Source of the DNA: Selaginella tamariscina
Taxonomy: Eukaryota > Streptophyta > Lycopodiopsida > Selaginellales > Selaginellaceae
DNA length: 64,000 bases
Reading direction: 5' to 3'
Assembly: GCA_003024785.1 (NCBI GenBank)
Contig: PUQB01000557.1
Location: 1-64,000 of the forward strand
Shown: piece after piece, positions 1-64,000 of the stretch
Position numbering within the stretch: position 1 is the first letter of the stretch
How the letters are laid out: each line of letters opens with the position of its first letter
Translations under genes and position numbers: made by a program
The notes under the pieces: model-generated
Database searches by the model: none
The model's input: the letters and a program-made list of their open reading frames with translations, nothing else
Told to the model about the DNA's origin: nothing

Positions 1-512
1 GAAAACAGGCCCGCTTAGTGCACTTGGATATCTAGTGATGGTCCGACCGGGTGTCATTAGGTATTTGCAAGAAACTCTGGGCGAAGCTAGCACTTCCATC
101 TAGAAAACTCTTACCTTGGTTTTTCGTGTCCCGGTTGGATTAATGGCTAGTTCCGGTGAATTCGGCATGTCGAATATGCTTAGAAATACCCCCAGGTTTG
201 ACAGGTTAGGGTTTAGGGGTCGATGGATAACTCACCAAGTATGTTCCCTCTGGGAATGAGATTTCAGTGCTAGCCCACTTATGTAAACAGGAAAACAGGG
301 GGGGGGGGCCTCTGTCACATAAATAAGGTAGTATATAGGAGTGAGGGTTCCTGGGTTCATGACTGAGCTCGTTACTTCTCTCCCGGTGCAAGCTCTAGCT
401 TGTGTCGTCAAGGCACACCCTCTGTTGTGCCGCCCTAACTTCCAGATGCAGGGGTACGTCCCACCTTCGGGTAGCTTACCCTTAACGTTGGCGAATCCAT
501 GCCTGGGAGGTC
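1..512 (-). repeat. R-family repeat fragment, runs off the left edge
   Basis: This stretch is the reverse complement of about 26,408-26,920 and is also related to 4,480-4,980. Shared landmarks are the passage on either side of the poly-G run near 300, the stretch ending CACTAGATATCC in the other copy, and the end GGGAGGTC at 505-512. In the copy near 26.4 kb the same sequence continues past that point into TTGTCGGAATGC; here it stops and 27-bp-TIR element sequence begins. Short ORFs on both strands are not supported as genes. Confidence 0.85.
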
Positions 513-779
513 AAAAGAAATAGAATATATATTAACCCTAATCAAATATTCCTTCTAAGAATATACTTAAACCCTAAAAAGAATAAAATATAAATTCACC
601 CTAAACGAATATTCTTTCATTATATTATCAGCGTGTGCATGTGTGTGGGTGTATCACATACACCCTAGAAATATAAATCATGCAAGGGTTTAACATGTGT
701 GTGTTTATGAGAGTTAAATTTTCATGTGTAGTAATATATATATACACACATAGTATTATACACATAGACATATATACAT

Positions 780-1560
780 ATTAGTACATAATATTAGAGA
801 GACAGAGTACATATTATGGATCATGCATGGTGTGTATGTATGAGAAAAGAGAGACAGTACATATTATGGATCATGCATGGTGTGTATGTTTGAGAGAAGA
901 GAGACAGTACATATTAATATGGATCATGCATGGTGTGTATGTATGAGAAAAGAGAGAGTGTGTTAACAAATTAAATTCATACATATTGCATATATTAGTA
1001 CACATATATACATACACATGTGTATACACACAGACATACATACATATTACATGTGTAAATTCAATGTGTTACATAGGGTTTAGGGTTTAGGTTTAGGATG
1101 GATCATGCATGGTGTGTATGTATGAGAGAAGAGAGAGTGTTAAAAAATTAATTTTGTACACATTGCATATATTAGTACACATATATACATACACATATTA
1201 TACACAGATATACACACATAGTACATAATATTGTAACATCAGTACATATTATGGATTATGCATGGTGTGTATGTATGAGAGAAGAGAGACAGGCTACATA
1301 TTATGGATCATGGGTGTGTATGTATGAGAGAAGAGAGACAATACATATTATGGATCATGTATGGTGTGTATGTATGAGAGAAGAGAGATAGTACATATTA
1401 TGGATCATGCATGGTGTGTATGTATGAGAGAAGGGATTATGCACGGTGACACTGTGTATGTATGAGAGAAGAGAGAGTGTTAACAAATTAAAATCATACA
1501 CATTGCATATATTAGTACACATATATACATACACACGTGTATACACACAGATATACATAC
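780..1560. repeat. Minisatellite of about 50 bp units
   Basis: A unit containing TATTATGGATCATGCATGG, then TGTGTATGTATGAGAGAAG and a short purine stretch, recurs several times with small changes, mixed with ACACATATATACATACACA-type sequence. The matching tract in copy C lies at about 41,835-42,180. No protein is supported; ORFs here simply read through the repeat. Confidence 0.85.
1076..1098 (+). repeat. Short interstitial telomere-like repeat (TTTAGGG)
   Basis: Two to three degenerate copies of the plant-type heptamer lie inside the minisatellite region. The counterpart in copy C (41,791-41,826) is longer and cleaner, so the heptamers belong to the mobile element and do not mark a chromosome end. 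Confidence 0.75.
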
Positions 1561-2032
1561 ATATTACATGTGTAAATTCAATGTGTTACATACACACAGA
1601 TTGAGTACATATAGATCATACATGCGTTGAACATGATGTTTTTAATAAATAGGCAACATATTTCTCCAGTTTGGTTTAGGGTTTAAACCCAATGCAAGTA
1701 TTTTATTATAAAATTTTATATGGTACATAATATATATATTAGTATAAAATTTTATACTAATATAAACTAAATGCATGCACATTTTTCTAATTATTTACTC
1801 TAAACACTAAACATATGTAAGTCCTAGTGTAGAGTGTGTGTAATTATAAATATTTGGTTTTGGTTTTAAACTCTATATCATAAATACAAAGCTAGATGCT
1901 TTATCTATATCGTGATCCACTCATCGGCTTGTGCATGTGTGTGCATATGTGTCTCTGTAAGTGCTTCTAATGAGTGTGCATGTGTATATATAAATTTATG
2001 ATTGTGTTTATATATGTGTGCAAAAAACATCA

Positions 2033-2800
2033 AATAATTAAGAAAATAATATTAATAAACACACTATGAATATATTTTAAATTATACATAATAATATATG
2101 ATTTTATCTAATATATAGCCATATATAGTTTTAATAATATTATTAATTTAATATTAATAATAAGGTTTAACATTGGAACATTCTTGAAATAATAAGAAAT
2201 TAATTGAGAAAATCCCATTAATATATATAAATGTAGATCAAGTACTGAAATAATTAACTAAATTAATTATGATAATCATGTTTAATATTAGAATATTCTT
2301 GGAATAATAAGAAAATAATAAAGAATATCCCATTAATATAAAGAAGATTAATTATTCAAGTATTTAAGAAAATGATATTAATATACACACTATGAACATA
2401 TTTTAAATTATACATAATAATATATCATTTCATCTAATATATAGTCATATATAGTTTTAATAATATTATTAATTTAATATTGATAATAAGGTTTAACATA
2501 GGAATATTCTTGAAATAATAAGAAATTAATTGAGAAAATCCCATTAATATATACAAATGTAAAATAATTACTGAAATAATTAAGAATAAGACTAATTTAA
2601 TTATGATAATCAGGTTTAATATTGGAATATTCTTTGAATATTAAGAAAATAATAAAGAATATCCCATTAATAGTAGGAAATGTAAATTAATTACTCGAGT
2701 AATTAAGAAAATAATATTAATAAACAAACTATGAATATATTTTAAATGATACATAATAATATATCAATTTATTTATTATATAAGTGTGTGTATATATATT
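2033..2800. repeat. AT-rich tandem repeat, period about 330 bp
   Basis: A block starting near ATTAAGAAAATAATATTAAT and containing CACTATGAA, a TTTTAAATTATACATAATAA stretch and TGAGAAAATCCCATTAATA recurs at about 2,036, 2,361 and 2,701. The same three-unit arrangement is seen in copy C at about 42,530-43,330. Nothing coding is seen from 1,600 to 3,400. Confidence 0.8.
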
Positions 2801-3411
2801 ATATATATATATAATATAATATAATATAAACTTAATAATATATACTTGAATATTAAGAATGTAGAATAATTATTAAAATTTCGTAATATTAAACAACTGA
2901 ATCACTTAAATAACATTAAATGCAATTTTATAACACTCATTAGAATTGGAGAGTATATATGTCAGAGTGTCGGTTATTTATGTCAGCTCATTTTAAATTT
3001 TATTTTCTGTTCTTTTAAAAAATTTTGAATTTCTGACATAAGTATTGTCGGACTGACATGTAAATTTGAAAATGCATTTAATTTCCCACTCAAATTCAGA
3101 TCTGGTTCTTTCTCCACAAGGGTTTCTTCATTTATGTAATTTTCACTCTTCAGATCTTCTTTTTTTTTATAGTGATCAACTCAGAAGTGACATTAAATTG
3201 GGTGCTATTGTTTATAGGAAAGCACGGCGCTTTCAGTGTTGTTTATAAGTAAGTATTATAAACAAATTTAGATATACTTATAAAGATTCACTCTCTTACA
3301 TTCTTTCTTAAAATTAAAATTTAGGGGTTTAGGAATGCATTAGGATTACAATATATTCCGTTAGGGATTTATCCCGTTTAAATATCCTTCTAACTTAATA
3401 TTCTCGGTTAG

Positions 3412-3705
3412 CCGGGGCGGCGAGATTAATCCGGCCATTTCTTTTTCGCCTCTTAAAAGAGGTGGCGGGATTAATCCTGCCACCATTTCTTTAATAGCCA
3501 TGGCAGAATTAGTCCGGGCAATGCTTCTCCGCCTCTGAAAAAGAATGGTGGGATTAATCCCGTCAATAACTCTCTTAACTGATAAAGAGTTACTTGAATT
3601 TATTAAAAAGAATTGTCGGCGGGATTAATCCGCCAACCATTCTAGGAAGTAGAGAAGGGGTGGCGGGATTAATCTCGTCACCACTTCCCTATTTTAAAGA
3701 TTTGT
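3412..3705. repeat. Palindrome array, copy A, left portion
   Basis: Degenerate copies of GGCGGGATTAATCCCGCC with variable 20-40 bp spacers. They match copy C at 43,866-44,140. The array is split here by gypsy element 1 and resumes at 9,096. Several units have mutated arms, such as GGCGGGATTAATCCGCCAA. Confidence 0.85.
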
Positions 3706-3755
3706 GGCAGGATTTATCTCGAGATTTCTTAGAAATCATAGCTTCGAAGAGAGTT

Positions 3756-3987
3756 TGTAAGGTTCCATGGTATATACTATGTATTTACGCCGCATATACT
3801 TTGCCATGGAGGTGCCATTAGGATTCAGGCACACTAATCTGGGCACTGGCTAATCTGGGCGCTAGCTAATCTGGGCACCATGATTTACTTGGCACTAAGA
3901 GTGCTAATCCTAGCACAGACACTTAGTATAAATACCTTGTATGAGTCAGACCTAATCGAATCATATTTGATATTCACACCTCTCTCA
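3756..3987 (+). repeat. 5' LTR of gypsy element 1
   Basis: Begins TGTAAGGTTCCATGG and ends CACACCTCTCTCA; the 3' LTR has the same body. The 5' copy has lost three bases near its start (TGTAAGG against TGATATAAGG) and lacks the GTGGCATTAGG variant of the 3' LTR. A TATAAATACC motif late in the LTR is a plausible promoter TATA box. A possible degenerate primer binding site, TTGGTGGAGAAGCTGGG, follows directly. Confidence 0.9.
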
Positions 3988-4084
3988 TTGGTGGAGAAGC
4001 TGGGTAATCCTTTTACGGCTTAGTTTTTTTGTGTTCTTTTTGTCTCCCTCTTCCCTTGTGTTCTTGTTCGTGATGGTGACCGAA

Positions 4085-5065
4085 TGTCAGAGTTTTTACC
4101 TGGTGCCACAAAGGCGGCTTGCCAGGTGCCAACCCTGGAATCCCCTCTCTTGGAAACCCCACGGAACCTGGTAAAGTAACCCGTATTAGGAACCCAAGCC
4201 TTAGGAAGTCAAACCCCTAGCTGACTAAGTCCACAAACGAGACTCACCTTGTGAATCAGGATACACGGACTAGCCGAACTTTAGGTGTTGTTCCTAGCTT
4301 GGCGTGGTTGAGGCGGCCGGAGCAAGGCCTCAACCACTAGTTTTGCGGAACGTGAACTCGGGCAATGTCTTTGAGCTTGCGGGCAGGTTTTCGGACCAAG
4401 GAATCTGACTAACTCCTTGGAAGTGACGTGCCCCTATCTCAAAGGCAAGATCCTGCCAATGATAAGGATAGTATAACCCTAGGGTGGGTTGTACCCCTGT
4501 CGTGTGGAAGTTTGGGCGGCACAACGGAGGGTTGCACCTTGACGACACAAGCTTAGCTTGCACCGGTAGGAGGTTAACGAGCTCTCTCTTGAACCCAGGA
4601 AGCCTCACTACATATACTCTACCTTATTTATGTGACAGACCCCCCCCCCCGTTTACCTAAATGAGTAAGTGGGCTGGCACGGAAATGCCAGCCCTTAGAG
4701 AAACTGGTTGTCCTAACCTAACCCTAAACCTAACCCCTAGGGGGGGTATTAGGGCGTGGGGTTAGGGCAACCCTAGGGTTAGGTCAACCCTAGGCGTGTC
4801 CCTAACCCTTATTTTGACAAGCTATACTTTGCAAAGAACCTTAACCTGGAACGTCAAACAGGGGGAGAGTTTCTAGAAGGTAAGTTCTAGCTTCGCCTAG
4901 AGTTTCCTGCAAATACCTAATGACACCCGGCCGGACCATCACTAGATACCCAAGTGCACTAAACGGGCCTGTTTCCTACTACATCTAGGGTCCGTCACAC
5001 AACTTGGTAAGTAACAACAGTCAAACCCCAAAGTAAAGGGTCGAGTCATAGTAAAAACTATGACA
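4085..5065 (+). mobile_element. R-family element with TGTCA ends, nested in gypsy 1
   Basis: Starts TGTCAGAGTTTTTAC and ends GTAAAAACTATGACA, so the two ends are inverted copies over about 15 bp with one mismatch. The direct repeat CCGAA lies on both sides (4,080-4,084 and 5,066-5,070), a 5-bp target duplication. No protein is encoded. TG...CA ends with 5-bp duplications fit a solo LTR or small non-coding LTR element. The unusually long inverted ends also leave a non-autonomous TIR transposon possible. Confidence 0.85.
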
Positions 5066-5169
5066 CCGAAGAAAGGTGGTTGCAGTTATTCGATGCACTG
5101 CAGTTAAGCGTGGTGAATCAGACTGCTCTTCTGCAAAAAATTCACCAAGGAATGCAGTAGAATGCTAGT

Positions 5170-5954
5170 ATGCCGCAGAGTCCCAATTCACACCTTTTGG
5201 GTTCAAATCCACGTGTTCGTCCAGAGTTCTTCAAAGGGGAGGTTGGAGCAGACGTGTACCATTGGTGGGAACATTTCCAAGGGATTGCTAACTACCATGG
5301 ATGGTCTGAATCCCAGCGGTTGCGAGAGTTCCCAACATGTCTGCAAGGACTTGCCTTGCAATGGTACAATGGTGTCCTCGTTCTTGATCGACAAGATTGG
5401 AACATCTTGTCCCAACGGTTCAAGCAAGCTTTTGGTAAGCCTGAGGATTCCACTGTAGCTTTTCACGAGCTCCACAACTTGAAGCAAGTGTCGGGAGAGA
5501 CCATCCAAAGATTCGGGATTAAGTTTTGGAACTTGGTCAATCGTGCGGATCCAAGCATGACAGAACAGGTACGGTTGGGCTTGTTGTGGCCGGCTCTTCG
5601 CCCTGATTTGGCTGGCTTGGTGGAGGGATTTGGTCCTTTGACTGTGGAGGAGGCCTTGCAGATTGCACAGCATTTTGAGAACTCGTTGGGTGCAGCACAA
5701 CGTGTGTATCCTGTATCGACACCTATTCCTGGGACATCCGATCCTGTTCCAATGGAGGTGGGTGCTGTTCAGATGGAGGACAAGTCCTCAGGCCATAGGA
5801 GGGGCGTGGTCGTGGTCGTGGGCAGAACATTCAGTGCTACGAATGCCGAGGTTGGGGACATGTTGCACGAGCATGTGCAAATCGACATCAAGTAGCTGCC
5901 ATCGAGACTGCAGAAGAAGTGGAGACTCTTTCGCAGCCAGAAAATGAGGAGTAG
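5170..5954 (+). CDS. gag: Gypsy 1 Gag with CCHC zinc knuckle (frame-broken)
   Basis: The ATG at 5,170 opens a frame running to 5,895 with a typical plant gypsy Gag core (around FFKGEVGADVYHWWEHF and LALQWYNGVL, then ERF-like helices). The zinc knuckle lies in a second frame near 5,830-5,875 and reads CYECRGWGHVARAC, the C-x2-C-x4-H-x4-C pattern used in RNA packaging. That frame continues to a stop at 5,954, so a frame break near 5,800 separates capsid and nucleocapsid. In an intact element Gag forms the cytoplasmic particle; this copy is not expected to be functional. Confidence 0.85.
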
Positions 5955-6093
5955 TGCATGGGGTGTCAGAGGACCCATGCACTAGGCACATTGCACCACC
6001 TCTGAAGAACTTGATTCCTGCGCATGGTCGACACTTCCCCGAAGCACCTTTGGCATAGGGGTCTCGAGTGAGTTACTGGACACCAAGTGTTTT

Positions 6094-6528
6094 ATGTTTG
6101 TGTTCTCCGGCATGGTAAAAGGAACTCCTGTTTTAGTCCTGGTGGAGTCCAGTTCTAGTATATCTTCTATCAATCAATCAATAGTTGAGTCCTTGCACTT
6201 ACACACAGTACCAACCGAGCGGACTTTGAAGGTAGTGTTTGCTGATAAGCAGTCTTTTACTCAATCACATCCAATTGCACATGTGCCTGTGGTGTTAGGA
6301 GGATACCATCATATACTTCCGTTGCAGGTGATGCCGAGCCAAGTCCATGACATCATCCTGGGTGTCAATTGGCTCCGTGCAGTCAAGGCAAGATGTGATT
6401 TTGAAATGTGCACATTGTCTATCCCAGGATGCCCCCCATTGCAGGCTATAGGACATGCACCGAATGGCATGGCGGCAACATTGCAGGGCATGATGGCGCC
6501 TAAGGCAGAGCCTTCTCCAAAGCAATGA
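6094..6528 (+). pseudogene. Gypsy 1 aspartic protease region
   Basis: The frame has the retropepsin layout: a short strand, the catalytic loop, then a flap and the ILGVNWLRAV motif of Ty3/gypsy proteases. The catalytic D-S/T-G triplet is replaced by E-S-S (VLVESSSS), so the enzyme would be inactive. It lies between the Gag zinc knuckle and the reverse transcriptase, as expected for gypsy Pol. Confidence 0.75.
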
Positions 6529-6609
6529 GCTAAGGACATCAAGGACTTGTTGGCGAGGTATCCGAGCCTATTCAAACCCATTGTAGGAGATGCAAATCCC
6601 CTGTTGACT

Positions 6610-7099
6610 ACTCGACATCACATCCCGACTGGTAAGGATGGGGCTTAGGTGACGTTCTCCAAAGGAGAAGGATATCTTGAATCGCTGTGTGAGGGAGATG
6701 CTAGAGTTGAAGGTGATACATAAGTCCCGAAGTCTGTGGGCAACAGAACCACACCTAGTTCCGAAGCCGGATGGGACTACACGTTTCACTATTGACTTCA
6801 GGCCATTGAACGATGTTTCTGTTCCAGATTCATATCCACTACCAAGGGTGGATGATTTGGTCAATGCGTTGGGGAATAGCCGGTACTTCACTATCCTTGA
6901 CATGGCTTCTGGCTATTGGCAGATCCCTATGGCTCCTGAAGATGCAGCAAAGACAGCATTTCAAACACTATCCGGCTTATACGAATTTATGGTTATGCCA
7001 TTTGGGTTGGTTGGGGCCCCAGCAACCTTCCAGCGGATGATGGACGAGCTATTGGAGGGCTTTGAAGAATTTGCACGTGTGTACATCGACAATCTTTGA
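6610..7099 (+). pseudogene. pol: Gypsy 1 reverse transcriptase (truncated)
   Basis: Clear reverse transcriptase blocks are visible: LVPKPDGTTRFTIDFRPLN, YPLPRVDDL, FTILDMASGYWQIPM and VMPFGLVGAPATFQRMMD. The catalytic YxDD box has become Y-I-D-N followed by a stop at 7,097. Just after it, residues of the usual continuation (IHSATWEEHLQ) are visible in another frame. The sequence then jumps straight to RNase H, so the thumb and connection region is deleted. The element could not reverse transcribe itself. Confidence 0.88.
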
Positions 7100-7139
7100 T
7101 TCACTCTGCTACGTGGGAGGAGCACCTTCAGATGTCGGG

Positions 7140-8766
7140 TTGGGAGCCGATCTATTGCAGGAGACTCCCAATGGTTAGTCGTACCCGATTGCTTATGCAA
7201 GTCGAAGCCTTAGTGATGCAGACAAAAATTATTCCACCACGGACAAGGAATGTCTGGTAGCCGTATGGGCCTTTTAAAAGTTCCATGCATATCTACATGG
7301 CTCCAACACATTGTTGGAAACTGATCATGCTGCCATCAACTCAATCATGAAGAGGAGGAATGTGATGGGATGACTTGCACGTTGGGCGTTAATTTTGCAA
7401 GGGTATCATTTTCGGGTTGTTCATCGCCCAGGATCTAGCATGGCGAACGTGGATGCGTTATCCCGAGCTCCTATGGCAGTGGCAGCCCCTATGGCATTGT
7501 TGCTCGACGCCCTCCCTAATCATGTCCTTCCGAGGCATGAAGACATTGTGGAGGCTCAAAAGATGGAGCCATGGATCAAGAGGTTGCGTGAGGTCTTGAG
7601 TAGTGAGGTACCATGCGAGGATCTTAACTTTCGCACATATGCACGATCTTTCATACTGATGGATGACTTGCTTGTCTTTGTTGGAGACGGTTCCGAGTGT
7701 TGTGTGGTGGCACCACCAGTTTACATTAACTCTTGGTTGCAGTTCTTTCATGATAACCCGATGTCCAAACACATGGGATTCCAACGATGCCTTGAGAGGA
7801 TTCGGCAGCACTTGTATTGGCCCCGATTGCGGCAAGACCTGCATGAGTACATTCATACATGTCCGGAGTGTCAACTGCATAATGTGTCCACATTTCCTCC
7901 TACGGCAACCCTGGAGCCAATTCGAGTTTCTCGCCCCTTTGAGCTGGTAGCGTATGACATCATGGGACCATTCCCTATGTCGCAATTCGGTAATCGATAC
8001 ATCATTGTGTGCTCTGATTACTTGACTCGGTGGGTAGAAGTGTGTGCTTTGCCAAATGCTACAGCAACTTTAATCATTAAGTTCCTACTAGCTCAAGTGG
8101 TGCTGAGGCATGGTTGCCCCGAACGAATTTTATCAGATCAAGGACCGGGCCCAGCAGCGAAGCAGTAGCTTTATTGATGCAACGATTACAGATTCAACAA
8201 TCTTTTGCGTCAGCTTATCATCCTGAGACTGATGGTTTGGTGGAGCGGTTGAACAGGACTTTCAAAGTCATGCTTGCCAAGTATGTGAGCCCTGACCATA
8301 CGGATTGGGATATGTGGCTTCCATATCTCCAATTCGCTTATGTTTTAGCCCCTCACAAGTCAACATGGATTTCCCCATTCAAAGCTTTGTATGGTCGTGA
8401 ACCTGTATTGCCACCAGCAGTTGGCATCACTCCTCACGAGGCACGGTATATGGATGGGCATATGTGGTTGGAGCATTTGAATCAAGTCCTTCCTCTGTTG
8501 TATGCTCAAGGTGGAGAACAGTTAGCTCGGGCACAAGAGTATTAGCGTTGGACTTACAATCAACGATATCGAACGCCACCTCAATACCAAGTGGGAGATT
8601 TGGTTCTCGTCAAATTTCCAAGGCTAGGGGATCAAACACACGCAGCAGGGCTTCAGCCGCGATGGGTCGGGCCTTGGAGTGTTGAAGAACAGTTGAGAAC
8701 ACAAGTGTATCGCTTAAAGCGGCATGATGGTGTTCAGGAGTCACAACATGTCGCTCATGTGTGTTG
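7140..8766 (+). pseudogene. pol: Gypsy 1 RNase H and integrase
   Basis: RNase H motifs ([21 protein letters not shown], split by stops) lead into the long frame 7,395-8,168. That frame contains HRPGSSMANVDALSR, then the integrase H2C2 zinc finger (GFQRCLERIRQHLYW ... CPECQ), then a DDE core beginning FELVAYDIMGPFP. The core's second Asp region ILSDQG is followed by a small deletion and frame break near 8,150. The frame then resumes with SAYHPETDGLVERLNR, which holds the catalytic Glu. A GPY/F-like tail in a third frame reaches about 8,766 (QVGDLVLVKFPRL). No chromodomain is seen. Confidence 0.9.
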
Positions 8767-8847
8767 ACTACTACCATTCCACCAACGGACACTCATCCAG
8801 GGAGGAGGACAACCTTGATAGGCAGAAGCCACGTCTTGAGAGGGGGA

Positions 8848-9089
8848 TGATATAAGGTTCCATGGTATATACTACGTATATACGCCACATATACTCTGCC
8901 ATGGAGGTGCCATGTGGCATTAGGATTTAGGCACACTAATTTGGGCATTGGCTAATCTGGGCGCTGGCTAATCTGGGCACCATGATTTACTTGGCACCAA
9001 GAGCGCTAATCCTAGCACAGACACTTAGTATAAATACCTTGTATGAGTCAGACCTAATCGAATCATATTTGGTATTCACACCTCTCTCA
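8848..9089 (+). repeat. 3' LTR of gypsy element 1
   Basis: Begins TGATATAAGGTTCC directly after a polypurine stretch and ends CACACCTCTCTCA, then AGTT (target duplication). It is close to the 5' LTR with a few substitutions and short indels, so the insertion is not brand new. Confidence 0.9.
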
Positions 9090-9095
9090 AGTTGT

Positions 9096-9653
9096 GGGCG
9101 GGATTAATCTCGCCGCCTCTTCCTCGTCGGAGGGAGTTGTGGCAGGATTAATCCCACTGCCTCTTCCTCGTCGGAAGGAGTTGCGGTGGGATTAATCCCG
9201 CCGCCTCTCTCCGACGAGGAATATTCGGCGGCAGGATTAATCCCGCCACCTTTTCCTCATTGGAGAGAATTGCGGCGAGATTAATCCCGCCGCTTCTTCC
9301 TCGTCAGAGGGAAGATTCGGCGGAAATTAATTCTACCGATTCTTCCTCGTTAGAGGGAATCGGCGGAGGGATTAATCCCACTGACTCTTCCTTGCCGGAG
9401 GGAATCAGCGGCGGGATTAATCCCGCCGAGACTCTCCAAAGGGGTAGAGTCGGTGGCGGGATTAATCCCGCCGACTCTCTCCGAAGGGATAGAGTCGGTG
9501 GTGGGATTAATCCTGCCGACTCTCTTCCGAAGGGGTAGAGTCAGCAGCGGGATTAATCCTGCCGACTCTTTCCGAAGGGGTAGAATTGGCGGCGGGATTA
9601 ATCCCGCCCACTGTTCCTCGTCGGAGGGAGTCGTGGGCGGATTAATCCCGCCC
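9096..9653. repeat. Palindrome array, copy A, right portion
   Basis: More than ten copies of GGCGGGATTAATCCCGCC and variants, separated by spacers of CTCTTCCTCGTCGGAGGGAG type, ending shortly before the transposase gene. It is homologous to 44,180-44,784. The spacers themselves pair in inverted fashion (TCCTCGTCGG with CCGACGAGGA), so many units extend to longer hairpins. ORFs rich in GGINPA or AGLIPP here are translations of the palindrome, not proteins. Confidence 0.92.
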
Positions 9654-9794
9654 ATCAGTTGTATTAATCAAGCATAAGATATCATCTCTATACATAATTA
9701 TGTATTATTGCACATGCATATTATTAAGCAACCGCAGTTCAGATTTCTTAAAAATATTGCATAAACAGATACAATTATTTATGTGCAGGACAAT

Positions 9795-12700
9795 ATGTTT
9801 ATTACTAGAGATAAAGTATGTTTTTTTCGGAAACAACGAGATAGTTGGCACTGGAATTGGAAGTTCGAGATGATAATGCATCATGTCATAATATTGCCCA
9901 AGGATCTTGTGTGTACGTATGGGTGAACACCATTTACAAGCATGTTGAGGTTCTGAGAATGGGATTTGAGGAGGGTTCTCCTGTATTGTGGAATTTAGAT
10001 GAAGTCAAGGCTGACACAGAATATGTAGAGTCACAAACAAATAGTAGCACGAGTTTACTAGATGATGGCTTGCCTGCTGTGATGGCTTTCTTCATGAGAT
10101 TGAGGTTGGGAGAGGCATCATCACAGCTATAAATCCAATGGAAGTAGTGTCAGAAGAGAAACTAGGGGTGACTTCGTGGGTGTAATTGTGATAAAGGTTT
10201 CACTTAATGGCACATTGCATCCTGGATCCCTCGTGAGGTGGCGAACATCTGAATTAAGACTGCAAGATGGTTCTACATATTCTGGGTTGGATTTCAATAA
10301 TAACAACCCGAAAGAACAACTCATATTTGAAGAGGTTCCTTGCATTGGTCCTATTGTAAGAAAAAGGCAATTCATGGGTTACAGATCTTCCCTATAAGTT
10401 TCAGCAAGAGGGTGAAGATGGATCCTACATCTTCCGAAAGTGTTACGAACATTCCACGATTGACTGCTGCAAGAAGAAGTGTTGTCAGATGGCAGACCGG
10501 AATGAAATTACCTGTAGACATGTCTTTCATACGCTCACCCAAAAGCAAAGGCATGAGTTTGTATATGCTGCACTAATTGGGTGTATTGATGAATGGCCTC
10601 GGACACAGGTTATTAGAGTACATCCATGGTATTTAATAAGGTGGCCATCTGCTTCAAAGCTTGGTACAGTATATACGGGATCCCAAAGACCACGTTCTAC
10701 CGTCGGAGGGATGAGTGGCTAGATGGAGCGCGAACCTCAGTACATGGGAACACTCGCTTGGTCAAAACCCGCTCTCACATTATAGCAGCCATAGAGATAC
10801 TCAAGGCTTTTGTGGAAGCAAATGCAGACAGGATGCCGAACCCACAAATGCAGGGGTCAGGGAAAATCTCAAGGTTTTGCCTTCCAATCTACACTCAATT
10901 AAAGCTGTGTGAACATGTGAACAAGTGCCTCAGTTTGATGGGGCTCCAATCAATCTGCACTGGTACCTTCAACAACATATGGAATACTCATTTTAAGGAT
11001 GTGGAATTGCAAAACTCTAGCTTTTCCAAGTGTGACACTTGTACATCATTGAAGGCTGCATAGGCTTGTGCAAAAACCTTGGTGGAGATCACTGCCATTC
11101 AAAAGAAGATGGAGGCCCACATGATTGCACAACAAACTTGCCGGTCTCAGTACTATGCACACCGCATGCTTTCTGTGTCACGCCTATCAAGTACCTGTGC
11201 TTGATCCATGACAAGATGGATCATTCAAAGACCAGCATTCCAAAGCTTTTGCAACACCAAAGTGCCTTGAAATGTCATGAAACTTCCGATTTCATTGACA
11301 GGTGTGCTAACACATGGACACGGTTGTGAGTCATATGGACACTTTTCACTTCCACATTGGTCTAGCGACTCCAATTTCACTATTGGGTCGTTGGCCATGT
11401 GTTTCAGAAACCTTGAAGCCCACTCACAACAAGTCCTATCAGTGATCTCAAAGTGAAGAAACAACACCTTCAACCTTTACATAATGCTCTCATGAACACG
11501 TCTGCACTTGAGGCTACTTGGGAATATGAGAGGCATTGTCAGTAGCCTGCACAAAAAACAGATGGCCCTATTGAGGTTTTGGTTCAGTGGAGGGATCTAG
11601 CTCAAATAGTGTACATGTGTCTCAACATCAAATAAGCTTCTCGTCATTTGCTTTTACAATGGATAATTGTGCAGGCGAGAACAAAAATAGGTAAATCATT
11701 TTATTAAGGGTTTCTCAAGCTCATACTTACTTTTATTTTCTAGATATGTGCTAGCATACTTGTCAATGCTTGTTGCCAAAGGTGTGTTTGAGACAATCAC
11801 GCTCAGTTTCCTTATGGTTGGTCACATCATGAAGATATTGATGCGTTCTTCAGCAAGTCTCCAACTCTACAAAAAGAACAAGTGCACTTACTTTACCATA
11901 TGATGAATCTTTTTAAAAACTGCATCTCCAAAAAAAGTTGTGCTTTGCTTGTGACTGAGTGCCAGACTTCAAAAAATTTCTCAAGGAGTATATAAAAGAG
12001 GGAGTGATTCTTTAGTTGGTCACCTTATGCTGCTACAATTCTTTTTCTCCATACGAGATGGTATACCTATTATGCAGTACAAGTTACGGCCATCAGAGCA
12101 GGAGTGGTTACCGAAAGAGGGCTTAATGCTCTTTAAAAGTGAAGAAGATGGAAAGCCACTTCTCCCAGAAGGACAACCAAACCCTATTCCATTGAGTGCC
12201 CAGCTCAAGGAACAAGAGGTTATTATTGATGGCATTAAAAAATATGTGGCATGGGTTCAAAAATCAATGCCAAAGAATTCTGATAAGGCAACTGGTTATT
12301 CAGAATTATTATAAGCATGTGGTCGACTATTGAAAGACTGTTGTTCGAGAGTTAGAAGGGCCTACTGTCACAAGTACAGAATTGCAACACCCTTTTTGGC
12401 CTAAAACAAGGTGGCGAGAGAAGATTGAAATGACATCACTGAGCACAAACAACATAAAAGCTAGTAATAATGTGGAAGTGCAAACCCCACACTTTGTTAG
12501 ACAAAGCAACCAAAAACCTGAAGCATATTTTGATTGCTGCAAGGATTTTCAAAAAGCTAATGATGGTTTTCATTACTCCAGATGTGTCATATAATCAGCT
12601 ATTTGGATGGGTTAAATTATTGACACACCTGAATAATCACAAAAAATAGTTGTTAAGGTTGCATGATTCAAACCACAAAAAAGGACACGAGAAGGAGAGC

Positions 12701-12880
12701 GAAAGATATAATGAATGCCTAGAGAAAACATGGTCTCCCAATCAAAAAGACCCAGCATGTTTTATAAATGTTAAATCCATTCGATATGGGTGGATGTCAA
12801 GAAGCGTTGATAAAGTTACGATTAACAAAACTGCAAGAGAATGTATGTTTTCTGAAGTTAAAGCAATTACAAAATTATAA
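9795..12880 (+). pseudogene. Transposase-like gene, copy A (many frameshifts)
   Basis: Nearly base-for-base homologue of the gene at 44,937-48,023. The ATG at 9,795 follows the same TTTATGTGCAG acceptor-like sequence. The reading frame is broken at many points, for example near 9,850, 10,170, 10,390, 10,860 and 11,840. The 54-bp-class intron between GAGAACAAAAATAG and ATATGTGCTAGC is present near 11,690. Two features may be ancestral: an extra segment near 11,962-11,995 reading PDFKKFLKEYIKE that copy C lacks, and an open frame at 12,380 (ELQHPFWPKTRW) where copy C has one extra base. Confidence 0.88.
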
Positions 12881-13362
12881 AATATCGTATATTTAATATT
12901 CATAATTATTATAAACTCTTTAATAATAATACCAAATTGTTTACTTAACTATATAAATTTAAAAGATATGGAAGATTGACTATATTATTATAGGATTTGT
13001 ATATTATATATATATTATTACTAGTACAAATTTTTAATTAATAATGTTATATTTAAATATTAATATTTTAATAACAACATCAATATTTATATAATGTACC
13101 TCTTATACTCTTCCTTAATTTTTATATTAGGCCCATACAATCTTAAATATAATATATTATATAATTTAATACCTTCTACTTTTATAATGTTATTAATTTT
13201 TGTTCACTGAATGCTATAATTTATTAAAGGGTCGATTACAAAATAAAATATTCTAAAGAATATTCTATTTTCAAACATATATTTTAAAGAATATTCCTTT
13301 AATATTAGAAAATGCTAATTAAAAAGCTAAAATTGCTAATTATTATAAAATGGGACTATAGC
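12881..13362. other. AT-rich 3' flank of the transposase gene inside copy A
   Basis: No gene is seen. The sequence is collinear with 48,024-48,501 of copy C, including the motifs TATTCTAAAGAATATTC and TTTAATATTAGAAAATGC. Imperfect inverted repeats AGAATATTC/GAATATTCT occur between 13,248 and 13,300. Confidence 0.7.
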
Positions 13363-13389
13363 CATGCCCATTTTAGTTACAACTTGCAT
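13363..13389 (-). repeat. Right terminal inverted repeat of copy A
   Basis: Ends ...TTTTAGTTACAACTTGCAT. This is identical to the right end of copy C (48,502-48,528) and nearly the reverse complement of the left ends at 19,712-19,738 and 33,122-33,148. TATA follows at 13,390. Confidence 0.92.
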
Positions 13390-15940
13390 TATATTGTATC
13401 GTTCCTAATTTTTTCTTTTTTCTAATTAATAATTAAAAGCTTTAATGATAATAATCTTTATAATTAATAAAGTAAAAAGCTTGAAATAGTGCTTTTGACT
13501 ATTCATCCAACAATAAATCACATGATTTAACAAAGTAATTATTAATTTAATAGGTAAATAATGTGGTTTATTATAAACAAATTTAATCACAAACTAAACT
13601 AATTTAAGTCATTCAATTAAGATGTAGTTTAAAATCCGAATTAAAAATTAATATATTCTAATAGTAGAAACTAGTATATTTTAAGTTTATTTATATTTTT
13701 TGAATTAGAGCATATCCTTCAGATATTAAAACTTTAATTATAAAATAATTTTCATAAGATTAAAAAAGTGTAAGGTTAAAATAAAATAAAATAATTTAAT
13801 AATATATTTATAACATACTTTACATTGATATATTATGTTAGAACATTTATCTTACAAAGGATTAATAAAAACATAAGTATTATTTTAAATATAAGATACT
13901 ATTAATTTTAGAATTAAACTATTACTATTATCCTAAACTTAAATCTAAGTCATTCAATTAAGATATATGTTTTAATTAGTGAAACATATGGTCCGTGCTA
14001 CTTGGCTACCCTTAAAAACTTGATCAAATTAAATTTTAATTAATTAATAAATATATTTATTTTGATTAATGAAGTTTTATAGAAGGATTAATAAAACATG
14101 AGTATAAATATATAATAATATTTAATTAAATAATTATAAATATATATTTATTTTAGTTTTCCCAAGGAACTTTTCCTTATACAAAGTATTTGCATAATAC
14201 AGTATATAAATATATACGTACAAAATCTGTAAGTACTTATATACTTATACATACAATTGCAAATATTTATGTGTTCAAAAGTACAGAAAATTTATTAGTA
14301 AGTATAAATTGTAACAATCAAAATGTGAATCTTACAAGTAATGTAAATAATAAAAGACTTATACAAATATAAAGGAAATTTTTTCCTAAAACCCTTCGAC
14401 AACGTACTAAATGTGTACATATATGTATTATATACATACGTACATATGTATATTTATATATACATAAACACAATTATCCATATATCGATATTTTATTTTC
14501 AACCTTAATAATTTAGTATATAGCTCATGAATATATACTGTACATTTTAAATTTTTATACAAAAATACAATTTAAATGTTTGTGAAGCTTGTTTTAGTAA
14601 TATTTTATAATAAAAGTAGGAGGAATTGATTTAGATAGTTTAAATTATAGTTTTAGGTTTAAATTTTTATAATAATGAAATTGTAAATATTAAATTTCAA
14701 ATACCAATATTTTAAGATATATTGTAATTATGTAAAAAAATTAGAATCATTTGAGTCTTAAATGATAATCTTAAACAAGTTAGTATATATGCTATGTTTC
14801 TGATAATGCAAAATATAATAAGAATATACTTAATTGGATAATTTAAATTTGATTTTTTAAAAGAAAATTAAAAAATTATAAAGACATATAAATTAAATAA
14901 TTTAAATTTTATTTCAGCCTTAAATTTTATTTTAAAAGATGGTAATATTAATATTAAAGCTGGAAATGTGTGCATATGTTTATTTAAATTATGTTCCATC
15001 TTAATATTTTTATATGTTATTTAAATAAAATATAAATTTTCTTATATAAGAAAATATTAATGCTACATACCTCTTTAAAAACAAACTTGAGTTCCGACAA
15101 CGACTTTATCAATCTCCACGGCGAGTTAAATAGGATTTGCACCATGTACAACTATATGTACAAAGTACGTTTCGACACGCATGGATGTGTGCATGTATGT
15201 TAGAAATACTATATGATTTTTAGAGTCATAAATTACAACAATATCACGCGATCTTTAGGGTGAGTTCAATTATTATCGGAAATTATATGACATTTAAAGT
15301 GATCTCAAGATAACCATCTTTATTAAAAAGATATTGTCCTAATGTATTTTACACAATTCAAACAATACCTGGTAACATTATTTAAAATGGAGCCCATATG
15401 GGAAAACACCTTGAAACCAAAATGAAACTCTTTATAGTCTCAATTAGTCATTTTTATTTATTTAATTAGTATCTATTAATAATTATATTAGTTAAAATAA
15501 CTCTTTAATATTAGTTAAAATAACTTATTAATAAATGCTAATTAAAGAATTAAAATTTGTCAACTTAATTATAATGCATTACACACGATTCAGCATGTCT
15601 ATATACAAGCTGTGTTTTACACCATAGTAGTTAGAGCTACGTTGAGTGACGAGGTTTCTCCCAAGATAAACGGTAAGAATGTCATATCAGAGTGCCATTG
15701 GAACCTTAATATATATATATGTAACGATGTTGCAGACACTATTAAATATTTCTTATGTTGTTGGAGTATAGAGCAAATTTTTCAAAAATCCAGATTGTGA
15801 ACATTAACTTATTGTAAAGATAGTATTCTCATACATTAAAGATTTACGAGACAAATTGAGTTTCAGATGATAATGTTAATTAGTAAGGTAACGGGACTAT
15901 TAGAAAATTAACATTTGGTATATGTGCAATATTAGTAGGT
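13390..15940. other. AT-rich spacer, no gene recognised
   Basis: The stretch is strongly AT-rich, with short ORFs only (14,190-14,372 and 15,612-15,800). Neither ORF has recognisable domains or coding-like composition. No tandem array or structured RNA is evident. Confidence 0.6.
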
Positions 15941-15949
15941 AGAGTAGTG

Positions 15950-16358
15950 TTCTAAAGTTAAAAAAAGAAAATGTGACTCTGTCAACGGTAGAAGTAGAAT
16001 ATGTAATAAGGTCACATGCGAACTCGTCAAGTGATTTGGTTAAAAAGGTTTTACAACATAGTCAATAGTGTTGTTATGTGATAATAAAAATTGCATCGTT
16101 GTGATTAAGTCAACAATGTTATCGTATGATAATAAGAGTTACATCCTTATGGTTAAGAATCGTGTTGTTGTATGTTCCATGTAGGGATGAAGTAAATTAA
16201 TATTAGACATCACTTCATCCGTGAATAAGTGATAAGTCAATTTAAGTTTGTGAAATCGAAAAATCAATCTTCACATAACCACTAGCACTAGAAAGGTTTG
16301 TTAAGGTTAAATAAATTTTGGGAATATGTTATGTGCAAGAGTAAGATTTGAGAGGGAC
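15950..16358 (+). pseudogene. Ty1/copia RNase H and pol 3' end, decayed
   Basis: Translation in mixed frames gives the copia RNase H signature (VTLSTVEVEYVI, then YVIRSHANSSSDLVKKVL). This is followed by a KHIDIRYHFIR-like block (INIRHHFIRE) and a tail like TKPLALERFVK. These are the last conserved blocks of copia Pol, in the expected order, broken by several stops. A polypurine stretch (GATTTGAGAGGGAC) follows, then LTR-like sequence. Confidence 0.75.
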
Positions 16359-16490
16359 TGTTGACATTCTCTAGTATCTCTTACCCTTGATTAGAGATAA
16401 AAGTGATGTGAACCAATGATTTTGTATATATATTTATTTGATTAAGAAATAAATATATCACACTTTACCCATTTCTTTGTTTCATTCATG
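16359..16490 (+). repeat. Probable copia 3' LTR, end uncertain
   Basis: Begins TGTTGACATTCTCTAG directly after the polypurine tract of the decayed copia Pol, as copia LTRs do. The right boundary cannot be set because no second LTR copy is in the window. Confidence 0.5.
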
Positions 16491-18650
16491 GTCCACCTTA
16501 GAATTCTTTCACGGATTTCCTTAAACATTGAGCCTCTCTAGACATGTGTCGTTCGAGTTTCTGAGGGGGAGAAGGAAGGTGTGCTGGTTTTCTCTCAAGA
16601 GGAGAAGTTTCAAGGTTGTGTTACTGCTCTCATGGGAGGCAAGAGGGAGAGTCATGGTTGTTATTTCTTTATCTCTTCTCGCTTCTTCCTGAGCAACGAC
16701 TTTGTTAGCCAAAGCCTTGCTCAAGGGGGAGTGTTGGAGAGCGTGGATTCAGGCGTGGATTGAGGAGTATATGCACAGTATATATCACAACGAGGGCACT
16801 GTGTGATATACTCTCTTTCCTGTGGTATTCCTACACTGGGTTATGAGCCACTCAATGAAGTGAGATGCTTTTATGTGGTTCTTGTCTACGGATGTATCCC
16901 ACTATCTCTGAGACTGGTTTATATACAGATGAATGCATTCGCATGTACGACCTCTTAGACGGATTGTAGCCATAGCCATATGTTTAAACGTTCCTACGCT
17001 GGCATTTTTACCGATCACTATGAAATAAAACTCACTATCACATGCTCTTCCATTGTATCCCCGTAATACATACTTGTGTACGATGATGTCTTAAAGATTA
17101 AGCGTATTTAACATGCAGACGCGTCTGTATGCTTCACATAGAAGTGTATACATATTTACTTGTGTATATATGTGTTTGAGATAGCTTAATGTCTATTAGT
17201 GTGTGTGTGTCAGCAAGGTTTTTTCTTTGTGTAAGAACTCTCTACGAAATGTACACTGCAAATATATATATATTTCATGCGATACACAAGATTAAGTAAA
17301 TCGACAACCTTGCATAACTCTTTGAAAGAAGAAAATCTAATGGAGCTTTACATGTAATGTGTATGTGAGTATAAAGAATAACTTATATACCTATACATAC
17401 AAACAACCATTATATGGAGTGGCATAATGATGCATATCTTTGTGAGTGTTTAATCTTAATTATAAATATACCAAATAAGCTTCCCATTTATTTAATACAG
17501 TGGAAGCCTAACATCTGACTTTTAGAACTTGCCAGAATAAGGTATTGCAATAACAATTATTCCTGCAGCCACCGCTGCTTCTGCATTGCCGCCGTTTCCA
17601 CTGTACAACCATGAAAATAGAAAAGAAACTTTAGAAATATTGCTTGCTTCCATGCATACATTTCTTACCTTGGAGCCATTCCCTTGGAAGTTGGAATGAA
17701 CGATCTTAGAGAGTGTATAAAAATGAACAAGAAATATGAGCAAGAACAAGTGCTGATAGCTTTGCAAACCTACAGTTTATATATTAAGGTACAGTCGTTA
17801 AATTTGAGCCACGGGGCCAAGAACAGATAAATCTTTTCTTTTCAATTTATTTAAAATTGATTTAGAGCTGGCAAGAACTTAATCCGCCTATTGTTTTTCT
17901 TAAGAAAATAATTGAAACTGGCACCAGCCTTTTATTTTTCTAAGAAAATTATTAGAGCTTGTAAGCAACTGGCTGCACGATCTGTGCACGATGGTTTAAA
18001 CATTAATTTAATTAACATGTTTCTCATGCGTACGGTGACTTGTGTATCCACGGATGTATTAGAACAATAATTTATAACTTGATTACGTGATAATCAACTA
18101 TATGTTTGAGATAACTTAAAATCTTATGTCATGATTAAAAGTTACATATAGTTTTATAAGAAAATCAACTTAAAATATTAATTTATATAATAATTTAGCA
18201 TAGCTTTCGTTGTGATATAACATCTATTTATAACACTAAATGTTTTTTTTTTTATATAAAATTGGGGTTACCTTACAAAATTTAAAACCGCATGAACATT
18301 TTATGCAAAATTAATTTTTCACTAGTAATTAATATTGATGTGATTTAATTTTATATTTCTTAAATAGGATTATTAAAACTATTAACATTATAAATATAAT
18401 TGAATGAATTAATAACTTTACATTATCAAATCAAATCTAAATTTAAATGTTTAATATAAATGATTAAGTTTATATACAAATTAATATTGGTTAAATTTTA
18501 TATTTTCAACATGTAAAAGTTATTGTTTTAATATCTTATATCGGCTAAAGATTATTTAAATATTGTATAAAATTAAAATCTAAATCTATGTCTAAATTTA
18601 GACGTTTAATATAAATAATTATTAACTTTAACAACATATTAATATGTTAC
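16491..18650. other. Spacer; weak spliced-exon signal on the minus strand near 17.5-17.7 kb
   Basis: Mostly AT-rich with no recognised gene. On the minus strand a coding-like patch (RSFIPTSKGMAP) ends at a GTAAG donor near 17,667. After a TTGTACAG acceptor near 17,597 it can continue as GNGGNAEAAVAAGIIVIA to a stop at 17,522. Composition and splice signals look genuine, but I recognise no family, and the link to the PRP39 exons upstream is unproven. Confidence 0.35.
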
Positions 18651-18678
18651 ATTAAACAAAACATGTGTGCGTGTTTAC

Positions 18679-18819
18679 CTGACGTTTTTCAAAGTGTGCG
18701 GCCTTTATAATTATTTCCAAATGCCCCGGAGCAATCTCAGTCGTCAGATACTTATAAGTTTTGCGAGCATCAGCAATCTCACCGTTCCTGGCCGTGAATA
18801 TGCGCGTTTCAGGGAGCCT
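18679..18819 (-). pseudogene. PRP39: PRP39-like exon (HAT repeats), downstream exon
   Basis: A 47-codon exon bounded by a TGTACAG acceptor and CAG|GTAAAC donor reads RLPETRIFTARNGEIADARK and continues YLTTEIAPGHLEIIIKAAH. This matches the HAT-repeat region of pre-mRNA processing factor 39, a U1 snRNP-associated splicing protein. It is in phase with the exon at 19,000-19,124, the two joining at ...QIFVK|RLPE. No further exons were found in the AT-rich DNA on either side. This could be part of a long-intron host gene running out of recognisable range, or a stranded gene fragment. Confidence 0.8.
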
Positions 18820-18937
18820 CTGTACACACGGCAGTTTTGAGTACCAATAAATATACATATATACATGCATAGTCACATAGTCACACACACATATAGGTAT
18901 GTGTATATGCATATGTAACTTGTGCATTTAATGTGTG

Positions 18938-18978
<41 letters not shown>

Positions 18979-18999
18979 GCATATATTAATGTTTTAAAC

Positions 19000-19124
19000 C
19001 TTGACAAATATTTGTGAGGCTCGCTCTAATGCATCACTGGCTAACTCCAGATTGCTTTGCCGCTCAGGATATCGGATCCAGTACTCAGGATAACTGGCAC
19101 ATGCTATTAAACATCTTTCAAACC
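19000..19124 (-). pseudogene. PRP39: PRP39-like exon (HAT repeats), upstream exon
   Basis: The exon begins after a TTTTATGCAG acceptor and ends GTCAAG|GTTTAA. It reads FERCLIACASYPEYWIRYPE, then LELASDALERASQIFVK. The pattern E-R-C-L-I-x-C-A-x-Y-P-E-Y-W-x-R-Y is characteristic of PRP39 proteins. The intron to the next exon (18,820-18,999, 180 bp) holds a TG/TA microsatellite. The missing remainder of a roughly 800-residue protein means this window cannot show a working gene. Confidence 0.82.
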
Positions 19125-19707
19125 CTGCATAAAAGTGTTAATACAACTATACAACTAACATATATACCCGTCAGTGATACTATATATGTGATACATATAC
19201 ACTTGGAATGTATTTGTGAATGTTTTATTTAAATTTCAATAAATAAATTTAATTCATCCTACTATAAATATTATTTAAGTCTTAATTTGTTTCATTGGAA
19301 GTATGTTCATCATACTCAGTATATATTAGAATACGACAAGAATATGTTAAGCATTTAATTAATGATTGTAAAATTAAAAATAATAATAAAAAGATGCTGA
19401 AAGATTTTCTCTATTTTTAAGTAAAACAAGATTGTTGAATCACACATTATATATGTCATATATATTTGCACATGTTTATGAATATGTGTATCTATTATTC
19501 TTGAAATTAAATTATTATTAATTTATTTTGATCTCATATGACTACATATAACATATTTAAAATGTATATTCATATTCATAGTTTCACTTTAATGTAATAC
19601 AATACACACATGTATATTTATATAAAATATCTATTATCAAACGTGCTGATAAATTTAACACAGACCACATATGTTTCAAATAACTGAATTAATTAATTTG
19701 AGATACA
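19125..19707. other. AT-rich spacer, nothing recognised
   Basis: No coding potential or repeats of note. It ends with TATA (19,708-19,711) directly before the left TIR of copy B. Confidence 0.6.
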
Positions 19708-19711
19708 TATA

Positions 19712-19738
19712 ATGCACGTTGTAACTAAAATGAGCATG
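19712..19738 (+). repeat. Left terminal inverted repeat of copy B
   Basis: Starts ATGCACGTTGTAACTAAAAT and matches the left end of copy C with two substitutions. Its reverse complement matches the right ends at 13,363-13,389 and 48,502-48,528 with two mismatches. Confidence 0.92.
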
Positions 19739-20110
19739 ATACGTGAAAATGGGAATATAAAATAAATTACTAATTAATATTTAAGTTTTAATTATTAATT
19801 AATTACTAAATTAATATGTAATTAAGTCTTAAATATTAATTAATTAATAAATTAATCCTTCAATAACCTTACTTAGTAAGGAATATTCCTAAAATATCTT
19901 AGAATATTCATATTATTCTTCATTCTAAAAATAGTTTACAATACTTTCAAAATACTATCGAACATAATTACAAATAAAATCATTTCCTTATTAACATGTT
20001 AATTTTTTTATAAATACTTTCTTCCTAACCATACAGAGAAATCTCCTCATTTTGTCTAAATCATCACTTTCCGGATTAATCGAATCATTTTGGTCAATAT
20101 CTTGATGTTG

Positions 20111-20870
20111 TTACCACCACCTAACACTCTTACGAATGCAGTTAGGAGTTGCCATCCTTGTTAATACATAAAATGTGATAAGACTAGGTCTGCATAAAGG
20201 TTCATCTAAAAAATGACGTTCCTTAAGAATAATATTGTAAAGTGCCTGGTTGCTATCCTTCATTTTATAAAATTCAAAATCACGAAAATGAAAAACGTCA
20301 GGAAATGTTTGATACGGTGGATACTGCTCACAAAAGTTTTTAAGATTCTTCTTTCTGAGGCACGTATCCAAGTAGTTTACTAGCTCATCTATGGTATTGG
20401 TATTAAAATATGAGTCAAAAGTGATTGAATGAATACAAGCAATGTTTTGGTTAAGCATAGCCTTTTTACCACTAAGATGTGTGTTCTTCATTATCCTTAA
20501 CTGATTGATCTCTCCATGAAGCCCAATTAATCTTTCATTCTTGAAGAAGTATGGCTTGTTTTCCTTTCTTATATTGTGAAATTCGAGAAGTTTATATCAT
20601 ATTCGCTGGTCAAAAATCCAATCTTTACGAATTACCTCTTCTGCAACATTACAATGTTTCTTAAGCAAATTCAATGGCAGTGTCAAGTTCTGAATCTGCA
20701 TGCATGACTAAATCCCCACAAGTGCATCCATCTCCTTAAGCTTTTGAAAGAGACGGTTCAACCCTAGACAAAAAATGATATCATATCGAAATTTACCATG
20801 ATAAAGAATGAAATCTCCTTGTTTAATTTCTTTTTTTCTATCCTCGGGCCCTTATTAATCAAGCAAAACA
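20111..20870 (-). pseudogene. HAD/FCP1-like phosphatase gene, copy B (decayed)
   Basis: Degenerate homologue of the minus-strand gene at 33,409-34,600. The C-terminal part is open from 20,491 to 20,111 (AMLNQNIACIHSITFDSYF, then DELVNYLDTCLRKKN). The loop that reads VVDDSPQK in copy C is lost to a short deletion near 20,465. Upstream, a TGA/TAA appears right after the DVNGVLL motif, and the 5' part is cut off by the internal deletion. Not expected to be functional. Confidence 0.75.
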
Positions 20871-21049
20871 CCATTGACATCCAACAACACAATATGGCCA
20901 TGAGTAACATAATATGGCCATGGGTAATATGGCCATGGGTTTCACATAGTTTACTGGCTTTTACTCAAAATATTATGATAAGATGATAAAAGTAAATAAA
21001 ATGAGATATGCAACTTATATATACTAATACACATATATATTCACATGGA

Positions 21050-21840
21050 AGGTGGGCGGGATTAATCTCGCCACCCCTTTTATGCCTCCTGAAAGGGTGG
21101 GCGGAATTAATCTCGCCACCTTTTTGGAGCCCCTGAATAGGTGTGCGGGATTAATCTCACCACCCTTCTCGGTCTCAAAGAGAATTGGGCAGGATTTATT
21201 TGGCACACCCCTTCAGATGATCCAAAAGGGTGGCGAGATTAATCTCGCCCACCATGTAAGGGATGATGAAATTAATCTCGCCACCCTTCTTAGTCCCCTC
21301 CATTGGTATGCTATAAACCTTCTCCGTTTCAAACTGAGGTGGTCGGGATTGATTCGACTCATCAATGGAGGAAAAGAGAAAGGTGGCGGGATTAATCCCG
21401 CCACCCCTTCCATGTCTGGTGGGCGGGATTAATCCCGCCCACGACACTCTCATATGAATTAAGGCGGTTGGCGGGATTAATCTCGCCACCATGTGTAGAA
21501 GGGTCGGCGAGATTAATCCCGCCGCCCTTTCGTAAATCATGCGCACACACACATATATATGGGTGGCAGGATTAATCCCCCGCCCTCCAAGAAGGGATGG
21601 GTGAGGGGCAGGATTAATTCCATTTCCCTCCGCGCAAGGCATGGGCGTGCGGCGGAATCTCGCTGCCAGGCCCTTCATGCAGGCCATGGGCAGCGGGATT
21701 AATCCCGCTGCATTCCGCGCAAGGCATGGGTGTGCAGCGAGATTAATCCCGCCGCCTAGGCCTTCACGTAGGCCATGAGATTAATCCTGCCGCTCATGAG
21801 GGTAACAGATGACCGGTGGGATTAATCCCGCCGCTATATG
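21050..21840. repeat. Palindrome array, copy B
   Basis: Repeated units of GGCGGGATTAATCCCGCC. The left part has mostly degenerate units (GATTAATCTCGCC) with cccctttcatgcctcc-like spacers, and the right part has cleaner units with ccgcgcaaggcatgggc spacers. It corresponds to 38,283-40,228 of copy C but is much shorter, so the array contracts or expands between copies. Confidence 0.92.
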
Positions 21841-21842
21841 GT

Positions 21843-22339
21843 CACATATATATATGTATGCGTGTGTATAGATATAAACACACACACACACACAACACAC
21901 ACACAACACATATATATATATATATATATATATGTATATCATGTGTGTGCGTGTGTGTGCTAAATAAATTAAATTATACAGATACACCCACATATATATA
22001 TGTATATGTATATGTGTGTGAGGAGAGTGCGTGTGTGTGCCAGATAAAATTATAGTGATACACACACATATGTATATGTATATCGTATGTATGTGCTAAA
22101 TAAATTAAATTATACAGACACACACACACAACACACACACACACATATAATATATGTATATAATGTATATGTATATACAGGAGTGTGCGTGTGTGTGTGA
22201 GAGATAAATAAATAAATAAAATTATACAGATACTGGTACACATAATATATGTATGTATATTTACATAGGTATATATATATGTGTATATGTATATCGTGTG
22301 TATGCGTGTGTGAGCGAAACAAATAAATCATACAGATAA

Positions 22340-22373
<34 letters not shown>

Positions 22374-22377
22374 GTGT

Positions 22378-22428
<51 letters not shown>

Positions 22429-22790
22429 ATAGGATGTGGCGTGTGTGTGCGAGAAATAGATAAATAAATAAAATTATACAGATACTAATATGTATGTATA
22501 TATATGTATAGTATATATATGTGTATGTATATCGTGTGTATGCATGTGTGAGCGAAACAAATAAAATCATACAGATAAACAAACACCACACACACACACA
22601 CACATGTGTGTGTGTGTGTGATGTATGTATATATGTATAGGAGTGTGCGTGTGTGTGCGAGAGATAGATAAATAAATTTTATTATTAAAATACACACACA
22701 TATAAATGTATATGTGAATAAAAAATAAATAAATAAACTCAGGAGTGTGTGTGTGAGAGAAAGAGAGAGAGATCTCACATGTGTGTGAGA
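21843..22790. repeat. CA/TG and TA microsatellite block, copy B
   Basis: Alternating (CA)n, (TG)n and (TA)n tracts in repeated units, joined by a motif AAATAAATTAAATTATACAGA. The longest clean tract is TG/GT at about 22,377-22,426. It corresponds to 40,235-41,420 of copy C. ORFs made of His/Thr or Cys/Val runs are repeat translations. Confidence 0.92.
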
Positions 22791-22816
22791 GAGAGGGAGA
22801 TTTCACAGTCGCCACC

Positions 22817-23529
22817 TCTTGTCGGAATGCACGTTCCAAGAGGCTGAGGTTGAGGCTTGTCTCCAGCCTCCTCCTCCACGTCAAGCTAGGTGTAGCACTC
22901 ACGGCCAAGCAAGGCACATCCATGTCCTTGTTCAACTGTGAGCGTGGATCTTGTTTGACAGGTTCATGTTACTTAGTTCCTAAGGGTTCATTGAGGGGTT
23001 CTAGAGTCGGCATTTAGGAGCCACGTTTGTGGCACTTGGTGCAACTCTTGAATCTAAGGGCTATGGCATGATAGCCACATCGGGGAAGACAGTGTCACAT
23101 GGAGATGTGACACTGGGCTAAATGTCACATGGTACAACGCCTGAGGCACGCCTTTGGGGTTGTGTCATGGGTTTGTCGCCAAGGGGTTGGATACTCTAGC
23201 CAATAAGCATGCTTGTGCTTGCACTAGGGTGCTAAGCCTTGGGCATCTGCTCAAGGGAGGTTAGGTCTCGTAACTAGGTGTGCTTTTGGCAACTTGGCTA
23301 GGGGAGTGTTCTCCTTTGGAATCCAGAGGTTGAACAACCTAAGCTCATTAGCAGAAGCCCTTTCATGAGGCACTTGCAAGGTCATGTGCTTAGGGTTATC
23401 CCAAACCTAGCCTTAGGGAGTTTGCTTAGCAGGACACTCGTGTTCACCTACGGCACACACTCGTGTCCTCATTAAGTACTAGCTCTAGTCTAGGGTATAA
23501 CTTGGCCACTCAAACCCTTAGGGTAGTCG
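22817..23529 (-). repeat. R-family fragment, right of copy B
   Basis: Reverse complement of about 25,690-26,400. It begins TCTTGTCGGAATGC, exactly where the 1-512 fragment stops (GGGAGGTC | TTGTCGG in the contiguous copy). It ends at ...TAGTCG where the 5' LTR of gypsy 2 begins. No coding sequence is supported. Confidence 0.85.
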
Positions 23530-24140
23530 TGTCACGACCCGATACAGAATACAGGATTCCGGATACAGGACATGGGTTGTAGGACTTTCCTACAGGATTC
23601 CGGATACAGGATATGGTTGCAAGATTTCCCTACAGGATACTCCTACCAGGATTCCGGACACAGGATTCGGTGCAGGATATTCTTACAGGATATGCCACAG
23701 GATATGCCTAGAGGATAAGGGACATGTGGACTCATCTTAGCCTCTACATGCATGCAATCACTTTTGCATGCATGCAACCACTTTTGCATGCATGCCTAGA
23801 TTAGCTCTTGGAGTTGTGAGCATAAAAGCTCCGACCTAATTGTTGTACAATCAGTTACTATCAACACCAGTCTTACTACGATCAATCTTGTCTTGTCTTG
23901 TTTCCTGTCCTGTTCCTGTCTCGCTCCTATTTCCTGTCCTGTTCCTGGATCCTGTCCTGCTCCGGATCCTATCCTGTGCTTTCCTGTCTTGCTCCCGGAT
24001 CCTATCCTAATCTTGTCACTCCTAGATCCGCCCTGTTCCTATTCCTGGTTTCCTGTCCTGCTCTCGGTCCTGTTCCTGAGTCAAGCCTTCATGTCCTTGG
24101 AATCCTGCTCTCTTCCTGTTTCTTGGATCGTGGCTTGACA
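23530..24140 (+). repeat. 5' LTR of gypsy element 2
   Basis: Begins TGTCACGACCCGATACAG. The first 200 bp consist of irregular repeats of ACAGGATA and ACAGGATTCCGG. The middle holds three CATGCATGCAACCACTTTTG-type repeats, and the last 250 bp is pyrimidine-rich with CCTGTCCTG and GGATCCTATCC repeats. It ends TGGCTTGACA. The ORFs inside (Ser/Pro/Leu-rich) are repeat translations. Confidence 0.9.
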
Positions 24141-24233
24141 GTTTGATAGTAACTGCTTCATAGTTCTCCGTTTTCCAGCTACCTTTTTCTTGATTCCTTT
24201 CCTTCATTTTCCTCCTTTTTTCTTTCCTAGATC

Positions 24234-25203
24234 ATGGCTGATTTTGAGCATTTTCAACACGAGCACAAATGCTACTTCATGAGCTGGCCACTTTGCGCCA
24301 AGTGGTCACCGACCTGCAAGGTTCCACCACTGCGGCACATGCAGCTGCTGATCATCCTCCAAGGCTGCTGCGCAGGCTCTCTCCAGGCATCGTGGTTTCC
24401 TCTTCATCAAACTTTTCTTCGGGCCGAAGGTTAGCATGCCAGAGAGTTCAGTGGTAATCGTGCCGATTTCCAAGGTTTCCTGAATCAGATCCGACTCTTG
24501 ATCTATATGCAACCACGACGCTACTCGACTGATGCTCAAAAGGTGGGTCTTTTGGCATCCTTACTAAGTGGATCTCCACGGGCTTGGGTTGCCCCCTTGC
24601 TGGAGCGTGACGATCCACTGATGGAAAGACTTTGAAGGTTTCGTGGCTGCCTTTGAAGCCTGTTTTGGAGATCCTGATAAGTACCGTTCTGCATGCACGA
24701 AGTTACGGAGCTCACTCAAGAATCCCGCCACCAGCTTCTGTCTATGCATCCGAATTTCAGCAACTTTGCACGAACATTCCATGGGACGAGACTGCATTGA
24801 TCGACACTTCCGTTTTGGGTTGAGGGACGACGTGAAGGACCTTCTCCTTACGTTACCGGATGCCAAACATTAGCAAAGATCATGCAACAAGCTGTTCGTT
24901 GCGACAACCGTTTGTTCGAGCGTCGTCAGGAAGATCCCGTCAACAGTTCCTGCAAACCAATCCTACAGCTATGGTACATGTCCTGCACCACCTTCTGGAG
25001 TAGTTCCTATGGAGGTTGAGAAATCCAAGCGTGGCCTCTTTCCGCTGCCGAGAAGCAACGTCGTCGCAGTGAGAACCTGTGCTTGTATTGTGGTGGAGCA
25101 GGACACAAGGTGGCAGATTGTCCTATTAAAGCCAGGAACTTCAAGACGCGTGAAGTCGAAGCCGAAGTTCAGTCGGAAAACTCCAATGTCCACTTCGTCT
25201 AGG
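24234..25203 (+). pseudogene. gag: Gypsy 2 Gag
   Basis: The ATG at 24,234 opens a short frame. The body then continues through several frames: ADFQGFLNQIRLLIYMQPRR, LSGSPRAWVAPLLERDDP, FVAAFEACFGDPDKY and FRFGLRDDVKDLLLTLPDA, all typical of the retrotransposon Gag capsid helices. Near 25,075-25,120 the zinc knuckle [14 protein letters not shown] is intact. The frame is broken at least four times. The gap follows about 30 bp after the last recognisable residues. Confidence 0.85.
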
Positions 25204-25234
25204 AGCCGCGAAGTTGGACGTAGGTGCAGGCTCC

Positions 25235-25524
25235 NNNNNNNNNNNNNNNNNNNNNNNNNNNNNNNNNNNNNNNNNNNNNNNNNNNNNNNNNNNNNNNNNN
25301 NNNNNNNNNNNNNNNNNNNNNNNNNNNNNNNNNNNNNNNNNNNNNNNNNNNNNNNNNNNNNNNNNNNNNNNNNNNNNNNNNNNNNNNNNNNNNNNNNNNN
25401 NNNNNNNNNNNNNNNNNNNNNNNNNNNNNNNNNNNNNNNNNNNNNNNNNNNNNNNNNNNNNNNNNNNNNNNNNNNNNNNNNNNNNNNNNNNNNNNNNNNN
25501 NNNNNNNNNNNNNNNNNNNNNNNN
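25235..25524. other. Assembly gap (290 N)
   Basis: Run of N. The 14 bases left of it (TAGGTGCAGGCTCC) recur with one change right of the R-family insertion at 26,996. This suggests the left contig follows an allele without the insertion. The start of the R-family insertion is hidden in the gap. Confidence 0.98.
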
Positions 25525-26995
25525 TCTTGCCCTAGAAGACCTAGACAGGCTCATGCCCTAACCCCATCAAGGAGACGTGTGTTCCACACATACCCCTGGA
25601 CAGAGCTAAGGCATCGTCACTTATCTCTTGAGGAATCACCCTCATCCGGGAGTACAACCCCTTTAGGGCAACAAAGGGTACCCTGAACCACGACTAACCC
25701 CTAAGGGTTTGAGTGGCCAAGTTATACCCTAGACCTAGGGCTAGTACTTAGTGAGGACACGAGTGTGCGCCGTAGGCAGACACGAGTGTTTTGCTAAGCA
25801 AACTCCCTAAGGCTAGGTTTGGGATAACCCTAAGAACATGACCTTGCGAATGCCTCACGAAAGGGCCCCTGCTAACATGTTTAGGTTGTTCAACCCTTGA
25901 ATCCAAGGAGAACACTCCCCTAGCCAAGTGTGCCAAAGCACACCTAATTATAAGACCTAACCTCCCTTGAGCGGTTGCCCAAGGCTTAGCACCCTAGTGT
26001 AAGCACAAGCATGTCTGTTTGCTAAAGTATCCAACCCCTTGGCGACAAGCCCATGACACAACCCCAAAGGGCATGCCTCAGGCGTTGTACCATGTGACGT
26101 TTAGCCCAATGTCACATCTCCATGTGACACTGCCTTCCCTGATGTGGCTATATGCCATAGCCCTTAGATTCGAGAGTTGCACCAAGTGCCACAAACGTGG
26201 CTCCTAAATGCCGACTCTAGAACCCCTCAATGAACCCTCAGGAACCAAGTAACATGAACCTGTCAAACAAGATCCCACGCTCACAGTTGGACAAGGACAC
26301 GGATGTGCCTTGCTTGGCCGTGAGTGCTACACTAGCTTGACATGGAGGAGGAGGCTGAAGACAAGCTCAACCTCTGCCTCTTGGAACGTGCATTCCGACA
26401 AGACCTCCCAGGCATGGATTCGCCACGTTAAGGGTAAGTTACCCCGAAGGTGGGACGTACCCCTGGCATCTGGAAGTTAGGGCGGACAACAGAGGGTTGT
26501 GCCTTGACGACACAAGCTAGAGCTTGCACCAGGAGAAGAATAACGAGCTCAGTCATGAACCCAGGAACCCTCACTCCTATATACTACCTTATTTATGTGA
26601 CAGAGGCCCCCCCTGTTTTCCTGTTTACATAAGTGGGCTAGCACTGAAATCTCATTCCCAGAGGGAACATACTTAGTGAATTATCCATCGACCCCTAAAC
26701 CTTACTTGTCAAACCTGGGGTATTTCTAAGCATACCTGACATGCTGAACTCACCGAAACTAGCCATTAATCCAACCGGACACGGAAAACCAAGGTAAGAG
26801 TTTTCTAGATGGAAGTGCTAGCTTCGCCCAGAGTTTCTTGCAAATACCTAATGACACCCGGCCGGACCATCACTAGATATCCAAGTGCACTAAGCGGGCC
26901 TGTTTTTCTACACCTAGGGCTTATCAACATAGTACAGTAGGTAACAACAGTCAACGTCCAAAGTAAAGGGTCGAGTCATAGTAAAAACTATGACA
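25525..26995 (+). repeat. R-family insertion inside gypsy 2
   Basis: Reverse complement of 22,822-23,529 in its first part and of 1-512 in its last part. It ends GTAAAAACTATGACA like the element at 4,085-5,065. The following TAGGT also occurs left of the gap at 25,221-25,225, consistent with a 5-bp target duplication. Its left boundary lies in the gap. No coding sequence is supported. Confidence 0.82.
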
Positions 26996-27029
26996 TAGGT
27001 GTAGGCTCCATTGGTGCTGCTCATACCAT

Positions 27030-27453
27030 TCCATCACTTAAGTTTCCTGTACACATTCATCTTAATAATCGAGAGCTCAAGGAATTTGCCCTGTTAGACA
27101 CTGGTGCAAATGCATGCTTCATGGATGACACTTTTGCAACTCAACATGGCATTTCGGTGGTAAAGTTGAAGCGTGCAGTTCCTGTAGAGGTGGCCGATGG
27201 CGTTTATTGCTTCTGGCGCAGTTACCCATGCTACCAAACCTCTCTCTTGCAGTCATGGCACATTCAACTGTTCAATTTCTTCAACTTGATCAAGACTCGG
27301 TCGACTCCCATCATTTTGGGCATGCCATGGTTCGTTGTTGCAAATCCAAGATCGACTGGAGGGCTAGCCACGTTTTCCTCTCCGACAGTTAGGATCAATC
27401 TGTACCATCCTGTGCAGGACACATCCTTAGTATCTAGGCAGTACAAGCTATAG
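27030..27453 (+). pseudogene. Gypsy 2 aspartic protease
   Basis: Translation gives NNRELKEFALLDTGANACFM with the retropepsin catalytic D-T-G intact. Further on, IILGMPWFVVANPRSTGG is the conserved ILGMPWL...P.IDW block. It lies directly after the R-family insertion and before the Ser/Pro-rich linker. The upstream join to Gag is lost in the insertion and gap. Confidence 0.82.
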
Positions 27454-27459
27454 GATTGA

Positions 27460-28020
27460 CCGTGCCTATTCTGTATCAGTATTGAAGACTCCTCGATAGG
27501 ATCACCTCATGTCAGCTCCAGCACATCCGCATTCTCTCCACTCCTGTAAGTTTGCGGATTCCTGTACAGGGTTCTTCCAATCCTGTATCAGTGTCGAAGG
27601 TTCCTCCTCAACAGGATCCACCTCCTGTTGGTTCGTCAGCACACTCACAGGCTTCCCTCGAACCACGGACTTCTGTACAGGATTCTTCCAATCCTGTACA
27701 CTCGTCAACATCCACACAGGTTTCTCCCAATCCTGCCTCCTTTTGTTACTCTGCTTCTGTTCCACCCCCAAGATCCTTCCTCTTTTTCAGTCACAGCTCC
27801 CTCCTTCTCCTCTCCGAGTTCTTACCACTACCATGCATGAACTTACCACTGATCCTGCTCCTTTCCACCTTTTTGCCTTTCAAGTAACTCCTACGTCCTC
27901 TTCTACCTTTCCTGTGTCTGACTCTCCTGTTTTTCAATCTCCTTCTCCTGCTCCTTTTCCTTCTTCTTCCTCCTCCTTCTTCCTACCATCCAAGTATCAC
28001 TCCTTTCAAGGACGTTTTTG
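27460..28020 (+). other. Ser/Pro-rich linker between protease and reverse transcriptase
   Basis: Two to three frames are open because of repeated CCTGTACAGG and TCTTCCAATCCTGTA motifs followed by C/T-rich sequence. No domain is present. The same ACAGGAT vocabulary fills the LTRs. Confidence 0.6.
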
Positions 28021-28039
28021 ACAAGCACAAGGCTACAGT

Positions 28040-28860
28040 TCTTCCTGTTCACAGGTCCTACGACTGTCCTATTGATCTTGCGAAGGAAAGACTCCACCGT
28101 TCGGACCGATTTATGCACTGTCACCCACAGAGTTGGAGGTTCTTCGTCAGTACATCGAGGACAACTTGGCATCTGCTTCATTCGTCACCTCCCCTGCAGC
28201 ACTATTTTCTTTGTCAAGAAGAAGGATGGAGTTTACGTTTGGTTGTGGACTACAGGGTTTGAATCAAGTCACCACTCGGAATCGGTACCGTTGCCATTGA
28301 TCCCGGAACTTCTCGATCGGCTGCGAGGAGCAAAGGTGTTCACGAAGATCACTTACGAGGGGCCTACAACCTTGTACGGATTCGTCCAGGCGATGAGTGG
28401 AAACTGCCTTTCGTACAAGGTATGGACACTTCGAGTACACGGTGATGCCCTTCGGCCTTACCAATGCCCCAGCCGTGTTCCAACACATGGTGAACGACAT
28501 CTTTCGTGACTTCTTGGACCAGTTTGTGGTGATCTACCTCGACGACATTTTGAAAGGACCAGCGGCACATGACAAGCATGTACGATTAGTTCTACAGCGG
28601 CTTCGCGAGCATGGCCTGTATGCGAAGTTGGAGAAGTGTTTTTTCGATAGGGATTCTGTGGAGTTCTTGGGCTACATCGTCTCTCCTGCTGGCATTTCCA
28701 TGGACATGCACAAGGTGAAGACCATCGTGGAGTGGGAGAGGCCCAAGTCTGTACGAGATGTACAATGTTTCCTTGGCTTTGCAAACTTCTACAGGCGGTT
28801 CATACAGGACTTCTCCAAGCGTGTACTTCCACTCACGGAACTCACCAAGCGCACAGGGTT
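28040..28860 (+). pseudogene. pol: Gypsy 2 reverse transcriptase
   Basis: The fingers region is scattered over frames (YDCPIDL, KKDG, VVDYR-like, PLPLIPELLDRLRGAKVFTK). From 28,397 one long frame holds [33 protein letters not shown], the intact catalytic box YLDDIL, and [14 protein letters not shown], running into the connection domain. An LHK..L.W of the thumb ([20 protein letters not shown]) is present. Frame breaks near 28,390 and 28,870 make it non-functional as read. Confidence 0.9.
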
Positions 28861-29430
28861 TTCTCTTGGTCCGACAAGGCGGAACATGCATTCACAACAC
28901 TCAAGGACGCCTTCACGACAGCTCCGATTTTAGCACATCCTGATCCTTCTCGTCCTTTCTTCGTTGAAGCAGATGCCTCGGATTTTGCAGTAGGATCCGT
29001 CCTATCACAAGTTGGAGAAGACAAGTTGCTTCATCCTGTAGCTTTTCACTCTCGTAAGTTCCTTTCGGCGGAGATCAATTACGAGATTCATGACAAGGAA
29101 CTCAAGGCCATTGTGGATTCGTTCGAGGAGTGGCGGCATTTCCTGAAGGTGCTGCGCATCCTGTACAAGTTCTTACGGATCACAAGAACCTGGAGTATTT
29201 TCAAACGGCTCGAGTTCTCAGTCGGACAGGCTAGGTGGGCAGAGTTCCTATCACATTTTGATTTCGTCATCGTCTACAGGCCGGTTTTCGGAATGGCAAG
29301 GCGGCATTGTCTAGGCGCTCTTACCTTGCACCGATCCCGGGCGATCCTGCATAACTGTAAAAAAGTGTTGTTGGGTCTGATCGACTTCCGGCTTGTAGCA
29401 CTACAGGTTCATCAGGCTCCAGCAATTTAA
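28860..29430 (+). pseudogene. pol: Gypsy 2 RNase H
   Basis: [57 protein letters not shown] and DKELKAIVDSFEEWRHFL are in one frame and in the standard order. The DAS catalytic residue region and the E of the Y-x-x-x-x-K-E-L helix are present. The following tether (NLEYFQTAR-like) is in another frame. Confidence 0.9.
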
Positions 29431-29599
29431 CACTCTACAGGACATCATTCGTAGTTGGCTACAGACGACTTGGCAAGGAATGTGTTCTCACACATTAGTC
29501 CTGACATTGCAAGCTCCTCTTCCTCCAGTTCCCGTTTAGACTACAACGCTGTTTGCCATACAGGAAACTCCTGTACCGGGAAGGTCTCCTGTACGTTCC

Positions 29600-30440
29600 T
29601 GTTGGTTTTGCAGGACTCGTGTGGTACAGGATTGTCATGATACCCCGGCTACAGGACATTTTGGTGTGGCCAAGACAATTGAGTTGGTGACTCGCAACTA
29701 TTGGTGGCCTGGGTTGCGAGGTTTTGTGAAAGGTTTGTACGGAGTTGTGACACTTGCAACATCGAAGATGCCTCGTCATGCACCCTCTGGTCTTCTTCGT
29801 CCTCTTTGTTCCTTCTGCTTCTTGGAGATCCATTTCTATGGATTTCCTCACAGATCTTCCTCCTTCTCGCATTTGATGCAGTTCTTGTGGTGGTTGACTG
29901 TTTCATCGAACATGCTCATTTTACCATGTAACAAGACTGCTACAGGCTAGACAACTGCTAGTTGGTGATTCGCGAAGTGTTCCGACACCATGGTCTTCCT
30001 GAGAGCATTGTTTCTGATCAGGTCCACAATTCATGTCCAAGTTTTGGCGAGAGCTTCTCCGGAGTTTACAGGTTAAAGCGGATCTTTCTTCAGGATATCA
30101 CCACAAACTGATGGGCAGTCAAAACGCACAATTCAGACCTTGGAGCAATATCTTCGCTGCTTCATCAGTTACCAATAGGATAATTGGTTGGATTTCTTCC
30201 TATGGCGGAGTTTGCCTACAACAACTCCGTTCACGCATCTACAAGCCAGAACCTTTCTTTGCTCTTACAGGCTACCATCCATGTTTTGACTTTGCTCCTC
30301 CTGCTTCTCCTTCTTCCGCTCCTGCAGTACAGGATTATCTCCAGCACCTTCGTTAGGTACATGATGATCTCTGGGTTCATCTTCAGCAGACAGGAACGGT
30401 ACAAGCATCATGCTGATGCCATCGTCAGCCGGCACTGCAT
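29600..30440 (+). pseudogene. pol: Gypsy 2 integrase
   Basis: The H2C2 finger reads HDTPATGHFGVAKTIELVTR, then NYWWPGLR and SCDTC. The DDE core begins ISMDFLTDLPPS-like in a broken frame and continues FDAVLVVVDCF. The second Asp block is ESIVSDQ near 30,005, and the Glu region is very degraded. FLPMAEFAYNNSVHAST follows near 30,190. At least five frame breaks are visible. Confidence 0.87.
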
Positions 30441-30900
30441 ACAAGATTGGTGATCTCGTGTGGCTTCTTCGTCGACATATTTGCACCAACAGGCCTTCTT
30501 CTAAGTTGGATTTTCAACGATTGGGCCCTTATAGGATTGTGGCGGAAGTCAATCCTGTAGCTTTCCGACTCGAGTTACCATCTACGGTGAAACTTCATCC
30601 TGTGTTTCACACTTCTTTGTTGGAGCCGTATCATCCTTCTTCTCTTCATGGTCATGTTTTTCTCCTCCCCCCCTGTGGTCATTGACAGTGAACCTGAGTA
30701 CGAAATTGCAACCATCCTTGATTCTCGTCTTCATCGCCGCCAACTTCAATACTTGGTGGATTGAAAAGGTTATTTGCCTACCGATCGCACTTGGGAACCT
30801 GCATCCAACTTACTCCATGCTTCTTCCAAAGTTGCTGCTTTCCATCGCCGTTATCCTGCTAAACTAGGTCCCAGACTCGTGGAACTCATCTTTAGGGAGG
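30430..30900 (+). pseudogene. Gypsy 2 integrase C-terminus with chromodomain
   Basis: [24 protein letters not shown] and [15 protein letters not shown] form the GPY/F module. After a frame shift near 30,670 the chromodomain reads EPEYEIATILDSRLHRRQLQ, then YLVD, then a TGA where chromodomains have Trp. KGYLPTDRTWEPASNL follows. Chromodomains steer chromovirus integration toward marked chromatin. The single W-to-stop change is the only defect within this domain. Confidence 0.88.
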
Positions 30901-30906
30901 AGGTGC

Positions 30907-31502
30907 TGTCACGACCCGATACAGGATACAGGATACGACATACAGGATTCAGCCTACAGATATGAGATACAATATTCGGCCCGCAGAGAATTCCCACAGG
31001 ATATGCCACAGGATATTCCCGCAAGATATTCCCATAGGATATGCCTACAGGATATTCCCACATGATATGCCTACAAGATATTCCCACAGGATATTCCTAT
31101 AGGATAAGGATGACCATTTTTGGCTAGTGACTAGATTAGGCTCATTACCAGATTAGCTTGGAGTTGTGAGCATAAAAGCTCCGACCTAATTGTTGTACAA
31201 TTAGTTACTATCAACACCAGTCTTTTACGATCATTCTTGTTCTTGTCTTGTTCGTGTCTCGCTCCTTGCCTCCTGCTCTTGTCTTGCTCCTGGATCCTGT
31301 CCTGTTCCTATCTTGTTCCTGGATCCTATCCAGCGCTTTCTGTCTTGCTCCCGGATCCTATCCTGATCCTGTCATGCTCCTGGATTCGTCCTGTTCTTGT
31401 CTTATTCCTAGTTCCTGTCCTGCACTCGGTCCTGTTCCTGAGTTAAGCCTTTTTGTTCTTGGAATCCTACTCTCCTTCCTGGTTCCTGATCGTGGCTTGA
31501 CA
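30907..31502 (+). repeat. 3' LTR of gypsy element 2
   Basis: Starts TGTCACGACCCGATACAG after a polypurine-like GGGAGGAGGTGC and ends CGTGGCTTGACA. It shares the ACAGGATA repeats (mostly as ACAGGATATTCC here) and the C/T-rich 3' third with the 5' LTR. It differs in repeat number and lacks most of the CATGCATGCA repeats. Confidence 0.9.
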
Positions 31503-31881
31503 ACCATATGTTTAATATATACATATATATAAACTTTCAAGTAAATAATATGGGATAAGATAATATTCGTAATACACAGCATACAAAAAAGTAGGAATTA
31601 AATATGTTCAATAAATATATATGTTACACATTATATACATACATAAATATAATAGAATATAAGTTACATTCTAACCAAAATATGATATGAATTATATAAG
31701 AATGGAATCACCTTCGACTTTATACGACTTTCATAAATAAGTTGAATATATATATATATCTATATCTATATATATCTATCTATCTATCTATCTATATAAT
31801 ATATATATAACTGACTAATATAACTATTGACTAATTTGCTTAACTAATACTTTTCGGCTCAGCTCAACTAGTTCAAACGTA

Positions 31882-31932
<51 letters not shown>

Positions 31933-33117
31933 CTATGAATATACATTTCGTATATATAGTTAACTTCAACAGTTCTGGTTAGCTCATCCACTGCAATTTG
32001 CTTATTAAAAGCCATTGCAAGAGAATGGAGAGCTTGACATTAACATTATATAATTTATATTATTATATATATATTAACATTATCTGATGCAAAACGTTGT
32101 GTACATACTGCAGCTTGTTGACGAATATCCCAGGCATCAAATGATTTTGAAGTATGCCATTGGTGGGCAAGGCCTAAAATTGACCAGGTTTTAGGCATTA
32201 GGTTTGTCAAATATAATTAAAAAAATTATTATTATCAAATGACTTGCTATGTAATTTTAAAAAATGCCATTATGATTACTAAATAAAAATTACACAAGTC
32301 AAATGACTATTAATGATTTTATATAAATAGTCATAAGTATTTTTATACAATAGAGACTTTATACATTATATAAATAAAATACAAATTAATAAGTAACTAA
32401 GTCAAAGAAGTCGGTAAGGATGGGCGCCAGCAGCAATAGTAAGGAAGAGGAAGTGCTATTGTGATGAATGATATTGCAAGTTTAATCAATGTTGCTCATG
32501 TTCCCATGTAAAATAGCATTCTTTATTAGATTTAGTAGCAACCAAGCGAGGCACATCTCACATATATAATGATATACTCTTATTTTAGGAGGAATGAGCC
32601 ACATTAAAAAAAAGCAAAAACTTAGTAGAAAGAGCTCATTGACTCTTATTTTCTCTATCCACTCCAAAACCTAGCAATGATGCTGCTACAAGTGAGAATT
32701 TAGCAATACTCAGCCTCAAGACCAAAATGAGAGTGAAAGAAAGGTGGAAGCAAAAGAATTGATCAGAAAGTGGCGTAGTCAATGGACCTTAGAACATCTT
32801 TAGAGTAAACTTAAAAGATATCTATCAGGTAAAAATTAAAAAATTATCCTTTCTTTTATTTTAATTAATTAATATTTTACTTCAGGTTTTCATGCAGTTA
32901 TCAAATGTTAGCTATTAAAAAACAAAATAAATACACAAGACAAGGTAGCACAAATTTTCAACTTTTTACTTTACAATCACACTTTAAAATTATAATTCAA
33001 AGGCTATCTATAAAGCTAATATGAAAGAACGGAGCAGCAGCAACAGAAGGCTCAATGGATTTAGCATGTAAAAGACAAATAAATGATCAACATGAAAGAA
33101 TTATTCAGGTATTAAAG
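31503..33117. other. Spacer between gypsy 2 and copy C, no gene recognised
   Basis: AT-rich, with a TCTA/TA/TG microsatellite at about 31,750-31,930. A weak minus-strand patch around 31,975-32,165 (LAHQWHTSKSFDAWDIRQQ, then MAFNKQIAVDELTRTVE) looks coding and has a GTATGT donor between the pieces, but I do not recognise it. Nothing else was found. Confidence 0.5.
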
Positions 33118-33121
33118 CTTA

Positions 33122-33148
33122 ATGCACGTTGTAACTAAAGTGGGCATG
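33122..33148 (+). repeat. Left terminal inverted repeat of copy C
   Basis: Begins ATGCACGTTGTAACTAAAGT. Preceded by the target duplication CTTA. Mismatches to the right TIR are at positions 6 and 19. Confidence 0.93.
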
Positions 33149-33408
33149 ATACGTGAAAATGGGAATATAAAATAAATTACTAATTAATACTTAAGTTTTA
33201 ATTATTAATTAATCATTTAATTAATATGTAATTAAGCCTTAAATATTAATTAATTAATTAATTAATCCTTCAATAACCTTACTTAGTAAGGAATATTCCT
33301 AAAATATCTTAGAATATTCATATTATTCTAAAAATAGTTTACAATAATGAAAAATACTATCAAACATAATTACAAATGAAATCATTTTCTTATCAACATG
33401 TTAATTTT

Positions 33409-34600
33409 TTATAAATACTTTCTTTCTATCATACAAAGAAATCTTTTCATTTTGTCTAAATCATCACTCTCCGGATTAATCAAATCATTTTGGTCAATAT
33501 CTTGATGTTGTTGCCACCACTTAACACTCTCACGAATGCAATTGGGAGTTGCCATCCTTGTTAATACATAAGATGTGATAAGAGAAGGTCTGCATAAAGG
33601 CTCATCTAAAAACTGACGTTCCTTAAGAATAATATTATAAAGCGCCCGGTTGCTATCCTTCATTTTATAAAATTCAATATCACGAGAAAGAAAAGCTTCA
33701 GGAAATGTATGATACGGTGGATACTGCTCACAAAAATTTTCGAGATTCTTCTTTCTGAGGCACGTATCCAAGTAGTTCACTAGCTCATCCATGATATCGG
33801 TATCAGAATATGGATCGAAAGTGATTGGATGAATACAAGCAATGTTTTGGTTGAGCATAGCCTTCTGAGGAGAGTCGTCTACTACTAAGATATGTGCATT
33901 CTTCGTTATCCTTAAGCGACTGATCTCCCCATGAGTCCCAATTATTCTTTCATTCTTGAAGAAGTATGGCTTGCTTTCCTTTCTTATATTGTGAAATTCG
34001 AGAGGTTTATGACACATTCGCTGGTCAAAAATCCAATCTTTACGAATCACCTCTTCTGCAACACTACAATGTTTCTTAAGTAAACTCAACAGCGGTGTTA
34101 AGTTATGAATCTGCATGCATGACCAAATCCCCACAAGCGCACCCATCTCCTTAAGCTTTTGAAAGAGACGATCCAACCCTGGACGAAAAATAATATCATA
34201 TCGAAATTTACCATGACAAGGAATGAAATCTCCTTGTTTGATTTCTTTTTTCTATCCTCGGGCCTTTGTCGATGAAGCAGAACACCATTGACATCCAACA
34301 ACACAATATGGCCATGAGTAACGAGATAGCGTTGCCTCTTGAATACTTTGCAAATCACTTGTTTGCTCCCTTTCACATTTATCCGTTGCCACTATTTCGT
34401 TGCCTATCCCTTCATCATTTAATTGTACATCATCCTTACAAGATTCAGATATTGCATGCGCTGAAGAAATTGATTTCGGAACTGAAGCCAATAAAAATGA
34501 TGATGCAAAAACTGAAGTGGCCCCCATGGTAACGATGTTTTGAGCTGCATTATTATCCATTTCCTGCATGAACTCTGTCATTCTGACATGTGGCACAAGA
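33409..34600 (-). CDS. HAD-superfamily FCP1/SCP-like phosphatase, element cargo
   Basis: Reading from 34,600 down, an N-terminal stretch without recognised domain is followed near 34,290 by LLDVNGVL, the HAD motif I. A frame change near 34,250 in an A-run separates it from YDIIFRPGLDRLFQKL, LVGIWSC, then LVVDDSPQKAMLNQN (motif IV) and DELVNYLD. This is the order of the FCP1/NIF-type phosphatases that dephosphorylate serine residues. Motif I has D-V-N where active members have D-x-D, so the acid/base Asp is replaced and activity is doubtful. The C-terminal 120 residues are specific to this element. A small intron or an assembly error could explain the frame change. The role in the element is unknown. 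Confidence 0.65.
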
Positions 34601-34852
34601 AATTGTCGCCAAACCCCTCTCTTACCTCATGGCAATGCTGAAAATCCATGTTCTCAATTTTTCATTACATCTGCAAAATGATAATTAGCTGACCTTAAAA
34701 TTATCAAGGTATATTATTTACCTTGTTAATGTGTGACCCATGTTTGAACTAAAAGCTTCATTAATCCTTGAGAATTTATTTTCTGTACAAATATAAAAGA
34801 AATATACAAAAATGCCTTATGTTACACTCATTTACAACTATTCATCACTCTA

Positions 34853-37800
34853 TCAATTCATTATCAATTCTTCTTCGCTATTACCTTCTGAATGAGGCGA
34901 AGAAGGTCTAAGCCGCTTGTGAGATGGTTCAAGATCTTCTGCATCTTCTATTGATGTTTCCATGGGTCCTGGAGTGTGCGAATGTTCTGTACTCCTCGAG
35001 ATAACTTCCGGTCTAATATCTGATTGATGTTCGTTCTCAGACTCCGAGATTGAACCAGATTCACCTTCAGAGCTATCGCACTTATCTGGAGGGAACTTTC
35101 TCAAATACGCCTTTATGGATTCGTTGGGGTACTCAGTTGAGACCCAATCTATCCACTTGTTCAGGTCCTCAACCATGGTCTTATCCTTCAACGGCAAACA
35201 CACATGTATGCCGAAGGTAACACTCCTTCAAGACGGACCCCCTAGTGCAGTAGTCAAAAACCCACGCATCACTGTGAGGACCCCTGATCAAGTTGACGAT
35301 GCTCCGTGCCGCTTGACTTGTAATGTTTGGATAACGTACATTGCCGAATACGTCACTCATACCTATCGGTGTATCGGATGGAGGTTCAGGGCCGTTGGAG
35401 TGCAAACAGATGCCTGGCCAGTCATTTGGAAGCTTGAAATTGTTTGGCGCATTCCTAACAACCAAGTGAACAACGTATCAATGCACTTGGGATTAGCATC
35501 GTTCATATAAAATCCTGTCCAACGATGTCTATTCTTCTTGGCGAAGGCGAAGGCAAAAGTATCGGTGACATGAGCAAGAATCAAGAAATAAATACCTGAA
35601 AAAGTAGGTATCAGTGAAGAGCGCAAGCATGAATTCAATAATAAATACCTTCTATGTATATGCTTGCACGGCTAAGTTTCTCCACCAGATCCTCTAGTGC
35701 CCTATCTGTCGAAAGATTTTTTGACACCCGCCGATCCATCACGAACAATTGAAACGGTTTCCTACAAGCAGTGATGTTACCCCATAAAGTCTCCGAATCT
35801 AACAACAAACATCTGTAGGGCTTGTCGTGATTCGTAGCATCCTCCTTTATAAGGTTCAATTCGGTTCTCCGCTGCTGAAGGACTGCCATAAGAGAAGGCG
35901 TCATCCCAATGTTCTCCTTTTTGGCGTTGGCGTGCAATAGATTCTTGCCTAGATCTTCCGATTGGTTCACCCATTCGACAAGCATATCATCGTTCGTCAC
36001 ATGCAAATATTTGCTACCTCTTCATATGTTGAAGTCGAGGTCCAACCCAGTTTGTGGCAGTGTATTCCCAACCACTCCTTGAAATGCCTGACCGTCTTCA
36101 ACTCCATTGCCTTGAGATGAAAAGGAGAGGTTGGGCTGCTGTTATTAATTTGTAGTTTGCCATCGATCACCAAATCAGCCAAGACTTCCATCTCCTCCAT
36201 CGTTGTTCCATTTAAAGGCTTCAACCATGTGAGCTTGAAATCGTTGTCTACATCCTTTGTAGATTGAACAGACTTAGCCTTCGGCGTCTTACTGGGTTTC
36301 TTTGCAGACTTTTCTGAGGGCTCCCCTTCACTTGTCTGCTTCTTCTTCAGTGTTCCTTTTGAAAAGGATTCCATAATCCCCAACCATTTGGCAAAGATCC
36401 TATCTTCGGGGCAAGAAATCAACATCATCAGAAAGATGTTTCCTTCCCGCCCACCTGGGCAAAATCAACTGCTGCAATTTCTTCAACTCTCTGAGGAAAA
36501 AAAGATTAATATACCGGCGAGATAAATCCCGCCCAAACAATTTGCTTACCCGGTATTCCGCAGATTGTGTATTCCCTGCGGTAGCTCTTTGTGGTCGCTG
36601 AAGAGATTCCCACACGGCTCGCGTGTGTTTAAACTTCTCCCATATTTTGCTGTTGTAGTGGTTGGTGTCGGCAGCGTCCCATTCCGCCGATAACTTATGG
36701 TACTGCTCGATTGTGAGATTCGGCTTAGCTAAAAACGCCGATCTTTTTGTCAGCTTCTCACGGGTATGCTCGGAAAGTTTTGTTGCCATCGTTCCTTTGT
36801 TGTGTTCATCGAGAAGTCGTTGGGCTGCCGTTATTGTGTGCTGGCCACTAATGATGTAGTACTTGATAGATCTTTTATTCTCCGTCTGAATCTTCATGAG
36901 TTGTTCTGGTGTTGTGATCCAGACTTTGTCAGCACCCTTCCTTCTTTCATAGTATGGACACAAAACAGCATTATGTGGAACGGTATAAGAATTGTCGTCC
37001 TTCATCTTCTCCATGAGCTCAGCTACACGTTCCTGGTTGAGTGGCCTGTAATTGAAGTTTGGGTTGACGCTGCAATATTTAACCCTACAAGGATAAATCT
37101 TATCATCCAACATCATTTCCTTGTGACTTATTGCAGCATGAGATGCCACAGGTGCAGCTGACAAAACGATTGATGATTTTCTTTTGCGATCCGAATCAAC
37201 ATGTGTGATCCCCGACTGCAGCTGTTCTAGTGTTCTCGGCACACTCTCCAGCTCCCGAAGCTTCCTAAGCAAATTGAACGTGATCTGTAGAGAACCTGAG
37301 ACCGAGCCACCTCTCAATCTCCCTTATGATGTCGCTGTGTTCTTCTTCAATGTGAAGAGGGAAGATTGCTCCACTTGCTGATTTTCTGTATTGTGAAGCA
37401 ATATCTCCTGACAATACACCTACTCGATGAGTCTGAAGATCTTCGAAGTAGACATCCAGATGGATCCCCTCCATAGATGGGCTTTCGTTGAGTTGAAGAA
37501 GAACTCCAAGGTCAACATCATTAGTGAACACGTGAACGTCATTATCCACAAGTCGACAAAACCACCCGAGATTAATGTTGTAACTGACGACCTCTGGATC
37601 CGAGAACGTGACATTGGATGGAACAAGGCATATCTGTCGAGCATCGTCCAATCTGGGTTCGCAGCCTGCTTTCGGGTGCTTGACTAGCGAATCTACTTTC
37701 CATTGTTTTGCTTGTCCATGAGATGTGACAGAGGTTAATTTGACAGCAGCATGGTTGCTCCAATGCGCTTCCCATTTATCTTAAAATATGGCCAAGTTGA

Positions 37801-37987
37801 TTCCAGAATCCCCCTGCCCATCTCTTCTCCTGCTCTTGTCTTTAATGTCACCTCAATTCCACATCTGAATACAAAAATGATTAGTTCAAGTATCCGAGTA
37901 TAACAGATTTTATTTTAATTCTTACCCAGAATTTGACGACGACTCCATACTAATGACTCGATCTCCTTGTTTGATCAAATCGTCCTT
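34853..37987 (-). CDS. ParB-like protein with possible methyltransferase-like C-terminus, element cargo
   Basis: Exons on the minus strand start at or before 37,987 (TTTTGCAG acceptor), with introns at 37,865-37,925 and 35,596-35,648. The N-terminus (GDRVISMESS) is followed by a region of unknown function. The block NPNFNYRPLNQERVAELMEK then leads to KYYIISGQHTITAAQRLL (about 36,808-36,865), the ParB/sulfiredoxin-type nuclease and DNA-binding signature G-x-H-x-x-x-A. A Lys-rich linker and a C-terminal region with DAWVFDYCTRGSVLKECYL recall the last motif of N4/N6 DNA methylases, but no clear DPPY box is seen, so that part is a weak suggestion. Frame changes near 37,760, 37,270, 36,405, 36,000, 35,450 and 35,205 mean it is broken or contains uncorrected indels. 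The acidic tail ends at 34,853. Confidence 0.6.
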
Positions 37988-38282
37988 CTGCAAAATAATA
38001 CACTATAAATAAAATTATATAAAAACGCACACACACTTGTATAAACCCGAATATACAAAAATAATACACAGAGAGAAGTAGACGTAATTAACTGTCCGAA
38101 GCTCACATTTGTGTTAGTGCAAAAGAAAGATAACATTTCGTTTTAGAACCACCACAAATGTGAGCTCTGGACAGTTTTACATAGATTCCTAGCTTTTACT
38201 CGAAATATTATGATAAGATGATAAAAGTAAATAAAATGAGATATGCAACTTATATATACTAATACACATATATATTCACATG
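37988..38282. other. Upstream region of the ParB-like gene
   Basis: No ORF. It holds an inverted pair: GCTCACATTTGTG at 38,101 and CACAAATGTGAGC at 38,152, a hairpin with about a 38-base loop. Its right part is shared with copy B (20,950-21,045), ending at the array. It may contain the promoter and first exon of the minus-strand gene; neither can be assigned. Confidence 0.5.
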
Positions 38283-39590
38283 GAAATTAATCTCGCCACC
38301 CCTTCAATGCCTCCTGAAAGAGTGGGCGGGATTAATCTCGCCACCTTTCTGGAGGCCTTGAACGGGAGTGCGGAATTAATCTTGCCACCCTTCTCGGTCT
38401 CAGAGAGAACTGGGCAGGATTTATTTCTCACACCCCTTCAGTGACTCCAGAAAGGCGGGATTAATCTCGCCCACCATGTAAGGATGGTTAAATGAATTTC
38501 CCACCCTTCCCAATTCTCTCCATTGGTATGTTGAAAACCTTCTACGTCTCAGACAGAAACGTTTGGGATTGGTCCGACTCACCAATGGAGAAAAAAGGAA
38601 GGGTGGCGGGATTCATTCCTCCAACAGGCATTGAAGACTCGGCGGGATTAATCCCGCCGCCCAGGGCCTTCACTCGGTCCCTATGCGGCGGGATTAATCC
38701 CGCCGGACGCCAATTCCCTGCGCGGAATCGGGCGGGATTAATCCCGCCGCCTAGGCACTTCAGGCAGGCCAATGGCGGCGGGATAATCCCGCCCGATTCG
38801 AGCAGGGAATTGGCGTCGGCGGGATTAATCCCGCCTCCCAGGCCCTTCACTCGGGCCTTAGTCGGCGGGATTAATCCCGCCGAACGCCAATGCCCTGTGC
38901 GAAATCTTGCGGGATTAATCCCGCCGCCTAGGCCCTTCAGGCAGGCCAATGGCGGCGGGATAAATCCCGCCCGATTCCGCGCAGGGCATGCGTACGCGGC
39001 GGGATTAATCCCGCCCACCATGTAAGGGATGGTGAAATTAATCCCACCACCCTTCTCAGTTCCCTCCATTGGTATTTTGTAAACCTTCTCCGTCTCAGAC
39101 AGAGTTAGTCGGGATTGATTCAACATACCAATGGGGTAATGAAGGTTCGGGATTAATCGCCACCGGGTAATGAAGGTTCGGAGGCTAATCCCGCCGCCCT
39201 CTCGTAAATCATGCGCTCACACATATATATTGGCTGCGGCATTTTTGAACAGGGATGGGTGGGGGCGGGATTAATCCCGCCGCCCAGTTCACGCGGAATG
39301 AAGGCGGGATTAATCCCGCCGCCCTCCGCGAAGGGCATGAGCGTGGGGCCGGATTAATCCCGCCGTTCATGTCCTGCGTGAATTCCCTGGGCGGCGGGAT
39401 TAATCCCGCCGCTCTACGACAAACCGAAGAGCGGCGGGATTAATCCCGCCGCCCATGGCCTGCGTGAGGGGCCTCGGCGGCGGGATTAATCCCGCCGCCC
39501 ATGGCCTGTGAGCCGCGGCGCGGGATTAATCCCGCCGCCCATGGCCTGCGTGAGGGCCTCGGCGGCGGGATTAATCCCGCCGCCCATCCC
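38283..39590. repeat. Palindrome array C1
   Basis: Some twenty or more units of GGCGGGATTAATCCCGCC, with left units degenerate and right units near-perfect. Spacers are families of their own (AATTCCCTGCGCGGAATC, GGCCTGCGTGAGGGCCTC, ggcccttcaggcaggcc), several of which are also self-complementary. GC-rich against AT-rich surroundings. It lies just upstream of the minus-strand cargo genes. ORFs across it are artefacts of the repeat. Confidence 0.94.
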
Positions 39591-39890
39591 CCATAAATTG
39601 TCAAAATTGATTTTAAAACCATGGTTTCACTATTCATGAATAGTAAAACCAAAATTTAGGGTTAAATATATATTATTAATATATATAATTAATAAATTAA
39701 TACTATATATTCATAATATTAAAGAATATAAGATTTAATTTATATATTTTATATAATTGAAAATCATCAAAAATCATTATATATATTGAGTTAAATTTTT
39801 TTTGATCTAAGCCATCATGGTTTTTTTAATGGTCTAGGTCACGGTCTAAGTCAATTTTGTTAATCTATGCCATCCCCTGTAAATGCCCTG
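39591..39890. other. AT-rich break between palindrome arrays
   Basis: About 300 bp of AT-rich sequence without ORFs separates two array blocks. It contains the near-palindrome TGGTTTCACTATTCATGAAT and GGTCTAGGTCACGGTCTAAG direct repeats. Possibly a small insertion into the array; its ends were not resolved. Confidence 0.4.
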
Positions 39891-39896
39891 CGCGGA

Positions 39897-40232
39897 ATCC
39901 GGCGGATTAATCCCGCCCATTAGAACCTTTACACAGGCCATTGCCGATGAGATAAATCCCGCCGCATTCCGCGCAGGGCATGGATGAGCGGCGGGATTAA
40001 TCCCGCCGCCGAGGCCCCTCACGCAGGCCATGGGCGGCGGGATTAATCCCGCCGCTCTTCGGTTTGTCGTTAGAGCAGCGGGATTAATCCCGCCGCCCAT
40101 AGCCTGCGTGAAGGGCCTCGGCGGCGGGATTAATCCCGCCGCTCACCCATGGCCCCAACCATATAGCGCGGGATTAATCCCGCTGCCGAGGCTATAAACC
40201 TATAGCGGCGGGATTAATCCCGCCGCTCGAGG
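39897..40232. repeat. Palindrome array C2
   Basis: Around seven units of the same 18-bp palindrome with spacers such as CATTCCGCGCAGGGCATGG and CCATAGCCTGCGTGAAGGGC, ending next to the microsatellite block. Confidence 0.92.
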
Positions 40233-40234
40233 GG

Positions 40235-40971
40235 CTTAGCGAGATAAAAACACACACATATATATATGTGTGTGTGTATATATATTATATATAATATAAT
40301 ATATATAATAATAATATTGTATGTATGTATGTATAGGAGTGTACGTGTGTGTGCAAGAGATAGATAAATAAAATTATACAGTACTGGTACACCTAATATA
40401 TGTGTGTACATAGGTTATATATTGTGTATATGTATCGTGTGTATGCGTGTGAGCGAAACAAATAAAATCATACAGATAAACAAACACACACCACACATAT
40501 ATATACACAGGAGTGTGCGTGTGTGTGCGTGCGAAATAAAACTAATAAATAAATAAAAATTATACAGATAAACACACACATATATATGTGTGTACATAGA
40601 TATATAATCTATAGAGAAAGAGAGAGAGTCTGTGAATATATAAGCATATATATAAACTAGTGTTGTATGTATGTATATATGTATAGGTATATATATGTGT
40701 GTATATGTATATTGTGTATGCGTGTGTGAGCGAAACAAATAAAATCATACAGATAAACAAACACACACACACACACATAACATACACAGATGTGTGCGTG
40801 TGTGTGCGAGAGATAAAACTAATAAATAAATAAAATTATACAGAAAACAACACATATATATATATGTGTATATAGATATATAACCCATATGAATATATAA
40901 GCATATATATAAACTAGTGTTGTATACTATTTGTTAATATGCATTGATTATATATATATATATATATTATG

Positions 40972-41008
<37 letters not shown>

Positions 41009-41070
41009 GCAGTGCGCGTGTGTGTGGGAGAGATAGATCAATAAAAAAAAATTTACAGATACTGGTACAC

Positions 41071-41142
<72 letters not shown>

Positions 41143-41385
41143 GCAAGATCAAAAAAAAAATTTACAGATACTGGTACACATAATATATGTATGTATATAT
41201 GTATATAGGTATATATATATATATGTGTATATGTATATCGTGTGTATGCGTGTGTGAGCGAAACAAATAAATCATACAGATAAACAAACACACACCCACA
41301 CACACATATACATACACAGGAGTGTGCGTGTGTGTGCGAGAGATAAAACTAATAAATAAAATTATACGCACACTCCTATACATAT

Positions 41386-41416
<31 letters not shown>

Positions 41417-41440
41417 GATCTCACCTGTGTGCACAGCCGC
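40235..41440. repeat. CA/TG and TA microsatellite block, copy C
   Basis: Repeated units combining (TG)n, (TA)n and the joiner AAATAAAATCATACAGATAAAC with GAGTGTGCGTGTGTGTGCGAG. It matches 21,843-22,790 in copy B and ends with a (CCG)n stretch (41,435-41,465). No gene. Confidence 0.92.
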
Positions 41441-41489
41441 CGCCGCCGATTTCACAGCCGCCGCCTCTTGAAACCCTAAGAATATACCT

Positions 41490-42290
41490 AAACCCTAAAG
41501 GAATTAAATATATATATCAACCCTAATAGAATATTCCTTCTGAGAATATACTTAAACCCTAAAAAGAATAAAATATAGATTCGCCCTAAACGAATATTCT
41601 TTCATTATATTATTAGCGCGTGCGTGTGTGGGTGTATCACATACACCTCAAAAATATAAATCATGCAGGGATTTAACATGTGTGTGTCCATGAGAGTGTT
41701 AAAGTTTCATGTGTACATACACATTGCATATATTAATACACATAATATATACATACACACGTGTATACACACAGACATACACACATATTACATGGGTTTA
41801 GGGTTTAGGGTTTAGGGTTTAGGGTTTTGGATTTAGGATGGATCATGCATGGTGTGTATGTATGAGAGAAGAGAGAGTGTTGAAAAATTATTTTTGTACA
41901 CATTGCATATATTAGTACACATATATACTTACACATATTATACACAGATATACATACATAGTATATGAGAGAAGAGAGACAGTACATATTATGGATCATG
42001 CATGGTGTGTATTATACACACAGACATACATACATATTAGTACATAATATTAGAGAGACCGAGTACATATTATAGATCATGCATGGTGTGTATGTTTGAG
42101 AGAAGAGAGACAGTACATATTAACATGGATCATGCATGGTGTGTATGTATGAGAGAAGACAGAAAGTACACATATATACATACAGAGTACACATATATAC
42201 ATGCACACGTGTATACACACAGACATACATACATATTACATGAGTAAATTCATTGTGTTACATATTAGGGTTTAGGGTTTAGGGTTTGCT
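41490..42290. repeat. Minisatellite and interstitial TTTAGGG repeats, copy C
   Basis: At 41,791-41,826 five GGGTTTA units stand in tandem, and three more lie at 42,266-42,287. Around them the minisatellite GGATCATGCATGGTGTGTAT repeats several times, as in copy A. Plant telomeres use this heptamer, but here it is embedded in the transposon in both copies. Confidence 0.88.
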
Positions 42291-42529
42291 CCCAACAAGC
42301 TTAATATAAATATTACACATGTAAATTCAATGTGTTACATACAGTCACACAGATTGAGTACATATATCATACATGCGTTGAACATGATGTTTTCAATAAA
42401 GAAGCAACTATTTCTTCAGTTTGGTTTAGGGTTGTGCATGTGTGTGCATATGTGTTTTTGTAAGTTCTTGTAATGCGTGTGTAAATTTATGATTGTGTTT
42501 ATATATGTGTGCAAAACAAACATCGAATA

Positions 42530-43330
42530 ATTAAGAAAATAAAATTAATAAACACACTAGGAACATATTTTAAATTATACATAATAATATATGATTTTAT
42601 CTAATATATAGCCATATATAGTTTTAATAATATATATTAATTTAATATTGATAAAAAGGTTTAACATTGAAATATTCTTGAAATAATAAGAAATTAATTG
42701 AGAAAATCCCATTAATATATACAAATGTAAATTAAGTACTCAAATAATTAACTAAATTAATTATCATAATCATGTTTAATATTGGAATATTCTTAATAAG
42801 AAAATAATAAAGAATATCCCATTAATATAAAGAAGATTAATTACTCAAGTAATTAAGGAAATGATATTAATATATATATTATTAAAACTATATATGACTA
42901 TATTATAAAATGATGTATTATTATGTATAATTTAAAATATGTTCATAGTGTGTATTAATTTAATATTGATAATAAGGTTTAACACATGAATATTCTTGAA
43001 ATAATAACAAATTAATTGAGAAAATCCCATTAATATATACAAATGTAGAATAATTACTGCAATAAAAAACAAGACTAATTTAATTATGATAATCAGGTTT
43101 AATATTAGAATATTCTTCAAATATTAATAAAATATTAAAGAATATCCCATTGATACTAGGAAATGAAAACTAAATACTCGAGTAATTAAGAAAATAATAA
43201 TAATAAACAGACTATGAATATATTTTAAATGATACATAATAATATATCAATTTATTTATTGTATAAGTTATATATATATATATATAATATATAAATATAC
43301 TTGAATACTAAGAATGTAGAATATAGTCTA
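42530..43330. repeat. AT-rich tandem repeat, copy C
   Basis: Three imperfect units of about 330 bp, homologous to 2,033-2,800. Within the second unit, about 42,866-42,958 is inverted relative to copy A. No gene is seen from 42,290 to 43,860. Confidence 0.8.
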
Positions 43331-43865
43331 AAATTTCGTAATATTAAACAGCTTGAATCACTTGAATAACATTAAATGCAATTTTAAAATACTCATTGGA
43401 ACTGGAGAGTATATATGTCAGTGTGAGTGTTTTGTGTCAACTCATCTTAAATTTTTTTCTGTTCTTTTTAAAAAATTTGAATTTCTGACATATGTATTGT
43501 CGGTCTGACATGTAAATTTGAAAATGCATTTAATTTCCCACTCAAATTCAGATCTGGTTCTTTCTCCGGCAAGGGTTTCTTCATTTCTGTATTTTTCACT
43601 CTTTAGATCTTCTTTTTTCTTCATAGTGATCATCTCAGGAGCGAGATTAAATTGGGTGCTATTCTTTATAGGAAAGCACGGCGCCTTCAGTGCTGTTTAC
43701 AAGTAAGTATTATAAACAAATTTAAAAATACTTATTAAGATTCACTCTCTTACATTCTCTCTTAAAATTACAATTTAGGGGTTTAGAAATGCATTAGGAT
43801 TATAATATATTCCGTTAGGGATTTATCACGTTTAAATATCCTTTTAACTTAATATTCTAGGTTAA

Positions 43866-44784
43866 CCGGGGCGGCGGGATTAATCCGGCCATTTCTTTTT
43901 CGCCTCTTTGAAGAAGTGGCGGGATTAATCCCGCCACCATCTCCCGGGCAATGCTTCTCCGCCACTGAAAAAGAGTGGCGGGATTAATCCCGTCGATAAC
44001 CTTCTCAACTGATGAAGAGTTACCAGAATTTATTAGAAAGAGTTGTCGGCGGGATTAATCCCGCCAACCATTTTAGGAGGCAGGGAAGGGGTGGCGGGAT
44101 TAATCTCGCCACCACTTCCTGTTTTAAAGATTTGGGGACAGGATTTATCCCGAGATCTCTTTGAAATCATAGTTTTGGAGAGAGTTATGTGCGGGTTTAA
44201 TCCCGCCACCCATTCCCCGTCGTAAGAATTGTGGGCGGGATTAATCCCGCCTTGGACTCCCTCCGACAAGGAAGAGCCGGCGGGATTAATCCCGCCGCCT
44301 CTTCCTCCGACGAGGAAGGGAGTCCGGCGGGATTAATCCCGCCGACTCTCTCCGGCGAGGATGAGTCGGCGGGATTAATCCCGCCGGACTCCCTTCCTCG
44401 TCGGAGAGAGTCGGCGGGATTAATCCCGCCGGACCCCCCGAGGAGGAAGAGGCGGCGGGATTAATCCCGCCGGCTCTTCCTTGTCGGAGGGAGTCCAAGG
44501 CGGGATTAATCCCGCCGACTCTCTCCGAAGGGGTTGAGTCGGCGGCGGGATTAATCCCGCCGGACTCCCTTCCTCGTCGGAGAGAGTCGGCGGGATTAAT
44601 CCCGCCGGACTCCCCCCGAGGAGGAAGAGGCGGCGGGATTAATCCCGCCGGCTCTTCCTTGTCGGAGGGAGTCCAAGGCGGGATTAATCCCGCCGACTCT
44701 CTCCGAAGGGGTTGAGTCGGCGGCGGGATTAATCCCGCCGACCGTTCCTCGTCGGAGGGATTCGGGCGGGATTAATCCCGCCCA
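43866..44784. repeat. Palindrome array C3, upstream of the transposase gene
   Basis: The right part (44,225-44,784) holds 13 copies of the palindrome, most perfect, with spacers CTCTCCGACGAGGA and TCCTCGTCGGAGAGAG. A 176-bp higher-order unit is duplicated (starts near 44,386 and 44,562). The left part has older, degenerate units. The array ends about 150 bp before the transposase start codon. Confidence 0.95.
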
Positions 44785-44936
44785 TCAGTTGTATTAATCA
44801 AACATGAGATATTATCTCTAAACATAATTATGTATTATTGCATATGCATATTATTAAGTAACCGTAATTCAGATTTCTTAAAAATATTGCATAAACAGAT
44901 ATCATAAATAATACAATTATTTATGTGCAGGACAAT

Positions 44937-47900
44937 ATGTTTAATACTGGAGATAAAGTATGTCTTCTTCGGAACAACGAGATAGTTGGCACTGGAACTG
45001 TGGAAGTTCGAGATAATAATGCATCATGTCACAATATTTCCCAAGGATCTTGTGTGTACGTATGGGTGAACACCATTTTCAAGCATGTTGAGGTTCTGGG
45101 AATGGAATTTGAGGAGGGTTCTCCTGTATTGTGGAATTTGGATGAAGTCAAGGCTGACACAAAATATGCAGAGTCACAAACAAATAGTAGCACGAGTTTA
45201 CCAGATGATGGCTTGCCTGCTGTGATGGATGAGGTGATTCTCTTTCTTCGTGAGATTGAAGTCGGAAGAGGCATCATCACAGCTATAAATCCAATGGAAG
45301 CAGTGTCAGAAGAGAAACTAGGGTCCGACTTCGTGGGTGTAGTTGTGACAGAGGTTTCACCTAATGGCACATTGTATCCTGGATCCCTCGTGAGGTGGCG
45401 AACATCTGAATTAAGACGGCAAGATGGTTCAACATATTCTGGGTTGGATTTCAATAATAACAACCCGGAAGAACAACTCATATTTGAAGAGGTTCCTTGC
45501 ATTGGTCCTATTGTAAGAAAAAGGCGATTCATGGGTTGTAGATCTTCCCCTGCAAGTTTCAGCAAGAGGGTAAAGATGGATCCTACATCTTCCGAAAGTG
45601 TTACGAGCATTTCCACGATTGACTGTTGCAAGAAGAAGTGTTGTCAGATGGCAGACCGGAATGAAATTACCCAATGTAGACATGTCTTTCGTATGCTCAC
45701 CCAAAAGCAAAGGCATGAGTTTGTATATGCTGCACTAACTGGGTGTATTGATGGAATGGCCTCGGACACAGGTTATCAGAGTACATCCATGGTATTTAAT
45801 AAGGTGGCCATCTGCTTCAAAGCTTGGTACAGTATATACGGGATCCCAAAGACCACGTTCTACCGTCGGAGGGATGAGTGGCTAGATGGAGCGCGAACCT
45901 CAGTTCATGGGAACACTGGCTTGGTCAAAACCCGCTCTCACATCATGGCAGCCATAGAGATACTCAAGGCTTTTGTGGAAGCAAATGCAGACAGGATGCC
46001 TCACAAATGCCGAACCACAAATGCAGGGGTCAGGGAAAATCTCAAGGTTTTACCTTCAATCTACACTCAATTGAAACTGTGTGAACATGTGAACAAGTGC
46101 CTCAGTTTGATGGGGCTCCAAGCAATCTGCACTGGTACCTTCAACAACATATGGAATACTCATTTTAAGGATGTGGAGATTGCAAAACACTCTAGCTTTT
46201 CTAAGTGTGACACTTGTACATCATTGAAGGCTGCAGAGGCTTGTGCAAAAACCTTGGTGGAGATCACTACCATTCAAAGGAAGATGGAGGCCCACATGAT
46301 TGCACAACAAACTTGTCGGTCTCAGTACTATGCACACCGCATGCTTTCTGTGTCACGCCCATCAGAGTACCTGTGCTTGATCCATGACAAGATGGATCAT
46401 TCAAAGACCAGCATTCCAAAGCTCTTTGCAACACCAAAGTGCCTTGGAAATGTCATGAAACTTCCGATTTCTTTAACAGGTGTGCTAACACATGGACACG
46501 GTTGTGAGTCATATGGACACTTTTCACTTCCACATTGGTCTAGCGACTCCAATTTCACTATTGGGTCGTTAGCCATGTGTTTCAGAAACCTTGAAGCCCA
46601 CTCACAGACAATCCTATCAGTGATCTCAAAGTGAAGAAACAACACCTTCAACCTTTACATAATGCTCTCATGAACACGTCTGCACTTGAGGCTACTTGGG
46701 AATATGAGAGGCATTGTCAGCAACCTGCACAAAAAACAGATGGCCCTGTTGAGAGTTCAGGTTCAGTGGAGGGATCTAGCTCAAATAGTGTACATGTGTC
46801 CTCAACATCAAATAAGCTTCCTCGTCATTTGCTTTTACAGATGGATAATTGTGCAGGCGAGAACAAAAATAGGTAAATCATTTTACTTAAGGGTTTCTCA
46901 AGCTCATACTTACTTTTATTTTCTAGATATGTGCTAGCATACTTGTCAATGCTTGTTGCCAAAGGTGTGTTTGAAACAATCACGCTCAGTTTCCTTATGG
47001 TTGGTCACACTCATGAAGATATTGATGCGTTCTTCAGCAAGGTCTCCAACTCTACAAAAAGGACAAGTGCACTTACCTTACCGCATATGATGAATCTTTT
47101 TGAAAATTGCATCTCCAAAAAAAGTTGTGCTTTGCTTGTGACTGAGGTGCCAGAAGGGAGTGATTCTTTAGTTGGTCACCTTGTGCCGCTACAATTCTTT
47201 TTCTCCATACGAGATGGTATACCTATTATGCAGTACAAGTTACGGCCATCAGAGCAGGAGTGGTTACCGAAAGAGGGCTTAATGCTCTTCAAAAGTGGAG
47301 AGGATGGAAAGCCACTTCTCCCAGAAGGACAACCAGACCCTATTCCATTGAGTGCCCAGCTCAAGGAACAAGAGGTTATTATTGATGGCATCAAAAAATA
47401 TGTGGCATGGGTTCAAAAATCGATGCCAAAGAATTCTGATAAGGCAACTGGTTACTCAGAACTATATAAGCATGTGGTCAACTATTGGGAGACTGTTGTT
47501 CGAGAGTTGGAAGGGCCTACTGTCACAAGTACAGAATTTGCAACACCCTTTCTGGCCTAAAACAAGGTGGCGAGAGGAGATTGAAATGACATCACTGAGC
47601 ACAGACGACATAGAAGCCAGTAGTGATGTGGAAGTGCAAACCCCACACTTTGTTGGACAAAGGAACCAAAAACCTAAAGCATACTTTGATTGCTGCAAGG
47701 ATCTTCAAAAACTAATGATGGTTCTCATTACTCCAGATGCGTCATATAATCAGCCTATTTGGATGGGTCAAATTATCGACACACCTGAAGTAATCACAAA
47801 AAATAGTATTGTTAAGGTTGCATGGTTCAAACCACAAAAAAGGCGACACGAGAAGGAGAGCGAAAGATATAATGGATGCCTAGAGAAAACATGGTCTCCC

Positions 47901-48023
47901 AATCAAAAAGACCCAGCATGTTTTATAAATGTTAAATCCATTCGATATGGGTGGATGTCAAGAAGCGTTGATAAAGTCACGATTAACAAAACTGCAAGGG
48001 AATGTATGTTTTCTGAAGCTTAA
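44937..48023 (+). CDS. Probable transposase of the 27-bp-TIR element (DUF7869-like, RNase H fold)
   Basis: The ATG at 44,937 follows a possible splice acceptor TTTATGTGCAG, so an upstream exon cannot be excluded. Domains in order: an N-terminal region (GDKVCLLRNNEIVGTG), a helix-turn-helix-like block (AICFKAWYSIYGIPKTTFYR), a Cys pair (FSKCDTC), and the first acidic motif CLIHDKMDHSKTSIP (about 46,376-46,420). Next come QMDNCAGENKNR (46,838-46,872), a 54-bp intron (46,873-46,926), and VGHTHEDIDAFFS (47,000-47,036). The D...D...E/D arrangement with MDN-x-x-x-E-N-K-N and GHTHEDID is what I associate with DUF7869-type proteins. Frame changes near 46,605 and 47,540 interrupt roughly 1,000 residues; the second is one extra T absent from copy A. 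Confidence 0.75.
46873..46926 (+). other. 54-bp spliceosomal intron in the transposase gene
   Basis: AATAG|GTAAATC ... TTTTCTAG|ATATG. Removing it joins NKNR to YVLAYLSML in frame. It is conserved in copy A at about 11,690-11,743. Confidence 0.85.
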
Positions 48024-48501
48024 AGCAATTACAAAATTATAAAATATCATATATTTAATATTCATAATTATTATAAACTCTTTAATAATAGTACCAAATT
48101 GTATACTTAACTATATAAATTTAAAAAATGATATGGAAGATTGACTATATTATTATAGGATTTTATATATATTATTACTACTACAAATTTTTAATTAATA
48201 ATGTTATATTTAAATATTAATATTTTAATAACAACATCAATATTTATATAATGTACCTCTTATGCTCTTCCTTAATTGTTATATTAGGCAATATATTATA
48301 TAATTTAATACATTCTACTTTTATAATGTTATTAATTTTTGTTCAATGAATGCTATAATTTATTAAAGGGTAGAATACAAAATAGAATATTCTAAAGAAT
48401 ATTCTCTTTTCAAACATATATTCTAAAGAATATTCCTTTAATATTAGAAAATGCTAATTAAATAGCTAAAATTGCTAATTATTAGGAAATGGGACTATAG
48501 C
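48024..48501. other. AT-rich 3' flank of the transposase gene, copy C
   Basis: No gene. Homologous to 12,881-13,362 in copy A. Contains the AGAATATTC/GAATATTCT inverted repeats just before the right TIR. Confidence 0.65.
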
Positions 48502-48528
48502 CATGCCCATTTTAGTTACAACTTGCAT
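48502..48528 (-). repeat. Right terminal inverted repeat of copy C
   Basis: Reads ...TTTTAGTTACAACTTGCAT and is followed by the target duplication CTTA. Confidence 0.93.
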
Positions 48529-48532
48529 CTTA

Positions 48533-50115
48533 ATTTATATTGTAATTTCTAAACTTAATCTGTAAGTGATTATTTAAATGTTCATGTGACGAAGCTAGTT
48601 CACCATTTAGTGTGTACAATCTTCCACTGATATTATAGCTTGTGAAGTCTAGAATTGTATTTACCAGGGGGCTTCAAACTTTCCAATCTACTCATCCTAC
48701 GTATTATCGAATGCAATTTACTTGCATCAAGCAAAGAAGCTATGGTGTGACTTTGTGAAACTACTGCCTATTTAAGATGGAAAAGCGGAATCCATCTTTG
48801 AAACACTTCAAGGTTTGCTATTGGAAATGAAATTTGAGCATAGAGAGGTTAGTGACTTTTGTATTGGACGAAGCATCAAGCATGATTGGTTGTAATGGTG
48901 GAGTAGTTTAGAAGATTAGAGGGATTTGTTTGAAGCTCATTGGGGTTCATTATATAGCTCATTAAGAAGCTCTTGTAGTTAAGAATGGTTTTGCAATAAA
49001 TCGGCAGACCTTTGATGCACTTACAAGTGATGTTTGTTGGTTGTTGAAGGGTGAAGTCATGCAACAACTTTGTGTGGCTATGCCAGCTTTGTTGGAGCAA
49101 TGGAAAAGTGCTTATAAAGCTCAGTACTCTAGCTTGACTATTTTTCAGGTATCACATTCTTTAAAAAGAATTACTTTATATGTTTTTTTTAAACTTTTTA
49201 AAGTATAGTTCTTTATTCATCTTCTAGTGGACATTTTGGCAGAGTTAAACAAACTCAATATTCTTTTGTAAGCATAGCTGACAGATTGCTCAAACATTAG
49301 ATCCTTCCTTGACCATGACTATTGAAGCTTTAAAGGAGTGCTATCTACTCATACAAAGAGATTTGACAGTGGATCGCCTCTCTTTTCAAAGTTCTTAAGG
49401 GATAGTGCAAATGGACAACTTTCTTATCAAAAAAATGGGGTTTCTCATTGTGCACAAGGTATAATATAAGGCCAGTGGAAAGTATGAAATATGTTGGAGT
49501 CGGAGCTCATCATGAGACCTCAAATGCTAACACTCCAGCTGGGTAACAAATTGATTTAAATGTTACTAAGTTAACTCCAGGTTCTTTAGAGGATTATGTG
49601 AAGAAGGGTTGAGCATATGTCCAAGTTACGGGGATGCATTTGAATGTTCGTTTTCTAGATATTGCCTTCTTTAATATTTCATGCTATTCCAGCCGGCATC
49701 ATATCAAAAGGATTTCCAGACGCTTCAGTGACTATAAGAACACGGCTTAAAAGGTTGTTGCAAACAGTTGACGTGGATTCAAAAGTAATGGTATAGTGGC
49801 TTACAACAATGAGTTGATGATTTTACAGGATTTTATTAAAGAGAGCATGGATGGCAAGCATTTATCAATGGCTAGAGACATCATTAGTGTCATAGTTTTT
49901 TGTAATTCAAGTTGGCAAATGGTATGGCAAACCAGTAAAATGCAAAAATTTAGTTCAAGTATTTGTTTTTTTTCTTCTCTTATAGTATATATACATATAT
50001 ATAATTATCCACTGCTTGAAAATGTGGCTAAGTTTCACACTATGCACATTTGTTTAATATTAGCTATATTAAAAACAATTAACCTACGTTATTAGGGCTA
50101 GGGTGTAGGAGTGCT
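48533..50115. other. Region with faint decayed coding traces
   Basis: No intact gene. A plus-strand patch near 49,020-49,150 reads MQQLCVAMPALLEQWKSAYK and ends at a CAG|GTATCAC donor-like site. Another near 49,680-49,790 reads AGIISKGFPDASVTIRTRLK. The latter loosely recalls the SKG/TAKG-x-PD motif of SPO11/Topo VI A, but with nothing else to support it. Stops occur throughout. Confidence 0.35.
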
Positions 50116-50121
50116 TTGACA

Positions 50122-53100
50122 ATGGCCAAATGCTCTCTATGGTCGGGAGCAGCCGCTGCAGCGAAGAACCAGGAAAGGCGCAGCGAGGATGCGTACTTCA
50201 TCGACAGCGACTGGGTTGGGGTTGCCGATGGCGTGGGTTCCTGGTACACACAAGAACGCATCGATGCAGGCGACTTTGCAAGGGAGCTGATGACCAAGTG
50301 CAAGAAAATTCTGGCTCGCAAGCCACATGTCAAGGACGAAGACAATGGGTTGCTCAGGTGATGGCAAAGGCTACGCGGCGAACGAAGTCCATTGGTTCGT
50401 CGACAGTGCTACTTGCCGGAGGCTTGGCGACGGCAAGAACGTCCTCCACATTGCAAACATGGCGACTCTGGCTGTTTGGTCATTCGGAATGGCAAGCTGC
50501 TTGCCAAATCCACTTTCCAGACGGCTGGCATCAAATTTGCCTTACCAGGTTTGCAACTCGCAGAGACCCCAGGATGAATATTGTGCCATGGACCCTGTCA
50601 TGCTCGGTGAGGTGCTTAAGGTGCCGGTTCAGTCGGAGACATTGTCATCTGTGCAACCGACGGGCTCTTCGATAGCAGGACGCTGGAGCAGGTGGTTGTA
50701 GTGTCCAGTGGCCTTGCTCGAGATGGAGCTTCTCCACAAGCTCTGGCCAGGGTCCTCATGATGCTGGGGCGTAATGGATGGAAGGAAGATGACATAACGG
50801 TGGTGGTGTCACTCGTTGTGGATGACTCGACTGTTTCTATTTCGGACCACAAGTCGTGGGCCGACAAAGTGTTGACCTTCGCTCCAGGCATCGCAGCCAA
50901 ATTGAGAGCTAATGCCTACTTTTCTTTCGATAGGCCGGAGGACCACGTTTTATCGGTCGTGCTTAGGCTGCAGAAGATGGGGAAAGAGAGATACTTTAGT
51001 GGGCTAGATGACGATACCTTGAAGAGTAAGCTCGAGGAGATGCTGCACGAGACTTCCTTCGATAATTTGCGGAAGAGGCAGAAGATGGAAGAGCCAGACT
51101 TGAGCTACCTGTTGAAGTAAAGCAGGTGTTGGACGACTATGCCAGTGGGAAACTGAGTCTTGTCAAGTACAAGGGTGGTGCGCAAGTTGTAAGCTGTGAA
51201 GGCAAGCCATGTTTGCTCCTCAGTCATCTGGGCGATGAGACTGAGGAGAACTTGGGCGTCCTCCAAATTTTAGAAGAAAAGCTGCAAGATTCAATGGTCA
51301 TGCTTGCGGGTGGACATGGTTCTGGAAAGACAAGGCTGCTTTACAAATACTTGTGTAGCAAGGGAGAAGAGGTGGCCTGTACTTGACTGCTCGCAAATCA
51401 GAAGAGCACTGGGGATCACTGACTTTTGAGTACTTGGTGACGGAGGTTCTTTCGGGCTCGCTCAGACCGATTAGGCCAGATGGCCAACGAAATCGTTCAT
51501 ATTCATTATCGCTCCCTTCCTTTACGGTTGGAGACCAAATGAAAGCTGCTGCTGGCTGCCAGGATGAGGATTACAAGTACTGCAGACGCAGGCTGAGCGG
51601 CAGGCAGTGGCTGGTGCTACAGGCGGCATGCAGGGCGTTAGTCTACTCAGATGGTACACCAATTGGGGAAGCAGGAGACGTGTTCAAAATCTTCTTTGCC
51701 AAGATTTGCAAGCAGGAGGATAAGCTCCGTGACCACTGGAGGCTGAAGGAGGGTTACTTCAGTTGTTAGTAAGATGCCCGTTTGTGTGATAGACGACATT
51801 GAGCAATGCCGGATGGCTTTACACGGGTGCTTCAGTGAGAGGGATGACTTTGTGGCTTGGGGTTGGCAAGAGCACTGGGAGCTTTTTTCCAGAAACTTGG
51901 TGGCAGAGTTGTATTCTCTGGGGCGGCTGGCGACCGTGAATTGCTTGAGAAGAAGAACAAGAACATGATCGAGCAAGTGTTTGCCAAGGATGCTGGCACA
52001 CAGCAGACGAGGCAATCGAGTACAGTGAGCAGGTGCTGCTGCGAAAGATGAGCGAGGACGAAGCAGACTTTATGAGGACTTTGTGTTCCAGAGGTTCAAA
52101 GGCAGGTTCACGCCTTTCGTCTCTATGTTGGAGGTGATGCTGTCGAGGAAGTCAACCTGCAAGATGCAGCAGAGTACATTGAGAAAGGTTATACCACTAC
52201 GGAAGATGTGTCCTCTGAGGTGACTAGTTTCTGCAAGACCATTGCGTCCTTGTCAAGGGCTTGCCGGCTACCATCGGCTGGGCTTGCTTCGAGCATTCCG
52301 TATTGGAGGAGCCCTAGTGTCTTCGAAGATTGGTAACAGCTGAAATCCGGGAACTGGTTGAGTCGGGCCTAGCGAACTGGGTGCTGGTGAGAGGGAAGCG
52401 TGTTTGGCTATCTGCGACGAATACCTGGTTCGCAAGGCTTACGAGAACATGCACGGAGTCACATCTATCGAATGGATGCGACCGGTACAACGGGTTGAGG
52501 CCACCAAGTCGGCCAAAAACTATGACTTGGTTCCCTTCTGCTTCCTGAGAATGTGGAAGGAGTACAAGGGGGTATTAGAAGACATGCCATCTTCAAGGAT
52601 CTCCTGGAGGACGACAAGTGCCCGATGCAGCTGAAAATCCTGTCCAAGTCTACGAGTGCTTTCTTGGAGAAACAATGAACAATGTGTGCTACCAATGAGC
52701 GACGGGCTGAAACTTGAAGACTTCTTCTGTGATGAGCAGCCCAGGTGCAAATTTCTACAGTGGATGGCCAAGGATTTCTCCACTTCAAGTGCAGCAGGAG
52801 GATCGTGTTTGATGGCACTGGCATGAGTGTTGGCTACTTCCATCATCTTCACTTTCCTAAGAAGGACATTATGGAGGAGGGAGCTGTTGTCAAGGGCAGA
52901 GGTCGTCTTGTGAAGATGGAACCCGGAGTGGATTGGGTTCCAGATGTTACCTCTGCTTGTGCTGGTTCATCCGTTCCAGGTAGTGCAGGATTGCCCAAGT
53001 GGTCCTTCAAAGAGGTTGCCCCTGGAAAGCTCAAGGTCACTCTTGTGCTGGACAATGAGAATATCAAACTGGCCTTCACTCAAGCAGAGGTCGAAGTAGT

Positions 53101-53146
53101 GAGAGATACATGTGACCATTTTTGTTGTCGCCGACGCGGATTTTGA
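50122..53146 (+). pseudogene. PP2C-type phosphatase joined to a P-loop NTPase-like region (frame-broken)
   Basis: The ATG at 50,122 starts with [21 protein letters not shown], the metal-binding DGVGSW block of PPTC7/PP2C-type phosphatases. GSSTVLL, ANMGDSGCLVIRNGKL-like, GDIVICATDGLFDSRTLEQV and GWKEDDITVVV follow over alternating frames, giving a complete PP2C core. It continues without a stop-and-start gap into a helical region. Walker A AGGHGSGKTRLLYKY lies near 51,303 and Walker B-like VCVIDDIEQC near 51,782, followed by FFQKLGGRVVFSG. The C-terminal region (KWSFKEVAPGKLKVTLVLDN) ends at 53,146. The NTPase part is reminiscent of Crinkler/RHS-type proteins; this is an inference. About ten frame changes and no introns suggest an old retrocopy or mobile-element gene. 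Confidence 0.6.
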
Positions 53147-54422
53147 TTTTGCGTGAAACATCAATAGTTATATCATTTATTATATATACCTTAACACCGA
53201 GGAATAATATATATAATATAGGGAATATTATATTAATGAAATATTGCGAAGTAGTTCAAAATATTAAAATACATATTTAATTTAAATAATACTAATTAAA
53301 TATATCTTTCTTGAATCTATAATACTGAAGTATATAATTCAAACAAAGATAGTCATTACATGCATATGTGTTAATATATATAATATGTTTTATTTATATT
53401 AATGAATATAAAAGCTGTATATTTAGTGAATTTGTATGAATGAATTGGTTGTTGCTATATAACGTGAAATATAACATATACAGATCTAACAGGCTTATAT
53501 CCAAATATACATAGTATCCTATACCTTACAATATATATACCTCACTAAAATATATCCGTACTGTAGGATATATCATAAATATGTTCAATAATTAAGATTT
53601 TTAATAATATTCTTATCAAATAATATATATTGGATGTATATGCATATGTGTGTGTATATGTGACACGAGCTTCTCTAAGCGCTCTCTCTCTCTCACTCAC
53701 ACCCACACGTGTGTGTAGGTACGTACGTACGTATATATGTACATTTGTATGTGTGTATCAAAGACAAGAGTTTCTTTAAGCTTTCTCTCTCTCTCTCTCT
53801 CTCTCTCACACAACACACACACATGCACGTATGTATGTATATGCATATTATGTGTGTGTTGTGCAGGCGGGGAACTTAATTCCAAATATACGGATTCAAA
53901 TGACGCAGTTGAATGCCTTCCACTGCATATTCCAAGGAATCAATTAACCGAAGTTAGTTATGTGTTTAAATTTGGAGTATAAAAGATTATGCATATGCAT
54001 AAAACAGGTAGTATTATTTTACAATAATATACACAATTTAATTTACTGGCTACTTAACATATACACACTTAATATTAATATGAACTAATTATTTTAATAT
54101 ACACACTTAATATTAAAATTAACTATAATTGATTTTGACGGGTTAGCTTGCAACTTCAACTTTCAACTTCCGAAACCCCGCCAAGTCCGCCTATTCCACT
54201 CCTAAACAAACATTGTGTGTATATATAGTATTAGCAAAAATTACTAAATATATTACATATTATAATAATAAGCTATAAAGATATATGATATATATAATAT
54301 ATATATATATTATATATAATATATATATATATAGTAATATATATAATCTTGAACCTATAATTAGTTTAACTTGCAGGTACCATATTATTTTTATTTTCTT
54401 GATTATTCCCATAATCATTATT
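53147..54422 (+). repeat. Left arm of a large inverted repeat (continues from the gene's 3' end)
   Basis: Together with the 3' end of the PP2C-NTPase gene (from about 52,740), this sequence recurs inverted at 62,449-64,000. Shared landmarks are the ACGAGCTTCTCTAAGCGCTCTC stretch (53,665), GCCTTCCACTGCATATTCCA (53,914) and ACTTGCAGGTACCATATTAT (54,370). It contains TG/TC microsatellites near 53,690-53,830 and a TA-rich block near 54,280-54,345. No gene. Confidence 0.87.
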
Positions 54423-54424
54423 AA

Positions 54425-54799
54425 ACCCGGGTTAGCCTACCCTATCGTTGGTAGGATTTTTCCCTTGTGACCGAGTACATCACGTCTAAGGAGTTAATCA
54501 ATTCTTTGGTCTATTAACCCACTCGTAAGCTTGTAAAGGATTGCTCAAATTTACATTCCCCAAGAATAGTGGATGAAGCCTTGTTTTGACCGCCTCATCC
54601 ACGCTAAGTTAGGAACGATACCTGCAGCTCAACTAGCTCACGCTTCCTAATTCACGAGGTGAACATTGACCGTGGACTTAGCTAACTAAAGGTGTGAGTT
54701 CCTAGGAGATGGGTTCTTAATATGGATTATTTTACTAGATTTTGTGGGGTTTCTAGAGAGGGATTTCAATGTTGGCATCTGGCAAGTTGCCTTCAGGCA
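54425..54799 (-). repeat. R-family fragment, one end only
   Basis: Inverted relative to 4,085. Its right edge reads GGCACCAAGTAAAAACTCTAAC, the reverse complement of an R-family start. The body (GGGTTAGCCTACCCT, TCAACTAGCTCACGC) resembles 56,780-57,144. Truncated at the left against the inverted-repeat arm. Confidence 0.75.
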
Positions 54800-55141
54800 C
54801 CAAGTAAAAACTCTAACAAAAGGCCTTCAATATAAATTTTAATTAAATTTAAAAAAATTAACTAACTTGTTGTCTGTATTGGTGACAAACTTTGCAAACA
54901 TGCAAAAACAGGCAACTTCATGTCGCAGGTGATGCCTTCAGCATCTAAGCTAGCAATTGAGTGAACAATAGTTTTTGAAGCACTTACTTTATGTAATGCA
55001 AAAGGGTAGTGAAAATTATGTGAACTTTTTTGCCAAACTCTACATAGAGTGATAGCGTTAGTTTCGGTTATTTTTTTAACCTAGTCTAGTCTTAAAGTTT
55101 GATGTCAATGAAGATGTTGACATTTTCAAAGGGCAAGAGTG
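54800..55141. other. Spacer between two R-family copies
   Basis: A short minus-strand patch near 54,870-54,960 looks coding (LDAEGITCDMKLPVFACLQ) but is isolated and unrecognised. Nothing else seen. Confidence 0.35.
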
Positions 55142-55429
55142 TGTCATAGTTTTTACTATGACTCTACTTTTTAATTTAGAATTTGATTATTATTACCTAC
55201 TAAGTTATGTTGACATCCTAAGTGTTGTAAGAAATAGCCCCACTTGGTGCATTGGATATTAAGGATAATCCAACTGCGTGTTATTAGATATTTGCAAGAA
55301 GCTCCAAGCGAAGGTAGCACTTCCATCTAAAAAACTCTCTTCCAAATTTAACATCCCATTTAGGTTTCCTAGTAGTTGTGGTGAGTCTGACGTGTCAACC
55401 CTAGGTTTGCCCTAACCCCACACCCTCTG

Positions 55430-56534
55430 TGTCATAGTTCTAACCTGGTGGGTTGACCACTTAGGTAAAGATTGTGGAATATGTGGAAAAGACCCAAGTG
55501 GACCTGGGTCATCATGACTAAGGGCCCTCTCATAAATGCCAATTGGCCTAGTTTCTTAAGGAGAGAGGGAAAATTATGACAATTTGTATTGGAGCAGTCC
55601 CGGGTTTGATTCCCATTAGGAGTGAACTTGTGAATAAAGCTCATGCCACTAAGGTTGGTGCACATGTCATTACCTAACTAGACCCCTCGATCACATGTGT
55701 ACAGCCATGCATATCTGAGATTTGCCTCTGGCCCGATTGACATGTGATGCGAGTACAAACATGCGATTCATACATTGTTGACCCAAATTTGCTTCTTGCC
55801 CGATTGACATGTGATGCGAGTACAAACATGCGATCCACACATTATTGGTCCAGATTCGCCTCTAGCCCGATTGACATGTGATGCGATACAAACATGCGGG
55901 TCACACAATGTGTGGATCGCCTCTAAGTTGGGTGCGAGCCATGCGTAAGTAGAAACGCCTCTAAGTTGCGCCTTGTGGAGGAAGGCATAATGCAACCTTA
56001 CAAACATGCAATCCACACATAGTTGGCCCGATTGACATGTGATGAGAGTACAAACATGCAGTCACACAATGTTGGCTCGATTGACATGTGATGCGAGTAC
56101 AAACATGCAATCACACAATGTGTGGATTGCCTCTAAGATGGGTGCGAGACATGCGTAAGTAGAAATGCCTATGAGTTGTGCTTGTGAAGGAAGGCATAAT
56201 AACAACCCTTAAGTCCATGGATAAGGGCATCCACTTTCTTAAATGGGTGGAAAGTGTCATAGTTCTAACCTGATGGGTTGACCACCTAGGTAAAGACTCA
56301 AACGGACCTGGGTCATCATGACCCTCTCATAAACACCAATTGTTCTCTCCCCTTAAGCCAACTAGGTCTGTTGTCCCTCTCCCCTTAAGCCAACTAGGTC
56401 CGCTTAAGTTTTCCCACATATTCCACAATCTTTACCCATGTGGTTAACCTCTCCCTTAAGCCAACTAGGTTTGCTTGAGTCTTTCCCACATATCCCATAA
56501 ACTTTACCTATGTGGTCAACCTAGAACTATGACA
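55430..56534. mobile_element. 1.1-kb non-autonomous TIR element with tandem repeats
   Basis: Left end TGTCATAGTTCTAACCTGG and right end CTAGAACTATGACA are inverted copies that continue into GGTTGACCAC...TAGGTAAAG with a small gap. CTCTG flanks both sides (55,425-55,429 and 56,535-56,539). No coding sequence is supported. A second, internal copy of the left end lies at 56,248. The ends share TGTCATAG with the surrounding R family, so it may be a derivative of it. Confidence 0.82.
55730..56125. repeat. Tandem repeat inside the 1.1-kb element
   Basis: The unit CGATTGACATGTGATGCGAG, then TACAAACATGC, occurs five times (starts near 55,734, 55,801, 55,868, 56,031 and 56,079) with spacing of about 67 bp for the first three. 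Confidence 0.82.
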
Positions 56535-57144
56535 CTCTGCCCCCCTAAGGTTGGTTTAAGGTTAGGTTAAGGTAGTATACTCACTAACACTAGGGCTGGC
56601 ATTCCATGTCAACCCACTTATACAATTAGGTGGGGGGGCTTCATAGGTAAGGTATATGTAATGAGAGTTCTTAAGTTCCAAAAAAAGTTCATTAATCTCT
56701 TATTACTGCAAATTAAGCTTGTGTCGTTAAGGCACAACCCTTTATATGTCACCTTAATTTCCAAATGATAAAGGTACGTCCCACCTTTGGGTTAGCCTAC
56801 CCTTAATATTGATAGGATTACACCCTTGAGACCAATACGTTGCGTCCAAGGAGTTAGCTAACTCCTCATATCTAATAACCTATTTAAAAGTTTGGAAGGC
56901 AGTGATGTTTTGCAAAATTACTAGATGAGGCTTGCTCTGGCCGCCTTAACAACACCAAGCTAGAACAAATTTGCAGCTCGACAGCCCACAGTCCTAACTC
57001 ACGATGAATGGTGGACTTAGCAATTGGGGGTGTGAGTCCTAAGAGATGGGAGGTTACTTTACAAATTTTGTGGGGTTTTCAAAGAGAGTTTCTAGGGTTG
57101 GCATTAACAACCTACGTTTGTGGCACCAAGTAAAAACTCTAACA

Positions 57145-58150
57145 TAAGAATTAATAAATAATTAAGCATAAGCTTAAGAATAAACCCACTAGGTTAAGGA
57201 TAAGAATTGAGTTAAGGACTCATAACTTATATTGCATGTGTCCATATGTGTCATAAACGCCCCATCTTACTATTGATATCTTGCCTCATTCGATGATTAT
57301 CTTAAGGATAAACAATGAGTCCAACTTATTAATAAACTCATTATGTTAAGTATAACAACGAGGATAAACTTTTAAGTTAAAGATAACAATTCGATTTAAG
57401 GTTAACTCAGGAATAAATTCACCATAACAACTAGGTTAAACATCTAATCACCAGGTTAAAAATAATAACTAAGTTAAAGGTCCAACTGGGAATAAAATTA
57501 TCATGTAAGGATAATAACTAAGTTAAGATCATTAAATAGTTTAGCCATGCATAAATAAACTTAAGAGATTAAAGATAAACTCATTGTGTTAAGGTAAGGA
57601 TTAAACTCACTAGGGTTAAGAATAACAATTAGGTAAATAATAATTATTATTAAATCATTAAGTCCACCAACGGTGAGCATATATTAGTCTTATATAATAA
57701 GTTTATTCACTATGTTTATCTGTCTTGAACGCCCATCAACAACCATCTTAAATCCTAAACCCAGATGACAATATCAAGACTGCTGGATTAAGCATTTTAT
57801 ATAATAAGTTTATTCAATATATTTATTTGTCATGAATACCAAACTGCTGGATAAGCATTTATATAATAAGTTATTCAATATATTATTTGTCATGAATACC
57901 ATCAACCGCATCCTCAATTATAAACTCACATGACACTATGAATTAAGCATGAGTCATACATAGCATGAATGCTTACGTCATCTTAAATTCTAAACTCATG
58001 TGGCACATTGAGCCACTAGATTAGACATGAGTCATGCACGACCATGGGGTGATTACATCCAATAGCCATCATAATCTTAAACCCATGTGGCATTATTAAG
58101 GCTATTGAATTAGGCAGGATCAATTTTAGGGCATGTGATTCCCTCAGAGG
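57145..58150. repeat. Degenerate simple repeats, no gene
   Basis: Irregular repeats around GGTTAAGGATAA and TAAACTCA fill 57,170-57,640. From 57,690 to 58,130 a longer unit with ATAATAAGTTTATTCA and AAACCCACATGGCA-like text recurs about every 100 bp. No ORFs. Confidence 0.55.
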
Positions 58151-59650
58151 TTTTTAAAATGTAACTTTTAGAGAAAAAAAAGACAAGTTTTAAAAAAGTA
58201 ATTTTTAGCTCTCTAAAGATATTTAACAACACTTAATTAGACTATCACTAAATACGCAAGTGGGCATGTTTTTATTATATTTAAGGCCATTAAATATTAG
58301 TACTAACAATAATTATGTAAAGAGTAGTCATAAAAATAATAATGAAATCATTCAATGGTAGCAAAAGTTTATCAACCATATATATATATATATAATAATC
58401 CCTATAAATGGTTTAGTTAATGTTAACTAATGTAAATTAATTTTAATGATTAGGGAAAATTATATTTATAGCCCTTCTTATTTACATAGATACCCTTTTA
58501 AAACTTCTAAAATTTGCATATATATCATTAAAAAACTTTAATCATAATGTTGACTTTTAAAAATAACAATATAGCCAAATTTTATATATATAATATATGT
58601 TTATGATTTAATTTGAAATATTATGAATTAATAATTTATATTAAAACTTCAATTTAAAACTTCATAAATTTCAAAATTAAAAATTAAATTTGTTTTAAAA
58701 AATAATATAAAATTATATTAATTTGCATTTTATTATATTTAGGTCCAAAATACAACTTATTAAATATATCATAATATAATATAATTATTTTAAAAATATT
58801 CTATTTTTATTATGACATTTTTAACATTTAACACTTAACTATTTCATTCCCAATATATTATGAACTAAATATATTTTTAGTTAATATTGTTATTTTAAAA
58901 GGGTAATTTTTTATATATATTATAGATTGAAGTTTTCGAAGGGTATATATGTAAATTTAAATTTTTTTAAATGAATATGTAAATATAAAACTTCTAAGGG
59001 TATGCACGCAATTATGATAATTTCAAGGGTATAAATGTAATTTTCTAATGATTAGATATTAATAAAACTGGTAAACTTTTTAACCTTTTTCATGTATGTA
59101 TATCTAGGTTCATTCTATAATGAAGTTATATATATAAACACATCAACAAACGATAAAATGTGGTTAATGCCTATTAAATAAGTTTCACATTACACGAATA
59201 GTATGCCTTTGTTTAATGCTAATTATATAAATGAGTTCAGAATAATACATAAATTCTATAATTAAATGAAACTCAAATGATTGTTAACCCTTTTTAAAAT
59301 ATCTATATTATTAAATCTATATAATATATTACCCCTGAATTTTAAGGGTAAAGTGTGTCATTTCGGAAAGTTCAGCGGTATAAGGCATGTATATATATAT
59401 GTAATTTCCCTTAAATCTATATTTGATTGATTTTGATTATAAAACTTAGATATAATATAGATGATTGTTGACATATCTTTGCACATTATCAAAACTATCT
59501 TTTTATTGATATATAAATCAAATATAATTCAAACAAATTATATCGAACATGAATATCCTAAAGTACGGATATATTGTATATATATTATAAGGTATATGAC
59601 ATCTATGTATAATAAGGATTTGAATATAAGCCTCTTAAATCTATAAATTA
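58150..59650. other. AT-rich DNA, nothing recognised
   Basis: Very AT-rich with only short ORFs. The phrase GGGTATATATGTAAATTT and close variants recurs near 58,500, 58,940, 59,000 and 59,030, with no known meaning. Confidence 0.55.
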
Positions 59651-60190
59651 TTATACCACGTTATATAGCAACAACCAATTAAAATTCACTAAATATATAT
59701 TATTATTATATATTAAACAACATACAGATTTTCCTGTAATAGATTTTTCCTGTAATTTTGTATTATATATATGTATGTGTGTGTGTATACATATATAAAC
59801 CTCCAAATTACTAATACATTTATACATGCATATAAAATATATATTTATAACAAATGTATATATTTAGAATATAATGCATTATGGCATTATATAAGATGGT
59901 AGATACTAGATAATTTTTTATTTAAAAAAAATTCCAACATTCTAATTAATTAAGTTATTATTTATTTAAGCTAAATTAATTATGAAACTACATCTGGAAA
60001 CTGACACTGCCTTCATGTTCTATATATTATGTATATCATAATTAAAATAATATATATACGTGTGTGTGTGTGTGTGTGTAATTCTTATAATTAAAAAGAG
60101 TCTTCCCTACTTTTTAACTCAAGATGGCATGCTTTTAGTAGAAGAACTATGTGGATATATTCACATATAATTGTTGGATCTATGATCTTC

Positions 60191-60221
<31 letters not shown>

Positions 60222-60233
60222 TGTGTGTGTGTG

Positions 60234-60269
<36 letters not shown>

Positions 60270-60640
60270 ATTAGATGTACAGAAATTTTGGCATATTTCA
60301 TGCACAGCTGTGTGTGTGTGCGTGTGCGTGCATGTCTGCGTGCTTATATAATATAAATGGTTTCATCTGTAAATACAGAAGACAGTAAGTACTTCGCATT
60401 GCGTGTGAGAGAGGGAGCTTTATTATAGTGCATACATATAGTGTGTATCAAAGACAAGAGCTTCTCTAATCTCTCTCTCTCTCTCACACACACACATATT
60501 ATGTATGTATGTATATGCATTATATGTGTGTGTATATGTGTATCGAAGACACAGGTTCTTTAAGCGCTCTCTCTCTCTCGCACACACACACACATGTATT
60601 ATATATGCATATATGTTTTGAGTTTCCATACAGGTTTAAT
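59650..60640. repeat. Partial extra copy of the inverted-repeat arm, with microsatellites
   Basis: CGTTATATAGCAACAACCAAT at 59,660 also occurs at 63,214 (same strand) and inverted near 53,440. The passage with AAGACAAGAGCTTCTCTAA (60,450) matches 53,760. TG and GA tracts lie at 60,196-60,270. No coding support. Confidence 0.65.
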
Positions 60641-61259
60641 GTATCAGTTACCAGGTTTAATGAATGTTTAAGCCCAACCTGTTAGTGTGTAAGTGTTTAC
60701 CAAGTTGAATCACATTGTTTGGCGTTTTACTAGGTTTAATAAGGTTAACTCTATGTATAAAAATATATAAATATATTTATGTATCTACATTTAAAAAATA
60801 GTTTATATACCATTATAAATATATTACGAGAAAGCCAATAGACTCGTCTGGTATTGCACATGTTAATAGATATCACTAAGTGAAATATTATTAAATATTA
60901 AAAGTTTAATGTTTATGTACATACTAATATATTTAATAGTATTAATTTAAATATTTAAATGGTAAGGATGGGTAACCTGATTTCAGGATCGTCGATTCTG
61001 GAATGCATTACTCGTGTGTGTGTGTGAATTACATTAACTTATGAATTCGATGATATGCAGCTAAGTTCTTGAATTATCTGAACTAACATTAAACTCTAAA
61101 AGAAATGAGCATGTACATATTCATATATATTTCATACAATAGTTACAGAACCACACACACACAACGCACTCAGATATGTGTGTCCGTGTGTGGTTTATTA
61201 ATGACATGGCAGGATATACACAGCACACGCACACGCACACATAGTCAATTATTTGTATA

Positions 61260-61303
<44 letters not shown>

Positions 61304-62448
61304 CTTATAGCTAAATTATATAATATGTAATATACTATTAATTATATATTTAATAATTTTTGGAGTATATACTATATATTATCTCATATAGTAATATATA
61401 TATATAATATATATATATATATAATATATGTTTATTTAGGAGTGGATTCGAGATGCTGGTTGCCAACCGTTGAAAGTTTGAAGTTGCCCGTCAAAACCTC
61501 AAGTAAATATGTTATAAAATATAAGTTTAACACGCTTATTAAATATTATATATTTATCATATTAATATATAATATACATAAAACACGTTTAACTTATTTA
61601 CTTATGTATATTCTTAGTATTAATATGATCTAATTAATATTGATATTAAATATTAGATATTCACAAAACTTGAAGTTCATATATTGTATATTATTTAATA
61701 TATATGTATTAGACTAATCCAGATGTGAAATGCTTATCCAAGCTTAGCGCCATCAATCTAAGGAGCTATATTAGATTAAAAACATAACCATATTAACGTA
61801 TATACCCCCTCTAAAATTTTAAATTAATATATATACCTTTCAAATTTGTATTTTGGCTTTAAAATAATAATAAATATTAAAAATTTATATTTAATTCATA
61901 ACATATTTTAGAATGAAATAAAATAAAGTTTATTAAATGTTAAATTTTAAACGTATCGTAGTAACAAATTAAGACAAATGTTTAAGAAATGAATAGTTTC
62001 TAAAATAAATATATTTAAGAAACTTCTAAACTGATTTAAGAAAATATAAAATAATAAATATAATTAAATTTAAGACAATTAATTTATATATATATACCTT
62101 TCAATATCTTTATTAATTTAAATATATTTAAGAAATTTAAACTGATTTGTGTTAAACCTCCACATGATTAACTATGGGAGACCATGTTCTTTATCCATTA
62201 ATTACATAGTGGCGCCCACCTAGTATTATATATATACAGACTGATATATAATATATAATATAGTATTAAATATATATAATATATGCAGCAAAGCTCTTTA
62301 ATTATCTGAACTTACACTAAACTCCTAAATAAAAATGAGCATCTACATATTCATATATATTTGATACGATAGTTACACACACAGACACACACAACGCACA
62401 TGATATGTGTGTCCGTGTGTGTCTGTGCATGCGTGTGTGCTCATGTTT
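60641..62448. other. AT-rich spacer with a short direct duplication
   Basis: 61,065-61,195 and 62,290-62,425 are direct copies (ATGAGCATGTACATATTCAT against ATGAGCATCTACATATTCAT, and ATATGTGTGTCCGTGTGTG). A clean (CA)n tract is at 61,260-61,296. No gene. Confidence 0.6.
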
Positions 62449-64000
62449 ATTAACGATTATGCGAAATAATCAAGAAAGTAAAAATAATATGGTACCTGCA
62501 AGTTAAGCTAATTCTAGGTTCAAGATTATATATATTACTATATGTATATGATATATCTTTATAGTTAATTATTATAATATGTAATATATTACTAATTGCT
62601 ATATATTTAATCATTTTTGCTATATACTATATATACACACAATATGTTTGTTTAGGAGGAAGTTGCCCCGTCAAAATTAGTTATAGTTAATATTATATTA
62701 AGTTGTGTATATTAAAAATAATTAGTTAATATTAATATTAAGTGTGTATATGTTAAGTAGCCAGTAAATTAAATTGTGTATATTATTGTAAAATAATATT
62801 ACCTCTACTGAGTTGTTTTCCCAGATCGATATGCTTCAGGTAATTGATTCCTTGGAATATGCAGTGGAAGGCACTGTACAGCTGCACACACACACATGTG
62901 CATACATATGCATATACATACATACGTGCGTATGTGTGTGTGTGTGAGAGAGAGAGAATGAGAGAGAAAAGCTTAAAGAAACTCTAAACACACGTACAAA
63001 TGTACATATATATGTACACACACGTGTGGGTGTGAGAAGAGAGAGAGAGAGCGCTTAGAGAAGCTCGTGTCACATATACACACACATATGCATATACATC
63101 CAATATATATTATTTGATAAGAATATTATTAAAAATCTTAATTATTATATATTATAAGGTATATGTTTGGATATAAGCCTATTAGATCTGTAAATGTTAT
63201 ATATCACGTTATATAGCAACAACCAATTCATTCATACAAATTCACTAAATATACAGCTTTTTATATTCATATTAATATAAATAAAATATATTATTATATA
63301 TTAAACAACATATGCATGTAATGACAAAAAAGGTGGTTTGATAATCTAATTTTAACATTTAAGTTTAACACAAAATTGCAATAAAAATATTTATTAATTT
63401 GAGACTTTATAGTTTAATTAGTATTATTTAAATTTAAAATACGTAATATTAGAGTATATTTATTTTTATAAAATATTTTGAACTATTTCATTAATAAAAT
63501 ACGAGACTATATAAAATGTTAAATTATATAATTCCTCCGTGTGGAATATAAGGTATATAATAATGTTTCATGCAAAATCAAAATCCGCGTCTGCGATAAG
63601 AAAAACGGTTACATGTCTCTTTCACTACTTGAACCTCTGCTTGAGTGAAGGCCAGTTTGATATTCTCATTGTCCAGCACAAGAGTGACCTTGAGCTTTCC
63701 AGGGGCAACCTCTTTGAAGGACCACTTGGGCAATCCCTCCACTACCTGGAACGGATCAACCAGCACAAAGCAGAGGTAAACATCTGGAATCCAATCCACC
63801 CGGGTTCCATCTCCACAAGATGACCTCTCCTTGACAACAGCTCCTCCTCCATACGTAGTCTTCAGGAAAGTGAAGATGATGGAAATAGCCAACACTCATG
63901 CCAGTGCCATCAAACACGATCCTCCCTGCTGCACTTGAAGTGGAGAAATCCTTGGCCATCCACTGTAGAAATGTGCACCTGGGCTGCTCATCACAGAAGA
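62449..64000 (-). repeat. Right arm of the large inverted repeat, runs off the right edge
   Basis: Reverse complement of about 52,740-54,422, with microsatellite length differences and an added AT stretch at 63,325-63,535 absent from the left arm. It includes the 3' end of a second PP2C-NTPase gene copy. Confidence 0.87.
63578..64000 (-). pseudogene. 3' end of a second PP2C-NTPase gene copy (partial)
   Basis: The minus strand reads LPKWSFKEVAPGKLKVTLVL, then DNENIKLAFTQAEV and a C-terminus YRRRGF, matching the end of the gene at 52,745-53,146. Upstream RIVFDGTGMSVGYFHHLHF is in another frame, so this copy is also frame-broken. The 5' part lies outside the window. Confidence 0.75.

Follow-up and report, generated by a model that had tools for sequence, protein, structure and literature searches.

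What is the 15.4-kb stretch at 33118–48532 of a 64,000-nucleotide window from Selaginella tamariscina (positions 1 to 64,000 of contig PUQB01000557.1, assembly GCA_003024785.1, which is the whole stretch of DNA analysed), which enzyme moves it if it is mobile, and where does it belong among known transposons? A preliminary description had proposed a complete DNA transposon with a DUF7869-like transposase and ParB- and HAD-like cargo, had suggested looking for further copies sharing its ends, for 4-bp duplications, and for empty sites, and had held that no named superfamily combines these features. Our analysis indicates that the stretch is very probably a class II transposon of the DDE/D type, 15.4 kb long, and that it belongs to a young family with many copies, for which a Sola-like home is likeliest.

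The element proper occupies 33122–48528 (15,407 bp), the earlier range having taken in the target site duplications, which read CTTA on both sides (33118–33121 and 48529–48532, unstranded). Its 27-bp terminal inverted repeats (33122–33148, plus strand; 48502–48528, minus strand) begin ATGCA and match at 25 of 27 terminal positions and none beyond, so that sequence comparison confirms the ends and duplications as first described. The related claim that homology to two other copies halts exactly at these ends holds on the right, where 44229–48528 aligns to 9092–13389 of the window and the alignment stops with the element, and on the left 33120–34322 aligns to 19710–20908 beginning 2 bp outside it. 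The window copy is complete in structure, as had been claimed, and broken in its transposase and HAD reading frames. Rfam at gathering score and a tRNA scan of the window gave no matches.

The 300.7-Mb source genome holds at least 40 scored left ends (809 first-look candidates), at least 40 scored right ends (851 first-look candidates), at least 89 scored ParB-exon places, and at least 44 scored transposase places, all four counts being lower bounds. The 40 scored ends of each kind have 99–100% identity. With a 283-bp left-end query, in which the element starts at base 5, all 40 scored copies start at query base 1–5; with a 291-bp right-end query, in which the element ends at base 279, scored copies stop at query base 280–291, the alignments of copies C616 and C519 reaching the last query base, 12 bp beyond the element end.

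Target site duplications were read in two batches. The first comprised the window and 10 further copies, with an additional sequence retrieved to read a nested one; both flanks were readable in seven elements, six with exact 4-bp duplications (window and C586, CTTA; C837, ATGT; C527 and C781, TTTA; C1293-inner, CCAT) and one, C1293-outer, with flanks differing by one base. Ten pairs were sought for the second, nine of which had both ends: four are exact (C904 and C861, ATGA; C236, CATT; C738, ATTA), C113 and C1022 show the same four bases after one additional T on the right side, C519 agrees at three of four bases, and C803 and C462 show no match. Identical 4-bp flanks were thus found in 10 of 16 elements, compared with a mean of 1.1 exact pairs and a maximum of 7 in 100,000 shuffles of flank partners. 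In C1293, one copy is nested in the right terminal repeat of another with CCAT on both sides, so that the duplication and the uninterrupted target, i.e., the empty site, are directly visible. The further copies, the duplications, and the empty site that the preliminary description had suggested looking for are therefore all present. The many small indels between copies suggest noisy assembly and would suit repeats that are a duplicated segment or an assembly product, with no transposon involved, a reading whose probability we consider negligible: all 40 scored left ends lose homology at the element boundary, the flanks of copies are mutually unrelated, and the nested insertion and the duplications refute it. 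Six of the 16 elements are without an exact duplication, two of them wholly without a match, and no excision was seen among the copies examined; both observations count against the transposon model.

The element is organized divergently, a transposase unit running right and a unit of the ParB-like and HAD genes running left, with an AC/AT-rich repetitive middle part (40291–42300, unstranded) that differs between copies. Order and strand of the parts are constant among nearby scored places (7/7, 6/6, 4/4, 2/2, 2/2, and 1/1), and each of the three genes has dN/dS values that lie mostly under 1. The DUF7869 gene (44937–48023, plus strand) adjoins the right end and consists of two exons around a 54-nt GT-AG intron (46873–46926, plus strand), which is in frame and contains one TAA; with this intron removed, the gene is colinear with its relatives P0001 and P0002. 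The suggested DUF7869 identity holds in both exons, the window frames matching at 3.2e-5 (just below the Pfam cut-off) and 3.5e-23, and exon 1 of another copy at 2.6e-12. The acidic motifs HDKMD, DNC...NKNR, and HTHEDID are arranged as in DDD transposases of the RNase H-like kind, and the order of strands and helices is RNase H-like in a low-confidence model of P0001 (mean pLDDT 50). Alignment of P0001 and P0002 against viral contigs and prokaryotic genomes found no relatives.

We infer from these features that the DUF7869 protein is the transposase of the element and catalyzes its movement. The window frame of the gene is closed at 46634 and 47560, and these broken frames, together with a catalytic role predicted from sequence, would also accord with a DUF7869 gene that is itself cargo while an unseen enzyme, in the element or elsewhere, moves the ends. 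This is very improbable in our view, as the gene is open in 44 of 44 scored places save for one TAA, lies at an identical distance from the right end in 7 of 7 linked places, and is accompanied by no second transposase-like domain among the ORFs put through Pfam. With the DUF7869 protein as transposase, a domain that has had no assigned function is linked to a specific transposon whose ends, duplications, and empty site are known. The protein would recognize the 27-bp ends, cut through an RNase H-like D-D-D site, and insert the element at AT-rich sites, which share no strict consensus, through cuts staggered by 4 bp, movement presumably being cut-and-paste. The broken window frames and the pLDDT of 50 count against this model.

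The leftward unit carries the putative cargo. Its NIF/FCP1-type HAD phosphatase-like gene (33409–34581, minus strand, start at 34581) is split at 34251/34252 in the window, where the frame matches Pfam NIF at 5.8e-9, and is open over 406 codons in copy C929 (locus L039:3675-4892), where it matches at 7.9e-12 with 45.6 bits against a cut-off of 21.8, which substantiates the HAD-like label. The ParB-like gene (34853–37948, minus strand) has at least four exons, with splice sites predicted from sequence and the first exon starting at 37948. Its label stands as a motif pattern (NPxxxYR ... SGQHT) picked out by eye and drew no profile support: the protein had no match worth naming in Pfam, NCBIfam, PHROGs, or PDB, and no ParB match in the first three. 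The tail, likewise by eye, resembles at best a degenerate DNA methyltransferase, with a motif-I-like stretch reading DYCTRGS in three copies; profile searches gave no match to N4/N6 DNA methyltransferases, intact motifs I and IV were not found, and Pfam found nothing in the joined ParB-methyltransferase protein. Searches of protein databases returned nothing at E <= 0.001 for either the ParB exon or the joined protein; both nulls are weak because both queries used the C1304 exon, in which a stretch stands in another frame than in the commoner form, and the null for the exon is weakened further in that its search covered proteins 0.55–1.75 times the length of the query. A single-sequence structure model of the exon (pLDDT 33.5) was unusable for a fold search. 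That the ParB and methyltransferase labels are without profile support also counts against the overall reading of the element.

An 18-bp palindrome, GGCGGGATTAATCCCGCC, occurs 49 times in the element, in two unstranded arrays beside the two divergent genes: 29 sites at 38325–40224 on the left and 19 at 43873–44782 on the right, the latter stopping 155 bp before the transposase start, with a single further site at 36516. The likeliest role of the arrays would be to bind a protein that the element encodes, foremost the ParB-like one, and such binding could serve autoregulation or marking of the element's own DNA. A more elaborate possibility, which we regard as unlikely, is a ParB-parS-like system on a eukaryotic transposon: the ParB-like protein would load on the two internal arrays, coat or bridge them, and in this way control the divergent promoters, pair the element for transposition, or shield it from host silencing, the dead methyltransferase part acting as a structural or reader domain. 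Accessory genes of the ParB type are known from algal transposons, and here such a gene occurs together with candidate binding sites in a family that is young and present in many copies. With both in one family, the published proposal that proteins of this type bind the element encoding them and mark it can be tested directly.

Among known superfamilies, the 4-bp duplication (exact in 10 of 16 elements, without any match in two) agrees with Sola. Sola transposases are DDD enzymes. CACTA/EnSpm elements have CACTA ends and a 3-bp duplication and were rejected, the present ends being ATGCA and the duplication 4 bp; piggyBac, which targets TTAA, was rejected as TTAA occurs in none of the 10 exact duplications, and KDZ/Zisupton, with its 8-bp duplication, as flank identity extends over 4 bp only. 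A likeness to CACTA/EnSpm lies in large size, in accessory genes, which large algal EnSpm elements are said to carry (PMC12477816), and in a weak TNP1/EN/SPM N-terminal match in relatives of the transposase (6.6e-4, below the cut-off), which hints at a superfamily other than Sola for that domain. The same match, PF26133 precomputed for four of five relatives, and a full-text literature search for DUF7869 that returned no papers would be in keeping with DUF7869 transposases that form a superfamily of their own and gained the ParB-type gene in a separate event, comparable to the accessory genes of algal EnSpm elements. We consider this conceivable though somewhat doubtful, since the 4-bp duplication, the D-D-D motif order, the giant size, and the ParB-like gene opposite the transposase fit Sola as described in the excerpted sources (PMC12477816, PMC3627910). 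A Sola-like home, with the transposase set beside Sola by description only, is the likeliest, and we hold it with slightly better than even confidence.

The closest described design, which makes this home the likeliest, is Sola1-1_Ec32, a 21.5-kb Sola-1 transposon of the brown alga Ectocarpus in which a ParB-like gene lies on the opposite strand to the transposase and encodes a protein predicted by the authors to include a methyltransferase domain as well (PMC12477816). Hence, to say that these features are combined in no named superfamily was too strong, the more so as Sola2 has 4-bp AT-rich duplications. Both Sola1-1_Ec32 and the present element are giant DNA transposons with a ParB-like gene opposite the transposase; however, any methyltransferase part here is degenerate at best, the excerpted description of Sola1-1_Ec32 contains neither a HAD gene nor palindrome arrays in a pair, and copy number is far higher than the two intact Sola-1 copies given for Ectocarpus (PMC12477816). 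Sola2 elements of Dictyostelium fasciculatum and Polysphondylium pallidum resemble the present element in their AT-rich 4-bp duplications, in the short inverted repeats at their ends, and in carrying extra genes, but their extra gene is Fanzor1 and their repeats measure 12–21 bp against 27 bp here (PMC3627910). Sola1 elements are also listed for the moss Physcomitrella, in a table that gives neither structure nor sequence (PMC9033089). The design of the Selaginella element is thus close to the known brown-algal one, and some of its parts look new.

The element, a real, young, giant DNA transposon, spans 33122 to 48528, and its inverted ends are identical at 25 of 27 positions, with the match breaking off beyond them and CTTA adjoining at each end, the same values that the preliminary description had given for 27-bp ends and their flanks. 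Homology to two other copies had been said to stop exactly at these ends; this holds for the right part, which resembles 9092-13389 in an alignment ending at 48528, while the left part, resembling 19710-20908, aligns from 33120 rather than 33122. We then queried the 300.7-Mb assembly (1,391 contigs, containing the window) with the left (283 bp) and right (291 bp) ends, where a search with the 27-bp end had been proposed, and obtained at least 40 copies of each, scored as the best 40 of 809 first-look candidates and of 851 candidates, respectively. These counts are lower bounds because scoring covers the best candidates only, and the candidate numbers beyond those scored suggest a family of hundreds of copies. 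All 80 scored ends share 99-100% identity and break at the proposed ends or a few bases off, with two right alignments overrunning by up to 12 bp; since both queries included flank, the top matches are biased to CTTA-like sites.

The 4-bp duplication was examined in two batches. First, the window and 10 fetched copies (plus one fetch for a nested copy) gave seven elements with both flanks readable, with contigs C1304, C1059, C1036, C718, and C568 lacking a complete right end. Second, 10 pairs found via gene positions gave nine readable elements, the left end being missed in C1102. Flanks matched exactly over 4 bp in six of seven and four of nine elements (10/16; CTTA, CTTA, ATGT, TTTA, TTTA, CCAT, ATGA, ATGA, CATT, and ATTA), whereas shuffling the partners in 100,000 trials produced 1.1 exact matches on average and 7 at most. 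Elsewhere, the flanks differ by one base (outer copy of C1293), share the same four bases but after one extra T (C113 and C1022), agree at three of four bases (C519), or do not match (C803 and C462). Further, the empty site that had been called for was found in C1293, where insertion of one copy into another copy's right terminal repeat gives TATAGCCAT|element|CCATGCCCATTTTAG, and the repeat without insertion reads TATAGCCATGCCCATTTTAG, which shows the pre-insertion target plus a 4-bp duplication.

Family copies are nested inside family copies in two fetched stretches (L027, ~5374; L010, ~4385), one of them inverted, and the right end of the C568 copy (L024) lacks its last 13 bp and is followed by unrelated sequence. 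AC/AT-rich simple repeats lie mid-element (40415-41494) and in a copy at ~21850-22720, differing in length between copies. By eye, long plus-strand ORFs at 7374-8168 and 28651-29430 resemble Gypsy-type retrotransposon RNase H/integrase, the former inside inserted sequence at about 3756-9091, which interrupts another window copy of the transposon. Inverted arms of ~540 bp (22946-23488 and 25735-26275; 88-98% complementary) lie ~2.2 kb apart with an N stretch between, and a series of arms at 52723-54407 and 62465-64000 (82-100% complementary, 8-11 kb apart) looks as though a single element were present in two inverted copies running beyond the window end.

The transposase gene starts at 44937 on the plus strand and has two exons, both matching DUF7869, in line with the DUF7869-like label of the preliminary description, around a 54-nt, in-frame GT-AG intron (46873-46926) containing one TAA. 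The intron sequence is identical in 6 of 11 copies, namely the six where our script located it, and the protein without it is colinear with the relatives P0001 and P0002. A protein search returned five unnamed transposase relatives (29-36% identity), and all 44 places scored in the genome itself are open across 948-1,092 codons, one TAA each excepted, in a search that favours well-preserved copies and is not representative of all. Three acidic positions are supplied by HDKMD, DNC...NKNR, and GHTHEDID; in the P0001 model, the first of these motifs lies at strand 520-526, the second follows strand 658-663, and the third is at helix 702-709 behind strand 690-695, an order that may, with low confidence, be RNase H-like. 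Intron retention would truncate the protein before the third motif, a possible switch.

Arrays of the palindrome GGCGGGATTAATCCCGCC adjoin the genes, with 49 sites in the element at ≤4 mismatches, 30 on the left (including a lone site at 36516) and 19 on the right, at a median spacing of 45 bp in each array. The whole window holds 75 sites at ≤3 mismatches versus none in 20 block shuffles, and core positions carry 1.4-2.3 bits and flanks <0.8, site choice favouring the core. A gap of 155 bp separates the end of the right array from the transposase start downstream of it, and the left array opens 377 bp upstream of the ParB-like start. Site numbers differ from copy to copy, with 15 to 44 sites at ≤2 mismatches in 11 stretches, some incomplete.

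Of the proposed cargo labels, HAD-like is borne out by a Pfam NIF match and retained DVNG, GIWS, and VVDD motifs, with comparison to the PDB giving chance-level matches to unrelated proteins only; ParB-like stays a putative label read from the patterns NPxxxYR, PxxxV, and ISGQHTxxAA, profile searches with this protein being negative. This gene starts at 37948 and runs on the minus strand; of the 89 places scored in the genome for its main exon, 79 are free of stops. A later exon appears by eye similar to a degenerate motif I of amino-methyltransferases (profile searches with this part were negative), and a short stretch at the N-terminus is similar to a portion of the transposase (32% across 37 residues; E 2e-4 in a single comparison), a hint that the two proteins may share a domain.

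Nearby scored places kept the window's order and strand in every case: transposase-right end 7/7, transposase-ParB 6/6, right end-ParB 4/4, left end-transposase 2/2, left-right 2/2 (one being the window), and left-ParB 1/1, with some contigs entering more than one comparison. In comparisons with copies that have diverged further (C1293, C1059, the second C837 copy, and the two other window copies), a home-made counting method, resting on few differences and including dead copies, gave dN/dS of 0.19-0.29 for the ParB exon (two comparisons), 0.10-0.31 for exon 3 (four), 0.49-0.66 for exon 4 (three), 0.35-0.62 and 0.29-0.55 for transposase exons 1 (four) and 2 (two), and 0.27-1.05 for HAD (five). 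These ratios point clearly to purifying selection on the ParB-like gene and the transposase, and more weakly on exon 4 and HAD.

A full-text literature search for DUF7869 returned no paper, and neither the HAD gene nor the paired palindrome arrays had a counterpart in the available portions of the literature searched (the palindrome was not itself a query). The earlier view that no named superfamily has this combination overstates the case: one accessory gene is of an already known type, a ParB-like gene with a methyltransferase part being described opposite the transposase in the 21.5-kb Ectocarpus element Sola1-1_Ec32 (PMC12477816), and the element is probably Sola-like, likened by description rather than by transposase sequence. 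Sola groups are named in two sources (PMC6875170 and PMC4455052), Sola1 is among the elements listed for Physcomitrella (PMC9033089), and Sola2 duplications are described as 4-bp and AT-rich (PMC3627910). The element is long by this comparison because curated bivalve Sola1 elements average only 5,445 bp (PMC10294476).
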